Both the position numbers and the translations under genes were made by a program. 64,000 nucleotides of DNA, taken from Nephromyces sp. MM_2019. Taxonomy: Eukaryota > Apicomplexa > Aconoidasida > Nephromycida. Under the pieces are notes generated by a model that worked only from the letters and a program-made list of their open reading frames with translations, was not told the DNA's origin and did not search any database. The stretch's first letter is position 1. Each line of letters starts with the position of its first letter. Where the stretch lies: positions 63,607 to 127,606 of the forward strand of contig JADHZB010002086.1 in assembly GCA_015657535.1 (NCBI GenBank). Direction: 5' to 3'. Below, one piece after another: positions 1 to 64,000 of the stretch.

Positions 1-2617
1 TAGATTGGTTCCGTGTCATCTGTAATAATGTCACTCATTACATTTTGTGACAGGTGCGCCTTCTCTCCTACATACAAGGAGGCGGCTTTTCATCACGTTT
101 TCTGAGATCACAAGCTGTCTGGCAAGGCGCTCTTAGGTAGGCTAGTTTGAAGCACTAGAGTGACTAGCGTATTGCTACTTACGAGATCGTCCTGGAAGAT
201 ACTTTTTAGCATTCCATTACCCTGGGTAAAAATAGCTATTTAGGATGTTTAATGTGATGCAAACGCCTGCGCAAAAAGCACCCTTTGAGAACTGAAACTT
301 TTACGCGTGGAGTGCTGTACTCTAATAGCCAAAGGTGAAATTTTGAGGCCGAAACGATTGTATAGCTAACGACTTTACCCGCGCCCCCCGAGCTAGGTTG
401 CAGGCCCAAGAGCCGTACTGTGCTTGTACACGACACCATATGCTCTGTAGCGGTGCGACTAGCCTATCACATCACTGCGCTGTACTGAGGACAACTAATT
501 AGCTTATGCCTCTGTGCTGGCAAGGTAAATTACGTCCGCCGTGTCTTGCATGGTCTTCACTGGAATTATGACGCTTACGAGCTATACGTCGAACGTCGAC
601 ACAATAAACGCAGGCTAAAGGGGTTTCCATGGTCAATAGTACGCGTTCACCACACCTTCAGACACCCTTCAAAAAAGCTAGAAGGGGAGTGTACAGTTGG
701 TCTACCCGTGTGTACAGGTATAACTTCGCACTAATTATGGGCAGCTAGCAAGCCGATCACTGCGCGTATCTTCAAAAGTAAACCAGGGTATCTTTTAATG
801 TAACGCCCCTCCTTAGTATTTGACACTGCCTCTTGAGGGGGGATTGCCGTGCATGAAGCGGATTATTGTACATTGGCATAAACATGACTTTGCAGGGGGC
901 TTTTCACGCGGCGCGTCAAGGTAGGGCCATCGTGATATGTATTGAGATGTTTGACGTCACTCTTAAACTATATAGTCTCAAGTAAGGCGCTTAGTTTAGA
1001 CATCAAAGCAGCAGAGTAGACCCCGTTTTAATCCGCGTATTTACTGATAAGCTGTAGCAAAGAGTTTTTGGAAAGGTGGTACACTAGCTAACATTCAGAT
1101 ACATCGTGATGCGAGCGTGGGAGTCTTTGTATGAGTCTTAATCGGAGTAGAGCAATAGAAAGTTGAACGTACAGAAATATTCTTTGAGGGATGATTTCCA
1201 GCCTGGTAATGATCAGACGAGGAATATATCATTACAGCTTACAACTAAGGGAAATATTTATACACAATATAAATATAAACGTGGTATTCCTATTATGATC
1301 ATGATCACAACAAATCAAGATATTTTAACATGATAAATGGCTTTCTCAACTGTTTTTCACTCTGAAAGTGAATAATAACGTCTTGTATGTGTCTACTCCC
1401 TGGGTCTCATTCACCGATTATACAACTTAAGCAGCATATTCAGTGTAACCTGACGGGATGTGTAGTCATTTAAATTTTTAAGTTTCCTAACTGGAGAGTT
1501 GATTGCATAGGCTTTGTACACGCAGTCAATCGAAAAGATTTATTTTCTGCTTTCTTTTATCGCTAGTACAGTGAACTTAGCGATAATTTTTCAGGTTAGC
1601 GAAGTATATGATCCACATAGTACACTGCGGTAGACATGAAAACGTCGAAGTTGGGGCAACCAAACCTGATGTAATGATAATGACACATTAAGGAAGTTTA
1701 TTTATTTTGCAGCTACTTGGTTGCTACTACGAAATGAATTCAAATTTAAGCCAAATTAACACTTTGCAGACCTTATCTTTTTTATTTGGCAAGCATACCG
1801 TCGAATTTTGCTGCATTTTTCATTACATAATTAGGCTTAAAATGAGCAAACTGTGCTCAGCTAATTTTGCAGGGGGAGTTTCATGGCCGAGAAAGCATGA
1901 AAGGTCTCGTGTCAAACATGAAGGAAAAATCTCGTTCCACATGCCTCGCAACTCCTACGGATTCCCATGAAAGCTGCTTCTTTGCCGATAGTAACTTGAG
2001 CTGATTAATGAAATTTTTTGCTTTTACGGAGTAAACAGTGATGTTCTAAACTCATTTTTCCCGGTGGGACACGCAGAATAACTTATATAAGGGGACCCGT
2101 CAACCAGTACAAAGAAAGGTGCTTAAGTACATTGTATAACCCGGATATTCACCTTATGCAATTCTCATCGTGAATGGCTAATGGGCTAGTAAACTTGGGT
2201 TACCTGTTTTCAGCGGTGAGCCTTCAACACCGCATCATTTTGCATACTGCTACCCGCCACAAATCACACAGATATACTGGTATATCACTAAAATTCTATG
2301 CTTATCTTTATTTTATAGGCTGGGCACTTTTATTGTGGCTTCTGGGGCAGCATTGAACGTACAAAAGTTTCGGTACGCCTCTTTTTTTGAGTGTGAAGCT
2401 ATGTGACTGGGCCAATTTTCTAGCTGGTCAATGGCAAAAGTAATTGAAATGGCAATTTAATTTCGTTGGCTTGCATTCAATTTGTCAGATAAGGGCCTTA
2501 ATGTCCGCAGCCTCAGTGAGCATACGCAGAAGGCCTCATTCAGCCATAGGCATATGGCGTATTTACTGGTCTTGAGTACTCGCGTCACCTGAGAGGGGGC
2601 CTGTTTAGCTGTCCGAC
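1..2617. other. No gene seen
   Basis: Both strands are broken by frequent stops. The few open stretches (for example around 546-734 and 1707-1970 on +) are short and have no recognisable domain, signal peptide or convincing splice-site pairing. No repeat, RNA gene or mobile element was recognised. It may be intergenic or hold exons too short to see by eye. Confidence 0.5.
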
Positions 2618-3145
2618 ATGATGCTGGAGGCTCCCTTCATGTACGTCAGCTTACTCAAGGAATCTTGCCAGCCCATTAAGTGTGTTGTTGATCAGCACGA
2701 GTTTCAAATAGATCCTATCAATATATGTGATAACGCATGCACTTTAAGAGAAGAGAGCCCTATTTCATGGAATTTAACAGAAGGGATGCTCGAGACGCGC
2801 TGTGGTCCCAGTGATGACCCGCAAAGATGGGGAGAAAACGATTTAGCACATAACTTTGAGAGTACGATCCATGCAGATAAAAGAGATTTACTGTTCGAAA
2901 CGGTGTATTCGGATTTCAATCCAGTAAAAGCACTTCAATCGGGGAACCGTGTTGTGCAGCAACCTGATTCACTCAATTTACAATCATATGATCCGTTGGG
3001 AGTGAAACTAAAAAGTGCTTTATTGAGTGCGAAAAGGCCTCAAATTCGCATGAAAAGCGATTTTGATTATAGCAGCGGGCTGAATTTTTCCTGTCTCATC
3101 CTTTCTCCTTTAAAAATAAACGGCGGATATACCATTCAGGAGTAG
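2618..3145 (+). CDS. Hypothetical protein, 175 codons
   Basis: An uninterrupted frame runs from an ATG-ATG pair at 2618 to a TAG at 3143-3145. The product is polar and fairly acidic in its first two thirds (many D, E, N, S) and contains four or five scattered cysteines. I see no signal peptide, membrane segment or known motif. A frame this long in DNA so rich in stops is unlikely by chance but not impossible. It could be a single-exon gene, or one exon of a gene whose other exons were not identified. The 675 bases after it (3146-3820) show nothing recognisable. Function unknown. Confidence 0.35.
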   Translation: MMLEAPFMYVSLLKESCQPIKCVVDQHEFQIDPINICDNACTLREESPISWNLTEGMLETRCGPSDDPQRWGENDLAHNFESTIHADKRDLLFETVYSDFNPVKALQSGNRVVQQPDSLNLQSYDPLGVKLKSALLSAKRPQIRMKSDFDYSSGLNFSCLILSPLKINGGYTIQE

Positions 3146-3820
3146 TCAGAAATTTTTTTTTACCGATTTATTGATATATGTCAAACAGTAAATACCTTCG
3201 TATATCCCCCAAGGCTACTATTTTCAAACGAAAATATATAGGCCTTTTGTCTACTTGAAAACGAAAGAGTTTCCGAGGCTTAAATATCAAAATTTCAGAG
3301 GATACTGCACATAAGCTCAGAGAATATTTGTACGCAAAGCAGATAGTTTCCTGGTGCTCAGGCGCAGAACATTAAACATGAAACTTCAAATATCGAGGAC
3401 TGACAAAAAATCTCTTTCTCTTTTCTGAAAACAGTCTAAACTAAGAGATCAAAATTGCCGGTCACTCATATGGTAAGGCTTCAATAACACTAGTCTGCAC
3501 GGATTTTGGCATGCAAATTTCTGATGCGGTTGGTACATCACCTCTGTTATCTTTACTTAACAAATTAAGCTCGTTACCTTAAGAAACGAGGAAGCAAGCA
3601 CGCAATTCTAACTCTCCTTGGATTAAGCACTCAAAATCCCGCAAAGAGGTTATTCTTTCGTATAAGCATGGTCATAGTCTATGAAAACCCTGTGATATAC
3701 AGTTCAGCTTGCTACATTGAGCTTGCAAGTGTAGCTTTGTAATGCAGAAGTTATTCATTTAGCCATCGTGAAGGTAGCTTGCGAATGTAGTGAAACAAAT
3801 TTTGAAAGCTGCACAAATAA

Positions 3821-4297
3821 ATGTGTGCGATACTGAAAATAGTTCAAGTTTTTGATGATTCCTGGACAATTTACATCCTGATTAAGTCGTGCGATAACCC
3901 TTTGTTTCATTTCCGCAGAATAATCTTTGTACCAAGTAGTATAAAAGGCCAGAAAATTATTCAGAATACGCTGCAGCATATCGGGTTGCCTATAGAAGTA
4001 CTTGTTCCTCTATGTACATGCGTTGAGAGTAAAGCATCTTTAAAGCGATTGGTTATGAAGTGTTTTGCAGGCAAAACTCTTCATTTTTTGAATCAATCTG
4101 CATCTCATGCTACAAGTAAACGACTCCCAAGTTTAGTTGCCCATTTGAATGTGGCACTCGGGAGGGCTCTGAAAGTGAAGAAGCTTCCCCAATTCAAAGA
4201 TAAAATTGGTATTGAATGGAATTACAACATTCATCCACTGCCTGCAAATTTACCACTTGCACATATAATAAACTCAACTGAATACACCTGTTATTAG
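3821..4297 (+). CDS. Hypothetical basic protein, 158 codons
   Basis: The frame opens with ATG at 3821 and closes with TAG at 4295-4297. The product is basic (many K, R, H), with a mixed hydrophobic/basic pattern through residues 30-120 and no obvious membrane segment. A plausible splice acceptor (ttccgcag) sits inside the frame near 3918, so the true coding part could begin there as a terminal exon rather than at the ATG. I do not recognise the family. It could be the last exon of a gene that includes the ORF at 2618, but no phase-compatible donor was found to prove the link. Confidence 0.35.
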   Translation: MCAILKIVQVFDDSWTIYILIKSCDNPLFHFRRIIFVPSSIKGQKIIQNTLQHIGLPIEVLVPLCTCVESKASLKRLVMKCFAGKTLHFLNQSASHATSKRLPSLVAHLNVALGRALKVKKLPQFKDKIGIEWNYNIHPLPANLPLAHIINSTEYTCY

Positions 4298-5477
4298 GTT
4301 AAATTAGTCGCAAATCCATTTATAAAAGTTGCTTAGATAATCCTTTCGTGAGGTACAGCACAAGCTAGCATCAGTTATTCATATGTGGTCATTTGGTGTG
4401 ATATGGAAAATTTCACTAAGGTGCACAGAAAGCACATGGTACGCATCAACATGCATGCACTTCACTTTAGTTTGTAACCGAATGGGTGAATATAAGACGT
4501 GTACTTCCGTACTCATCAGTCACTAGCATCACAAAAATGTGCTCGAATGAAGCTCTGTAGCGATTACTAACTGGGTGATTTCACCTATTAAGCAACCGTG
4601 CGCTGGATTGCAGGAAGCGGGTTATCATAGTGCACAATACGAGCCATACCTGCAGCTGGTGACTGCATGAGCCTCCAGCGGTGCGGTTACCATCGTTGAT
4701 GCTCAAGTATTTTTCTCGGCTACCGCGCGTACTAGAGGATGAACAGCGGTGCGGGCGAGCACCTTCGTAACGGTATAGTGCGAACTACGTTGCTAACACT
4801 TATTGTCTAGAGGAGAATTCTAAACTCGGAGCAGCTGCGTACAGTATGTGAGAATCTACGCTGAGGCCAGCATATGCAAGAAACCCTTACTTCCGTCCGT
4901 ATGCAATTCTGATTACGTCGTTTCTGCTAGCTTACAAGGATTTGCAAATTAAGCGTTGCGCAATTAGCACGAGCTTGCTGGATACGCTTAGCCCCCTCAC
5001 CGTAATTTTTACTAGCTTAATCGTGCAAATATGGCGAAGCTTGTTTCGTGGATATAGGTTAATATATCTGCTGAAGTCAGTCACCGGGAGAAGCAGTTAC
5101 GCAACTCAGCTACTGCCTTTCCGGCCCGAAAAATTTAGCTCGCGGGGGAATGCTATCCCGGCACAGTGCTTTTGCAGGGAGAGTTTTATAATAAATATGC
5201 TTCGCTGCCTTTCTTTGGATGGGATCAGCTTGCCATTCTGATTTGTGCAGCGCTGAGAGCAGTGAACCTTGCGGTATGCAGTAATACCCTGAAGGCACGT
5301 GGTGCAGTCCATGTAGCCTTCGTGCATGTGCAGTCTTTCCCTTTGCTTATTGTTTTGCTGTCGTGAAAGGGGATTGCGCGTTCCTGGATACCACGGGGGC
5401 TCCAACTCTTTCTGATGCCATTGTGGAAGTACTCGATTTACTAAGAGGACCTACTGACTAATCTACGCGTGAATGAC
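4298..5477. other. Intergenic, nothing recognised
   Basis: Open stretches around 4942-5366 exist in more than one frame but have no ATG in a good position, no splice context and no recognisable protein pattern. This is the upstream region of the RING/TRAF gene and probably contains its promoter, though no core promoter motif is evident. Confidence 0.4.
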
Positions 5478-7527
5478 ATGAATGACATAGCAGTATTATT
5501 CGCCTCTCATAACAATTCCGAGTCTTCCGCATCCCCCACCACGCACTCTCGGTGGTATCCCATCTGCAGGCGCCATTTTCTGCAGGAGGTTCCTGAAGAC
5601 TTGCAGTGTCCCCTATGCTACGAAAATGCAGTGAATTGCCAGACTGTGTGTAAGCATCTTTTTTGCCGTGACTGCATTTCTTATCACATATCTTGCTCAT
5701 TGGGCAGTCGCCAGCGCGCGGCGTGTCCACTGTGCCGCCAGCCCTTGTGTTTCGCCACGATTGGGAATGTTGATGGAGAACTTTTGCGACGGGTCAGCGT
5801 CTCGCTTTTAACGAGCGTATTAGTATCAGCTCGTTCCTATTGTGATATCCTTTTTCGAGCTCATTGCTTCTTGTCTAAACTTTGCCATGGCTTTACACTG
5901 TTTGGGTTGGATCGGGTATAGCATCTCGTGCTTCGATCATTTATGAGTTCCTCGAGATAAACTCAGCGCTTGTTGGGTATGCATCAGTCCAATGTACGTG
6001 AAAGATTTTTCATGTATCAGGGAGTTTTTTTTTGTTTTACGTTGAGATATGCGTTTCATATTACAGCCGGCTTCCTTTAGGGAATATGATTTCATTTTCC
6101 ATAGAAGCATGGTAACTGTTTTGTAGAATTTACCGCGAAGCTTTAAAAAATTACAGTTGGGAAATTATGGGTCAAGAGTTGGGCATAATGATATTTCGGA
6201 ATCTTCCTTGGGAAATTTCTGGATTGATATATATATTTTCCCGTTACTACACAACAAATGCGATTGCAAGCATTTGATGCAACGGTGATTTTTGTTTGTT
6301 AGGTTGGGCAATTGATTGTTGCTTGTAAAGGTCAGTTTGATGGATGCACTATGAGTGGCCCTCTGTCAGAAGTTTTAAGTCATGAGAGGGAGTGTGGCTC
6401 TGTCGGAATCCCTTGCCAATATAGAAGGGAAGGATGCGGAGTTATACACCACAGAAGAAATGTAAGATTTCAAGGTTTTTAAGTATTTTCCTGACTGGAT
6501 GTGTAATGCTGAGCTTCATCTCTTATTTTTTTACTGTTGCTGTGTATTTTAATGCTGGTTTTTAAAGATATTATTGCCTCAAGAAATATATTTTTTTCTT
6601 GAAATTATGTGGTCATTAGAATTGGTTTTGACCTTTGCTTCATTTAGGCGTGCGCGCATGAATACAGATGCCGCTATAATCCTGGGGTTCGCGGTTGTAA
6701 GTATCAGATTTACGGCTGCAAAATTCGGGGAACTCATGAGCTTTTGAGCCTACATGAAGGACGCTGCGTAAAGCGCAACATGAATAATCACGTGTGCTGT
6801 CCGAATAAGCATGAAGGTTGTGGTTTATTATTGCGTAGACATGCTTTAAAAAAGCACTTAGAGACCTGCCCTTTCTCGAAGAATGCTAAGTCTGCGAAAA
6901 AAGGCAGATATACTATTGAGCTGGCATTGGCGTGGAAGGTTAACGATGCTAGCTGCAAAATATCGAAGGTAAGGCATCAAAAGGTCTTTGTAGAGATAAT
7001 GCTGTGTTACCCTTTTAAAGAATAAACGTGTAGATTTATTATGCTCTCTAAATGGCGATCTTTCTTTTTCAGCTATACTCGCTGTTATTCCCGCAACTTA
7101 ATTGGGTAAAAGTTTTACGTGTCCGTCTTTTTGTGAGCTAAGCGAAATTTTTTATGTATAATATTAGGTTGCAGTGTAATTTCAACGCTACAATATGCTA
7201 CTACTTTTCCGACAAAAATATATTTTAGGTGAAACGCCCCTTGTCAAAATTTCTTCCAAAGATTAAAGAAGTGAAGGAAGGCAGGATCATAGGCGAAATA
7301 ACTGTTGTCTTTGATAGGTATGCCATTCCTTGCTTCGTTAATTTTCATTTGTGATTGAAAAAAAGCTCCGATTTTCCTTTTTTAGGCTGCCGATATCGGC
7401 TTTGAAGGGTATTGTCCTTGCTTGTAATCCGTCGATTAGCGGGAATTTGAAGCAGTTAAACTTGATTTATAAAGGCGTTAACATTTTTGTAGAGCAAAAT
7501 TGCAGTCCAAGAGACAGTGAAGCATAA
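5478..7527 (+). CDS. RING finger and TRAF-type zinc-finger protein (probable E3 ubiquitin ligase)
   Basis: Five exons join in frame: 5478-5792, 6303-6461, 6648-6968, 7229-7317 and 7386-7527, giving 341 residues ending in TAA. The RING is C3HC4: C44, C47, C58, H60, C63, C66, C83, C86, with CPLC at both ends. From residue 106 to about 250 follow Cys/His pairs of the TRAF-type zinc-finger pattern (for example DGC..H..C and GC..HALKKH..TC). RING plus TRAF fingers is the layout of TRAF/SIAH-like E3 ligases, where the RING recruits an E2 and the fingers bind partners. The last 90 residues are not a recognisable MATH/TRAF domain, so substrate choice is unknown. The first donor (GTCAGC) is weak; the others are good. 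The start is the ATG after an in-frame GTG; no other ATG precedes the RING in this exon. Confidence 0.85.
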
Positions 7528-7572
7528 TGTCACTTCCTTATCATTTTACATTGTTGAACTAGACCTTTTTAC

Positions 7573-8854
7573 ATGTTAAACCAACATTCATTTTTTGGTT
7601 TATTTTGGAAATTAAACGAGTTGAAGATGAGTGGTGCTCACTCTGTCATGCCATTGTGTGCGTTAATTTTGCTGGAAACTTCCATTAGTGTAGCATTTGT
7701 AGTGTTCCAATTAGGGTTTGTTTACACATTTCATAGGTGTATCAGTGGAAATTCCAGGTTATTCTCTGCCGCTGCAGCTTCGTAGAAATGGAATTTGTCG
7801 TATTTTTGCGTTACTGTTCAGGATGATACCTCTAGATGGTAATTATCTTTGTACCCTCAATGTATACTTTCAAGTTTTAACGCTAGCTGCTCACCATTTC
7901 ATTTTTTTATAAATTAGCTTTTTTCTATGCTTTCCTCATTTTTCACTGTACTAATAAGTAAAACTGGTACTTTTGGGGGAATTAGGTTACTGCGTATTTC
8001 TACTACAAATCGAGCTACACGGGTTTGCTTCCGTTAGATGTATTCTATACTCTCAAGTTGAGTAGCCGCTTTCTCACGAGCACATGCATCGTAAAATTGC
8101 GACTCTTTGTGGCACTTAACCAATTACCTTATTCGTCTATCATCTAGCAGCTATAATATTAAAGAGGATATACGAACTCTGCGTCTTCATGCCTCTTAGG
8201 ATAGGTTTATTCTTGATTGTAGCTGTTTTAATTTTTTTTTAATACGTGTGATGCAGATTGATTCCTAAGTGGATGAAAAGATGTCAAACAGTGAGTGGGG
8301 GTGACAAAAATATTTGCTATGCTTTCCTGGTTAATGATAAGCTGGTGGCTCTTCACCATGAAAGTATGATGTAAGAAAACCGTGTTCGCGGTTATTAGAG
8401 CGCGCAGGCTCAATCACCGATTATGTTCGGCATCGCGCATGAAGTGTTCAATGAATGCAGATTTCTACTGTTCGTGAGCTTACAGCCCTGTTACTATTTA
8501 TTGCGTTTGTGTGCTTTGAAAGTGATGAAAGCAGTTTCATGCAAGTTGCGTGTCAAGGCAGAGGTGCCATTCTGGTTGTATTATTTACTAAATTCCTTAG
8601 TGTGAAACGCAAATTGAATAGCAGTATTTGGTTTCCTGTCCGACGGTGCCTCGTGTAAAGTTTTGCAGCCTACCAGGAATATGGTAGTGTATGTACACTA
8701 GACACGTGCTTGAATATGGTGCAGCATAGATGACCTGTTTCTACAAAAACAGCTGAAGTTTGATCTTTCTCCCATTTTTAATGTGTCATTCACGGACTTC
8801 ATGGGATATGTGCAATTTCGGGGAACTATTGAGCAGTCTTCCAGTGGGCGATGA
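7573..8854 (+). CDS. Probable multi-exon gene, exons only partly assembled
   Basis: Several short stretches look coding and have splice motifs: 7737-7838 (acceptor catag, donor G/GTAATT), 8148-8204, 8257 or 8292 to 8370 (donor GTAAGA, peptide FLVNDKLVAL), a frame from 8455 to about 8600 (peptides RELTALLLF and CFESDESS) and 8725-8854 (peptides DLFLQKQLKF and FTDFMGYVQF, stop TGA). The pieces around 8300-8560 loosely resemble the longin-like middle of MON1/SAND vacuolar fusion proteins (a LVxL strand, a DLxLL helix, then SxSF.S.ES), but this is a weak pattern match. Exon phases between 8370 and 8455 do not join cleanly, so an exon boundary is wrong, a small exon is missed, or the gene is damaged. 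The start at 7573 is only the nearest upstream ATG. Confidence 0.3.
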
Positions 8855-9200
8855 AGTTTTGTAGCTACGTGATTAAGATTAGTTTTTTATCTCATCAGCT
8901 GGTCGTAAAGTCATTTTTTAAGTTTCTTTCGTTTAGTAACGTCCAGAATGGCATTGGTGTTTGCGCCTAACATGCTCTTGGTCGATGTAATGACAGTGTA
9001 ATTGAATAACTGACGCTACCTTGCCCCTAAATAAAAGAAGCAGCCCTGCGGAGTAGTTGAATGAAAGTAATAGTTTTGCGCAGACGCTGAGAAGAAAAAT
9101 AGGCATTGGCTTTAACCGTAGATTTAAAAATTACCCGATGAGAATGACTACAGTTCTCAAGTATAGATGAAATATTCGAGAACTGAGGGAACACACAAAA

Positions 9201-10114
9201 TGGCTTCCCTCCGTGCTATGATGGGCATTGCTATCTTAGTTTTGCTGCGCGTGTCCCTGTTGATGCTTTTCCTAACGTGGCAACCAACGGTACGCTCTCT
9301 GAAATTTATTCTCGTGATATCTTGGCGCTCGCACCTGGTCTTGGATAATGCATCTGCAAAAGCTATACGAATTGGCTCTTGCAACGCCAAAGCGCTGCTG
9401 ACTACCTTTTCAGTTCAGCCCCTTAGACTTGCCCTAGATTATGTTAATAATGCAGGTTATCGGAATAGGCACTAAGGCGGTACACAAGGCATCCTTTAAT
9501 ATCTTGAGTGCTTTGCTGCCTAGCAATTCGATTCTTTACCCACGTGGGTATCTGATTTGTCACTACGTGCACTAAAGTCATTTTAAATGTATTTTCCACG
9601 TGAGTATGTTCCAGTGGACTTTCAGGTGACCTAAAGGATTGCCAATAAAGCTGAATTCTAAAGAAAAAATTTTAGTCAAGTGACTCACATGAGCATTACG
9701 TCTGTAGCCTGATTGGCAAGCTTCTAAGCCAATTCCATTGAACATACAATACCAAGTCCCGTAAGTGGATACATACAGAGGGCCTCAAAGTATTCATGCA
9801 AGTAGCATTTGTCAGGCAACACGGCATCGGGGATCTACAGCGAGAGATGACCATCGCTAATACTGCCACGAGTAAGTTGCTTTTAACCTGAACAAAAGTA
9901 TAAAAAAGGATTGATATATGCAAATATCAGGCCAACTACGGGAAGCGGTACGGTCACATTATTATCGAATTTAGTTGCTCGTAGGGATCATTTTTCCATT
10001 TTGGCCGAGCAGATGGCAGAAAACAAACGAGAAAATCGTCGTCTGCAGCTCCTTGGACGATATCTGCGAAAGTTAGAGCGAGCCAAATTATTACGCAAGC
10101 AAAAAATTTCTTAG
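9201..10114 (+). CDS. Small basic coiled-coil protein, 5' exons uncertain
   Basis: The 3' end is clear. An exon ending at 9871 (strong donor A/GTAAGT; peptide RQHGIGDLQREM) joins in phase to 9975-10114, whose product is helical and very rich in E, R, K, Q and L (peptides AENKRENRRLQLL and YLRKLERAKLLRKQ) and stops with TAG. Upstream, an ATG at 9201 starts a hydrophobic leader (MGIAILVLLRVSLLMLF) that could be a signal peptide or membrane anchor, and a coding-like stretch with acceptor acaag lies at 9488-9540. I could not fix how these join to the 3' exons, so leader and coiled coil may belong to different genes. The family is not recognised. Confidence 0.4.
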
Positions 10115-10929
10115 GTTTGCTAGATATATCGACGTGGCACACAATGGCTCACCTCACATCATAAAGATAGAAAAATATTTTACACATGCTTGTAAACTTC
10201 CATGCAGTTTACCATGCAACACGCGAACCATAAACAGGGCACGATACTCGTTTATCAAAGCAGAATTCAACATACCCCTTCCTTCCTAAAGGAGATACGC
10301 TTTTTCGCTATTCTCCAAGATACAAGATACGGTACGCCTTCTCCAATCACACAGATTAGCTCTAAAGTGCAGTAATCAGACATGCTGTTGTGTGAAGAGG
10401 CTTTCTACGTACTGTAAATAGGAAGTTTAACAGGAAATTACCTGAGAATCATAACCAATACGGTGGTCTCAGCCACTTATCTAGTGTCTGTCATGCCTAG
10501 ACTTGTGTTCACTAATTGCGTACCTAAGTATTATTGTAGGCACCATACATGCTTCAAAAGGAAAGTTAACTGTTCATAAACTTTTTGTTAGCGACAGATA
10601 TAAATGCCTCCAACTTCGCGCATATATTCCTAGGCTTAAGATAGTGCCCGCATTAGCAGAGTGATCAGCCCAGTTTTTCAATTCAGAAAAATAGTTAACT
10701 TCTTAATCATGCATATAGAAGTATGAGTGTCATGAAGCTTAGTCCAGCTTTATGCCGTTTGAGAAGAAGCGCAACGAGAATCATCCGCTTACAGTATTTT
10801 GCGGCATAGCTTTTTAGCTACTAACGTGCACTATCTTCGTTGATTTATATTTACCTCTTCAAGTAATTCTTGTGGATGCATCAATAGCATCTTGCATCTG
10901 CGACACTTTTGACGGTTCCTGCATTTCAG
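10115..10929. other. No gene recognised
   Basis: Stops occur in all frames. The 5' exons of the gene at 10930 are expected here or just upstream, because that gene begins with an acceptor (gcatttcag) in phase 0 and lacks an initiator ATG, but I could not identify them. Confidence 0.4.
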
Positions 10930-11758
10930 GTATCTTACATCTGTATCTTATATTTCGACTTAAAAGTAGCAGTAGCCCCGCAGGTAACTTTTCATTATTT
11001 GCACCCATGTGGCACCGTATGCAGGACAGATTTGTCAATACTTGACAGCGATGTTTTGCCTATTTCAGGTTTGCTGGCTTGGTTACTTCAGCACTCAATA
11101 AAATATATTACCTCGTTTGGTGCGAATTCTCAATTTTGATAGGCACTCAATGTTTTTAGTTTTTCATCGATGGGGACTCGTGAGGGTTTATCGTGGGGTG
11201 GGTTACCTATCGCGTTTCAAAGTAGGTTGCCATTATCTCAGGGTAATAACCCTGTTAATTTTTTTAGGAAGTGAATTTGAGCATACAGTTATGTTTTAGA
11301 AACGTGGAAACTACTGTTTTTGTAAGCTTTAACGTCGTGCTTGATGATTGGAAGGCGCGGCGCTGTAGCATATCTAGCGATGTAGACTATTATCTACCCC
11401 GAGCGTACTGGAGCAACTGTAGGGTACTAACTGAACTGCATGGCATGGTCAAAGAATTCTGTCGAGCATACGTCGTGTACCATAGGAAAACACCTGTTCG
11501 CCTTACTAGAAAAAAATCCTGTAAAGAGATTATGGAGGTAATGCTTGGGAATGAAGTTGGAGTGGCGACCTATTGATAACGCAGGTCATTCAGTGCACCC
11601 TGGAAGTTTGCAATTACATTCCCCTCTTCCTGTACCAAGGACGCAGTACTTTACGTGGACTTGCAAGGCAACCCCAACTGCTCTTGGCAGGAAATCCGGT
11701 TTGTCTAGCGGTCACATTACTTATCATTGTCCTACAAGGCACCAACTGGTTAGTATAG
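10930..11758 (+). CDS. Unknown membrane-associated protein, 5' partial
   Basis: Four exons join in phase: 10930-11119, 11160-11221, 11268-11537 and 11585-11758, with introns of only 40, 46 and 47 bases, each GT..AG with a T-rich acceptor. The joined frame is 231 residues and ends in TAG. It has hydrophobic stretches near residues 1-25 and 50-65 and a C-terminal anchor-like run (VCLAVTLLIIVLQG) followed by seven residues. The middle is basic with several cysteines (peptides SNCRVLTELHGMV and RLTRKKSCKEIMEV). I do not recognise the family. The first codon follows an acceptor, so further exons lie upstream. Residues VFVSFNVVLDD resemble the adjacent PSMG4-like gene (see findings). Confidence 0.55.
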
Positions 11759-12166
11759 TCGTAACCATGAGATGCTTTCAGGAGTAAAACCACTTTGAAA
11801 GACGGAAATAACATATTTTACGCCCCATGTCTGGCTTGAATTTTAAACGGTTACTTGGGTATCCGCGAAGCGGCACCTCATTTACTGAACTGATGTAACA
11901 GAATTTCTAGTGCCACTTCAGACCCTTAGAATGATCATACCATGGCAATCTTAGCACTTTTCTCAAGTGATGAGAACTCATCCGCGCTGTAAAGGTGTAA
12001 ATCATGCAGTTGCTGTATTGATATGCTAGCATGAGCATAAACTGTTGCAAAAGTAGCTCATTTTGCGCTTAATGCTATTCAAAAGTGAATATTATGATTT
12101 GCGCGTATTCGAAGGAACCTTTACCCTTATATATTTTGTTGCCGCATTGGCTACAGTTTGAGCCAA

Positions 12167-13435
12167 ATGGAAGTAAAGCAGTCTGGTGATGTGTCAGGAA
12201 GCACTCACTTCCCTTTTTGCTATGAGAAAAAAGAACGTTACAGCGAAGATATGGAGATATGCTTTCAGTTGCTTCTATTTCGCTGTAACAAGCCAGCCTT
12301 TTCGGGCGTTAAATACAATAATGGTGAGGCAATCACGATTGAAGAATCTAAGGTGCTTGCCCTATCTTCCCCCTCGGCCTCGCCGGATGCAACTGCAAAA
12401 GCTGGCACTCTCGCAGTGGAACCATCCCAAGAATCACTGTACATATGGATTGGGGATGGATTAGGAATTTTTGAGAATCTTTCGTGCTCTTTTCCTCTGT
12501 ACTTCGTAAGTTTTTATGAATTTGGCTAGTTTCCTGTATATTTGGTACTTTTAAAAATAATTTTGTGATATGTTATCTTGCTACACTGTAATATTTCTCA
12601 GTGACTGAGCAAAATTCTACTGCTGCTTATCGTATTTTCGCGTGAATGTTGTTGAATCGATCAATATACTACGTGATTTGTTGCCAACTTGCCAGGGCAA
12701 GGAAGTTTCCAACACATTATTATTCGGAGACATCAATACTATGGGGCAGGAGTTATCAAATAAGCTAGGTAAAGCATGCACTTATTTAGTAGAATTAGTT
12801 GTGCATTTCGTGTTGCTTTGTTTCAATTTTACTCATTAACTTAAGAGCTGAAACGGTTGAATATTATTCTAGTTTAAGTTGCCTAGCCTCTGATTAGCTG
12901 CTCCTTGAAGTTTTGTGTGAGTAGTTATAGTTTTAACTTTGTTTATATGGCCATTTGCTTGCCGATATTGTACCACATTGACTCTCGAAGATATACGCAG
13001 TTTTTAGTCCCCTGGCTTTCAGTTTAAATTTTTTATTGAACCCCTGCCTTGGCGCTTTTTTCCCACTGCTTGCCCTTTCAACCTTGTGGATTGCCGATGG
13101 AGGCTTTTATGTGTCACTATGCTATGTTTGGGAATAATTTTTGTTATCACTACAAAATTGTGACCGTATCCTATAATGTTTCTCAGCTTGGCTCCAGGCC
13201 TATCTAACGTTTCATCTTGCCTTTCTAACGATGTACACGCGAAATTTTCCGATTTCTTGTTAAAAATGCTTTGTCAATTTGTTCTTCAGCCCAGAAATTT
13301 AAGATTCCAATTTTTGTAAGCTTTAATGTGGAGCTCTCAGAGCCACGACTTTATCAGTTTATTCAAGTGAAACTACTTGACCTCATAAAAGGAAGAAACT
13401 CGTGGAATACAGAACAGAAAGTGATTCGCTGCTGA
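12167..13435 (+). CDS. PSMG4: Proteasome assembly chaperone 4-like protein
   Basis: Three exons: 12167-12505, 12696-12768 and 13290-13435, in phase, 185 residues, stop TGA. The fold signature of PAC4/PSMG4 is visible in order: a strand ending SLYIWIGDGLG (human-type LLWVG), then NTLLFGDINTMGQEL (like SLLGDTSDTTSTGLA), then a terminal strand IPIFVSFNVELSEP (like QVFVSYNLQNTD) and a final helix. PAC4 pairs with PAC3 to help order the alpha ring of the 20S proteasome in the cytosol or nucleus. An insertion rich in S, A and P sits at about residues 67-95 and makes the protein longer than the roughly 120-residue animal form. The ATG at 12167 is the first in frame; donor GTAAGT at 12506 is strong. 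The assignment rests on remembered family patterns, not a search. Confidence 0.7.
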
Positions 13436-16400
13436 ATTTTCCCGGCGTAAAACCTTCATCCGCTAAATTTTCACTTGGCGTATGGTTTTTTCATGCGGCA
13501 TGCTACTTTAGGTATTCTCGCTTGATTTTCTGGCGTTTTGTTGATACCATAGCATTTATAGCATGCAGCAGAATTCATAAAGAGCCTAGTTCGCTTGATA
13601 GTGCCATCAGCAGGGTCTTATTTTGTAATTGCTTCTCGTATGAATAAAGCAATGATTTCGTGATCAATTTATTTTAACGAAAGTATCTTGGACTGCTTGG
13701 CTTAAGAAGTATTTGCCTGACTGATATTGTTCTATTTGTCATGATCTCCTCTACATAAGATCCGGATACTATTTATGAAATTGAGCAAATATTTTCGCGC
13801 ATTACGTTGCGGAACTTAATATTAAATGGCTATTTGCGTTCCTTTGCATTACTCTGATCAATTTGCTTTTTTTTACGTCGTGAATGTCATATTCTGGTAT
13901 TCCTTATGAAATATTGTTCGAGTTTTGCTTTCAGCCGTGTTATGTAAGAATGTTGGGTGGGGTGCAAGGTTTTATAGTTTTATTTCTTGGTTTTTGCTAG
14001 GAATTGGGGGGAGTGCTTAACTGGGGCTTCTTCTAGCTTTTTTTTACGGATGAAAAATGTACGTCGTGGACGTGCATATTCCTTGGTATGCATCATAAGA
14101 ATAACATAATAATTAGAAAAACATTGATTTCGTACTACAAATGTGGTTATGCCTGTAACTGTAATAACACTCTCTAAAAATTTTTAATCAAGAAAATTTA
14201 TCTGCTTATCTAAACATGACTTTTACGCATATAAGGCATGTATTCGCCAACCTTCTCAGTCACGCTTTTTGCTTACTACGAAATAAAAAGAGTCTAGCTC
14301 AATTAAAATGAGTTCTTTGGAAACCTTTAAGAATTTATAACTCCGCTGCTTTGCCTTTGATCGCCCTGTGATGTTTATATGCCGCTGTGATGAAGCAGAT
14401 TGGATGACGAAGACTATTTGCGGCTCGCATGCTTTTTGTCTGTATGGGGGCTCTGGTTGCTGAACTTAATGAATTAATTGCGGAGCCAGCTTAACGGATG
14501 TTAAAGTCTGTGAGCGGGTCACGTGAGCCTTAGAAGTACATCTGGATAACTTTTTAGCCTATAGAATTTTGCTCTACCAAGCTCTGCTTCTAGTAGTGAG
14601 CTTGGTATACATTATTTGCTCGATATTGTTTCCGCATCATTCGTTTTCAACTCTTAGTTATGCTAAATCTTTCAAATTTCCAGCTTCATGGAAGGAGCGG
14701 TTTTCAATACCGGCTTTACAATCATGAAGGGTTCTTCAAATGCTAAGGCAAGGATGTGACCTTTAATCTGGGAGGTTCAAAAAAACTAATTCGAAACTTG
14801 TTATTGTTTCCCTTTCTTGTTGCGAAGAAGCAGGAGCCCCTACGCATGACTCAATGTTGTTTTTTCTGTATCCGATTGTTTTGAATTTTAAACTGGAAGC
14901 CTTTAAAATCCTTGAAATAAATAAGAAAAGGCCTTCAAAACACTCTTTTCCAAGGGAACCATTCTCTTGCTACTGTTCGATCTTTGTAATATAAACCGTG
15001 CTTTTACTGGGGATTAAGCCCTTGAAATCGGGTAAATATTCTAGTAAGGTAAAAGGCTATACCCTACCGAAAAGTTTTATCTTAAGCAAATTGTGAGCAT
15101 AAAGCTGTACAATCATACATTCTAAAACTGTTTTAGAATACCTGCGTAGCTCTAACTCCGATGAAATGCCTGTACATGTTTGCAAAGTTTTGGCTACAAA
15201 ACAAGTTTGCAAACGTGGTAGAAGCCGGCGCAAAGGATACTCTAGCAATTTTTATAGGTTGGGTGTATCAGAAATATGTAGAAAAGTTAATAATCAAATG
15301 CATTATTATCTCATGTAATTGCATTACCTTTAGCAAGCTCAATCATATTTTCAAGGTGCAAGAAGCTGATGAAATCTTACATCTAGTCGTTTATTTTGAT
15401 CTGGAATTGCAATGAAATTCCGCGTGTAAACCTCTTTATACTTTTTTTGCCGACGATGAAATAAAAGTAACTTGTTTTTCAACTCATGTGGAAGATACGG
15501 GGGGTTTATGCCTCCTGCCGCTTCAATGACAGTGAGTAATGTTTCTCAGTATCTTTAAAAAATTATAATTCAAGGGATATGAAGCTTCTCTATACCCTAG
15601 GCTATCTTGCCAAGGGATCAGCAAAGAGATTGGAAACCACGTAACTTCGAACATCCAGCTAAGGACTGATAGTAAAGGATTACATTTCAACAAGGTGCTC
15701 TAATTTCGGACATTAAAATACAATTTTTCGACGAATTACGTATTTAACTATAGTTGTGGGTCATCCGAGGTAACTGCAACAAAGTTTTATTGGGAGTGCT
15801 TGCATGCGGTAGAATTCATTCTCTATGTGTTGACTCATACCGTGACCTTTCGGCGTTGCCAAGTGTTTTTTTTCTGTGGATTCTTAGCCTACACGGATTT
15901 TTTCCAGTTCTACACACTATACGGCCAAGCAAATCAGCTTGAAATGAAGCCTTAAAAAACACCGCAAAATTTTCCACAGATTTTTTTACCAGAATAACCA
16001 CATATTAGAGACAGCAGTACCTGCTCTCCCTAATAGCTCATCTAATATCTTATAATCCCAGTTGGAAATACTGCATATTCTCACAGTAGTGGGCAGGCAA
16101 AACTGTGACACTTAGTTCACATGGGCTTTAGAGCATCCGCTGCTGACATAGGCAAACGGTACAAGCATTAGTACAACTGGACCAGCTTAACATATGACTT
16201 AGAAATACGCTTTCTTGAAGTTATGTCTTCAAAGACTCTAAACATTATAAAGATTAGAAGCTTTTCGGCAGTCATACCAGTCTGTCTGACGTGCTGACAA
16301 GACGTGGTAGAATAGTGTACAATCCTGTATGGCGGGGTGGTGAGGCATGCAGTCGTGGGGCACCGTATAAGCTGTGTAAGACGTCAGACCATTTAGAACC

Positions 16401-18888
16401 TGCGGGATAGCGTAGCGTTGGTGTTTCCCTCGAATAAATCAAATGGGAAAATGCCGCGTAGTTTTTTCGAAAAAGTGTGACTCGCCGCTAAAGAAGTACT
16501 AAGGGGCTGTTTTCCTTTGAACTTGTCGAAGATTAACAGAATATATTCGTTGAAAGCGCGTTAATATGATCTCTTCTTTTTGGCTTAAATTGCTATAAGC
16601 GCGCTTTTTGTCCCCCATAGCGCAGGCACCTGGCATAGTTACCAGCTGCTCCGCGCATACTGCCAAGGTAAAGGATCGCATCGTCTTCTTTTACCATTAA
16701 CTAAAGATATGCATGATTGTATAGATATTGGAAAGTAAAAATTATGAGTAGAAGGTTCATTTGAAGTACTAACAAGAACAGAAGCCTTAACTTCCCGCTG
16801 TTGCTTTTACGGAGATCTAAGTTGTGCAACTTGTATCGCATGTTAGATTGGCCGTTTTACTATGTATGCGAATTTCTTGCAAATTCCACTTGAGTGGTCA
16901 ATCCGTTTATTGTTGAGAAGGAAAACCCCTATGAATTTGGTGTAGTGCAGGAAAGGAACCGTTTTGCTACTTTTTGTTGTTACCGATGTTCCTTTCCTCT
17001 TTCATCACCCTCAGATCGTATTGTGGCATTCGATATTCTGAGGCTTCCAGTTACATAGTTATCCTTGCTTGGTTGCTTGATGGAAGAATGGGAATATGTT
17101 TAGTTTAGAGAATTTATTTTCCATTGGCATGTTTCATATTTTAACTTGCCTTGAACTGTGCTTGATTTGTGTCTGCTAGTAATATTAGCGTGTGCTTCGC
17201 TCAATCGTCCGTAATTCTAGCTACCTTTTGCGTTAATCAATGAGTGGTAACCACATTGATTTTGCTGCTTCTTGGGGCACTATAATTGAAAAAAAAGAGC
17301 GCTACATTCTAAAAATCTGAATTAGGCGAAAAATGAGTATTAAGGTACCATTTTTAATAGAAGTATAACTTGATTTTTAGGATTTAAAAATACTTTTGAA
17401 GAGCACATTTCACCGAGCATAACTTGTCTTTCAGAATGCCAAAGCTTTTTTGCCGCACTTGGGTGCGATAATCATCTTGGGTATAAATTTTTGTATTTAT
17501 TGAGGAGGATGATTTGGCGTTTCACTTTGACTTAAATAACTTTAGGTGAAAATAGTAAGAGTCTATTTAAGTAGTTGCTTTTTTCGTAGACTAACTGCTG
17601 AATCTTTTTCCAACCAGCGTCAAATTAGATGGAATGGCTTGGTAACTTGATTGCTATAGCTTAATCGCTATTGTCTACTGCAGTGTTATCTCATTCTCTA
17701 AATTCCATAGCAATATTTTAAGCTCGACGTCACTTTGTTTTTTTCTTTGGGTATGCACATAAATTTCAAATAGAGTGCTTTTCTGAGTAGAAAATAGCAT
17801 TGGTGGATTCATATTAATGGCTTGGGTATTACTTTTATGGGTTATGACGCTATGTCGTTTTATGATGAAACTGTTACGCTAGATTTATTTCAAACTTTTT
17901 CTGTCGTTTTACTAATTGCTTTGTTTGCTTTTATGCTTTCCTGTTCTATCTTTACCTTATTTACCGTGCTGCGAGGAGAATCAAACGCGTTGTATCGATT
18001 TAATCATTTAGTAACTTACTTCAAAGTTCTTGAACATTTTAAGAAGTTTTTCATGATTACTGTCTTCTGAGCTTTTTGCAATAACATATGCATCTTCGCT
18101 ATTTTATGCGCTCTTGTTTCTGGTTATAAGAACTATTTTGTAAGAGCGAATGATGCTATTTTTCAATTTAGGGCGGAGTAGTTCCAAAACCGATAGCTTA
18201 TCTTTAGGTATACTAGGCTAGCGAATATGAAACTGGACAGCTTCTTCCGCTTCTTGATTTTTTCTGAAGCTCTCAGCAGCCTTCTACAATTTCGTAGTAT
18301 GTTTGCAAATGTGTCCAAGAGACAATTTATCAGGTAATATACCATATATTCTATATCAAGGGGAGATGCTGCAGTTTTTCATACCCGATGTAAAGTAGTT
18401 GGCATGTCTTCACTATTAGGATTTTATTCTAACCATGAGCTTCATCGGTAATACTTTAACTTTAATTTTTTTTTCCTGGTTTTTTTGTTTTCTCACTTCT
18501 CACCAAAGAATGGCTGTCTAAGGCTCACCTTTCTTTGTGGTCATATTTCGAAATTTCCTTGTTCTTATCTAGGACCTCTAGCTTTATTGATGTTCACTTG
18601 TGATGCCTTGTCTGTGCTAGCAGCTCCGTCGCTGTTTTACTATTATTTTGGTGCGCGCTAATTTATACAATATGGAACTGTTCTTTTTGCACATTGAATA
18701 GGAGATTTTGCAGAAATTCTCTCTTTTTTCCTTGCTTCAACGCCAACAAATTGCAAACTTTTATGCTTAGAGGGGCCGATACTGATGGGATATGTACACT
18801 AGGCTTTTAATGAGTGTAAAATTCTGCAGCTACCAGATGAGCTACGAGCGCCGCTGAGTGCTGCTTGAAGATTTTTTGGTTTTAGAAC
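13436..18888. other. Long T-rich region, no gene assembled
   Basis: The + strand is conspicuously T-rich, like the introns of the flanking + strand genes. Possible isolated exons occur: 14684-14758 (acceptor atttccag, peptide FMEGAVFNTGFTIMKG, stop TGA), 15161-15415 (84-codon frame from ATG) and 17837-18070 (77-codon hydrophobic frame from ATG, with a donor-like GTAACT after position 18008). The last could be a 5' exon of the ceramide-synthase-like gene. None could be tied into a gene model. No repeat or RNA gene was recognised. Confidence 0.35.
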
Positions 18889-21857
18889 ATGTTTTTTCAA
18901 TTTTTTGCGCTATTTGCTTGCGATGATATTGTAGCTGCTTTTTCACTTGTGATGATAATTTTTTTGTACAGCTTGAGCTACCCCCGCTTGTTTGACCTCT
19001 GGTTTTGCTTACCTGTTGCCTTGGGGTTGACGATTATGCGCCTATTGTTGGTTCCCATCATTAAGCCTATAGCTGCGAAACTGATTACCGAGTACGTCTT
19101 CTTATATGGATTGGCTTGATATTTGAGTGCTTTAAATCGAGCAACTACACTGAATTTTATAGAGCTTTCTGGAATGGCCTTAATATCTACTCATGCAGCG
19201 TGTTTTTTCACACAGAAGCTTTCTTTTTGTCCACTTATTTATTGAATGGGCTGCCTTGAAAAGGTGAAGTAGGCGTGCCGACTAGGCTTTTAAATCCACT
19301 CCCCTCCCTTCTTTACATTCTCTCGTTGCTGTTATAACAGCTCGTTAGAGGGAAGATTTATGCATTGTGATTGACATGGGGGTCAACATGCTCGCTTAAC
19401 GCTGACTAAAGACTCATTGGCAACATGGAACTGCATTGTTTCATCGAAATATGTCTCCTCTTTTAAAAGAAGACATAACCTGTGTTGATCAATCGCAGCA
19501 AAGCTTTTTTATTCTCACAATAGTAATGATATATTCCCCTCTTCTACATCTTTTTCATCTTCTTTCCTGTCCATTTGTTAAAATTTGCCTTTTTTATTCT
19601 TTAAAGTTTGGTTTCCGCTGTTTTTACAAGCTGATCACTTTTAATTTACTAACAAACTGGTATTGACACTGTACCTGCAGGGTTGATTCTGATGAACGCC
19701 AATTTAAAATAGAGCGTTTTTCGGTGAATATTATCACTACCATTTACTTTTTGGGGACTACAATTTATGCGTATCACTTTTTGAAGGATGCTAACTGGTT
19801 CCCTGAAGAATTAGGAGGGTATGGTAAACCTCTTAACGTCTGGGATGGTATGTCTTTTGCAAAGTCAAAAAGTTTGCAGCCTCTGTAGAACAAAATTGTT
19901 TTATTGGACCAGTTTTTAAATCGAAATTTGCAAACAGATTGTTTATGTGCTTGCTCTGCTCAGTGTGTGCTATTCTTGTATATATATTGGAGGAAAAAAT
20001 TAGCTTATAGGCTGTGCCCCCCCATAAAATTCCTGCTACTCCGTATACTACGACCAGATTTTTCTGTATATTTATTTTATAATCTGGAAAGTATCACGGC
20101 AGTTTGTGAGACGATCTATTTCTAGCTGAGTTTTTGATTGAATTTCTACTCTTTGCCGTGCATGCTAAAACGTTGCTATTCATCTGTGTATACTGTTCTA
20201 CTTTCGGCTTATCGCCTTTTCAGGGTATCCCTTGCAGGCTAACGAGGAAGTGTTACGTTGGTACTTTTATATAAACGGAGGCTACCAGATTTGCAGCCTT
20301 ACGTTTCTGCTAACCGATGGATCAATGCCTCATTTTTGGGATATGCTCCTGCAGAATATTACTGCGATATTTCTCATCAGCTTCTCCTATATGGCCAATT
20401 TCCTGAGAATTGGCAGTATAATCATGTTTTGTCATGATTTCTGTGATATTTTCTCATTTGCGTAAGGCACTGCATTTAGCTTTTACTCAATTTTATATGT
20501 CTGTTTATTCTACAATATTTTTAAATCGTTTAATACGATTTCCCATATATTTTTTCGTGATCTGCTGTGAACATTTAATTGAGTGTGCTTTGAAGATCTA
20601 TATAGAGCAAAAGTTGCTATAATCGTGGAATTTTTTGGTAGCTCTTGACGCTTTCAGGACGAACATAGTAAATGGGATTAGAATCAGCGAGCAAGCTTTA
20701 TATATTTACCTCTTAGCAAGCATTGTCGCGTTGTGCTATTTTCTCATGTCACTTCCCATGCAATTGATGGTCTCTTTACGCAGTAACTGTGGCATCTTAA
20801 GTGCCCCCCACCAGTGCTGCTTAGTATCATGTGTGCTTCCTCTTGTAATTCGAGCTGCTGATTTTGTTTTATCTTCCAAATGTCTGCAGATGCAAGGCTT
20901 TCGCTGCCGCTCCTTACAAGCCATTGACAATCTCGCTATTCTTGTGTTTGGTGACTTCTTGGGGATACCTTCGCCTCTACTGTTTTGCCCGCCTTTGCCT
21001 CCATGCGTTTTTGATCGACGCATTTAGCATTGTTAATGCAGCTGAGTTGCATGGCTGGATTTGGTTTGCTTGTCTTCTCTTGACTCAACTGTTGATGAAC
21101 ATCTATTGGTATGAACATATGATGATATTTTAAAAAGCTTCTTTAGTTGGCAATGTTTGAATGGAAATTTTTTGCGTGATGATAGGGAGTTAAGGCTCTT
21201 TGTTGTCTCTTTTTTCCCCCATTTTGCGCTGATTGTTGAGTTTTGTTGTTGCGTTTTTTGAAGTTTGTATTTTTAAGCTTGTATGCACTATTTGCTTTCG
21301 CTGATCGGTTTTTTGTCGCTTGGACTCTTTGTATTTCGATGTTTTATATATAAATATCTGAGTTGCCTACCATTCACTAGTAAGTAAAATCCAGTATTTT
21401 AAAAGCAATGAGCTTTCGCTGATAGAGCTTCATTTTTTTACTAAGAAAGTGAGTTCTTCATGTCATTTTTATTTTTGCGACAAAATGAGCAAGCTGTGAC
21501 TCACCAATCAATATTACTTTGTGCTACGGTAATTTTTTTGTACCGTATTCTGCGGATGCCTTTTGTTTTTCTATCCTGAAGCATCGTCTGTCATCTCTTG
21601 TTCTAATTTCCTAGGGACTATTGGTATATTTCTTGTGAAATCCACCTTCTGAATCCTCCAGGATATATCTTTGCGGTTATATTCATATATGTTGCTTACT
21701 TTTCAGGTTTTTCCTTATGGTGAAGATGTTTTCCACTTATGTGGTCTACGGAAAACAAGTGGATATAGAGCATCAAGATGTTTTCGATTACAAAGTTGTA
21801 GAGGATAAGTCGCCTGTGATAAAGCAAACTACCTCTTCATCCCTTAAAGAGGACTAA
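18889..21857 (+). CDS. Lag1/TLC-domain protein, ceramide-synthase-like, catalytic His pair replaced
   Basis: Five exons (18889-19091, 19681-19847, 20224-20461, 20890-21108, 21707-21857) join perfectly in phase to 325 residues ending in TAA. The TLC architecture is clear: helices around LFDLWFCLPVALG, a conserved IERF..N..TTIYFL helix, the WYFYINGGYQICSL helix, the Lag1 motif region HFWDMLLQNITAIFLISFSY, then RIGSIIMFCHDFCDIF and a final helix QLLMNIYW/FFLMVKMF. Ceramide synthases join a fatty acyl-CoA to a sphingoid base in the ER membrane. The acidic C-terminal tail is expected. The HD of the later motif (H194-D195) is present, but the two adjacent histidines of the Lag1 motif are Q167-N168. 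The start is uncertain: the ATG at 18889 is used, but an acceptor (tttgtacag) at 18971 could connect to an upstream exon near 17837. Confidence 0.8.
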
Positions 21858-24800
21858 ACGGCGTAGCCTAGCACGCTAATTCGCCCCTGCTGTTCCTGCC
21901 GCAGTCGCACTAACCGCTATTTTGAATCGGTTTATGTGTGCGAGAGTTGCATCGTAGCATCATTCTTAATTTAGCATGGTATGGAAGTCATTAAAAATTT
22001 TATACAGCGCTGCATATTTTCCGTTCGCGTGATTTACAAAGCTTTATCTCATCGCTTGTCGTGAGAGTACCTTGTGGGGATTTTATAGGGCACGATAAAG
22101 AAAGTAAGCCTCCTCCATTTCTTTCTCTCAAGGGTTTTTCTGGCCGCGTAGCTTCCGTGCGTTGTTTGCATGCTCGATACTATTTGACGCTTTTAGCTTC
22201 AAATTAGGAATTCAGTGTTTTCTTTTGGTAACTGAACCATTTATTCACTCAGGCTTAAAAAATGCTGTATATCTAGATGGAGAAACTTTGAGACAACCAG
22301 CTTCATTGAGCGCATGCAGACACGTTCTTTGACCCATCACTTCCGAGCACTTTGCTTTTGCATTTATAAAAGTTTTCACTTAATACACTTAGGATGCACA
22401 ACTCAGTATGGCTCGTATATTATACCGTTCAAGAGTTATTTGTTACCAGAGATTCATTAGTGTGCAGCTGAAAATATTTTTCCTTTTCATGAGCGTGAAT
22501 TTCAATTCAGACTGATAGTTTACTGCGGTCATGTATAAGTGCTGACTTTTTCTCTCCTTAATAAACTTTCGGTTGTGTTACCGAGTTAGTCATTCAGCTT
22601 GATCACATCATCCTAGGACTTGCACTGCCATTTTTATGGTTTTTTCTTGTAGATTCAATGTATTAGTGGCTGCAAGTTTGTTACCTGTTGGCATATGGGC
22701 CGCGTTAATCGATTAGAAGAAGGCAGGCGCTCAAGGTATAATAAAAACTGAACGGAACATCAGCTTTGCTTATATCTTTTGCTTTTCACATGCATTGTTA
22801 AGCGTCATTGGAACTACGATTTCTGTGGATTGTTTTTCCCCTATTCAGTGTTTCGGATATTTATAGCTATTTGCTCAGCACCTTCAGCAGTTTTCTTTTA
22901 GATGGCACGTTTCTGAGTGTTTTGTAGATCCCCTTCTAGTGCTTTTTAAGTGAAAAAGGCGCTAAATGGGTTTTATGCATATTCCCATTCATTCCTTTTT
23001 CAGTTTAGTTTCTGCGCTCGCTTACTTGTTTGGGGGGGGCAGCGTATGACATATTGGATATGCCTCTTGCTGTTACGGTGCGCTTTTAGCATAAGTATTA
23101 ATGTCACGAATGAAGCGCAAGAATAAGATATTGAAAAATTGCCAAGTGTAACGTGTGTTAAGATAGCCTTATAAGCTTTTAAGGTATTTTAACTCGCAAT
23201 GTACGATACTTGGGATAAACTACTTTGCTGTAAGGTTGGATTTGATAAAACTTTATGTCTTGAGAATCACTAAAGGCTTGGAATTTTAGGTTTTTAGTTT
23301 ATAAGAAATGGGTCAGGCTTTGTCGGCATTGCTTCATTTGCTGTGTATTGCTTGAAGGCCAGGGTAAATATTGCATTATTTTCAGCAGGTAGCATGTGCT
23401 AATATTGCTGAACATTGTTTGTTTAATTCATCCTTATTTTGGATAGGCACGATTATGAGAACTTTTATCAGCTGTCTGATCTTTTTGCAAAAGTCGCTTA
23501 CAAGGTGTCTGTTTCATTTCATTTTCTTAATTTTTTCAGTATTTGCGTATTGCAAACTAATATTTTGTTTCCTCGAATCGGTTTTTGCCTCTTTCATAAT
23601 AAGCACTTTTGGACTCCTCATGGGCAGAGCAGCAATATTGAGTTTGGCAAGCTCGAATGTATGACTGCAGATTCATGATTTGGTGTGTAATTGAATGCCC
23701 ATGAGAGTAAGAATCTGGCGTAGTAAAAAAATAAAAGACCGGACTAATGGGGAAGAAAATAAATATATATGCATTCCCACCACTAAGTACTGGAAAAGGA
23801 TTTTTTCCTGTATGCAGCATGTGTAATGGTATAGGCCACTGGAGCACACCAAATGCGATAATGAAAATTAAGAGGATATTGCAAGCTTATGCATGATATT
23901 ATTTACTCTATCAGCGGGGGTCCAATTCGCGCATAATTGTCTACCTCATTTTGCTTGAAAAACCCTCGTTTGGGTCCCCTTGCAAATTTCTTATAAGTTA
24001 TAAGGATTTTTCACGAAAATGGACGCTGCACCATTGCTTTCCATATTCCGTTGAGAGCCAGCAGCGTAGCAGTAGAGCTAAGCGACTGTTCTACCTTTGC
24101 TTGTAATATATAGGCGACTGATTGTGGTAACCATGAAATCATCCTATGCTGCTTAAAAGTAAGTACGCCTTGTGAGATTGAATAACTGGGTTACGTTAAA
24201 AACACGCGTTGCTTGATATTCCGGAAGAGTTACAAAAGCAAGTTATTAGTTATCCCGTCTAGCCTGCTACATCTCTGCAGTATATCGACGTCAGCACGGC
24301 CTTGTGGGGTGGGGCTTCCTTAGTAGTCATTTGCTGCCGAAATTTCGACTTCTCAGCTAGAAGGCTTTTTTTCTTACTTTTCATCTTTGTATATCGTAGT
24401 GTTCAAAACACGCCGTTGGGTACTGCCTCTAAAAGCATACTCGCGAAAGTACCTCTAAAACCTCCAGATGATCTACATAATGTGTGAATCATGGCGAGGA
24501 CTTGCGTGGCAACTTCCTTTGGCAAAACCGGCCGGAGTGGGTGTAGAGATGGACACAGCGCGAACTTACCAGGAGAAATGGCTACTGCCAAGTTTACCTT
24601 AGAGTACCCGTTTACGGTAGCGCGCGCGTTATAAAAGATGCTTCTGTTTTATATGAGGCCCTTGTGGCGTGCAAGCTAAGCCATATTGGAGAATTATTCG
24701 GCTGGAAATAGCTACACCGAGTAGTGCATAATCGGGCAAACTGTATCGCTATTCGACCAAAAAAGATAAACTGGCTGATGTACGTTCAATTGATTAGAAC

Positions 24801-27065
24801 ACCCAGAAAAAATGTCCGACAGTTATCGGAAGCGTTACAGACACGGTTATGCAATTTCAATTAGTGGCGTGCGATGCTATATGGTCACCTTATTTGCAAT
24901 TAGAAACATTTGCGTTCAAAATAAATCTACAAAAGTGCACAGCGACTGGAATTGGTGACCACTCAGTTTGGAAAGCTGTAATAGTACAGGCTAATTTGTG
25001 CGCCTGCCGTGGTAGATATAGGTCTTCTGGATGTTATTTCACAACTCATAGGGGTCGCCTTTAATGTGAGGAGTTAGAAACCCAAGGATCTTAAATGCCT
25101 TTTTTTTTTCCGAAAACTTGCAAACAAAAAGTCTGAAACCAAACGGAGGGCATATCAGGCTGACGGTGGTAATCGAACTCGCGTCACAGGATCAATAATG
25201 GATATTGCGCCAAACGGAGAGGCAGTTTCGGCTATGTTGAGACTCCATTTTTCGACTTTAATAAGCAACAAGCTGGCAAACAGTTGAAGGACTCTGGTGA
25301 TTGCGTAAACACAGTTTTTGGGGTTCGTGTATTATTAGTTATCTTTCTTGTATACAAATGTCAAAATAATCCTCTGAGCTACCTTACCGTTTTAGCGGGG
25401 CATAAGCATTGTGATTAACTAATAAGCTGTGACTCGCCATCAATTACAGATAAAACTCATGCGAATCAGCGTAATAATCCGAAGCGCTTTGCAGAAGTTT
25501 TTTCATCTGTGATTAACAGCTAAAAAGTAAGTGATCAGTACGCAAAAAGCCAGATACGGTAGTGCTTCATCAGAGAAGCCTCAGGAAGGTACATTTTCTG
25601 CACTCCAGAGACGAAAGACGAAAGCAAAATAAAAGAGCTGGAATAATTTCAAAAATTGGCTAGTGCATTCATGGCTGACTGTGTTATATTGGAGGATACT
25701 AACTATTGATTGAGTTTTTTTCTGGTAAAAAAAATATATAAGATGTTATAACATGTGTTTCACGTCTATAGGAGATCATGCAGCAAAAAAGTGAAAGCCT
25801 CCCTTAAGCAAACAGTGCAAAGAACTAAATTAGCTTCATTCCAGGCTGGAAATACGCTCTAGGGGCACGCCTTATCTTCATTGTGTTCTAGAACATTGCA
25901 AAACACTTACTAAGCTTCATTTTTGCCAAATATTGGTTGTCGAAAATATGCACAGTGGAGACTATGTGCATGCATTAAATTTCGTTTTTTAAATAGCTGA
26001 ACTTCGCCGAGCTTTCTCCAAGCCAAGATTCAATGATGTTAACAAAAATTTTTATCGCAAAATTTTGGAGTTTCAAACTTGTGTAAAAATTAAAGGGTCG
26101 AATTGCATTGTAATAGTTCTCTTATCACAACCTTTTCAATATTTGAGATTATTGGACGGTGGATGATAACAGTAAGTCCATAACCCACAGAAGTTTTGCA
26201 AGACTCAAGATATAAATAAGGGAGTAGTATTTTTTTTGCGCGCAGGAATTCTACCATCGTTAGTATTTCTCCAAGTTTAACATTCGGTCTTAAAAAATAA
26301 CCATTTACTGACTGCAGAAAGTGGAGATGGAAATCTCGCCAATCTGGTGTTGAATAAGTACCATTCGAAGTGGAGATTCTATAGAATTAGAGAAAGGTAG
26401 AAAATGCCTTCAATAAATTAATTGCATTGTCTAATAAACTTTTAATTTGCTTATTTCATGTGAGAAGACTTTCTACCACGATAACGTTTGTCAATAATTC
26501 CTTAAAAAGCCTCGAAAAATTCGAACATCACCGAGTTTTTCAGGAAATTCACTGCGATAGAATATCGACGATTCTTCATTTGTTAGTGACTGGCAATTTT
26601 TTTATGGGGAAGTAAGGAAGCCAATGAACATAAATGGTGAATAGTAGCATTATAAATAGAAGGTAAAATTAGAAGATCTAAGATTTGGTAAGAAACTAGT
26701 AAGGTGGGGGTTTTCAAATCCTAAAAATGAACTGGAAAAACAGTATTATTTTGGCTTAGCAAATAGTGACATTTCCTGTGCTAGAACTTAAATTGACATC
26801 TGAAGATTTGGATCATATTTCAAGGCATCCTTTTACGAGACTCTTAACTAAATTGGTGCTGCAATGAAGTTTTAACGCCTCTTTTAACGGTTGCCTAGTT
26901 TATAGGCGCGATTAAAATAAGCCATGTACCGCATAAACTTGAATATAATGCAGCATCGTCAATTCTCAGTTTATTTAGCTGCCATCGGGTTCATTCAGTA
27001 TTCATCATGCACTTCTTTCTGGGGATGCTACAGTCACCCTTTGTCTCCAGGACAATAATCGGAAG
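21858..27065. other. Intergenic, nothing firmly recognised
   Basis: About 5.2 kb. A coding-like stretch follows an acceptor (ttttggatag) at 23446 (peptide ENFYQLSDLFAKVAYK) and could end after a 37-base intron-like segment, but no gene could be built. Other open stretches (24302-24487, 24849-25064, 26427-26615) lack supporting features. The + strand changes from T-rich to balanced and then A-rich across this segment. Confidence 0.4.
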
Positions 27066-29519
27066 ATGCTTAGCCGGAAATCAGGTAGAGTAACATTAAG
27101 AAGACCAGAAAGCAATACTGATGATCAGGAGGGCTCTAGATTGCCACCATGCAAAACCGCACTGCATGCCTTCCTGGCAGTGCCATATATCACTCCAGAC
27201 TCGACCGAAATGAGTGCATACGAGAAAAGCGGTCAAGACAAAGAAGATTGCGCACTATCAAATTCAGATTACGTTGACACTCAAGAGGCAATCTCCATAG
27301 CAACGGATGACAGATACAATAAGTCAATTTCAGCTCCATCCAATTCCCAAATCGATCTAGGAGAAGTTTCAGAAACTCAAAAAAATTCAGGAAATATTTC
27401 CACGGAGCTGGCTGCACCTGCTGTGATGTTAAAGATGGAAAAGGTTAAGTCTGCATTTTCTATTTTAAAAAAATGCTATGGATTCTGACATGGCCACAGT
27501 GCATGAAAAAATTCCCTCTGGTTTTTTCTCAAAGGCAAGCTTAAATTTTTTTCAGGAATTTAAGTACAAATCATAGCCGGCTCGTTATTACTGTTGTCAC
27601 AGACAGCTTATTTCCATACTACTTAACGAGATTACCCCTATGAACATTTAATCATATATTCTTGACGACTGTATCCAACGAGCTCAGTAGCTGCCATGAT
27701 AAAAACCCAAAAATTTGGTGTAGGGGTAATACCTTTAATGTTTGGGGCCTAAAATTAATGAGTTTTCAGAATAGTGCTCGCCTCCACTCTTCATTGAGTA
27801 ACCACTGCTTCCATTCACATTGACAAGTAGTACTTACTAAACAAAAGATTTGGAAAATAAAGTTTGCTTGTTTAAGAGCACGGTTGTAACCTCTGCTCTG
27901 CAGGATATTGAAGGAGACATACAAGAAAATGCTGCCAAGTTGTCGCTACCCCCCGTGAAACCTCAGGGGAGTAACTTCTGGACCATCCCTATGCGTAGCA
28001 AATCCCAAAATTACTTCTATGAAATGGGAGTACCTTTGGAAGTCATTAGCAAAGGGCAATTCAATGATAAGGTTAGTAGTTACCTACAGAAAATCTTTTT
28101 AACATGTACTAAGGGCGGGAAAACGGAGTTTTAATGGACAATCCTCACCTTGTTAGGAAGCTTACCGCATGTTGAAGTGCGGTAAATACACCCGTCTTGC
28201 CTTTTGATTAGGCCTTTTAAAATGAAGTTGAAAAGTAAATACTTTAAGACTTTTATTGCACAAATCTTCTAGAATGTGTTTAACGGATTGCGTAACGTGG
28301 TGGGATAGTAGCATTTAACGCGTCGTCAACTGAGACAACTGCTAGGGCGGTGGCAAAAGCAATAATTTCGAATTGAGGATAGTGGCAACGAGCATTGTCA
28401 AAATTAAATCATAGCGCTTATTCAAGACATGAAAACGCTTAGCTATAAGGATCTTTTGCTAGAGGGAAGGAGGTAAACTAGCTCTCCACCACTCAATCAC
28501 CACAGCACGCTATTTGAGCTCAATAATTGATGTTAAGCATCAAAAATGCAATGCTTGACTCTCATGTTGCACCCTGTCATTATGTACAACGCTGTAGCTA
28601 CAAGAATATCTCGTCGCCAATGCTCACTCCATCGTAAGCTCTTGATTTAAACGACGGTAAATATCATTCAGCAGAGTGATACAAAAGACCTTTTTGCAAA
28701 CGCTCAATCAGGCTGCACTGTAAACGCATGAAGGTTGCTATTCATGTTTTGCCTCATTCATAAGGGCTTATGTACCTCATTTAAAAGCATGCATAACAGT
28801 CAGATGATTTCATGATTTGTATTGCTCTGCATCTTACATCGATTGAAGAATATAAATTACATGGTGAGAAAATAGCGCTGCAGGGACAAGAGCATTTACG
28901 CGAAACTAAAAACACATCATTTTCCTGACGTACGCCGCAGGTGCACATACATGCGGCAGCAAGGCTGTCCTCAGGAGACACTACAATCGGAGAGAAGCAA
29001 TTCGATAAATCTGCCGATTTGAAGGACACCCAAGGAAGTGGAAAATATTCGAAAGGTTTCGTTATATTGCTGGCCCAACGTATATTCAAGAATCCGCATA
29101 ATTTTCTAAAAATGTATTAAAGTTACTCCAAAACTTCCAAAACACCAAGTCGTTTTTTGAAATAGCTGGAATTGTGCTTAATTTTTCCAGAAACTCCAGA
29201 TTTTAAGGTGTGTAGTTCCCAAACTTCGAGCACTGGCAGGATGCATCCAGTTTCGTCATCTCAAGAAACCAAAAAAGCCGAAGAGAAGCGCATTGTATCA
29301 TCTCGTAAAAAGTATCTAGGACGCAATTCAGGATACGCACTTTTACCGAGATACTACTTACATCAGGCGACCAAAGATAGCACAGCGGTCGTTCCCCCAG
29401 TATGTGAAGAACACACTTCGGGAATATCCAACTCAACAGACGTTGCAGCGGAAGCAGGAAAAACTTCATTAGTAGAAGCACTAAACATGAGCCATGAAAA
29501 GGATAAAGCGGTACGCTAG
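27066..29519 (+). CDS. Hypothetical polar protein, four exons
   Basis: Exons 27066-27443, 27904-28071, 28941-29055 and 29191-29519 join in phase (0, 0, 1) to 329 residues ending in TAG. Splice sites are mostly good (ctctgcag, tacgccgcag, tttttccag; donors GTTAAG, GTTAGT, and a weak GTTTCG after exon 3). The product is hydrophilic, rich in S, T, K, E and D, with no membrane segment, signal peptide or recognised domain, and looks largely disordered. The most structured-looking part is exon 2 (peptides GSNFWTIPMRSKSQNYFYEM and VPLEVISKGQF). The stop at 29517 lies just inside a possible donor (GCG/GTACGC), so the gene might continue. I do not recognise it; it may be lineage-specific. Confidence 0.6.
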
Positions 29520-32500
29520 ATTCTTGTTCCCGACTCCTACTCTCAGCACCGGCCTATAATATAACTCGACGATTCATTCAAACAAGTTTAATAGTGTAGT
29601 TTCCGTACCTTCTATGCCTACTTGAGCTATCATGCATTTAACCAAACCTCTAGCGATCAGCGTAAACAGGATACAACACGAAAAAGCCGAATAATGATAC
29701 GGAAAAAACTCGAATCTAAGAAAATCGTGCTGACACGACAGCCAGCATCAAAACTGCTGATCCAGGCCAAAGGTTTCGCCATACTTTATTGACACACAAG
29801 CAAAATAGCATACTGACAACACTCTAATTATCACGGATATCAAGTTAAAATTACAACAGGTGGCAGAGGCCGTACCCTAAAGTATTTTTTCTCAGCATTC
29901 ATAGCTCAAAGCACATCACCAATATCATAACAGCACTTTTGCCCCCCACCGCCACGCCAGCCCCTTCGGGACAGCAGCGTATTTGATTTCCGTGTAGCTA
30001 ACATCTCAAGAAATGCATTTCGTGTTCCCTTCTAGGCGCGCGTGATTCAATCATATTGGAAACACTGGAATTTTCAACACTGGGTACGCGGAGCCAACAT
30101 AATCAAAGGCGTTTTGTAGGTGCCGTAAGGGATCAATGCCTACAGTATCCTAAGCGTGACGTCCAAATTAGCATAGTTTCATACCTTAGCAACTGCTCTT
30201 AATATCCTCTTCTACATAGAGATCACAAGAAATTTCAGATTGACCTACACAATAACTACTCATTTTTAAGGATCTTCATGCGAGTGACCGCTTTATAGAA
30301 ATAATCCTCAAGGAAACAGATGCTATCACTACCAACTTCATGCGCAAAAAAAAGGCCGCATCCATAAATTTTCATAAGATAGAAAATTGCTAATAGTAGG
30401 AAAAAAGAACCCTTATTAGCACAATTTCACAGGTAGTGCAAACATATCTTTATGCCGGACTTGATCATCTTCTGCCTTGTGTTTCTACATACAAAACTGA
30501 AAGCACCTACTGCAATCTTTATGATGAAATATGTTTAGCAAAAAGCTACCGCGCGCACTACAATGATATTGAGAACAACGAGAACATTAACGCTTGCTAG
30601 GCTTCAGTCCATAAACTGGTAACACACTTTAACAAAGTTTACACAAACTTCGCCCAAAGCATTATCATGCTACCATCCGGCGTCGGGATAAGCGTATCTC
30701 CCGCAGGTCATAAAGTAGCAACCCAGCAAATAAATCAAGCATCGATAGCACACTATACCAGGAAAAGATAGGCAACCAAGCTAGCAAAAAATTATTGCCC
30801 GAAGTAACAGCAAATCCGCCCAATGCCGCAGAACAACTTTCCATTAGGAAATTTTAGAGTTCGGCAAATCAACCTACGCCCATTTTAAAATGAGAGTCCA
30901 CATCTCATGCTAAGAATTCTGCAAATATTTGCGATCACATCACTCAATAAACTAACTAAGCAATACAAAAATTGCTTTGCGCACACTGAATCAATATAAA
31001 AAAGGTCGAAATATGAAGCATGACATGTGCTCCTGTACTCACTAAGCTATAATTAATGACCGGGACTGCATTAATTTGGGGCAACTATGAACGCCACGGT
31101 TAGGCACACAAGTGATGAAATATAAACTAAACACTTTAAAGCGGGATGTTCGCTACAATCTTGATGTAAAAACGTTCGCTTTATAGCTTACAACTACATC
31201 ATTTATCACTCAAAGAATAAACAAACTAACCAAATAATACAACAACTTAGAGATAATAAACAACTTGAAGTTCCGCTACATTCCACACAAAGCACACAAA
31301 GCAGAAGCTCCAAATGCTCAGATGTTGAAGGCTACTCTTTTAAGCCATAATATTACCGCGACCAATAAGTTCATTCAAACCAGCACAACTCAAATCAAAG
31401 ACAAAACTTCAATATCAAAACGTTTTCAAGGCGTAGCAATGCGCAAGTCGCCGACTCATGAATCTCTACATGTATCTACGAATATAAATAATGGGATATC
31501 ATACCATATAAAAGCCATCTTCTAAAGTCAAAAAAAAAATAGAGCGCGGGCTTCTATAGGGAAAAATAGCTCCAGGCAAGGCACAAGCACATAACATTCA
31601 CCTCATCACTTAGACTTAACAATTAGCTTTCTACCACATATATCAAAGGGACCAGCAAAAGCAACGACGTTCGCAAGCATGTTACAAAAGCAATAAATTC
31701 AACGCAATTCATCCTTCAAACAGCTGCAAGGCAAACAGAACAGTACACAATTGAAGAAAACTTATAATATATATAATTCTAGAAAAACCAATGTTTTAAT
31801 TCGCGATTACTATTAACCATGCAAAATTGTTCGCAAAAAACAACCTAACGAGGCCGCACTAAGTGCAAATGCGCCAGTAATGAAGTAAAAAAGTTCGCAA
31901 AAAACAAAAAAAATTTTTACGCACCAAACATATTTAATATGTATCATAAAAACTCAGAATATTTAGTATGTATCATATAAGAACTCAGAATAAAAGTAAC
32001 AGACTCCTGGAGATGATGGCTCTTTAATACGCATGAAAATAGCGCTATTTCTTAGCATTTAAAGCTAAAAAAACAAAGCAGAGCACAGCATGCCATTTTT
32101 ACTCCTTACTAAAACAGTCGGAGGACTATGTATAATTACCCCTAATCTCCAAAGGGATTAAGTTTCTTACAACTGTGCATTTCAATTCTCATTTTTATTA
32201 AAAAAAATGATCCAGCTAGACTAGCTTATAAACAAAGCAACTCGCTCACTTTGAGATAACTTAATTGCTATACTAAATAAAAAAAGCACAAAAAAAGGAA
32301 TAAAGATATTAAAATACAGTTGTATGCAAGATATGCCGGTAAAAGCTTATTTCAACTTGATGAAATGCATGTAAATATATATACATATACATACATATAC
32401 CTACCTAGTAACCTAAAAAGTTATCTAACAGCGAGACACTCCCCTGCTATCTACTAAATTTCAATAAGCAACTAATCCATTTCAAAACATTACTAAAAAT

Positions 32501-33920
32501 GCTTTATTCCCGAGAAGCAAAGCACAGCCGAAGAATCAAAAGAAGCTACTAAAATAGCAACAGAGTAACATAGCTCAGTAAAAGAGTAATCACAGAATAC
32601 AAATCAGTAGATAAAAAAATTGACCGGTAAATATCAAGAACATCAAACAGATACTACTCAATAAAACTATATGCAAAAAGCATATATGAGAAGGCTGAGT
32701 ATCGAATGAATTCAAAACAACAGGAGATATCCAAAGTATCACGAAAATCCGCAAGAAATGATGCACCGTGTGAACAATAATCGACTCAAAGGCATCAAAA
32801 AAGAAAACATTGTAAACACGTATATTTCTTCAAGAGCCAGCCAAATATAATATCAGTATCACATGAGAGCATAAAAAAGATATAAACGGATAACAACGTA
32901 AGCAATTCCCTCCTGTTAATGGGTAAATACGCAAAAATCGCAGAAGAAATTCAATTCAAGATAAGCAAGCTAGCCATCATAAATTTGAAACCCTAAAAGC
33001 CTTCAAATTTAATTAAAAATTGGCATAATTCCTTTGCCAATATTTTCACAATCGCAACCTACTTGTTTGATATTTTATACTAAGCTTTTACCATTAGGCG
33101 ATAATGCTGCTATTAATAATGCTTAAAAAAAAAAATATGACATTGGAGGGTTTCCCAAATTAGCTTGCATACTTGCACTACCACGATCAAATAATAACTT
33201 AAACGCTCAGCAGTAGTTGAAGGCAAAAGAAAAAATCAGTTGAGAAAAAAACGTGATAATGAAAATAAGAAAAAACGCGGAATGATGAGCAATCTTCACA
33301 TCATGCACACCTTCTGGAGCGTTTTCGAAGATATCTTCAAACATGCAACATGTTTACAAAGCTGTATAAAATTCCTCAACAAAAGCACAATAAGTAGACA
33401 CAAAGCAATCCCAACGGAAAATTGCGGGATAAACTGGCACATCATCAGATACTAGCTGGCAGATGCTTTTAGTCATGAGCAAGCACACTACATGGCAGAA
33501 CATTCACCACCCAAATATAAAAACAGTAAAAACTAGACTGTAATTTCGAAGCCAAACTAAATACCGCTTCAATTGTACACATTAAAAAATGTTAATCCCC
33601 AAATACATACAAAAAACACACGATCATAGCGAAAATCACATTACAAAATCTTTTACAAAATCTTTTACAAAATAAGTAACAAAAAACTTTGAAGAGAACA
33701 TCTTACATAATAACTGCGATAGCATATCACTGAGGACACCTTAGCGAGGCACGTAAGTAGAACGAATTATAGTGACTGGAAGAAATTGCAATGTTAATAG
33801 TAGAAATTGCAGTATCAATAGCGGCACTTGCAGTGTCAACAGCAGAAATACCTCATAATCACCAGAAATACTAGATAATTAGCACGAAAAAGATTGCATT
33901 TTCTCATCATAGCAAGCATT
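29520..33920. other. Convergent intergenic region, A-rich on the + strand
   Basis: This 4.4-kb stretch lies between the last + strand gene and the 3' end of the first - strand gene. The + strand is rich in A and C and poor in T and G. Frames such as 31265-31525 and 33240-33455 lack an ATG in place and look like by-products of the low T content. No RNA gene, origin or mobile element was recognised apart from the short tandem repeat at 33782 and three copies of a 12-base unit (acaaaatctttt) near 33644-33680. Confidence 0.45.
33782..33844. repeat. Three copies of a diverged 21-bp tandem repeat
   Basis: Units at 33782, 33803 and 33824 share the pattern gaaattgca.t.tcaatag with several differences. 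The period is a multiple of three, and the + strand frame through it is open for about 30 codons (EIAxxxxEIAVS pattern) up to a TAG. There is no start codon or gene context, so I annotate it only as a repeat lying about 80 bases beyond the ZIP gene stop. Confidence 0.55.
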
Positions 33921-36900
33921 TCATTCTAAAGCTAACGATAACAAGACGACGCCAAAAATTGCGTAACCCCCGGCAAATATTATGAGGATAACCTTCCAAC
34001 CGGCAATCAATCTTCCTGCAAGAGCTCCATTCGTTAACTACAGAAAGAAAAAAAATACGTCGCTTATCAGAAATATAAAAGGAAATGTATAATTTTCAGA
34101 GAAAACCTCAAATCTATGCCCAGTAAGATTTATCATTCATGGCTGTCAAAGTGTATCTTGTTTCCAACAAAAAGCACAAACTGCGAAGTTCCTGCCTTTA
34201 TCGACAGCGTGAAAACACTTTAAAATTAAAGTTTGTTTTGCCACAAATATCTACAATTGGCGTTACATCACAGACCGTCTCACACTTATATACCAATCCG
34301 CACGCAGAGTGAAATGAAAAACAATTTAAATCTCCAAAAATAACCATCTTCAGCACATTAAATACAAATGTCTAAACATATTGAAACAAAACTACAGAGA
34401 AATCAACTGCAAGATTAAAAGAACAAAGGAACAAACTCCAAAACTAAAACCACACACAAAGCAATAAACTCCCAAACCCACACACGTACCAGAACTAAAC
34501 ACTTATTTCATCATAAAGGCTTTGAAAAAATATCCAACTCATTGAATGCATCACCAAAAAAATTTTAAAATGAAGTTTTTCAAAATATCCATACTCTGCA
34601 GTTAAATTCCAACATCTTCAACATATGGAAAAAAAAAACCAACCTCAAAAACTACCGAATTCATAAAAATACCCAACAAATTGACTTTCATTTAAAATTA
34701 CCAAAAAAGAGGAAAAAAAGCGTAAAAAGGCAGTTATTTCTCAAATATCCAAAGAAACTCTTTTATTTTTCCTTTGTTTAAATTTATACCAAAAAGAAAC
34801 AGGAGAATGTACATGCATAAACCTGCTACACCGGGTACATTAACACAAAAATTCATAAAAATATAGCGAAAAAAGTAATTGAGAAGAAATAAAACTGAAA
34901 ATCTTAAAATGTGAAAGTATGACAAAGAGGGCAGCAAATTCAAAATTGCATCGAATAGTCTACAAGAATACATACCTCAATACAGATGTGAAAAATAATC
35001 CCCGTAGCAATACAATTTAGAACTAGCCATACTGCACTTGAGCATGATTTTAGCAATATTCCGGTATATATTCCAAGAGGAGTAGCCGTAATAATCAATC
35101 CCATGGTTACAGCAAGGCAGAAAAATGACTGAAAAAAAAGCGAAAAATTCAGGGCAGTTGAAGAAGAGTGTATGCAGAAGTCATCATCTTTAGCTTTTTC
35201 ATCATAATTTTCTTGTCTATCATCTTTATTATCTTTTGCATCTTCAGTTTTCTCGTCATATTCAGCTTTTTAATGATCTTCGTTATATTCAGCTTTTTCA
35301 TCATCTTTTTCACCATCTTCAGAGGTGAGAAAAGCAGAGGAAGCACAAATCCACACACAGGTATAAACAGTGTAATAAAGAAATTCAAAAAGAATGTGAT
35401 TTAAAGCAACCTAGCTAAAATAGTCATCAAGAGACACACCACCCGTTTATTCATTTCATATCATCCTATAAAACTACCTTTTAGTAAAACTTCAATGAGT
35501 TTTTTTCACAACTGCTAGAAGCCATGCACTGCAATTTGATCATCTTACGGTCGATATATATATGTAAAGCATTAAGCATCAATCCAAATGCTAGAAATTG
35601 TGCAAGTATCTGCCTGTGTATTGCTGTCTGTTAGTGTGTGTGCCCCCGTGTGCCTCCCCCCGGTGAAGGAAAACAATTTTGTTACAAATACACAAGAATC
35701 TATAAAAATCGCCCAAGCACCATTTTTTAATCACCAAAAAACCTTCTAGGAAACACTTGCTTGCCTTCAGGATTAGAGAGTAATCTAGCACACACACACA
35801 CACGAGAGTTTATCTACGTGATATAAACTGTGTTGATACTATACAGCTTAAGCTATTGAACAGTTCCTATCACGCAAAACACAATAAAATTCCTCCTTCA
35901 AATAAATGTACATGAAAAAGGGAAATTTTGCGCTGCTTTAACCACATCTTCACTATACTCTACCACCACCAACCGCATTGCTAGTTTCCATCAACTTGTA
36001 AACGGTATAAGATTCTATCCATTTGTGAGCAAAAAAAGGGACTGAGATTAAGAATGCTCTCAAGAGCGAGCTGAAGCTGCTTATAGAAATACCTGAAAAA
36101 TGAATAGAAAAATGTGATTTTGAATAGAAAATACGTTTTTATTCTGTAGATTAAGGAGAATGTATCAAAATATAAGAAAAAATGTTCATTTTCATCGTTG
36201 CAAGCTAAACACATTCAGTGCGCTCAGGATTCAGCTATATTTGAGCACAAATAGAGATATATATAATTTGTGTACTGACCTTCGCAAAAGCCATGTATGA
36301 TGAAACAAAACGCTAAGCCAATCGAGCGAAGGTTGATGGAACGAAATTTCATGGACTTCTCGGGCATCGCTACGGGAGTAACATTATGAGGCTGCAATTC
36401 GCTATGGCTACAATGAGCTTTTCCATCTGAGAAGTAACAGTTGAGAACATACCCATGAACAAGGTGTAATCATAATAAATGAGCAAAATAAGGGAAAGAT
36501 TTCCTCTTAAATAGTGATGTAAGGATATACAAGGCAAGAAGTAGAAAATGTTGATGCGATTTTCAAGAGGGGAACCAATAAGAGCGATTAGTGATGAAGT
36601 TCAGAGGGGAGGTATGTAGTGGCAAAAAATAGCCAGAAATATCATATACATATACAGGTTAAACTAGGAAATAGTTACAGTAATCGCTAGGCTAGAGTGG
36701 AATCGTGGAGAGTTGGTAAGTAATTTCTGATGAATAAAAGCGAAAATCGAAAAGAAGACTAAAAGAGAATTCTGCAAGCAATTGCTGAGAAATACAAATG
36801 AAAATCTCTAGATTGACTAAAAGTAGTCCGCAAGTAATTGCTGATGTAAAAAGACGATAAAAATGTTCGCAGCATGCAACCAATCTACAACCCCAAAAGT

Positions 36901-38429
36901 AACTTTTCTGAGCGCTCCTGACTTTTCAGATGCTTCATAACTCAGCGTTCAAAGTCATTCTCTTCCTAAAAAAATATATGCTATTTTCGCCTTTAGTGCA
37001 ATCTAGGTAAACAGAGAGCATTTTGAGTCTATTTTTTCACAGCATTATTAGCTCATCTTTTCATAGCTTTCGGTTCTTCCTAGAAATTGCAAAAACAAGC
37101 TCCCACGCCTAGTCATTACACTTGCAAAGCTCGAAATTTATTCAGTGCAATATATGCTTATAGACCATACTAAAGTTAAATGATAAACACACAAGAGAAA
37201 CTCAGTTCACAAAAACACGAGCAGAGCTACAAGGATAACGAAAATAAAAAAAGTAAAAAAATCAAGCATAAAAATGCATGATCTCAAATTGCCAGGCAAA
37301 AAACTTCAAAGAGCTTACCAATAGAATCCGAGATCTGATCACAAAATTGGTCTATCATCATAAAACAAAAATATCCGGAAAACACGATAAGCATGGAAAT
37401 ATCCATGTGTCCCTTGCCTATTTCAGCCTCCAAAATATGGGAGTCATCTTCAAGTAAGCCAGGGAGCATATCAAAGAAAAAGATTCCCCAAAGACAACCT
37501 AGAATGTAAAAAACAGACATGAGAATAAGCAGTGAACAGTGATGAGAAAAGAATGCTATCTAAGAAGAAACTGCATTAAAAAAAACAGAAAATATGGCCA
37601 TGTACGAGTAAATATAGTAGAAATTAAAAGCATAACTTCGCTGCATGTATATGATTATTTATAAGATAAAACCTCAGAAACTATACAAGTTATTGAATCG
37701 CCTAAAAACAAAAACCTTTGAAGGTTTGCTCAAAAATCTTAGGTGTCTCTTCAAAGGAAAAGTGCGGAATTCAATTTCTCGCTTTTTTGGCAAGTTTGCT
37801 ACAATGTTAACACGTTTTTCTCAGCGATTATAGACCGAAAAAGGAAATGAGTAAGAATGTTTTTTATAGTGATCCAGATGATCTTGAGAAAAATTCTAGA
37901 AAAAGCTATGAGGAATCAATCTTTATAACACTAAAAATGTGATCTTTCATCATACTTGCGCTCTGTACGTACACTCTTCCAGTCGCGTTAAGTTTTCTAA
38001 TTTTGTGCTCCCAATCATTTTTGGGTTTAATTTCTTTTACACGTATCATCGAAAAAAAATTGTTTGGTACAAACATGCGGGTGAACAAAAAGAAGCATGA
38101 AACTACTGAACTTAGCTGCCAAAAATGATAGCTTAAATCACACAAAGAAACTAAAAAGAGCATCCAAAAATAATTCGTGCGAATCATCTTTGCATATACT
38201 AACCAGCAGCTAAAGCGTTGAGCACAAACTCTGAATGATGATAACGGCCGGACTTGCCATTTGACCTTGCGAGCAAGATACCTGCTGCAGCTGATAGAGC
38301 GATAACGCTTGAAGGAAGCAAACCGTGCAATAGAGCAGAGGGATTTTCCACTTGAGCTCCATGCAATTCATTCGATCCATGCAGGAATCGCTTGCTCAAG
38401 AAGCTACTCGTAGTATACCACGATGACAT
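33921..38429 (-). CDS. ZIP-family metal ion transporter
   Basis: Six exons on the - strand: 38429-38204, 37498-37319, 36426-36280, 36092-35974 (or 35959), 35128-34976 and 34037-33921. All phases agree; about 313 residues, stop TGA. ZIP (SLC39) features appear in order: LNALAAG..FFFDMLPG (helix II/III region), a short loop with four His and one Cys (from DGKAHCSH to QPHN), helix IV SIGLAFCFIIHGFCEG with the metal-binding H..E, helix V ending FFAHKWIES with H-K..E, helix VI TMGLIITATPLGIYTG matching the family TPxGI.G motif, and a final helix. ZIP proteins carry zinc, iron or related divalent metals into the cytosol. The N-terminal region is short and the start was taken at the ATG at 38429. 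The donor of exon 4 is ambiguous between two phase-0 sites. Confidence 0.85.
35129..35395 (-). other. Acidic in-frame segment next to ZIP exon 5, interrupted by TAA
   Basis: Upstream of ZIP exon 5, inside the proposed intron, the - strand stays open in the exon-5 frame to about 35395 except for one TAA at 35270-35272. The encoded sequence is dominated by D, E and K, with a repeated KAEY.E pattern on both sides of the stop. It may be a degenerate or alternatively used exon, or simply A-rich intron sequence. Confidence 0.4.
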
Positions 38430-41400
38430 CTCTACTTGAAAAGAGCTTTTTAAGATGGTAAAATCCAATCTCACTCAGAAAAGGTAATCAATCAAGTGTC
38501 GTAGACTAAAACAGGATTCACAATAACAAATTTCCAATTGCAATTACCCCTGAATTCAGAGAGAAGAGGGTATTTCTAAAAAATTAGTGTATACTGCAGC
38601 TCATCACGAAGTAAAATCTCAAATTCGTACAACATAGCCATTAATCACCCAATGAAGCACCCACACAACTCCACTTGCAAGCATAGAATTAACCACCCAT
38701 GAACATTGAAGAAATGAAATAGGAGAAATTCTGCAAACTTTGTAAGCGTGTGCACTTTAATCACTAGTAATTATGACGACACATGTTAGTAGTACCTACA
38801 ACGGAAGCCTCATGCTACCAATAAACACACTTAATCCTGATGTCATCAAGATTAAATACAAGCACCATTAAAAAGTGTACCGCAGTGAAGCAACACAAAC
38901 TCGAATAGAAAAATGTCATAGGCCTGCAAGCACTAAACGCTAACACTGAAATCAAAATTCCAAGCATCTGAAACCTCAACCCTAAAGCCAAAAACATCAC
39001 CCCCAAAACCTCAACCATAAACCCTACACTCAAGATGTAACCGACAATAAGTATATAAGACATGAAGCTTAAACATTATAAGAACAAAAGAACTGATAGA
39101 ACCCAGAAAAATACACTGCATAGCAGCCGGCGATTTGTCCGCCACCAGCTGGATAGAGCATCCAGAAGCTGCATTCAACTCATCATGAAATAAGCGTCAG
39201 AAGCTTCAATATGAATAAGCACAAAAATGAGCATACCATAGGCCACAACATAAGGGCACGTCTCTTCATTCTTACAATCTAGTTTCTCACTTTCAGAGAT
39301 CGCTTTGGGTATCCAACGTTTGTGCTTCACAGGTTCTATAACCTTGAATTGAAGGCGTTACACTCCATTTTAAGCAGCAAATAGCGAAGATGAAAATTCG
39401 ACATCCCAGCGTTTTGCTACATTTTGTGGGGAGAACTCAAAGACATACATATTAAATCTGATATCTCGGTGCTAGAATCACAGAGCGCGGAATAGGAGAC
39501 CAGTGCCACAGCTGCCAGTAATTTTTACTTCGCATCTCACAAACAGAGGGGGAAGACGTGTTGCAGTCACACCGTCACGTCACAGCTCTTAGGGGGGCTA
39601 GGCGAAGTCACCATTTAATACTGGCCATTAAAAAAAGCCCAGCCAAGACGTTCACGACGGCCGGTATAAATAAGAGTAGTCGCGACGAAGTTCTTATAGA
39701 ATCACAGCATGCAGTTGAAAGCTTCTCCTGCAAGAGAGGCGAGGACAAGCAGTGGTACGGCTAATCGCAGCAAAAAACATGCGAGACTTTTCAAGGCTTG
39801 CGCTCGTACCGCTAGCCCCGTACCCCAACTGCTGTGGCTGGCCGCATAGGGGCAACTAGTGATGATGTTAAGGCTTCGAAACTACACATGAAACGATGTC
39901 CTTCGGCTATAGATATCTATACCTGTGACACTAGCTTGCCAATAGCCGTAGAGAATTGCTAATCTGTAATATAAGCACAGCGCTAGAAACCATCAAAGCC
40001 TGCCTGCATACCAACGTTCAGATACAGCAAAAAGAAGCACAAAGTAGGGGGGTTTTCTTAAGGTTGCTAGTATTTTAGCACACAGGCGTCAGCATGGCAG
40101 ATCATAAATATGCTCGTGCCTAACGTTTAGGTATAATATCACTGAACTCCCGCGGAGAAGTCAATTAGCACAGAGCATGGACTTGCATTCACGACGGGGG
40201 TAATGCATGATGCAAAGTACCACGTTCGGGTGGGAAGTTGCCGTGGCATCATTCATAGCTGCTATGCTGATGTCAGTATAACGCTGTCGAATAAGAGTAA
40301 GAGCCTATGACACCGACAAATATAGAGTACAGCTCCAAGCGGCCCATAGAGCACTGCATGAGCGACTTATTCATTGAGTTGTTACAAAAGTCGACGCAGT
40401 GTCGGCAAAACACGTTAGGCAGGGGTCATGGTTTAGTCCAAGTTGTTACTTGCCGCTGTACTATTTCGATTTTCAACATTTCTAGTAACATCTGAATATG
40501 TTGACAACCTGCACAATAACATAAGACAATGTTGCTCACCGCCCCTGCTAATAAACACGAGCATAAGCGACGCTTTGCATACAGAAAAGCATGGAGCACA
40601 GCTCAAGAGTAGAAAGCTGAAAACCTACATTTTAGCTATTTTGTGTGCTTTACCAGTGCTCGGCCATTTGGAATCGCGATTGATCACTAACTTTAAGTAG
40701 CATATGCGTGTGCATCTTTCTTCCGAAAAAGAAGACCCTTGAACTAGAACCCGTAGTGATAAAGACCTAGTTTTGTTCTGCTGTTATGTTTTTCAGTAGC
40801 TATGTTTGATCCACAGCGAATTCTTACCTTGGATTCATCCTATGCTAACTCTCTACTATAATTTTTGCTTATAAGCTTGACTCTACCCCAGATGCTACGG
40901 TCCAACATCCCTTATGGTATTTTAATACTAGTTCCGTAGTTAGCTTATACTTCGCCGTGTGAAACTGCATAAATGCTTCTAATTATGAGTATATCGCAAT
41001 CCTGGGCGTACTTTGGACTTCACAATTAATACCATTGCAGCCTTGGCAGGCGAATACTGCAGCTTTCTAGTCAGCCCAAAGGCTGGCATCAATTACAAGC
41101 ACTCACTCAAATATTGATAACGGTTTGGATAAAAAATGAGTAACCAAAAAACCAGAAATCGTCGAGAAGATAAACAAGTCAGGAATGTCATAGAGATAAA
41201 TTGCTTGTATTCTGGCAAACCGAACAACGCTGTTTTGACGGAAGCATCCCATATGCATGAGACTATTCCGCAAGAAGTTTTGCATCATGTTCACAAAGAA
41301 GAACATATGATAAAGTGCGCTTTTAATGTTTTAAATAGTGCAGAAAAACATGATTTCAGTAGCCAGCACGGAAAAGTAGCGGAGATAAGAAAGAAAAGCT

Positions 41401-42703
41401 AGGCAAAACAGTGTTTGATAAACGGAATGCAGCAGACGCCAATTTGCAAAGCATGACCCAACCACTGCAATTTTGAAATGCGTTAAAGTTTTATGTTATT
41501 ATATATCAGCATGGGCATGCAAAGACTCCCGATTAATATCAGCTCCAGTGAAGTTGCTTTTGTCAATATACTAAACCTATGCCCCACCAATTTGATAGCA
41601 GAATGATTACAGCATATCATCATGCAAGTCGTACCGGGCCTTATTTTTTTGGGGTTCTAGGGAACACACTTTGTTATTCTAGCACATTAAGCGCGGTCAC
41701 TAAGTAATTTTTTTCCTTAATTGCGCTTTTACTAACCGCAAACACATTTGAATATAATTGTTTACGCTCATTTCCTGGAAGTTTATAAACATACCGTATA
41801 GCTTACTGGAATCCACCTGACCAGCATAGCAGTACACTTAAAAACAACTATTTTTAATCCGTAGACAAACTGCAATGATAGAAAAATTAACTTGTGTACA
41901 CAAGAAATATAACTGAACTCAATGCTTAGAGTACAAAAATTTCCACGAAAAATTTTTAAAGTTTCGGTATTCTCGAGGTTCATATATCTTTCATATCAAC
42001 CATACAAGATAGTTCATAAATCCGTGCCTCTTTAGCTCTCTGCGCAGTAAGAACACCTATCGGCAGAACCCAGAAAGCAAGTGAAAGAATTAAAAAGGCG
42101 AGGTGCTAACAGGGTTATAGCAGTGTGTTGTTCCAAACCGATAGCTATGCGCTTTTGAATATCTGTAGGCCACTTTCGAGGGCTGCGAGTAGTTTGAGCA
42201 TCTTATTCTTTTGAACTTATTTCCATTATGACAATCTAGGCGCGGTATCTTCTTTAAAATCATACTATAGGATCACGCCCTACAAGGCCAGAAGAAAAGT
42301 AAGATCTTTGTATCATGGCTGCCTTTCGAATTTCTTGACGAAGTATTCGTTACGAGGCGTAATGAGCCAAACATTAGCGGTAGAAGTCTAAATTTTAGGT
42401 ACTCAAATTCACGAGTGACATGTGTTATATCATGTAGTGACCTCTCTTATCAAGATTTCAAGGGGCAGTCATATAGGGTATTACGCAGCCCTCCTGCCCC
42501 TCATTTAACATGTATAAGTTATGTTTATTACCCAGAAGGAGCATCCCTATTACTAGCGGAGCCTTCTGTGGGTGTAATCAAGTCCCATTACTGATCTTTC
42601 AATCCTCAGTCTCCTCTGCTTAATTTGCTCAAATTCTTAATGTACAATGAAGCATCATGATGTCCAAATATATTAAAATTTTGGATAGCTGTCAATACTT
42701 CCA
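38430..42703. other. Intergenic between two - strand genes
   Basis: No gene could be built. A hydrophobic 82-codon - strand frame from an ATG at 39063 lies upstream of the ZIP gene, but it is a product of TG-rich sequence and has no clear donor. Around 39.5-40.7 kb the sequence is less AT-rich than its surroundings, with no recognised content. The + strand frame at 41136 is listed separately. Confidence 0.4.
41136..41402 (+). CDS. Possible small ORF, 88 codons
   Basis: ATG at 41136 to TAG at 41400-41402. The product is hydrophilic, with many K, H, E, N and R (peptides KTRNRREDKQVRNVIE and HKEEHMIKCAFNVL), and has no known motif. The opposite strand is also open for 67 codons. It runs against the - strand direction of its neighbours, so it may be chance. 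Confidence 0.2.
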   Translation: MSNQKTRNRREDKQVRNVIEINCLYSGKPNNAVLTEASHMHETIPQEVLHHVHKEEHMIKCAFNVLNSAEKHDFSSQHGKVAEIRKKS

Positions 42704-45700
42704 TCACTTCACGCTAACTAGGTTATCCAATCTTCCTGGTGAATCAGCGATAATTAAGGCTCTCTTTTTTTTCTTTGGCTTGTGTATATCTGTGGTATTC
42801 TCCAGCTTCCTTGCTTCGTACTTCTTTACGACTTTGTGCCTTTTTTCCACCCCGTGTAATTCAGTATTATAGCATGCAGCTATTGCCCGTGGAATTTGGG
42901 GTACTTTCTTGCCTAGAATATTGGTGCAGGTCCAACTTTGATGAAGTGCAGGGTTTTCTTCAGTAACCATATGCCTTTCGTAATAATTGATGCTGTTTCC
43001 GACATCGAATATATCGTTGCCTATAATAATGATATGCTTGTACACATTATCTACAGTACGTGTGTGATTCTTAATGTTCTGACTTATAAAGTTGCCTTGA
43101 TCGTTGTAGTAGCTTAGCCACCCATTATCGGCATAATTGAGAGGATGGCAATTCTCCCTATCCGCATCAGCTGCAGTGGTGGTAAAGTTCCGGCTAACCT
43201 CATCCACATCACTAAGAACCCTTGTACTGGAATAAACCTGATTCTCTTTAGTTATATTCCTATCGGTCGCCGAGGCATTATATGAAGCTCCCCCAAAACG
43301 CCCTCCTTGTCGATATTTTTTTTTAGTTTCTCTGTAACGCAGCTCAATTCCCTCAGCAGCTTCCAAGCCACAGCTACCGCCGATAAAGCCCTGAGAACCC
43401 TCTGTACTACCTTTATCAAACCCTCCGGAGGTATTTTTACATTTTCCTTTTTTCTTTATGTTACAAGAATCAGTCTCGCACTGCCCTGAAAGCTCGTTGG
43501 AGCTATCACAGTTCTGCTCATACATAGACGAGTGCACGTACATTCCAGACTGAGAGCAGTTACCTTGCTCCTCTTGTAGTCTACGGAAACCATCAAGCTC
43601 CTGTGCTATTTTCATAAGCTCAAAGTCCGCCTTACGAGCGAACTGGCTTATGATGCCATAATTGATTGACCAAAGAAATTTTGAGTAACCCAATGCCTCC
43701 AAAGATGCTACTAAGGAGGGATTAGGAGTACTGCTCTGCTGCATAGCCCATTGCTTTGCTGATGAAAATTCTGCACAGCGATGAGCAACTGCGAAACTGG
43801 CATCTTCATCTAAATTATTTGGCATAATGGCACCCATTCTCTCATCAGCCGCGTAACTGTTGCTACCGCTTTGAATTTCATGTGGAATAAAGGATTTTTC
43901 TGGTTTCTCACCACAAGAAAGCGAGCTCAATCCATTTGGAGGTGACATTCGCTGTCGCTTCTCCGATAAAGCACTGAGTTCACCGCTTGGTATCAAGTTT
44001 TTAGCCCTATTCTCGTCGAAGAGTGTAGCAAGCTCATTGTAAAATAGCCGCATTAAGGAATAGTCAACTGATGTAGAATCCAGATTTTGCGTCCTCGCGC
44101 TGCTTTTTTCGGGGTTCACACTCACTCCAGTGGTATCCATGTCGCTCGCTAGTTGTTCATTTTCAGCTAACTTATTTTTTTCTCGTAATCTTTCAGCCCT
44201 CTTATAGGTCTCTGAATAATGGGGCGGCAGTGTACCAATCTGGGGGATATGGTTCGGTATGGGCATGAAAATGGAGTTCACGGAGTTGAAAAGAGGCAGC
44301 TCGTCGCTGTCCTTAGTGAGCTTTAAAATCGCAGATATAGCATCATCCCACAAAAATCGGTAGAACAAGAGGTCAACAACACATTCTGCCGACAGAATTG
44401 TATTAAAATGCCAATAGTATGAGTCCATTTCAAGACTCCATTTAGGAACACAACGACAAAAACACTCGAAGACCAAAAGGAGGAGAGTCTGAAGCCTAGA
44501 GAAAGCAACGCTTGTGGTGCTACGCGATGATGCCGGCAAAAACAATGGGTCCTTTCCTTTTTCACCAACTGCGCTGCTGCAGTTAAAGTTCTGGATAGCA
44601 GTTGGACTGTATGACTCTATTAATTTTTCTCTACTCCCAAAGTTTTGTAGCATGGTGGAATCTGTAGCCAGCTCCTGGCATTGCGGAGGACTCGATTTAT
44701 GCGCAGAAAAAGTTTTGCACTGGGAAGTGACGTGACACGAAGCCTTCACGGTACCGGTATGTTCTTCATGCTGTAGTTTAGTTTCTTGAGTATCATCACC
44801 CGAGATATTTGAGGCCACTCTATTAATACCATATGATTCTGCGACATTTCTAAAAGACACACCCAAGTCACAGGCTGCGGCCTGTGAGCTGATATGGGGA
44901 AATTGTGTGGAGGAATGTAGCTCTTCAAAAGCGTCTGTGCTCCTGCTGCTGTCACCTCTTAATATCAAAGGCATCTTTTCAGATTGCCCCGCACCTGAAA
45001 GGGACGCATTGAATTGGACAGACTCCATCCCGATTCCAGGCCTTATCCCACGATCATTAAGATAGGCAACATTATCCGCATCTCGCATGGCAGGAGGACA
45101 GAACATAGATTTAACTTCGTCGTTACTTGCTGGAGAACCTTTTTTTGCTTCTAGGATTGGCACAACTAGCTGCCCCTTGCAAGCTGAATAAGTTGTAGGG
45201 GCCACTAACGCACTATTTTCTTGTGCAGAGCTGCCCGCTGCATCACACGGAGCGAATAACAGTACCGGAAAGGCAACTGGAAGGGATGATAGCTCCTCTT
45301 TTAGAAATTGTTCGCTGGAGTTCTTATTTCCATTCTCAATTATCGCACATCGTGTAGACTGCTCACTCTCATGTTTAAGAGCAGAATTTGGAGACACATA
45401 AACTACTAATGGCGTAGTTTTAAATATTTCAACGAAACTAAGCCCTCTTTTTGATCCTGCTTGTATTTGGTTTGCCCCATCGGCTCCCTCATGGCTGCTC
45501 TCTATCGCGGAAAAATTTTCATGGCTACCCTGTCTGGCCATTCTTTTGTCCATGCTTTTCCCAAGCTTAGATGAATCGCAAGCTGCTGGTTCCTTTGAAT
45601 CGACTGTCCATGTGTCACTGCCTGATGATGGATCGCGAGAGGGGCTCTTTTCAAGCTCCAAGTCCTCGTCATTTTTAAGACTTCGGAACTCATTGGAACT

Positions 45701-46036
45701 TCGAGGCTTTTCATCGTGGTTGCTTCGTTTCCCTAGCGCGCTTACGGGTATGTCTTTAGTATTCTGAGATGATGGCGTATCATGTCTTCCGCTACTATTA
45801 TGTTCGCCCCCTGAGGTCGATCCGCCAGTCAAATTAGGAACTGATGACATATGGAGCCTATCACTGAATATGTGAAATTCTTCAGGATTCATCAGTAAGA
45901 TTGGAGTGGGCTTGATAGCATCCGCGAGATATCCAGCACTCGGGGGACATGCAGCCACTCCAATCTTGTCTATTTTGATACTTCTATCTATGTTTGTTAC
46001 ATAGTCTACAAACCGCTGCAATGTATGCACATTCAT
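42704..46036 (-). CDS. Unknown 1110-residue protein, Ser/Asn-rich, possible nuclear signal
   Basis: A single open frame of 3.3 kb runs from ATG at 46036 to the stop at 42704, by far the longest uninterrupted frame in the window. Most of the protein is polar and low in complexity (S, N, E, K, T, H), as in disordered regions. A more ordered island lies at about residues 510-640 (peptides LLLLVFECFCRCVPKW, YYWHFNTILSAECVVDLLFY and YSETYKRAERLREKNK). Near the C-terminus is a basic run, KPKKKKR, that could be a nuclear localisation signal. N-terminal residues CPPSAGYLADAIKP and ILLMNPEEF look structured. The frame is open upstream of the ATG: a 37-base intron at 46072-46108 (AG/GTAATC..tttatag) would join it in phase to an exon ending at 46109. 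I do not recognise the family. Confidence 0.7.
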   Translation of the reverse strand: MNVHTLQRFVDYVTNIDRSIKIDKIGVAACPPSAGYLADAIKPTPILLMNPEEFHIFSDRLHMSSVPNLTGGSTSGGEHNSSGRHDTPSSQNTKDIPVSALGKRSNHDEKPRSSNEFRSLKNDEDLELEKSPSRDPSSGSDTWTVDSKEPAACDSSKLGKSMDKRMARQGSHENFSAIESSHEGADGANQIQAGSKRGLSFVEIFKTTPLVVYVSPNSALKHESEQSTRCAIIENGNKNSSEQFLKEELSSLPVAFPVLLFAPCDAAGSSAQENSALVAPTTYSACKGQLVVPILEAKKGSPASNDEVKSMFCPPAMRDADNVAYLNDRGIRPGIGMESVQFNASLSGAGQSEKMPLILRGDSSRSTDAFEELHSSTQFPHISSQAAACDLGVSFRNVAESYGINRVASNISGDDTQETKLQHEEHTGTVKASCHVTSQCKTFSAHKSSPPQCQELATDSTMLQNFGSREKLIESYSPTAIQNFNCSSAVGEKGKDPLFLPASSRSTTSVAFSRLQTLLLLVFECFCRCVPKWSLEMDSYYWHFNTILSAECVVDLLFYRFLWDDAISAILKLTKDSDELPLFNSVNSIFMPIPNHIPQIGTLPPHYSETYKRAERLREKNKLAENEQLASDMDTTGVSVNPEKSSARTQNLDSTSVDYSLMRLFYNELATLFDENRAKNLIPSGELSALSEKRQRMSPPNGLSSLSCGEKPEKSFIPHEIQSGSNSYAADERMGAIMPNNLDEDASFAVAHRCAEFSSAKQWAMQQSSTPNPSLVASLEALGYSKFLWSINYGIISQFARKADFELMKIAQELDGFRRLQEEQGNCSQSGMYVHSSMYEQNCDSSNELSGQCETDSCNIKKKGKCKNTSGGFDKGSTEGSQGFIGGSCGLEAAEGIELRYRETKKKYRQGGRFGGASYNASATDRNITKENQVYSSTRVLSDVDEVSRNFTTTAADADRENCHPLNYADNGWLSYYNDQGNFISQNIKNHTRTVDNVYKHIIIIGNDIFDVGNSINYYERHMVTEENPALHQSWTCTNILGKKVPQIPRAIAACYNTELHGVEKRHKVVKKYEARKLENTTDIHKPKKKKRALIIADSPGRLDNLVSVK

Positions 46037-46529
46037 TTTAAGGCCTGTGTAGCGTCTTTTTGGGATAGAGGCTATAAAATGGTTGATCGCTATGCATTGA
46101 AAGATTACCTACCGGGACGAGCATGACTTGTATCATAATCGATAATAAGACACTGGTTATAGGCGTTTCATCCTTTGCTGCTATCCATCCATGCCTGTTT
46201 TGAAATATAGCTATATTCGCTTCCAATGGAAAAAATCAAGAAACAGCACTTATGAAGCGATTTAATTTAAGCTTGCCTTTAGATTTCTTATGTCATTTGT
46301 CGCGTGTAAAACCTTTACGTGCTGTACCCACAAGTCCTTTTTTTGCCGAATTGAATATCTCAAACCCATCTAGCTGTTTTATCGTTTGCTTCAACTTCAA
46401 TTAGGTCACTCATAGGTTGAGTTGAAGTTTTGCTGCAAAAATCACTTCGAATGATCTTTTTCTACACCGCATGCTTTTTTGCACCGCTTTTTGAGCTTCT
46501 TTCAACAATCTTAGAAGAAGCGAAGCAGA

Positions 46530-47124
46530 TCAAAGATTTATGATGCAAACTAGAACAAAGCCACCAATTAACACTAAGAAGGATAAAAAATAATTATAAT
46601 CTATATTTTCACGGTTTGCAAGATGGAAAAATAGAAGGCCATCCATGCATTGCAAGAGCGCAGTACGAAAAAGACGTGGCGTTACCAGATTATAAAAACT
46701 AAAAAGTGTTACCGCACACGCTACTTTTGAACCGTCTTTATTTTTTCCCCGTATATTATGAAACGAGGTAAACGACTTAAAAAACAAAAAAATTATCTCA
46801 AGATTCAAGCTTGTACCTGAGAATAGTAGCAGCACTATCGAAATAAAATTTACTAGCTGTGTATAATCAAATAAGTTTCTGAAGGATGAAATGAAAATTT
46901 CAGTTGCAGATTTTATGTGTTATTCCACGATTATATATATCAAGGCTTAACATGGATAAAGTCCTCTTCCACAAAAATGGGAATATACCAGGCGCCTTTT
47001 TCATAGCATAATGCTCATCTATCGGCAGTAAAGTTATTCTCACTACATGCTGCACTCGTATACTTGGGAGCTTTGCATTGCAAAAACACGACTTTTTACA
47101 CACTTCCCTACAAGCGCAGAACAT
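46530..47124 (-). CDS. Hypothetical small membrane protein, two exons
   Basis: ATG at 47124. Exon 1 (47124-46929) joins exon 2 (46816-46530) in phase across a 112-base intron; the donor GTGGAA is weak, the acceptor tattctcag good. The result is 160 residues ending in TGA. The N-terminus is Cys-rich (CACREVCKKSCFC), the middle is mixed (peptides VQHVVRITLLPIDEHY and KAPGIFPFLW), and there are hydrophobic runs (LEIIFLFF and a C-terminal LVLIGGFVLVCIINL) suggesting one or two membrane helices. No family is recognised. The joint is uncertain; exon 2 could be the end of a different gene. Confidence 0.4.
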
Positions 47125-48812
47125 CCCCCAATTAGATGCGTCTTACGCAGGTTTTACCGGGTACAAAAATTAGACAGTAGCTCGTATCTCAAAAAAATAT
47201 ATTAGGGCTCCTTGTCAAGGTTACGCACCAGAGGTCAAGGAAAAAAAACCAGATTACCCAGATGAATTCAAGCCTACACCAGGAACGGACAAGCCATGTA
47301 CTGCGTACCCCTTGATAATCGCATAGGGTTAAAGTACTTTTATCGCCCGCTGTTTCTCATATTAGCATAGCTATAGGTAAGATATGAAGGATTCTTTCAA
47401 TCGAACAAGTGCAATGTAACTTTATCCACAATAGCGAAATGATTGCTTTTTGGCGGTTGCTTAATATTGTAAAGTTGGGGTACAGAACTTGCTACTAACG
47501 TCAAAAGAATAGGATTCGTGGGCATAGAAAAACTGGGTATCATGTATCAGCGCCAAGGCCGGAAAAGTTTTTCGAGTAGCAAATCGCCAGGGTTAAAAGA
47601 GCCTCTTACCTGTGCTACGGACTAAATTCTGGGACTAAGCAGCTGAGACGATCGAATATGCCCTGGGCAATTATAATTGGAACCTTTATGTAAGTAGTGC
47701 TACTGCATTCCATCGTAAAATGGTAATTATAATGCGCATTTTCACCGCAGAGCAGTGGTAGAGTTATTGCACCTCTTTCCTGCAGTGATCGCACATTGCT
47801 TTGGTGTTTTTGCTTCCCGAAAAAACTCTCGCAAATCCGTTTTTACTCTCTTTATTACTTTGTGTTTGTCACTGCCTTCGGTAGACAAGTAGCGTTTATC
47901 GTGATGAACGCTACGAACGTCATTTCCTCCCCTCCAGATTCTCCAAAGAGGGGCGAGAGCTCACATGATATGCCATGCTGCCTTACAAAGTTGTACTAAC
48001 TACTAGAACATTTGAGCTACCTGGTCTATTTCACTCTGCAAGACGCACATTGTGAGTAAACATGGATTTGTTCCAATTTTCGTATCAAATAATCCATGCA
48101 TGAAAGGGTGGCGTCATGCTAATTTTTGGATTATTAATGTGTCTAGCGGCATGAATTAACAATGCAGGAAGCCTTCATCGCATGTTTTACTCGTTAGAAA
48201 AGCTACCAAAGCATGTTTAGGCTACCGGAGCTACCCCATATTTACTAAACAAAATTTTTCCATTTGCAACTAGCCCTAGTAGTAAAGAGAAGTCAAATAG
48301 TGAAGTTTTACGGTATATCATCAGAGATGGAAAGTCTGGAAATCGAGATGAGATACGGAAATACAAACAGTACTTGCATAAAAATATTGATTTTATATTC
48401 AGTTTTATGAAGTAGATGGTGACTACTAGGAAATAAGGACACTAAAGGTTTAAGATAGCTTGTAGTTTGGCTTCTTTTCAATATAAGATACTTAAAAGCA
48501 TACTCATCCTCTAAGCAAACATGTAGTTTGCCATCATACACAGCGATAACAAGTTACCCTACGCTTGAAAGCCATTTAAAAAGTTTCATGTAGGAGCATT
48601 CGGTGTAGAAAAATATGTTTCCATGTAAAGTGTATAATGAAGCAAGAAAAATAAGAAAATATAGCGCACGCTCAAAGCTCGGGGTATTCATATTCTAGGA
48701 AATAGCCTGGAGCTAACGAGCTAGTCGGTGCATGTGTTTCATTTGCTCAGAATTATTAGCCAGCTTGGCGGATACCTTCCACAACAAATCGCAATAAGCA
48801 TTTATTGAATAG

Positions 48813-49112
48813 CTACAAAACTTCGAAGGACGTCAAAAATTCGCGGTGTCAAAATTTTTTTTGTTGGATTGCGGTAAATATCATCAATCAATACAAATTT
48901 GCTTCGACAATCTTTCATACTCTGCCACAGTTGTAGTATGGGAGTACCGAATTGAGTTATGGGAGTTTGAAAATTATAAGTCTAACAGAATGTTTCAGCA
49001 GAGTTCGAGCAAGTTTTTACCAAATACTTTTTCAATAGGTGAAGCCTTGGTTACATTGAAAAAACCAATGGAAAGGCAATTTTATCGCTTCCTCCATGAA
49101 TACACGATTTAA
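48813..49112 (+). CDS. Possible exon, unassigned
   Basis: An open frame of about 100 codons follows an acceptor-like site (attgaatag) at 48812 and ends with TAA at 49110-49112. There is no in-frame ATG before the coding-looking part. The peptide starts KFFLLDCGKYHQSIQICF and later has FSIGEALVTLKKPMER, which loosely recalls the N-terminal phosphate loop and the IGEA..PMER region of actin-related proteins. That comparison is weak: an actin-related protein would need a donor before the TAA and I see none. It is on the opposite strand to its neighbours. Confidence 0.2.
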   Translation, partial: LQNFEGRQKFAVSKFFLLDCGKYHQSIQICFDNLSYSATVVVWEYRIELWEFENYKSNRMFQQSSSKFLPNTFSIGEALVTLKKPMERQFYRFLHEYTI

Positions 49113-49822
49113 TAATGGGAGGAACTAGCACAACCATGGGGGGTACGTATGGGTCGCTTGCATAGTTAGTCGTGTCGCATCTACGTACATTGCTATCATT
49201 TATAGCTTAGACTCCGGTGCTCAGACCAGAAGACAGCATCAGCAAAAGTATTTTGTATTTTTTGGAGGAAATTTTTTTTACATATTAATTATGCAAAGAT
49301 TACCCTAGAGCAGGCTGTCCTTTTGTTAGTGATCTGTACTGGTGCGATTCATTTAGACGGGCTGTTGCAGTCTTGGACAATAAAAAGTAAAATACCCTGT
49401 TGCTATTGATTTGATCACTACTTTTCTTTAAAGGAGAATATGAATTAGCTTATCAGGGGCTAGATTGTATGTATCAACTTCTTAAAGCAAGACACAAGAA
49501 TATTCTAACTCATTGATACTATGCAATATATATCCACCAGTGGAAAAAATTTGCGGCTTATTCAGCACGAAGCATGACTAGATGATGAACAGGTGTAACA
49601 AGAAGGCATACTGATTGTTAACACCTTAAAATTTTTTTTAAATTTTGCGGTTTTTCTATGCTTTAAGTCTATGGTTATAGTACTATGCGCACAAGAGTGC
49701 ATATGCCGCCCTTTCCCGCAGGCCTTTTTTGGACAGTAAAACTTTTTCTGTTTCATTCGTTAACAGACAATAAAAATTCTCCGATTAAGAAGGCATTTTT
49801 CGCCAAACTTTTCCCGGTAAAG

Positions 49823-49978
49823 TAATGCGGAGGGACTGCACGCAGCCAGCAATAGTATTAGTCGTAGAACCAGCTACAAATTTGAGAGCTACGGAAGTTT
49901 ACGGATTACTGGCTAACACTAGAAAGGATGCATCATCAGTCGTCAAGGCACTAAAAGCAGCGTTTGAATTTGACTATA
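49823..49978 (+). CDS. Possible short exon or ORF, unassigned
   Basis: A frame with ATG at 49825 (acceptor-like cggtaaag just before) reads PAIVLVVEPATNLRATEVYG and a helical KDASSVVKALKAAFEF, then meets a donor-like A/GTAAAT at 49979; read through, it ends 47 bases later in T-rich sequence. It might pair with the exon at 48813, but the phases do not prove it. Function unknown. Confidence 0.2.
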
Positions 49979-52598
49979 GTAAATACTCTGAATTTTTACT
50001 GCTTTTCGTGGTTTTTTTCTTTTGAAAGTACTTGCTTCTCAGAGGAAGCTCCAGTAGGTTGCTACAAATTTTTAAATTGAAAAAAATTTCTTTACGCAAC
50101 TCGATTTAGCTACCTCGTGAAGTACTAATTCATGAAAGTTAAAATTCTAAGCCGATGTTTCAAGACTTGAAAAACTCGGAATAACTCTTTTTGCCTAGTA
50201 TATAACGGTTTGCCAGAGGTATTATGTAACGTTGGCTTCTTCTTTGAAAATATACTTAATGTTTTTCCTTAATATTGAGTGTCCTAAGGTATATTAATGG
50301 TAGCTTCTCAATTCTAAATCTCTCACAATACCGTTTTGATGCGATCATCTATATTAGAGGGTATATAAAACGGATTTTAGGATTTTACTTTTGGTTTTTT
50401 TTTTAAGCGAAATTTTTGCACTAAGTAAAAAATCGTGTTTCATATCTTCCAAAAAAAGTAGCTTGGATAAAAATTTCTTGAGCTTGCTTTGCCGAAGTTT
50501 GTTCCATTCGTTCGCATTATATAAACCTTAAAAGAAATATCAAGCGAATCTTTCACGACCCATAATGGTACCAGTTTTTTTACATATCTTTATCGCATGA
50601 TTTTTTATGAAATTCTCAAGTATTTCCATGTCTTTTTTTTCGGTATTTTATTAATATTACTACTTTCGATATCATATTGATGCATCCTACAATTTGTTTG
50701 ATATTTTATGGAAAACTGCATGGTTTTTCATTGCTATTATTTGTGTAAGGAGCACTGGATTTAGGAATTTTATAGTATTCTTTCGGTGGAAAAATTCTCA
50801 AAAACACCAGAGTCATCAAGTCACATTGTGTTGGACTCCAATAAGAGAATTTGCATGATCATGTTTTGAAATCACTATTCTTGATGCTATGATATTCCTT
50901 GAGTAATAAATCGGATAAAAGAAAAAACCAACTATAGCGCAGGAACCTAATTTGGATGGCTTGCCATGGAAAAAACCAATTTTAGTAGTAAATGAAATAT
51001 TTTAAACTACATATGCCGATTTAAAAAAGTATTTTGGTAAATGAAAAGCTCCTGTTCCACCCAATATGCAAAATTTCATCAGCTCCATTTTCTAAAAAAC
51101 ATCATTTTCCTTATAAAAAAATCATTCCATCATCATATTATTATCAGGACAAAAAATATGGAGGCAAAAGTGCGTTTCAAAATTATTATGTTTTTATATT
51201 CAAAATCATTTTGCGATTACGCTTTAAAAGTATATTAAAAAACTAAAGGTTTTAAATCTTTGAAAAAATAAAAAAGATTTATCTTCAAATTACATTTTTC
51301 TCCTTTAATATATTAAAATATCATTATTAATTTATACAAAATAATTTTAAATGTCTTTTATTTCCTACACTGGGGCGATACTTAATTGAGTATTTCTTAT
51401 TTTTGAGATATCCCTGGTCCCAGTTATAAGCTGATTGATTCTAATACCATGAGACATTAAACACGATGAAACAGTCAAATGCCCTATTTTTTTTAAAAAT
51501 AAATGCATTTTAAAAATTTTGTATTCGCTTAGATTATTCAATTTATTCCTTTTCCCAAAGGCGAGCATGGTAAAACGTTAATGATTTGTTTTTTTAATCT
51601 TTGCGTAAATAGGAAATAAAAACAGTAAGAATTCTCCAAAAGGCAGTAAATACGATTATTTTATGATATTTGAAAGAATAATTTTAGTACTGATGCCACC
51701 GAGTTAATTATTTCAGGGGAAATTATAATTCCAACTAAAGATCATATAAATTTGAAAAAATTTCAAATGGAAAACGTATTTACTCATAAGTATTTGGGAT
51801 TCTTTTAGATGCTAAACAGTCAAAAGGATTTTTTTTTGCGAAGAAACAAACTTTTTCACTTTAACTCAGCCCAAAATGCATCAAATAGAAAATTTTCAAT
51901 GATTCAATTGAGTCCAGTTCAGTGAATCGAAAAATCTCAATTTTCCGAAGGTCAATTTTCCAAAAATTGCAAATGCAAGCATTTAACTTTTATAAAGGCA
52001 AAAATTTAACGAGACACACCGATAAACAGGATATAAACAAAAATGCACTCCCTCCGTCTTAATATTGCCTGATATACAAGCGAAACCAATGGCAGCTTCA
52101 TTAACTATTGTGATGAAAGGACTGCTAGTTTAATTTAGAGACAGTATTTTAGACGATTCATTTAAAAACTCAAGTTTATATATCCAAAAAAACGGCCAAT
52201 TTTAAATTTCCAAACTATAAAAGCTGCTTATTGGCATAAGCTTTAGGATTAGATTGAATTTTATTTCATAAACAGTTTCTTTAAACCAGCCAAAAAACTT
52301 GGCAGCAGTTGGACATAAAATGATATCAGGAAGATATATTTTAAACAAGAGAAGCATTTGTAAAACATCAAATATGGCAAAAGCCAGAAGAAGCCCAATT
52401 TATGCAAATAAATTGAAGAAAAAAAGCTGATTCTTTCTTTCTTCTTGAGCAGCTATTTTCATACAAAATAAAAGTAAAAAGAAAATTATTATAAAGCTTT
52501 GAATGAATATTTAAGATGAAATTTTATCCTGAAATTTAAACCTGAAAGGTCTCAAAAATAAAAAAAAATAAAAAAAATACAATAAACTTAGAAGCGAA

Positions 52599-52725
52599 GA
52601 AATTCTACACTTTTTACTCAAAATCTTTGGTGATTTATAATATCTAACGCTAGCTGCTGTAGCAGAGAAATTCTACACTTTATACTCCAAATCATCGGTG
52701 AGTTATATCTACTAGCTGCTTCAGC
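52599..52725. repeat. Imperfect tandem duplication covering the phosphodiesterase stop codon
   Basis: Two copies, about 52599-52664 and 52667-52725, share gaaattctacacttt, then a similar middle, then gctagctgct/actagctgct. The right copy contains the last 11 codons and stop of the phosphodiesterase; the left copy lies in the 3' untranslated side. Confidence 0.7.
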
Positions 52726-55022
52726 ATTTCAAAAAGTACGTCAGAGCTGGCTTCAGGGTCATTTGAAATTTCTTCGAAAGCTTCAGCGTAAATCTAAAAA
52801 AAAACCGTAATCGAAGCTGCTGTGTGTGTGCGACTTTTTTTGCACGAATAGGAGAGCCTAGCCGATTGCAGCAAAATCTTGCAAAATGAAAAATCTTCAA
52901 AAGATCAGATTAAAGAAATTGCTTGAGCAAAAAAAAAAGTAGTCTACAATCGTTTAGCTAACCTAATAAAAAGATGCCTCTTTAAACAAGAAAATTTGCT
53001 ATAAAAAATTGATAAGCTACCAATCACAATTCATAGATATTTTGCTCAAATATTTCCTAAAAGGCACAGCCTATTAAGCAAAAAACTCCCAGCTGCCATG
53101 AAAAATTTATATACTAATAAAAAGCAAGCTTTTGAGCATGAATTTCAGTTAAAAAGTAGAAAAAATCCAAAAAAATTTGTTCATCACTTTTTTTAAGTTT
53201 TTTTTTCAAAAAAAGCTGTTTTCATCAAATTTAAACATTAGTGTTGCTAGTAAAGAATGATTATTAGCTGAAAGATGCATTCTATAATATATGTTAAGAA
53301 AAAAATCCCACACACTTCCCTGCACACACGCTCCCTTAAAAATCTTTTTTATACCTAATTTTTCAAAGAGGAAATACAAATCTTGAAGAATTAATGAAAT
53401 TATCAAATAAAATTTGAAAAAAAACCCAAAAGCAGCTTCTTACCTCCCAAATTCTTTTGTTTTCAAGAAGTTGTCCAATACAAGTTTTCCTTACAAATAA
53501 ACTTTGAGAGTTTCCATTGGAATTTAAGGGAGTTTTCAGTACATCATAATGATTCATTTGATACTCTTCATCAAAGAATTTTGTAAAATTATCCCTGCCT
53601 TGCATAGCATATATTCCATCATCATATGTGTATGCAGCAGCGCTATTATTAGAAGTTATCCCCTGAGCAGCACCGTCAAAAAAAGAAGCTACTGCCTCAT
53701 CCATATTGCGTGAAGCAACAGAGGGGCCTAAAATGCTCTGATTGGTGCGACTGTGACTGTTTGCTGCGTTTTGCTCTGTTTCTTCGTCGTTTACTGCAAA
53801 GTGTACTGCCTTTCGCTCTAATTTTAAAGAGTTTTGCTCGCCTATATACACATTAAAAAAAGATATTAAGAAAATGATAAAAATAGAGTTTTAGAGGAGT
53901 TTAATTAGAGAAAATTTCAGGAAAAGTAATGCTGCCCAAAACCTAACAGGGAAAATTAAGAGTAAGGTTTCTGCATTATCTCTCAAGAACTTTTTGCCTA
54001 AAAAAATCAATTCTTTTCTAGTAAAATATCAAAGCGTCAAACTTATGCAGTGCATTCTGCAAGAGCAGGTATGTGTACAGTATTTTTTGTTTATAAAAGA
54101 AAATTTCACTATTAGAAAAAACGATTTGCAACATCTAAATCGGAATTGAGGGAGTTTGAAAACACATAGATAAGAGGTTGTGTGTGTGCGTAATTCAAAA
54201 AATTACTAAAAATAGCAATAAAAATAAATTGCAAAAATTCAAGCCGCTAGTTTTTTAAAGGAAATTTTGGTTATAAAAAAACAAAATATTGGTGTCTTTA
54301 GGGATAGTCAAAAAAGCAGTGTACATGCTGCAAAGCACTGAAGCTCTCCTTCCAAATGGAGAGTTGGCAGCTGGAAATCTAAAAATAGATTTAGTGAAAA
54401 CTCCAGTATGTGTGTGCACTGATTTTATAATTTTTTTCAGATCTTTAAAATATAAAAAACACAAAAATATCACTGGAAAAACTCGTTAAAAGTATTTGAA
54501 ACTTCAGCAAGAGAAATAAATGAGGGAAAATCGCGCACACAAGAATACAGTAAACTGAAATACACGCACACACATAAACACACTTAAATAAAATTCCATG
54601 AGGATTTCGTATTACGTAAAATGTTTGGAGCTCCTTTAACGGCATTAACAACAGAAAACCCTGAAAAAGGAGCTCCAATAAATAACTCAGCTTTGTTCTC
54701 TAAAGCTTTGATTCCTTTCGAGTTTTCAGCTTCTATCGTTGATGAGGAAATCACAGGATTCTCCGGCAAGCTTTTAGGTGAGTTTTTTGAAGAATTCGTA
54801 TTCTCTAGAGAATGACCCATTGAAAATGAGTTTTGGGAAGAAAATGGTGTAAAATCTGAAACTGGAGGAGGAGTAATTACCAAAGTGCTGCACTTGAGTG
54901 AGTTCATGGGCTCAAGCTCATTATTAAAAAACTCTTCTACTCCAGCAAGCTCTTCGTATAAATCAAGGCAGACAAACTATAAAAAAAAGGAAAAAGGAAA
55001 AAAATAGGTGGGAATTGTATAC

Positions 55023-55083
<61 letters not shown>

Positions 55084-55143
55084 TGTGTTTGTGTTTGTGT
55101 GTGTGTGTGTGTTTGTGTTTGTGCTTGTGTGTGAGTGTGTGTT

Positions 55144-55182
<39 letters not shown>

Positions 55183-58100
55183 TATATATACATATATATA
55201 GACAGAGGGTCATATAAATGTATATCTTAGTTTAAGCAATCTCTTTAGATATATCTTCACTAAATAAGTCAAAAATAGAGAAAAAGGCCTTTAAAAAACA
55301 AAATCCTCAAAGATGCATAAAACTCCTTGAAGCAACTTCTCCACGTAAAAACTCATTTATGCCTTCGGATTTAATTTTCTTCTAAAAAGCATTCATTAAG
55401 CTTTAATTAATTTATCAATTTAATGCATTAAAAAGCTAAAAAAGTTTCTCAAAAAATTGAAAATTCTTCTTTTTTTCCTTGTTAAAAAATACCAAAAAAT
55501 TGCCTCCAAAAAAATGAAAAATCCTTCATTTGAAAATCTTTTCTTTTGCGAAAAATTACCTGTAAAAATCCCACTTGGGATTTTGGTATTTCTTGCAGCC
55601 TCAAACGATCACATAACGGAGAAACGCTTAAAGACATAAGTTTTTCTTCATCGCCTTGAGCAAAAAATTCTTCAAGGCATTTAAGTGACCAATAATAATG
55701 CAAAGACCAATTTTTTGCAGAGTGGCCAATATCAGCAGCTTTAACACACATTTTTAATGTAATCCATCTGTCTTCTGCTTTTTCACTGAAATTGGAAAAA
55801 TCCATAATTTTAAGCAAAAAAATACGAATTTTTAAAGGAAATTTCTTGAAGATATGAAAATATTTCACAAATGATGAAATTTCCTTAAATTTAATTTCTT
55901 TTTTTAAAGTTTTAAATACTAAAAACATCAAATAAATGCAAAGTAAACAATTTCAAACAAAAGCTAAAAATTTCAAAAACATCTTCAGTAAATTAGAAAA
56001 AAAAAAGATAGTTTAATCTTTAACTCACGCTTTGTATTTTCAATAATTTTTTTTTGAATATTAGATTATTTTCAATTGAAGATAAAAAGTTCAAAAAGGG
56101 GTTAGTGTATTAATAGACTGAGAACTTTAACAAGACTTTATCTTGGTGCAAAAATCCCCATAAAAAGAAACCTCATAAAAAAAGGCTCACAAAAAACCCT
56201 AATCTCTCTCATTCAAAAATACTACCAACTTATCAGTTGAAGATGTGATTTTTCAAAATTAAAAAAGCTGAAATTCGCACTTAAAAAACATTCACAATAG
56301 TTATTAGAAAGTAGTATTCCCTTTTATCTGCAATCAACAGGCTTATTAAAAAAATAACAGCGTAAAATAAATGATAAAATGTGCTTTTTAAACAGAAAAT
56401 TGATCAGCTTGTTATATAAAGAAGTTGATAAAAAATAAATCAAAAAAGCCTTCCAAGATTTACCATAGCGAAAACTCTGGGCTTTGCCTTCTTACTTTAA
56501 ACTTTGCAATTGACTCAAAGTGTTTGGACATATCCGTATCGAGTATGATATCAATAATGTATTGCCTGTAAAAGATTCGTAGAAAAATCGGCATGTGTGT
56601 AAAAAAAATTGCTTATTTTCTCAGTTTATAATTTTTTATTTCATCGCTTCAATTATAAATTTTTTTTTAGTAAAAAAAAGCTTCAAAAAAAGTATTTTGC
56701 AAGCTTCAAGTAAATTAAAAAAACTCTACTTTCAATGTGAAGTTTCACGTGCTATTTTACATAATTTTATACTTTAAGAAAAGTGTAGAGAAAAAATATT
56801 TTATCATGTTTTACCCGTTAATTTTAGTAAAAAAAAATTGAATTTCTTGAAAAATTCAATAAAAAATTAAACTCAACACAAAGAATTAGCAATTTAGCCC
56901 AAAATTCTACTGATTTTGTATATTTTGTTTTTTCTACAGATAAAAGGCTGAACCAACGTATTGATTAACTCTCATATATGATGTTAATAAGAATTATTTT
57001 TATAAAAAAACGCTTTAAATGGCTTTTTAAAGTTCCTCAAAATGCAATGCTAGCCACTATAAATCTGCATATTTTCCTGCTAAAAGTCCTCCAAATTTTA
57101 TAGTTTTATGTGCCTTAATAAAATGCTTATTTTATTAGGTTTTTGTTTAATTTGAAAATTTTTAATTTCGTCTATTATTTTCATTAAAATTTAAAAAAGC
57201 ACGATTTTGCAACTAAAAAAAAACTTTTAAATCTTTAAAAATATCATGCTAACTTACCGTAATTTAAAAAAATCTTCCCTTGGTAGGAACTGAGCAAAAT
57301 TGCACTTTGGATTGCTTAACGTCTGAAATGTAACGGCAGCGTGATACTGCTCTAGTACAGATTGATCATTGTATCTTATAGCCAACTGATTGCTGCTAGA
57401 AATCTGAAAAAAAGTGGAAATTTTATCGAATTTTTGTTTCTTAAAAAGCCGTATAATCACTGAAAAAAGAGCAGCATAAAGTCCATAATTTAAAAAAAAA
57501 AAATCAAAAAGTTCAAAAAATTCATTTTTATAGAAAATATTAAAAGAAAAAAAATCTGTGCATAAACCTAATGCTTAATAGTAGCAGAAGATCTTTTAAA
57601 ACGCTCAAAATAAAAATTTGTGATACCAAAAAGTTTAAATAAAATTTAATGCAATTAATTTGAGGAATTAAATAATTTAACAATTAATAGGAAAAAAAAG
57701 ATTTTTTACCAAAAAGTTGTTGCTTCTGGCAGGGTGTGCGACGTCATGGCAAAGTGTGGCAACTATTAAGCCAACTTGCTGAACCGATGAAAGCTTATCA
57801 AACAAATATAATTTGTTTAAAAGAACAATCGTAGAATGACAAACGTCGGCTCCTAAGTATGTAAAAAAAATTTGGAGAGTGTGGGTGTGAGGTTTTTTTC
57901 ATGCTTTAAGGTGTTTGAAAAAATGAAATAGGGAAAATTCTGTTATTGTAATTTTTTAGCAATTTGGTTATATTCAATAAAACCTGATTGAGGAATAAGA
58001 TGGCACAAAGAAGAAAAAGCAATAAGAGAAAAAGAAGAAAAGCAAAATCACAAAAAAACACACGGGCAAAAAGAAAATTCACTCTGTTTATGAGCTTTTC

Positions 58101-59888
58101 AATACATTTTTCCCTAATATAAAGGAAATCAAAAATTTCTAAAAATAGTCACTGCATGCAGATAAAAATCCAATTTATCACATTTCCACAACAGCTTCAT
58201 GATTGCAAGCACACACATACAAAGCCTAATCCTTCCTCATTAGCATCTCAAAGCTTTAAAATTAATATTTTTTGCCTCAAAAAAGATATTGAAACTTTCA
58301 ATTTAAGCTTATTTATAAATTATAACGGAAAATAACTAACAAAAAGTTAAAAAAAGCTTTTAAATATACGCAGTATATAATTTTCAAAATAAAACGCTTC
58401 AAAAGCTTTTAAAGTCTCTAAAAAGCAAAAAACAACCGTGTTTGGCATTGTGATAAGGATTTTTTTGGTAGCAATTTGAAATTTCTTCCAAAAAACTGCT
58501 TATATGAGAGTTGCTGCATTTCAAGTAAGCGCTCGAATAAGCCTCTAAAAAAAAGCTTCCAACCTGTTGGTAATAAGAGGTAGAAAAGCAAATTTTTATA
58601 AGGAAAATCTCAAGTTTTAGAAAAAATAAAAAAGCCCTTTACAGCAGCAACTTAAGCAAGAAAAAGTTACAATCGTATTGAAAGAAAAAAAAATTTCAAA
58701 GAGGTGGGTACTCATATGGTTAAGCAGATATTGTGTGTGTGTGTGTGTGTGTGATTTTGAAGACACGCCGTGTGAATTTGATTATAATGGTGGAATCAGA
58801 AGGCCATATAGTTTTTTCAAAATAAAGTTAAATCTTTTGATAATGAAAAATTAAGAATATATTTTTCCTTCATATCTTGAAAAAAAACGTCTTTAAATAG
58901 AAATAAAAAAAAAGCTATGCGTTTGACTAGCAAAATTTTCAAGGCCACTTCAACATGAAGAAGGTCCAAAACAGCACAAAACGTGCTATAAAACAAGTGA
59001 AAAATCCAAGAAAAACACTAGAAAATTCAGCCAAAATTTTGCTTGATATTTCATTAAAATGTTCAAGAAAAAAAAACTTAAACCAGAAAACACATTTTCT
59101 TCTTCAGCAAATAAATTGTTAGAATAATATAATTTTAAGTAGTTACAAATATACTCCAAAACTGAGTATAAATATTATAGATAAAACTTAATTTGAAGCT
59201 CTTTCAATCCAAAATCTCTCTCTCCTACTGTTAAATTTTGACAAAAATTTCTTAGAAAATAAAAATTTGAAATCTAAAAAAAAATTCTCCTCCTGCCACA
59301 TCCAGCATTAATTTGCATTATATAAGCAAAAACGTAGATTTTTTTGCATAAATGTTTTTTTCAAACACACACACACACGCAACACACACACACACACACT
59401 CCACTAACAGTGATTAAAGCTTTTCCATCCGTTTGTTGGTCGAGTTTGATGCAATCGAAATTCCAATTTTTTCCTATTCCATCTAAAAATCCATCGTATG
59501 AATTATATTCCGAGCAATCAGTAAAAAAGTTAGAAAACGGTACTCCTGCTGCACTTGCCTGTTGAGAGTTTTTTAAAACAAAAAAAGTGTGTGTTTTTTA
59601 AGTGTTTAATATGCTCAAAAAAAAGGCAGAAAAAGCTGCATTTGTTCAAGTAATAAAACCTCTTTGCTAAAAAAAAATGTATCAATTGAACTTTTGAAGG
59701 CAAAATCCTATGTTTTTCTTTGCTTAAAAACTAATTTTTTAAAAACAAAATCCGAAATCTAAAGAGCAAGAATGGAAAGCAATTTTTTAAGTTATCTTGG
59801 ATATTTTTGATAACTCAAACGCTTTAAAACTACTATTCATCTCGTGTGTGCGTGTGTGTGTGTGTGTGTGTGTACGTGTGTGTGTGTG

Positions 59889-59919
<31 letters not shown>

Positions 59920-62900
59920 TGTGCCTCTATGTGTGCGTTGTGCCTCTATGTGTGCGTTGTGCCTCTGTGTGTGCGTTGTGCCTCTATGTGTGCGTTGTGC
60001 CTCTATGTGTGCGTTGTGCCTCTATGTGTGCGTTGTGCCTCTATGTGTGCGTTGTGCCTCTATNNNNNNNNNNNNNNNNNNNNNNNNNNNNNNNNNNNNN
60101 NNNNNNNNNNNNNNNNNNNNNNNNNNNNNNNNNNNNNNNNNNNNNNNNNNNNNNNNNNNNNNNNNNNNNNNNNNNNNNNNNNNNNNNNNNNNNNNNNNNN
60201 NNNNNNNNNNNNNNNNNNNNNNNNNNNNNNNNNNNNNNNNNNNNNNNNNNNNNNNNNNNNNNNNNNNNNNNNNTGTGCGTTGTGCCTCTATGTGTGCGTT
60301 GTGCCTCTATGTGTGCGTTGTGCCTCTATGTGTGCGTTGTGCCTCTATGTGTGCGTTGTGCCTCTATGTGCCTCTATGTGTGTGTGCGTCGTATAAATAC
60401 AAAGGTTTAAAACATCACAAAAACTCTTAATTTTGTTTTGTTGTTTTAATTCTTTTTTTAGAATAAAACAAAATACTTTTTGAGGCGGAAAACCGTTGAG
60501 ATTTACAGCTAAAATGATGCATTTCAAAATATTTCATTTCAATAGTAAAACAGAAAAAAATGAGCTTTTCACTTTAAAAATAAAAAAAACAAATTATTAT
60601 CGCAGCGCCTTATTTTATTCAAATTATTTTCTCAGAGCCAGATGATTTAGTAATCATTTTAGAATAATATTTTTACATTAAAGCGCAAAAAAAAGCCTAA
60701 TCCAGGAATGCAAAAAAAATGCACACACACACAAAGATAAACAAAGAGAAATTCAAGGGTACACGCACACCACAAAAAAAAATGAATAATGCTCTTTATA
60801 CTCAGTTTAAACACACGTACAGTATTGCATCACTTTTTTACCAAAGAGCCTAATAAAACTTATAAAAAGTTATCAAAATTCAGCTAAAGCGTACTATAAA
60901 AGCAGCGTTTGTGGCACAATTTTTTTTAATATTTTTTGATGCATCCTCCAGATATTCAGAGGCAGCTTGAGGCCTCGAAAAATTTTTGCGAATGAAATTC
61001 TCCATTGTAAACGTTAAATCATTGTGTCGAGTATCTTGAGATCGAGCTGAAATTTAAGAGGATTTAATGAGCTGATTAATGGTATATCAAAAAATGCTTT
61101 TGAGCTGAAGATTTTGTGTGTGTGAGAAATTTGAAGAATTAATTGGCAAAAAATCAACAAAAAAATAGTGTGTGTGCGTATCTGAAAAATATTCAAAAGC
61201 AAAACTTTTGCTTAGATATCTTTATTTATAAATAAAATGTATAGCTGTTTTACCAAATATTTGTCAATATTATTATTAATTCATCTGGTTTTTAAATTAT
61301 AGAAAAATGCAAGAGAATTACAAGGCAAATAGAGTAAATCGCCGTAAAATATATAAAAGAATCTCTAAATGTACAGCAAATTGATGAAATATCTTTGCAA
61401 AATCACTTTTTTGTCGTTAAAGTTTACAAGAAAAAAAAAAAAAAAATGAAAAATCGCAGTTTGAAGGATATTAAAAAAAAACTTTACTTGCCTTAATTTC
61501 CTAAAATGAAAAAAAGTTTTAAAGCATCAATTTTGAAAAATTTAGATTTAAATATTAGTGCAAAGATGTACTAAGTCCTCAAAAAAAAACTTGAAAGCGT
61601 AAAAAGCAAAGTTTTTTAAATATAAGACGGGTTGCTGGACATCATTGCCCTTTAAAAAAATTAGATAGTGTCAGTGTGTGCTTTTTTTCAGCTGATTAAC
61701 ACTTCTTCAAACTCCAAAAAATAACAAGAAAGTTATCTAAAAAACGGAAACAAACAATGCCTTAAAAATCAAAAATAAAAGTAAATTTTAATCAAAGATG
61801 ATTAAAAAAAATTACCTAAAATGGCATTAAAGTTGATAGCCAGTAAAGAATCGATTCGACTCAAATGAGTTAGAGATTCACGCACTCCAGTAACACTCCC
61901 CAGTAACAACGTTGCTAGCTCTGGAAACTCATCCTAAATTTTTAAAAGTTTAAAATAGAGCAAAAAAAAAAAAAAAAAAGTTTTTTGCTCAGAAAGACGA
62001 TCAACTTTCTTAGATTTTTACAGTAATGTTCCTCAAATTCTAGTTAAATGTGGAAAAAAACGTAAAAATTAGGAAAAAAGGAAAAATAAGTGTCTAAATA
62101 TGAGATAAAGACTGATTAAATGCAACTTCTAAATGTGAATATAAAAAAAATCCATTTTAGCAAAAAATTAGCTTTTAAGCTCATCTTTAAGGCAGAAAAA
62201 CTTTTTTTTTTTTTTTAAACAAAATTTTCCTGTAAAATCATACCTTAATGCAAGATCTAACGTAATCCACTCGAATAGAGGCGTCCTTTAAACTATTAAA
62301 AAGCCACTCTAGCGTAGTAGAAGTAGGTTTGTGATATTTTGAGACCTGAAAATCAGAATTTTACACTATAAAATAAAAGAAAAGCATGAAAATTCAAAGA
62401 TTTTGCGATTTAAAAATATTTTCCTCTTCAAAATGTAAATTTTTTTTAAAAAGTAATGAAAACTGCAATATTTTGTACGATAAAAAACTATTATTACATT
62501 TTTTAATAAATTTAATCAAAAAAACGTATAGAACAGTATTATTACTATAAATAATAAAAAGTTTTAAAATACTCTTGCGGTCTAAAAAATTTCTAAACTC
62601 TGATTTTTCTCGTATAAAAAGCGTTTATCTCAAATTTTAACAAAAATTAAGCAAACAAATCCAAAATTAGCATTTAATTGGGGAAATTCACATATCCTTT
62701 TTCGGGCCCTACTTCTTGAAAAATGTTAAGTTGAAAGCTTTGTAAAGTATTATTCTAAAACTCCATTATATTACCAGACATTCGGGTGATTTTACTGCCC
62801 AAAAAAACAGAGAGAAAGGATGAAATAAAGAGAAATGTATTTACTTTAAATCAAGGAAAAAAAGGTGATGAAAAAAGCTATATATTTCGCCTTCACATGA

Positions 62901-63303
62901 TGAGGATTAAATATATAGCTTTTTTCATCACCTTTTTCTCAAGGCATATTAACTTGCTCAAATAGCCTAAAAAACCAGACATTAAACACTAGAAATAGTT
63001 ACTTAAAGTATGCAAATCAACAGGAAAATTCACTAAAAAAAGTTATCACAAAAAACAGCAAAAGCAAAGAATTAAAAACTCTCTTTTCCATCAATTTTCT
63101 GTACTTGCGATTCCAAGAGCTGAATTCTACAAGCTGCTCTGTGTATCTCAATAAATTGCAGCCTTAGCTGAGCCTCTAATGCTCGTCTCCCTAGCAGAGC
63201 CAAATAGCTTAGAAGAATCAAAAGTAAAACATTCAGTATAGCTGGTCTTAATCCATCAGGGCTACCTCCAAAAAAGGTGGCAAATTGATAGCTAATAATA
63301 GCA
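52692..63303 (-). CDS. 3',5'-cyclic nucleotide phosphodiesterase with membrane anchor, 5' partial
   Basis: Thirteen - strand exons were read: 63303-63105, 62345-62244, 61933-61816, 61046-60895, 59558-59409, 58542-58437, 57852-57710, 57403-57258, 56565-56496, 55785-55560, 54976-54616, 53841-53444 and 52793-52692 (stop TGA). The first has a membrane helix (LNVLLLILLSYLALLG) then a coiled coil. The catalytic domain shows WNFDCIKL, NPYHNAKHGADV (HNxxH), ATLCHDVAHP (HDxxH), ILDTDMSKHFE, KAADIGHSAKNW (metal Asp) and PKSQVGF with the purine-binding Gln. These mark a class I enzyme that hydrolyses cAMP and/or cGMP at a membrane. A polar tail of about 280 residues follows, longer than usual. All joins agree in phase except 56496 to 55785, where the favoured sites disagree; a small exon may be missed or a weak donor (AA/GTTTAA) used. 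More 5' exons are expected. Confidence 0.88.
55021..55200. repeat. TA/TG microsatellite in a phosphodiesterase intron
   Basis: About 20 bases of TA repeat, then about 140 bases of TG with TTTG interruptions, then another TA-rich stretch. It lies wholly within the intron between exons 55785-55560 and 54976-54616. On the coding strand it reads CA. Apparent proteins of alternating His/Thr or Val/Cys across it are artefacts. Confidence 0.95.
58732..58753. repeat. TG microsatellite
   Basis: About eleven TG units inside the phosphodiesterase intron between exons 59558-59409 and 58542-58437. Confidence 0.9.
59364..59399. repeat. AC microsatellite just inside a 5' splice site
   Basis: Two AC runs separated by gcaac. 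On the coding (-) strand this is a TG repeat beginning within ten bases of the donor at 59408 (GTTAGT) of the phosphodiesterase exon 59558-59409. Confidence 0.9.
59844..59920. repeat. TG microsatellite
   Basis: About 75 bases of TG with occasional C or A substitutions, running directly into the 19-bp minisatellite. Intronic to the phosphodiesterase. Confidence 0.95.
59921..60380. repeat. 19-bp minisatellite interrupted by an assembly gap
   Basis: The unit gtgcctctatgtgtgcgtt repeats head to tail from 59921 to the gap at 60064 (about 7.5 copies; the third has an A-to-G change near 59967) and again from 60274 to about 60380, where the last copies break up. The period of 19 is not a multiple of three, so all three + frames stay open, which creates false Cys-rich ORFs. 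It lies within the phosphodiesterase intron between 60895 and 59558. Confidence 0.97.
60064..60273. other. Assembly gap of 210 N
   Basis: A run of N inside the minisatellite. Its true length is unknown because the array on either side is identical in unit, so the copy number is probably under- or over-estimated. Confidence 0.99.
62859..62937. repeat. Perfect inverted repeat, 29-bp arms, 21-base loop
   Basis: Left arm 62859-62887 and right arm 62909-62937 are exact reverse complements (core ggtgatgaaaaaagctat). The 21 bases between them (cgccttcacatgatgaggatt) are unrelated to the arms. It lies in the phosphodiesterase intron between exons 63303-63105 and 62345-62244, so the transcript could form a long hairpin. 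No flanking target duplication was evident. Confidence 0.95.
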
Positions 63304-64000
63304 CTGTAAAGAAGATTTCAACAATATTTTTGGTGTGTGCGACATACATTTTGAATAGTTTTGTGCGTTTGCTTTTAGGGGGTTTATTTAAATTGCGCCT
63401 ATGCCACGGTGTAAAAGAGTATTAATTCACCAGAATGTTTCCAGCAAAAATTTTTTTTTCAAATAAATCAGCAGCAAAACTATTGCAAAATTTATGAGTA
63501 ATGCTCATTATCTTTCTATAAATAAAAAATGCCTTTTTTAAAGAAGAGAAGCACAAATAAAGCAAAAATTTGATGCTTTTAAAGTTTAATATACTTTGCA
63601 TTAGTTTACACAAAATCGTAAAAAAAAAAAATTGCCTGAAATCTTAAAGACTATATTATTCATCTTTTAAAACAACTGAGCTGCTTGCAAACTCAATATT
63701 TGCAAGCATTCCTGACTAAAAAAAATAGTAATTCAAGTAAGCTATACCCTCAAAAAGATATGATAGTGTGCAGTAAATAAATAATAAATACCCTTACCAA
63801 TTTAAATCTCAACAAAAGCAAAAACTTCACCAAAAAAACTTGCAAAATTTGGGTTTTTTAAATCTCAAAAAACCTCAAATTAACCGCTAAAAAGAATAAA
63901 AAATCGCATTCTACAGAATCTTTGTTGAAACATTTATATTTTCTGCAGGAAAACCATCATTTGCACAATATATATATATATATATGTTAAAATATCCATA
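63304..64000. other. Upstream part of the phosphodiesterase gene, exons unresolved
   Basis: The exon at 63303 begins in phase 2, so earlier exons must exist. A possible one lies on the - strand from about 63717 to 63675 (acceptor after a T run, peptide QECLQILSLQAA, donor GTTGTT in matching phase), but it is short and unproven. The rest is A/T runs, including a TA repeat near 63968-63986. Confidence 0.35.

Follow-up and report, generated by a model that had tools for sequence, protein, structure and literature searches.

The gene at the locus

The window, by which is meant the whole 64 kb stretch of DNA analysed here, carries on its forward strand an intact gene of six exons (18227-21857) encoding a protein of 333 amino acids; its introns follow the GT..AG rule and its reading frame is free of internal stop codons (Table 1). 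The protein matches the TLC domain (PF03798, TRAM_LAG1_CLN8) at E 1.9e-26 and 93.7 bits against a cut-off of 24.6, values obtained on a gene model lacking exon 1. Exon 1 was recognised because a related gene on another contig of the same assembly (C301), together with several public homologues, begins with MKL. Where active ceramide synthases carry two adjacent histidines, the codons CAG AAT specify Gln-Asn, and a HMMER alignment (E 7.8e-13) places these two residues on H211 and H212 of human CerS6.

Table 1. Exons and selected residues of the window gene (exon-intron boundaries marked by a slash)
Feature	Positions	Strand	Evidence
Exon 1 (MKLD...)	18227..18333	+	Donor TCAG/GTAATA; length 107, equal to C301 exon 1
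Exon 2	18972..19091	+	Acceptor TACAG/CTTGAG, donor CCGA/GTACGT; tblastn 45% to C301 exon
Exon 3	19681..19847	+	Acceptor CTGCAG/GGTTGA, donor GATG/GTATGT; tblastn 45% to C301 exon
Exon 4, Lag1 motif of TLC domain	20224..20461	+	Acceptor TTTCAG/GGTATC, donor TTTGC/GTAAGG; PF03798 above cut-off; tblastn 59% to C301 exon
Met at CerS6 Arg202 position, nine residues N-terminal of the pair	20325..20327	+	
Q175 N176 (CAG AAT) replacing the His-His pair	20352..20357	+	Codons; CerS6 alignment
HDFCD, retained equivalents of CerS6 His238, Asp239 and Asp242	20433..20447	+	
Exon 5, with Ala at CerS6 Tyr253 position and retained Arg275 equivalent (YLRL)	20890..21108	+	Acceptor CTGCAG/ATGCAA, donor ATTG/GTATGA; tblastn 46% to C301 exon
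Exon 6, end of TLC domain and C-terminal tail, terminal stop codon	21707..21857	+	Acceptor TTTCAG/GTTTTT

An earlier note on this DNA had reported Gln-Asn at these codons, and the codons do read as it said; the interval that it singled out coincides exactly with exon 4 of the six-exon model. The residues stand but their numbers, given there as Q167 and N168, do not, apparently because exon 1 was missing from the earlier model, and the same offset of 8 also fits the HD that was placed further along. Its argument that a single read error does not explain the pair gains support as well, since QN is also found in Cardiosporidium cionae, a separate species with a separate assembly. Read error is accordingly judged unlikely: the Cardiosporidium protein (P0001) reads LLQN, the C301 protein reads LLGN, and the first His is absent from all nine public homologues of this type (P0001-P0009). 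An alternative exon structure that would supply the His pair is ruled out, as the frame of exon 4 aligns to CerS6 across the pair without a gap and the exon pattern of C301 is the same.

The neighbouring frames were scanned against Pfam for 10 frames of the window, a part of those listed. A RING finger frame lies at 5445-5918 (+; PF00097 above cut-off), and near it a frame at 6648-7022 (+) has matches to TRAF/Sina-type zinc fingers below cut-off; the two are possibly parts of an E3 ligase gene. An unbroken frame of 1110 amino acids at 42704-46036 (-) matched no Pfam family at E of 0.01 or better.

Public relatives and the CerS2 clade

Pseudo ceramide synthases of Apicomplexa have been described by Koutsogiannis et al. 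(2023; PMC10946778), whose TgCerS2 has substitutions of the Arg, the His-His pair and the Tyr. According to the same paper, TgCerS2 orthologues occur across many Apicomplexa with PC, QH or LI at the pair, LI being that of Cryptosporidium muris. A first homology search with the window protein returned five matches, namely Cardiosporidium cionae (58% identity), a EukProt protein (P0002, GHVT; 46%), Cystoisospora (37%), Besnoitia (36%) and Toxoplasma (36%), and the four named organisms are all apicomplexan. The nearest named relative is the Cardiosporidium protein, with 58% identity over 78% of the query, and Nephromyces is the sister genus of Cardiosporidium (PMC6320678). The two proteins share QN at the pair and Met at the Arg202 position; they differ in the block after the Lag1 motif, where Cardiosporidium retains VDT and the window copy has AAA. 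The public gene model for the Cardiosporidium protein seemingly misses the equivalent of exon 2, probably an annotation gap.

A profile search returned 10 matches, the first five together with Cyclospora, Eimeria mitis, P0006, P0007 and P0010. The tenth and weakest of these, P0010 (E 5.6e-4), has an HH pair and was placed in the outgroup. The CerS2-type set thus comprised 11 sequences (the window protein, C301 and P0001-P0009), the Eimeria row (P0009) being poorly aligned upstream of the Lag1 motif. Within the set the pair is QN in the window protein and Cardiosporidium, GN in C301, QH in P0002 and PC in the seven rows P0003-P0009.

A tree was built from 15 rows, with C362 (a gene of the same assembly, described below), P0010, Ciona and Cryptococcus as outgroup. 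The 11 CerS2-type rows are separated from these four His-His rows with support of 100/100, in a tree whose outgroup branches are long and whose rows include none from Plasmodium or Cryptosporidium and no proven CerS1 from Apicomplexa. The window gene groups with TgCerS2, apart from the His-His ceramide synthases. It is joined with C301 and Cardiosporidium (97/98), and within this group of three C301 and Cardiosporidium are paired with the window copy outside (96/91). The alternative topology with C301 and the window gene as sisters cannot be rejected (p-AU 0.085), and they may thus be one gene in two lineages. The branch of the window copy is the longest of the three (0.78 versus 0.56 and 0.32).

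In the window protein the His-His pair of catalytic ceramide synthases (Lag1p / CerS) is replaced by Q175 N176, and the Lag1 motif has lost its canonical Arg and Tyr, as elsewhere in the CerS2 clade, while the aspartates equivalent to CerS6 Asp239 and Asp242 of the catalytic enzymes are present. Every CerS2 member sampled in PMC10946778 has Leu for the Arg and Asp for the Tyr. The window protein has Met and Ala instead. Met with Asp is found in P0001 and P0002, Lys with Asp in C301, and the published Leu-Asp combination in the seven rows P0003-P0009. The Leu and Asp letters are taken here as a description of the published sample and not as a definition of the clade.

Related genes on other contigs

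The assembly searched comprises 48.3 Mb in 1127 contigs. PF03798 gave six matches on five contigs, these being the window's own contig, C301, C362, C981 and C868, the last two being known solely from TLC-matching frames. Over 316 positions the C301 protein and the window protein share 47% identity. The exons of C301 measure 107, 123, 170, 238, 218 and 101 bases, against 107, 120, 167, 238, 219 and 151 in the window gene. The introns differ in length about five to tenfold, at 56-117 bases in C301 and 376-638 in the window gene, as if the genomes were differently built. The two coding sequences differ by dN 0.51 and dS 2.03 (LWL85), the latter saturated; NG86 yielded no dS. A tblastn comparison (E no higher than 1e-5, frames of at least 30 amino acids) of the 64 kb window with 40 kb out of the 74.7 kb of contig C301 matched only four exons of the window gene, with no sign of a shared neighbourhood that would suggest segmental duplication.

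C362 holds a gene with a four-exon model, a TLC domain match and a Lag1 motif that includes RR..HH and the Tyr. Its protein is 16% identical to the window protein and falls outside the CerS2 clade in the tree. Under the same tblastn settings, nothing in 30 of the 31.8 kb of C362 matched the window, the ceramide synthase itself included. A homology search with the C362 protein found, among 4108 candidates, only proteins of Ciona and Cryptococcus and none from Apicomplexa, and C362 is therefore not tied to that phylum. Queried against the assembly, the window protein matched only its own gene and C301, and the C362 protein, with two candidates scored, matched only C362, in searches of limited sensitivity. 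Even DNA_pol_B and S3Ae, which every eukaryote should have, were missed in the assembly search, so absence from this genome search is weak evidence. Neither 5S rRNA nor an exact 20-base 18S rRNA pattern was matched in the assembly. C362 is one gene with a normal HH pair, and the assembly may hold others.

DNA from more than one lineage is very probably present in the assembly, given three apicoplast-like contigs and a second copy of ribosomal protein L3 that is partial and different. The three contigs (C1112, C1009 and C318) have RNA polymerase matches, with in-frame TGA and a GC content near the match of about 13-17%, and are mutually 70-73% alike over some 8 kb; apparently they represent three apicoplast genomes, to judge from these traits. 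The expectation that an active paralogue would lie elsewhere in the genome was therefore borne out only in part: a ceramide-synthase-like gene with an HH pair is present, but C362 may belong to another lineage and cannot be called the window organism's own paralogue. The window gene, C301 and C362 may come from different cells. Within the window, GC content is 0.34-0.42 over positions 1-48000 and 0.27-0.33 over 48001-64000, and a run of 210 N at about 60064-60273 is flanked by two stretches of a 19-base tandem repeat. With its drop in GC and its N run between repeats, the contig is possibly a join between sequences from two lineages.

Residues retained and lost

In the CerS2-type set CerS6 H211 is replaced in 11 of 11 rows and H212 in 10, and Arg202 and Tyr253 are each lost from all 11. 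His238, Asp239, Asp242, Lys249 and Arg275 are retained throughout. Five His-His reference rows (C362, P0010, Ciona, Cryptococcus and CerS6) have 21 positions invariant among them. Eleven of these (P170, L218, S222, Y223, G231, D239, D242, F264, R275, L308 and W318) are kept in every CerS2-type row and five (Y182, R202, H211, L245 and A326) are lost from every one. The remaining five are mixed, being kept in 10 of the 11 rows for D204 (His in the window copy), three for E134, two for P157 and one each for H212 and L314.

In CerS6, His211 carries the acyl chain, and a His212Ala substitution abolishes activity (PMC11919693). A side pocket formed by Tyr142, Tyr189, His212, Asp239, Asp242 and Arg275 probably accommodates the base's amino alcohol (PMC11919693). 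Read through the alignment, the residues of acyl transfer are gone from the CerS2-type rows and the charged residues of the putative base pocket remain. This pocket is incomplete, with Tyr189 replaced by Gln or His in all 11 rows, Tyr142 by Phe in 10 of 11 and His212 by Asn in the window copy; Asp239, Asp242 and Arg275 also occur in the outgroup rows, so that their retention may partly reflect the fold.

The window copy is unusual within the clade in other respects too. It alone has Ala at the Tyr253 position, where the ten other CerS2-type rows have Asp. Positions otherwise invariant in the clade are changed at 12 of 70 in the window copy (the VDT block among them), 6 of 64 in C301, 2 of 63 in Cardiosporidium, 5 of 63 in P0002 and none of 58 in either Toxoplasma or P0006, a count that excludes the Eimeria row and in which rows with many close neighbours in the set score low by construction. 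With so many changes the window copy may be losing constraint.

Interpretation and proposed role

The window gene, from a nephromycid near Cardiosporidium, very probably belongs to the CerS2 (pseudo ceramide synthase) clade of Apicomplexa and is non-catalytic. Lacking an acyl-carrying His, its protein should not make ceramide, and the window copy is predicted to be inactive in ceramide synthesis. Loss of the His pair is an already published feature of this clade (PMC10946778), which the earlier note did not mention. The class having been described there, the window gene adds a further case to it and is not a new kind. It extends this still unexplained class to the tunicate-associated nephromycids and adds QN and GN to the PC, QH and LI known before.

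Loss of H211 together with retention of Asp239, Asp242 and Arg275 in all 11 rows favours a non-catalytic, lipid-binding role for the clade; the letters that replace the catalytic pair are not fixed, and the combination points to binding and away from a new enzyme. Ceramide binding has been put forward as a hypothesis for TgCerS2 by its authors (PMC10946778). For the window protein such a role is plausible but tentative. Most likely it would sit in the ER membrane, where others have located TgCerS2, with the charged residues on the sphingoid-base side of its active site preserved. There it would hold ceramide or a sphingoid base without catalysis and might act as a buffer, sensor or carrier. 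A more ambitious proposal, which is doubtful at present, is that the whole clade is a sphingoid-base or ceramide receptor derived from ceramide synthase, in which the acyl-transfer half has been left to vary (QN, GN, QH, PC) and the charges of the base half (Asp239, Asp242, Arg275) have stayed fixed. The window copy, with Ala for Asp and an altered VDT block, may then represent a second, re-specialised version.

A pseudo-synthase might also serve as a regulatory subunit, pairing with and tuning an active ceramide synthase, as CerS dimers may, rather than binding lipid alone. CerS6 is dimeric in its structure (PMC11919693), apparent TgCerS2 homodimers have been seen (PMC10946778) and an HH gene is present in the assembly; yet no dimers were predicted, species of Eimeria other than E. 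falciformis have CerS2 without CerS1 (both PMC10946778), and C362, as noted, may come from elsewhere. A regulatory partnership is therefore considered unlikely. Still less probable is that the window gene is a redundant paralogue in the course of being lost, with C301 as the maintained copy. The longest branch of the three, the larger share of changed clade-invariant positions (12/70 versus 6/64) and the pairing of C301 with Cardiosporidium, which leaves the window copy outside (96/91), speak for decay, but the frame is open, the splice sites are intact, and Asp239, Asp242 and Arg275 are retained. Moreover the sister relationship of the two copies is not rejected, and an assembly with three apicoplast-like contigs about 70% alike may hold one gene from each of two lineages.

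The earlier note had offered a non-catalytic paralogue or a different chemistry. The non-catalytic half is supported by membership of the CerS2 clade and the inactivity of TgCerS2 (PMC10946778); for the other half nothing was found. That the altered site would catalyse some other acyl transfer or hydrolysis is highly improbable, even with HD..D and Arg275 kept in 11 of 11 rows, an intact frame and a dN below dS against C301 (0.51 and 2.03, weak given the saturated dS). The pair is variable within the clade, from QN, GN, QH and PC to LI in Cryptosporidium muris (PMC10946778), and is thus unlike a conserved new nucleophile; TgCerS2, for its part, showed no activity with the acyl-CoA substrates it was offered (PMC10946778). 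A lipid-binding, non-catalytic protein remains the preferred reading.

Comparison with TgCerS2 and human CerS6

An open-access literature search found no paper on ceramide synthase in Nephromyces and none on an apicomplexan ceramide synthase pseudoenzyme; a search for TgCerS2 returned PMC10946778 only, the main text of which names neither Nephromyces nor Cardiosporidium. In that paper TgCerS2 was inactive in vitro, in proteoliposomes, with either of two acyl-CoA substrates tried. It resides in the ER, and its importance to parasite fitness exceeds that of the active TgCerS1 (PMC10946778).

The window protein resembles human CerS6 (PDB 8qz6) in being alignable to it over query residues 46-265 and in sharing His238, Asp239, Asp242 and Arg275. 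It differs in having none of His211/His212, Arg202 and Tyr253, all of which CerS6 possesses. The likeness to TgCerS2 is closer. Both are TLC proteins of the same clade that begin with MKLD (the latter as P0004), with 36% identity between them, and both have lost the His pair, Arg202 and Tyr253 and kept HD..D and Arg275. They differ in the letters that stand in place of the lost residues, PC in TgCerS2 and QN in the window protein at the pair, Leu and Met at the Arg position, and Asp and Ala at the Tyr position, and, unlike TgCerS2, the window copy belongs to the nephromycid branch.
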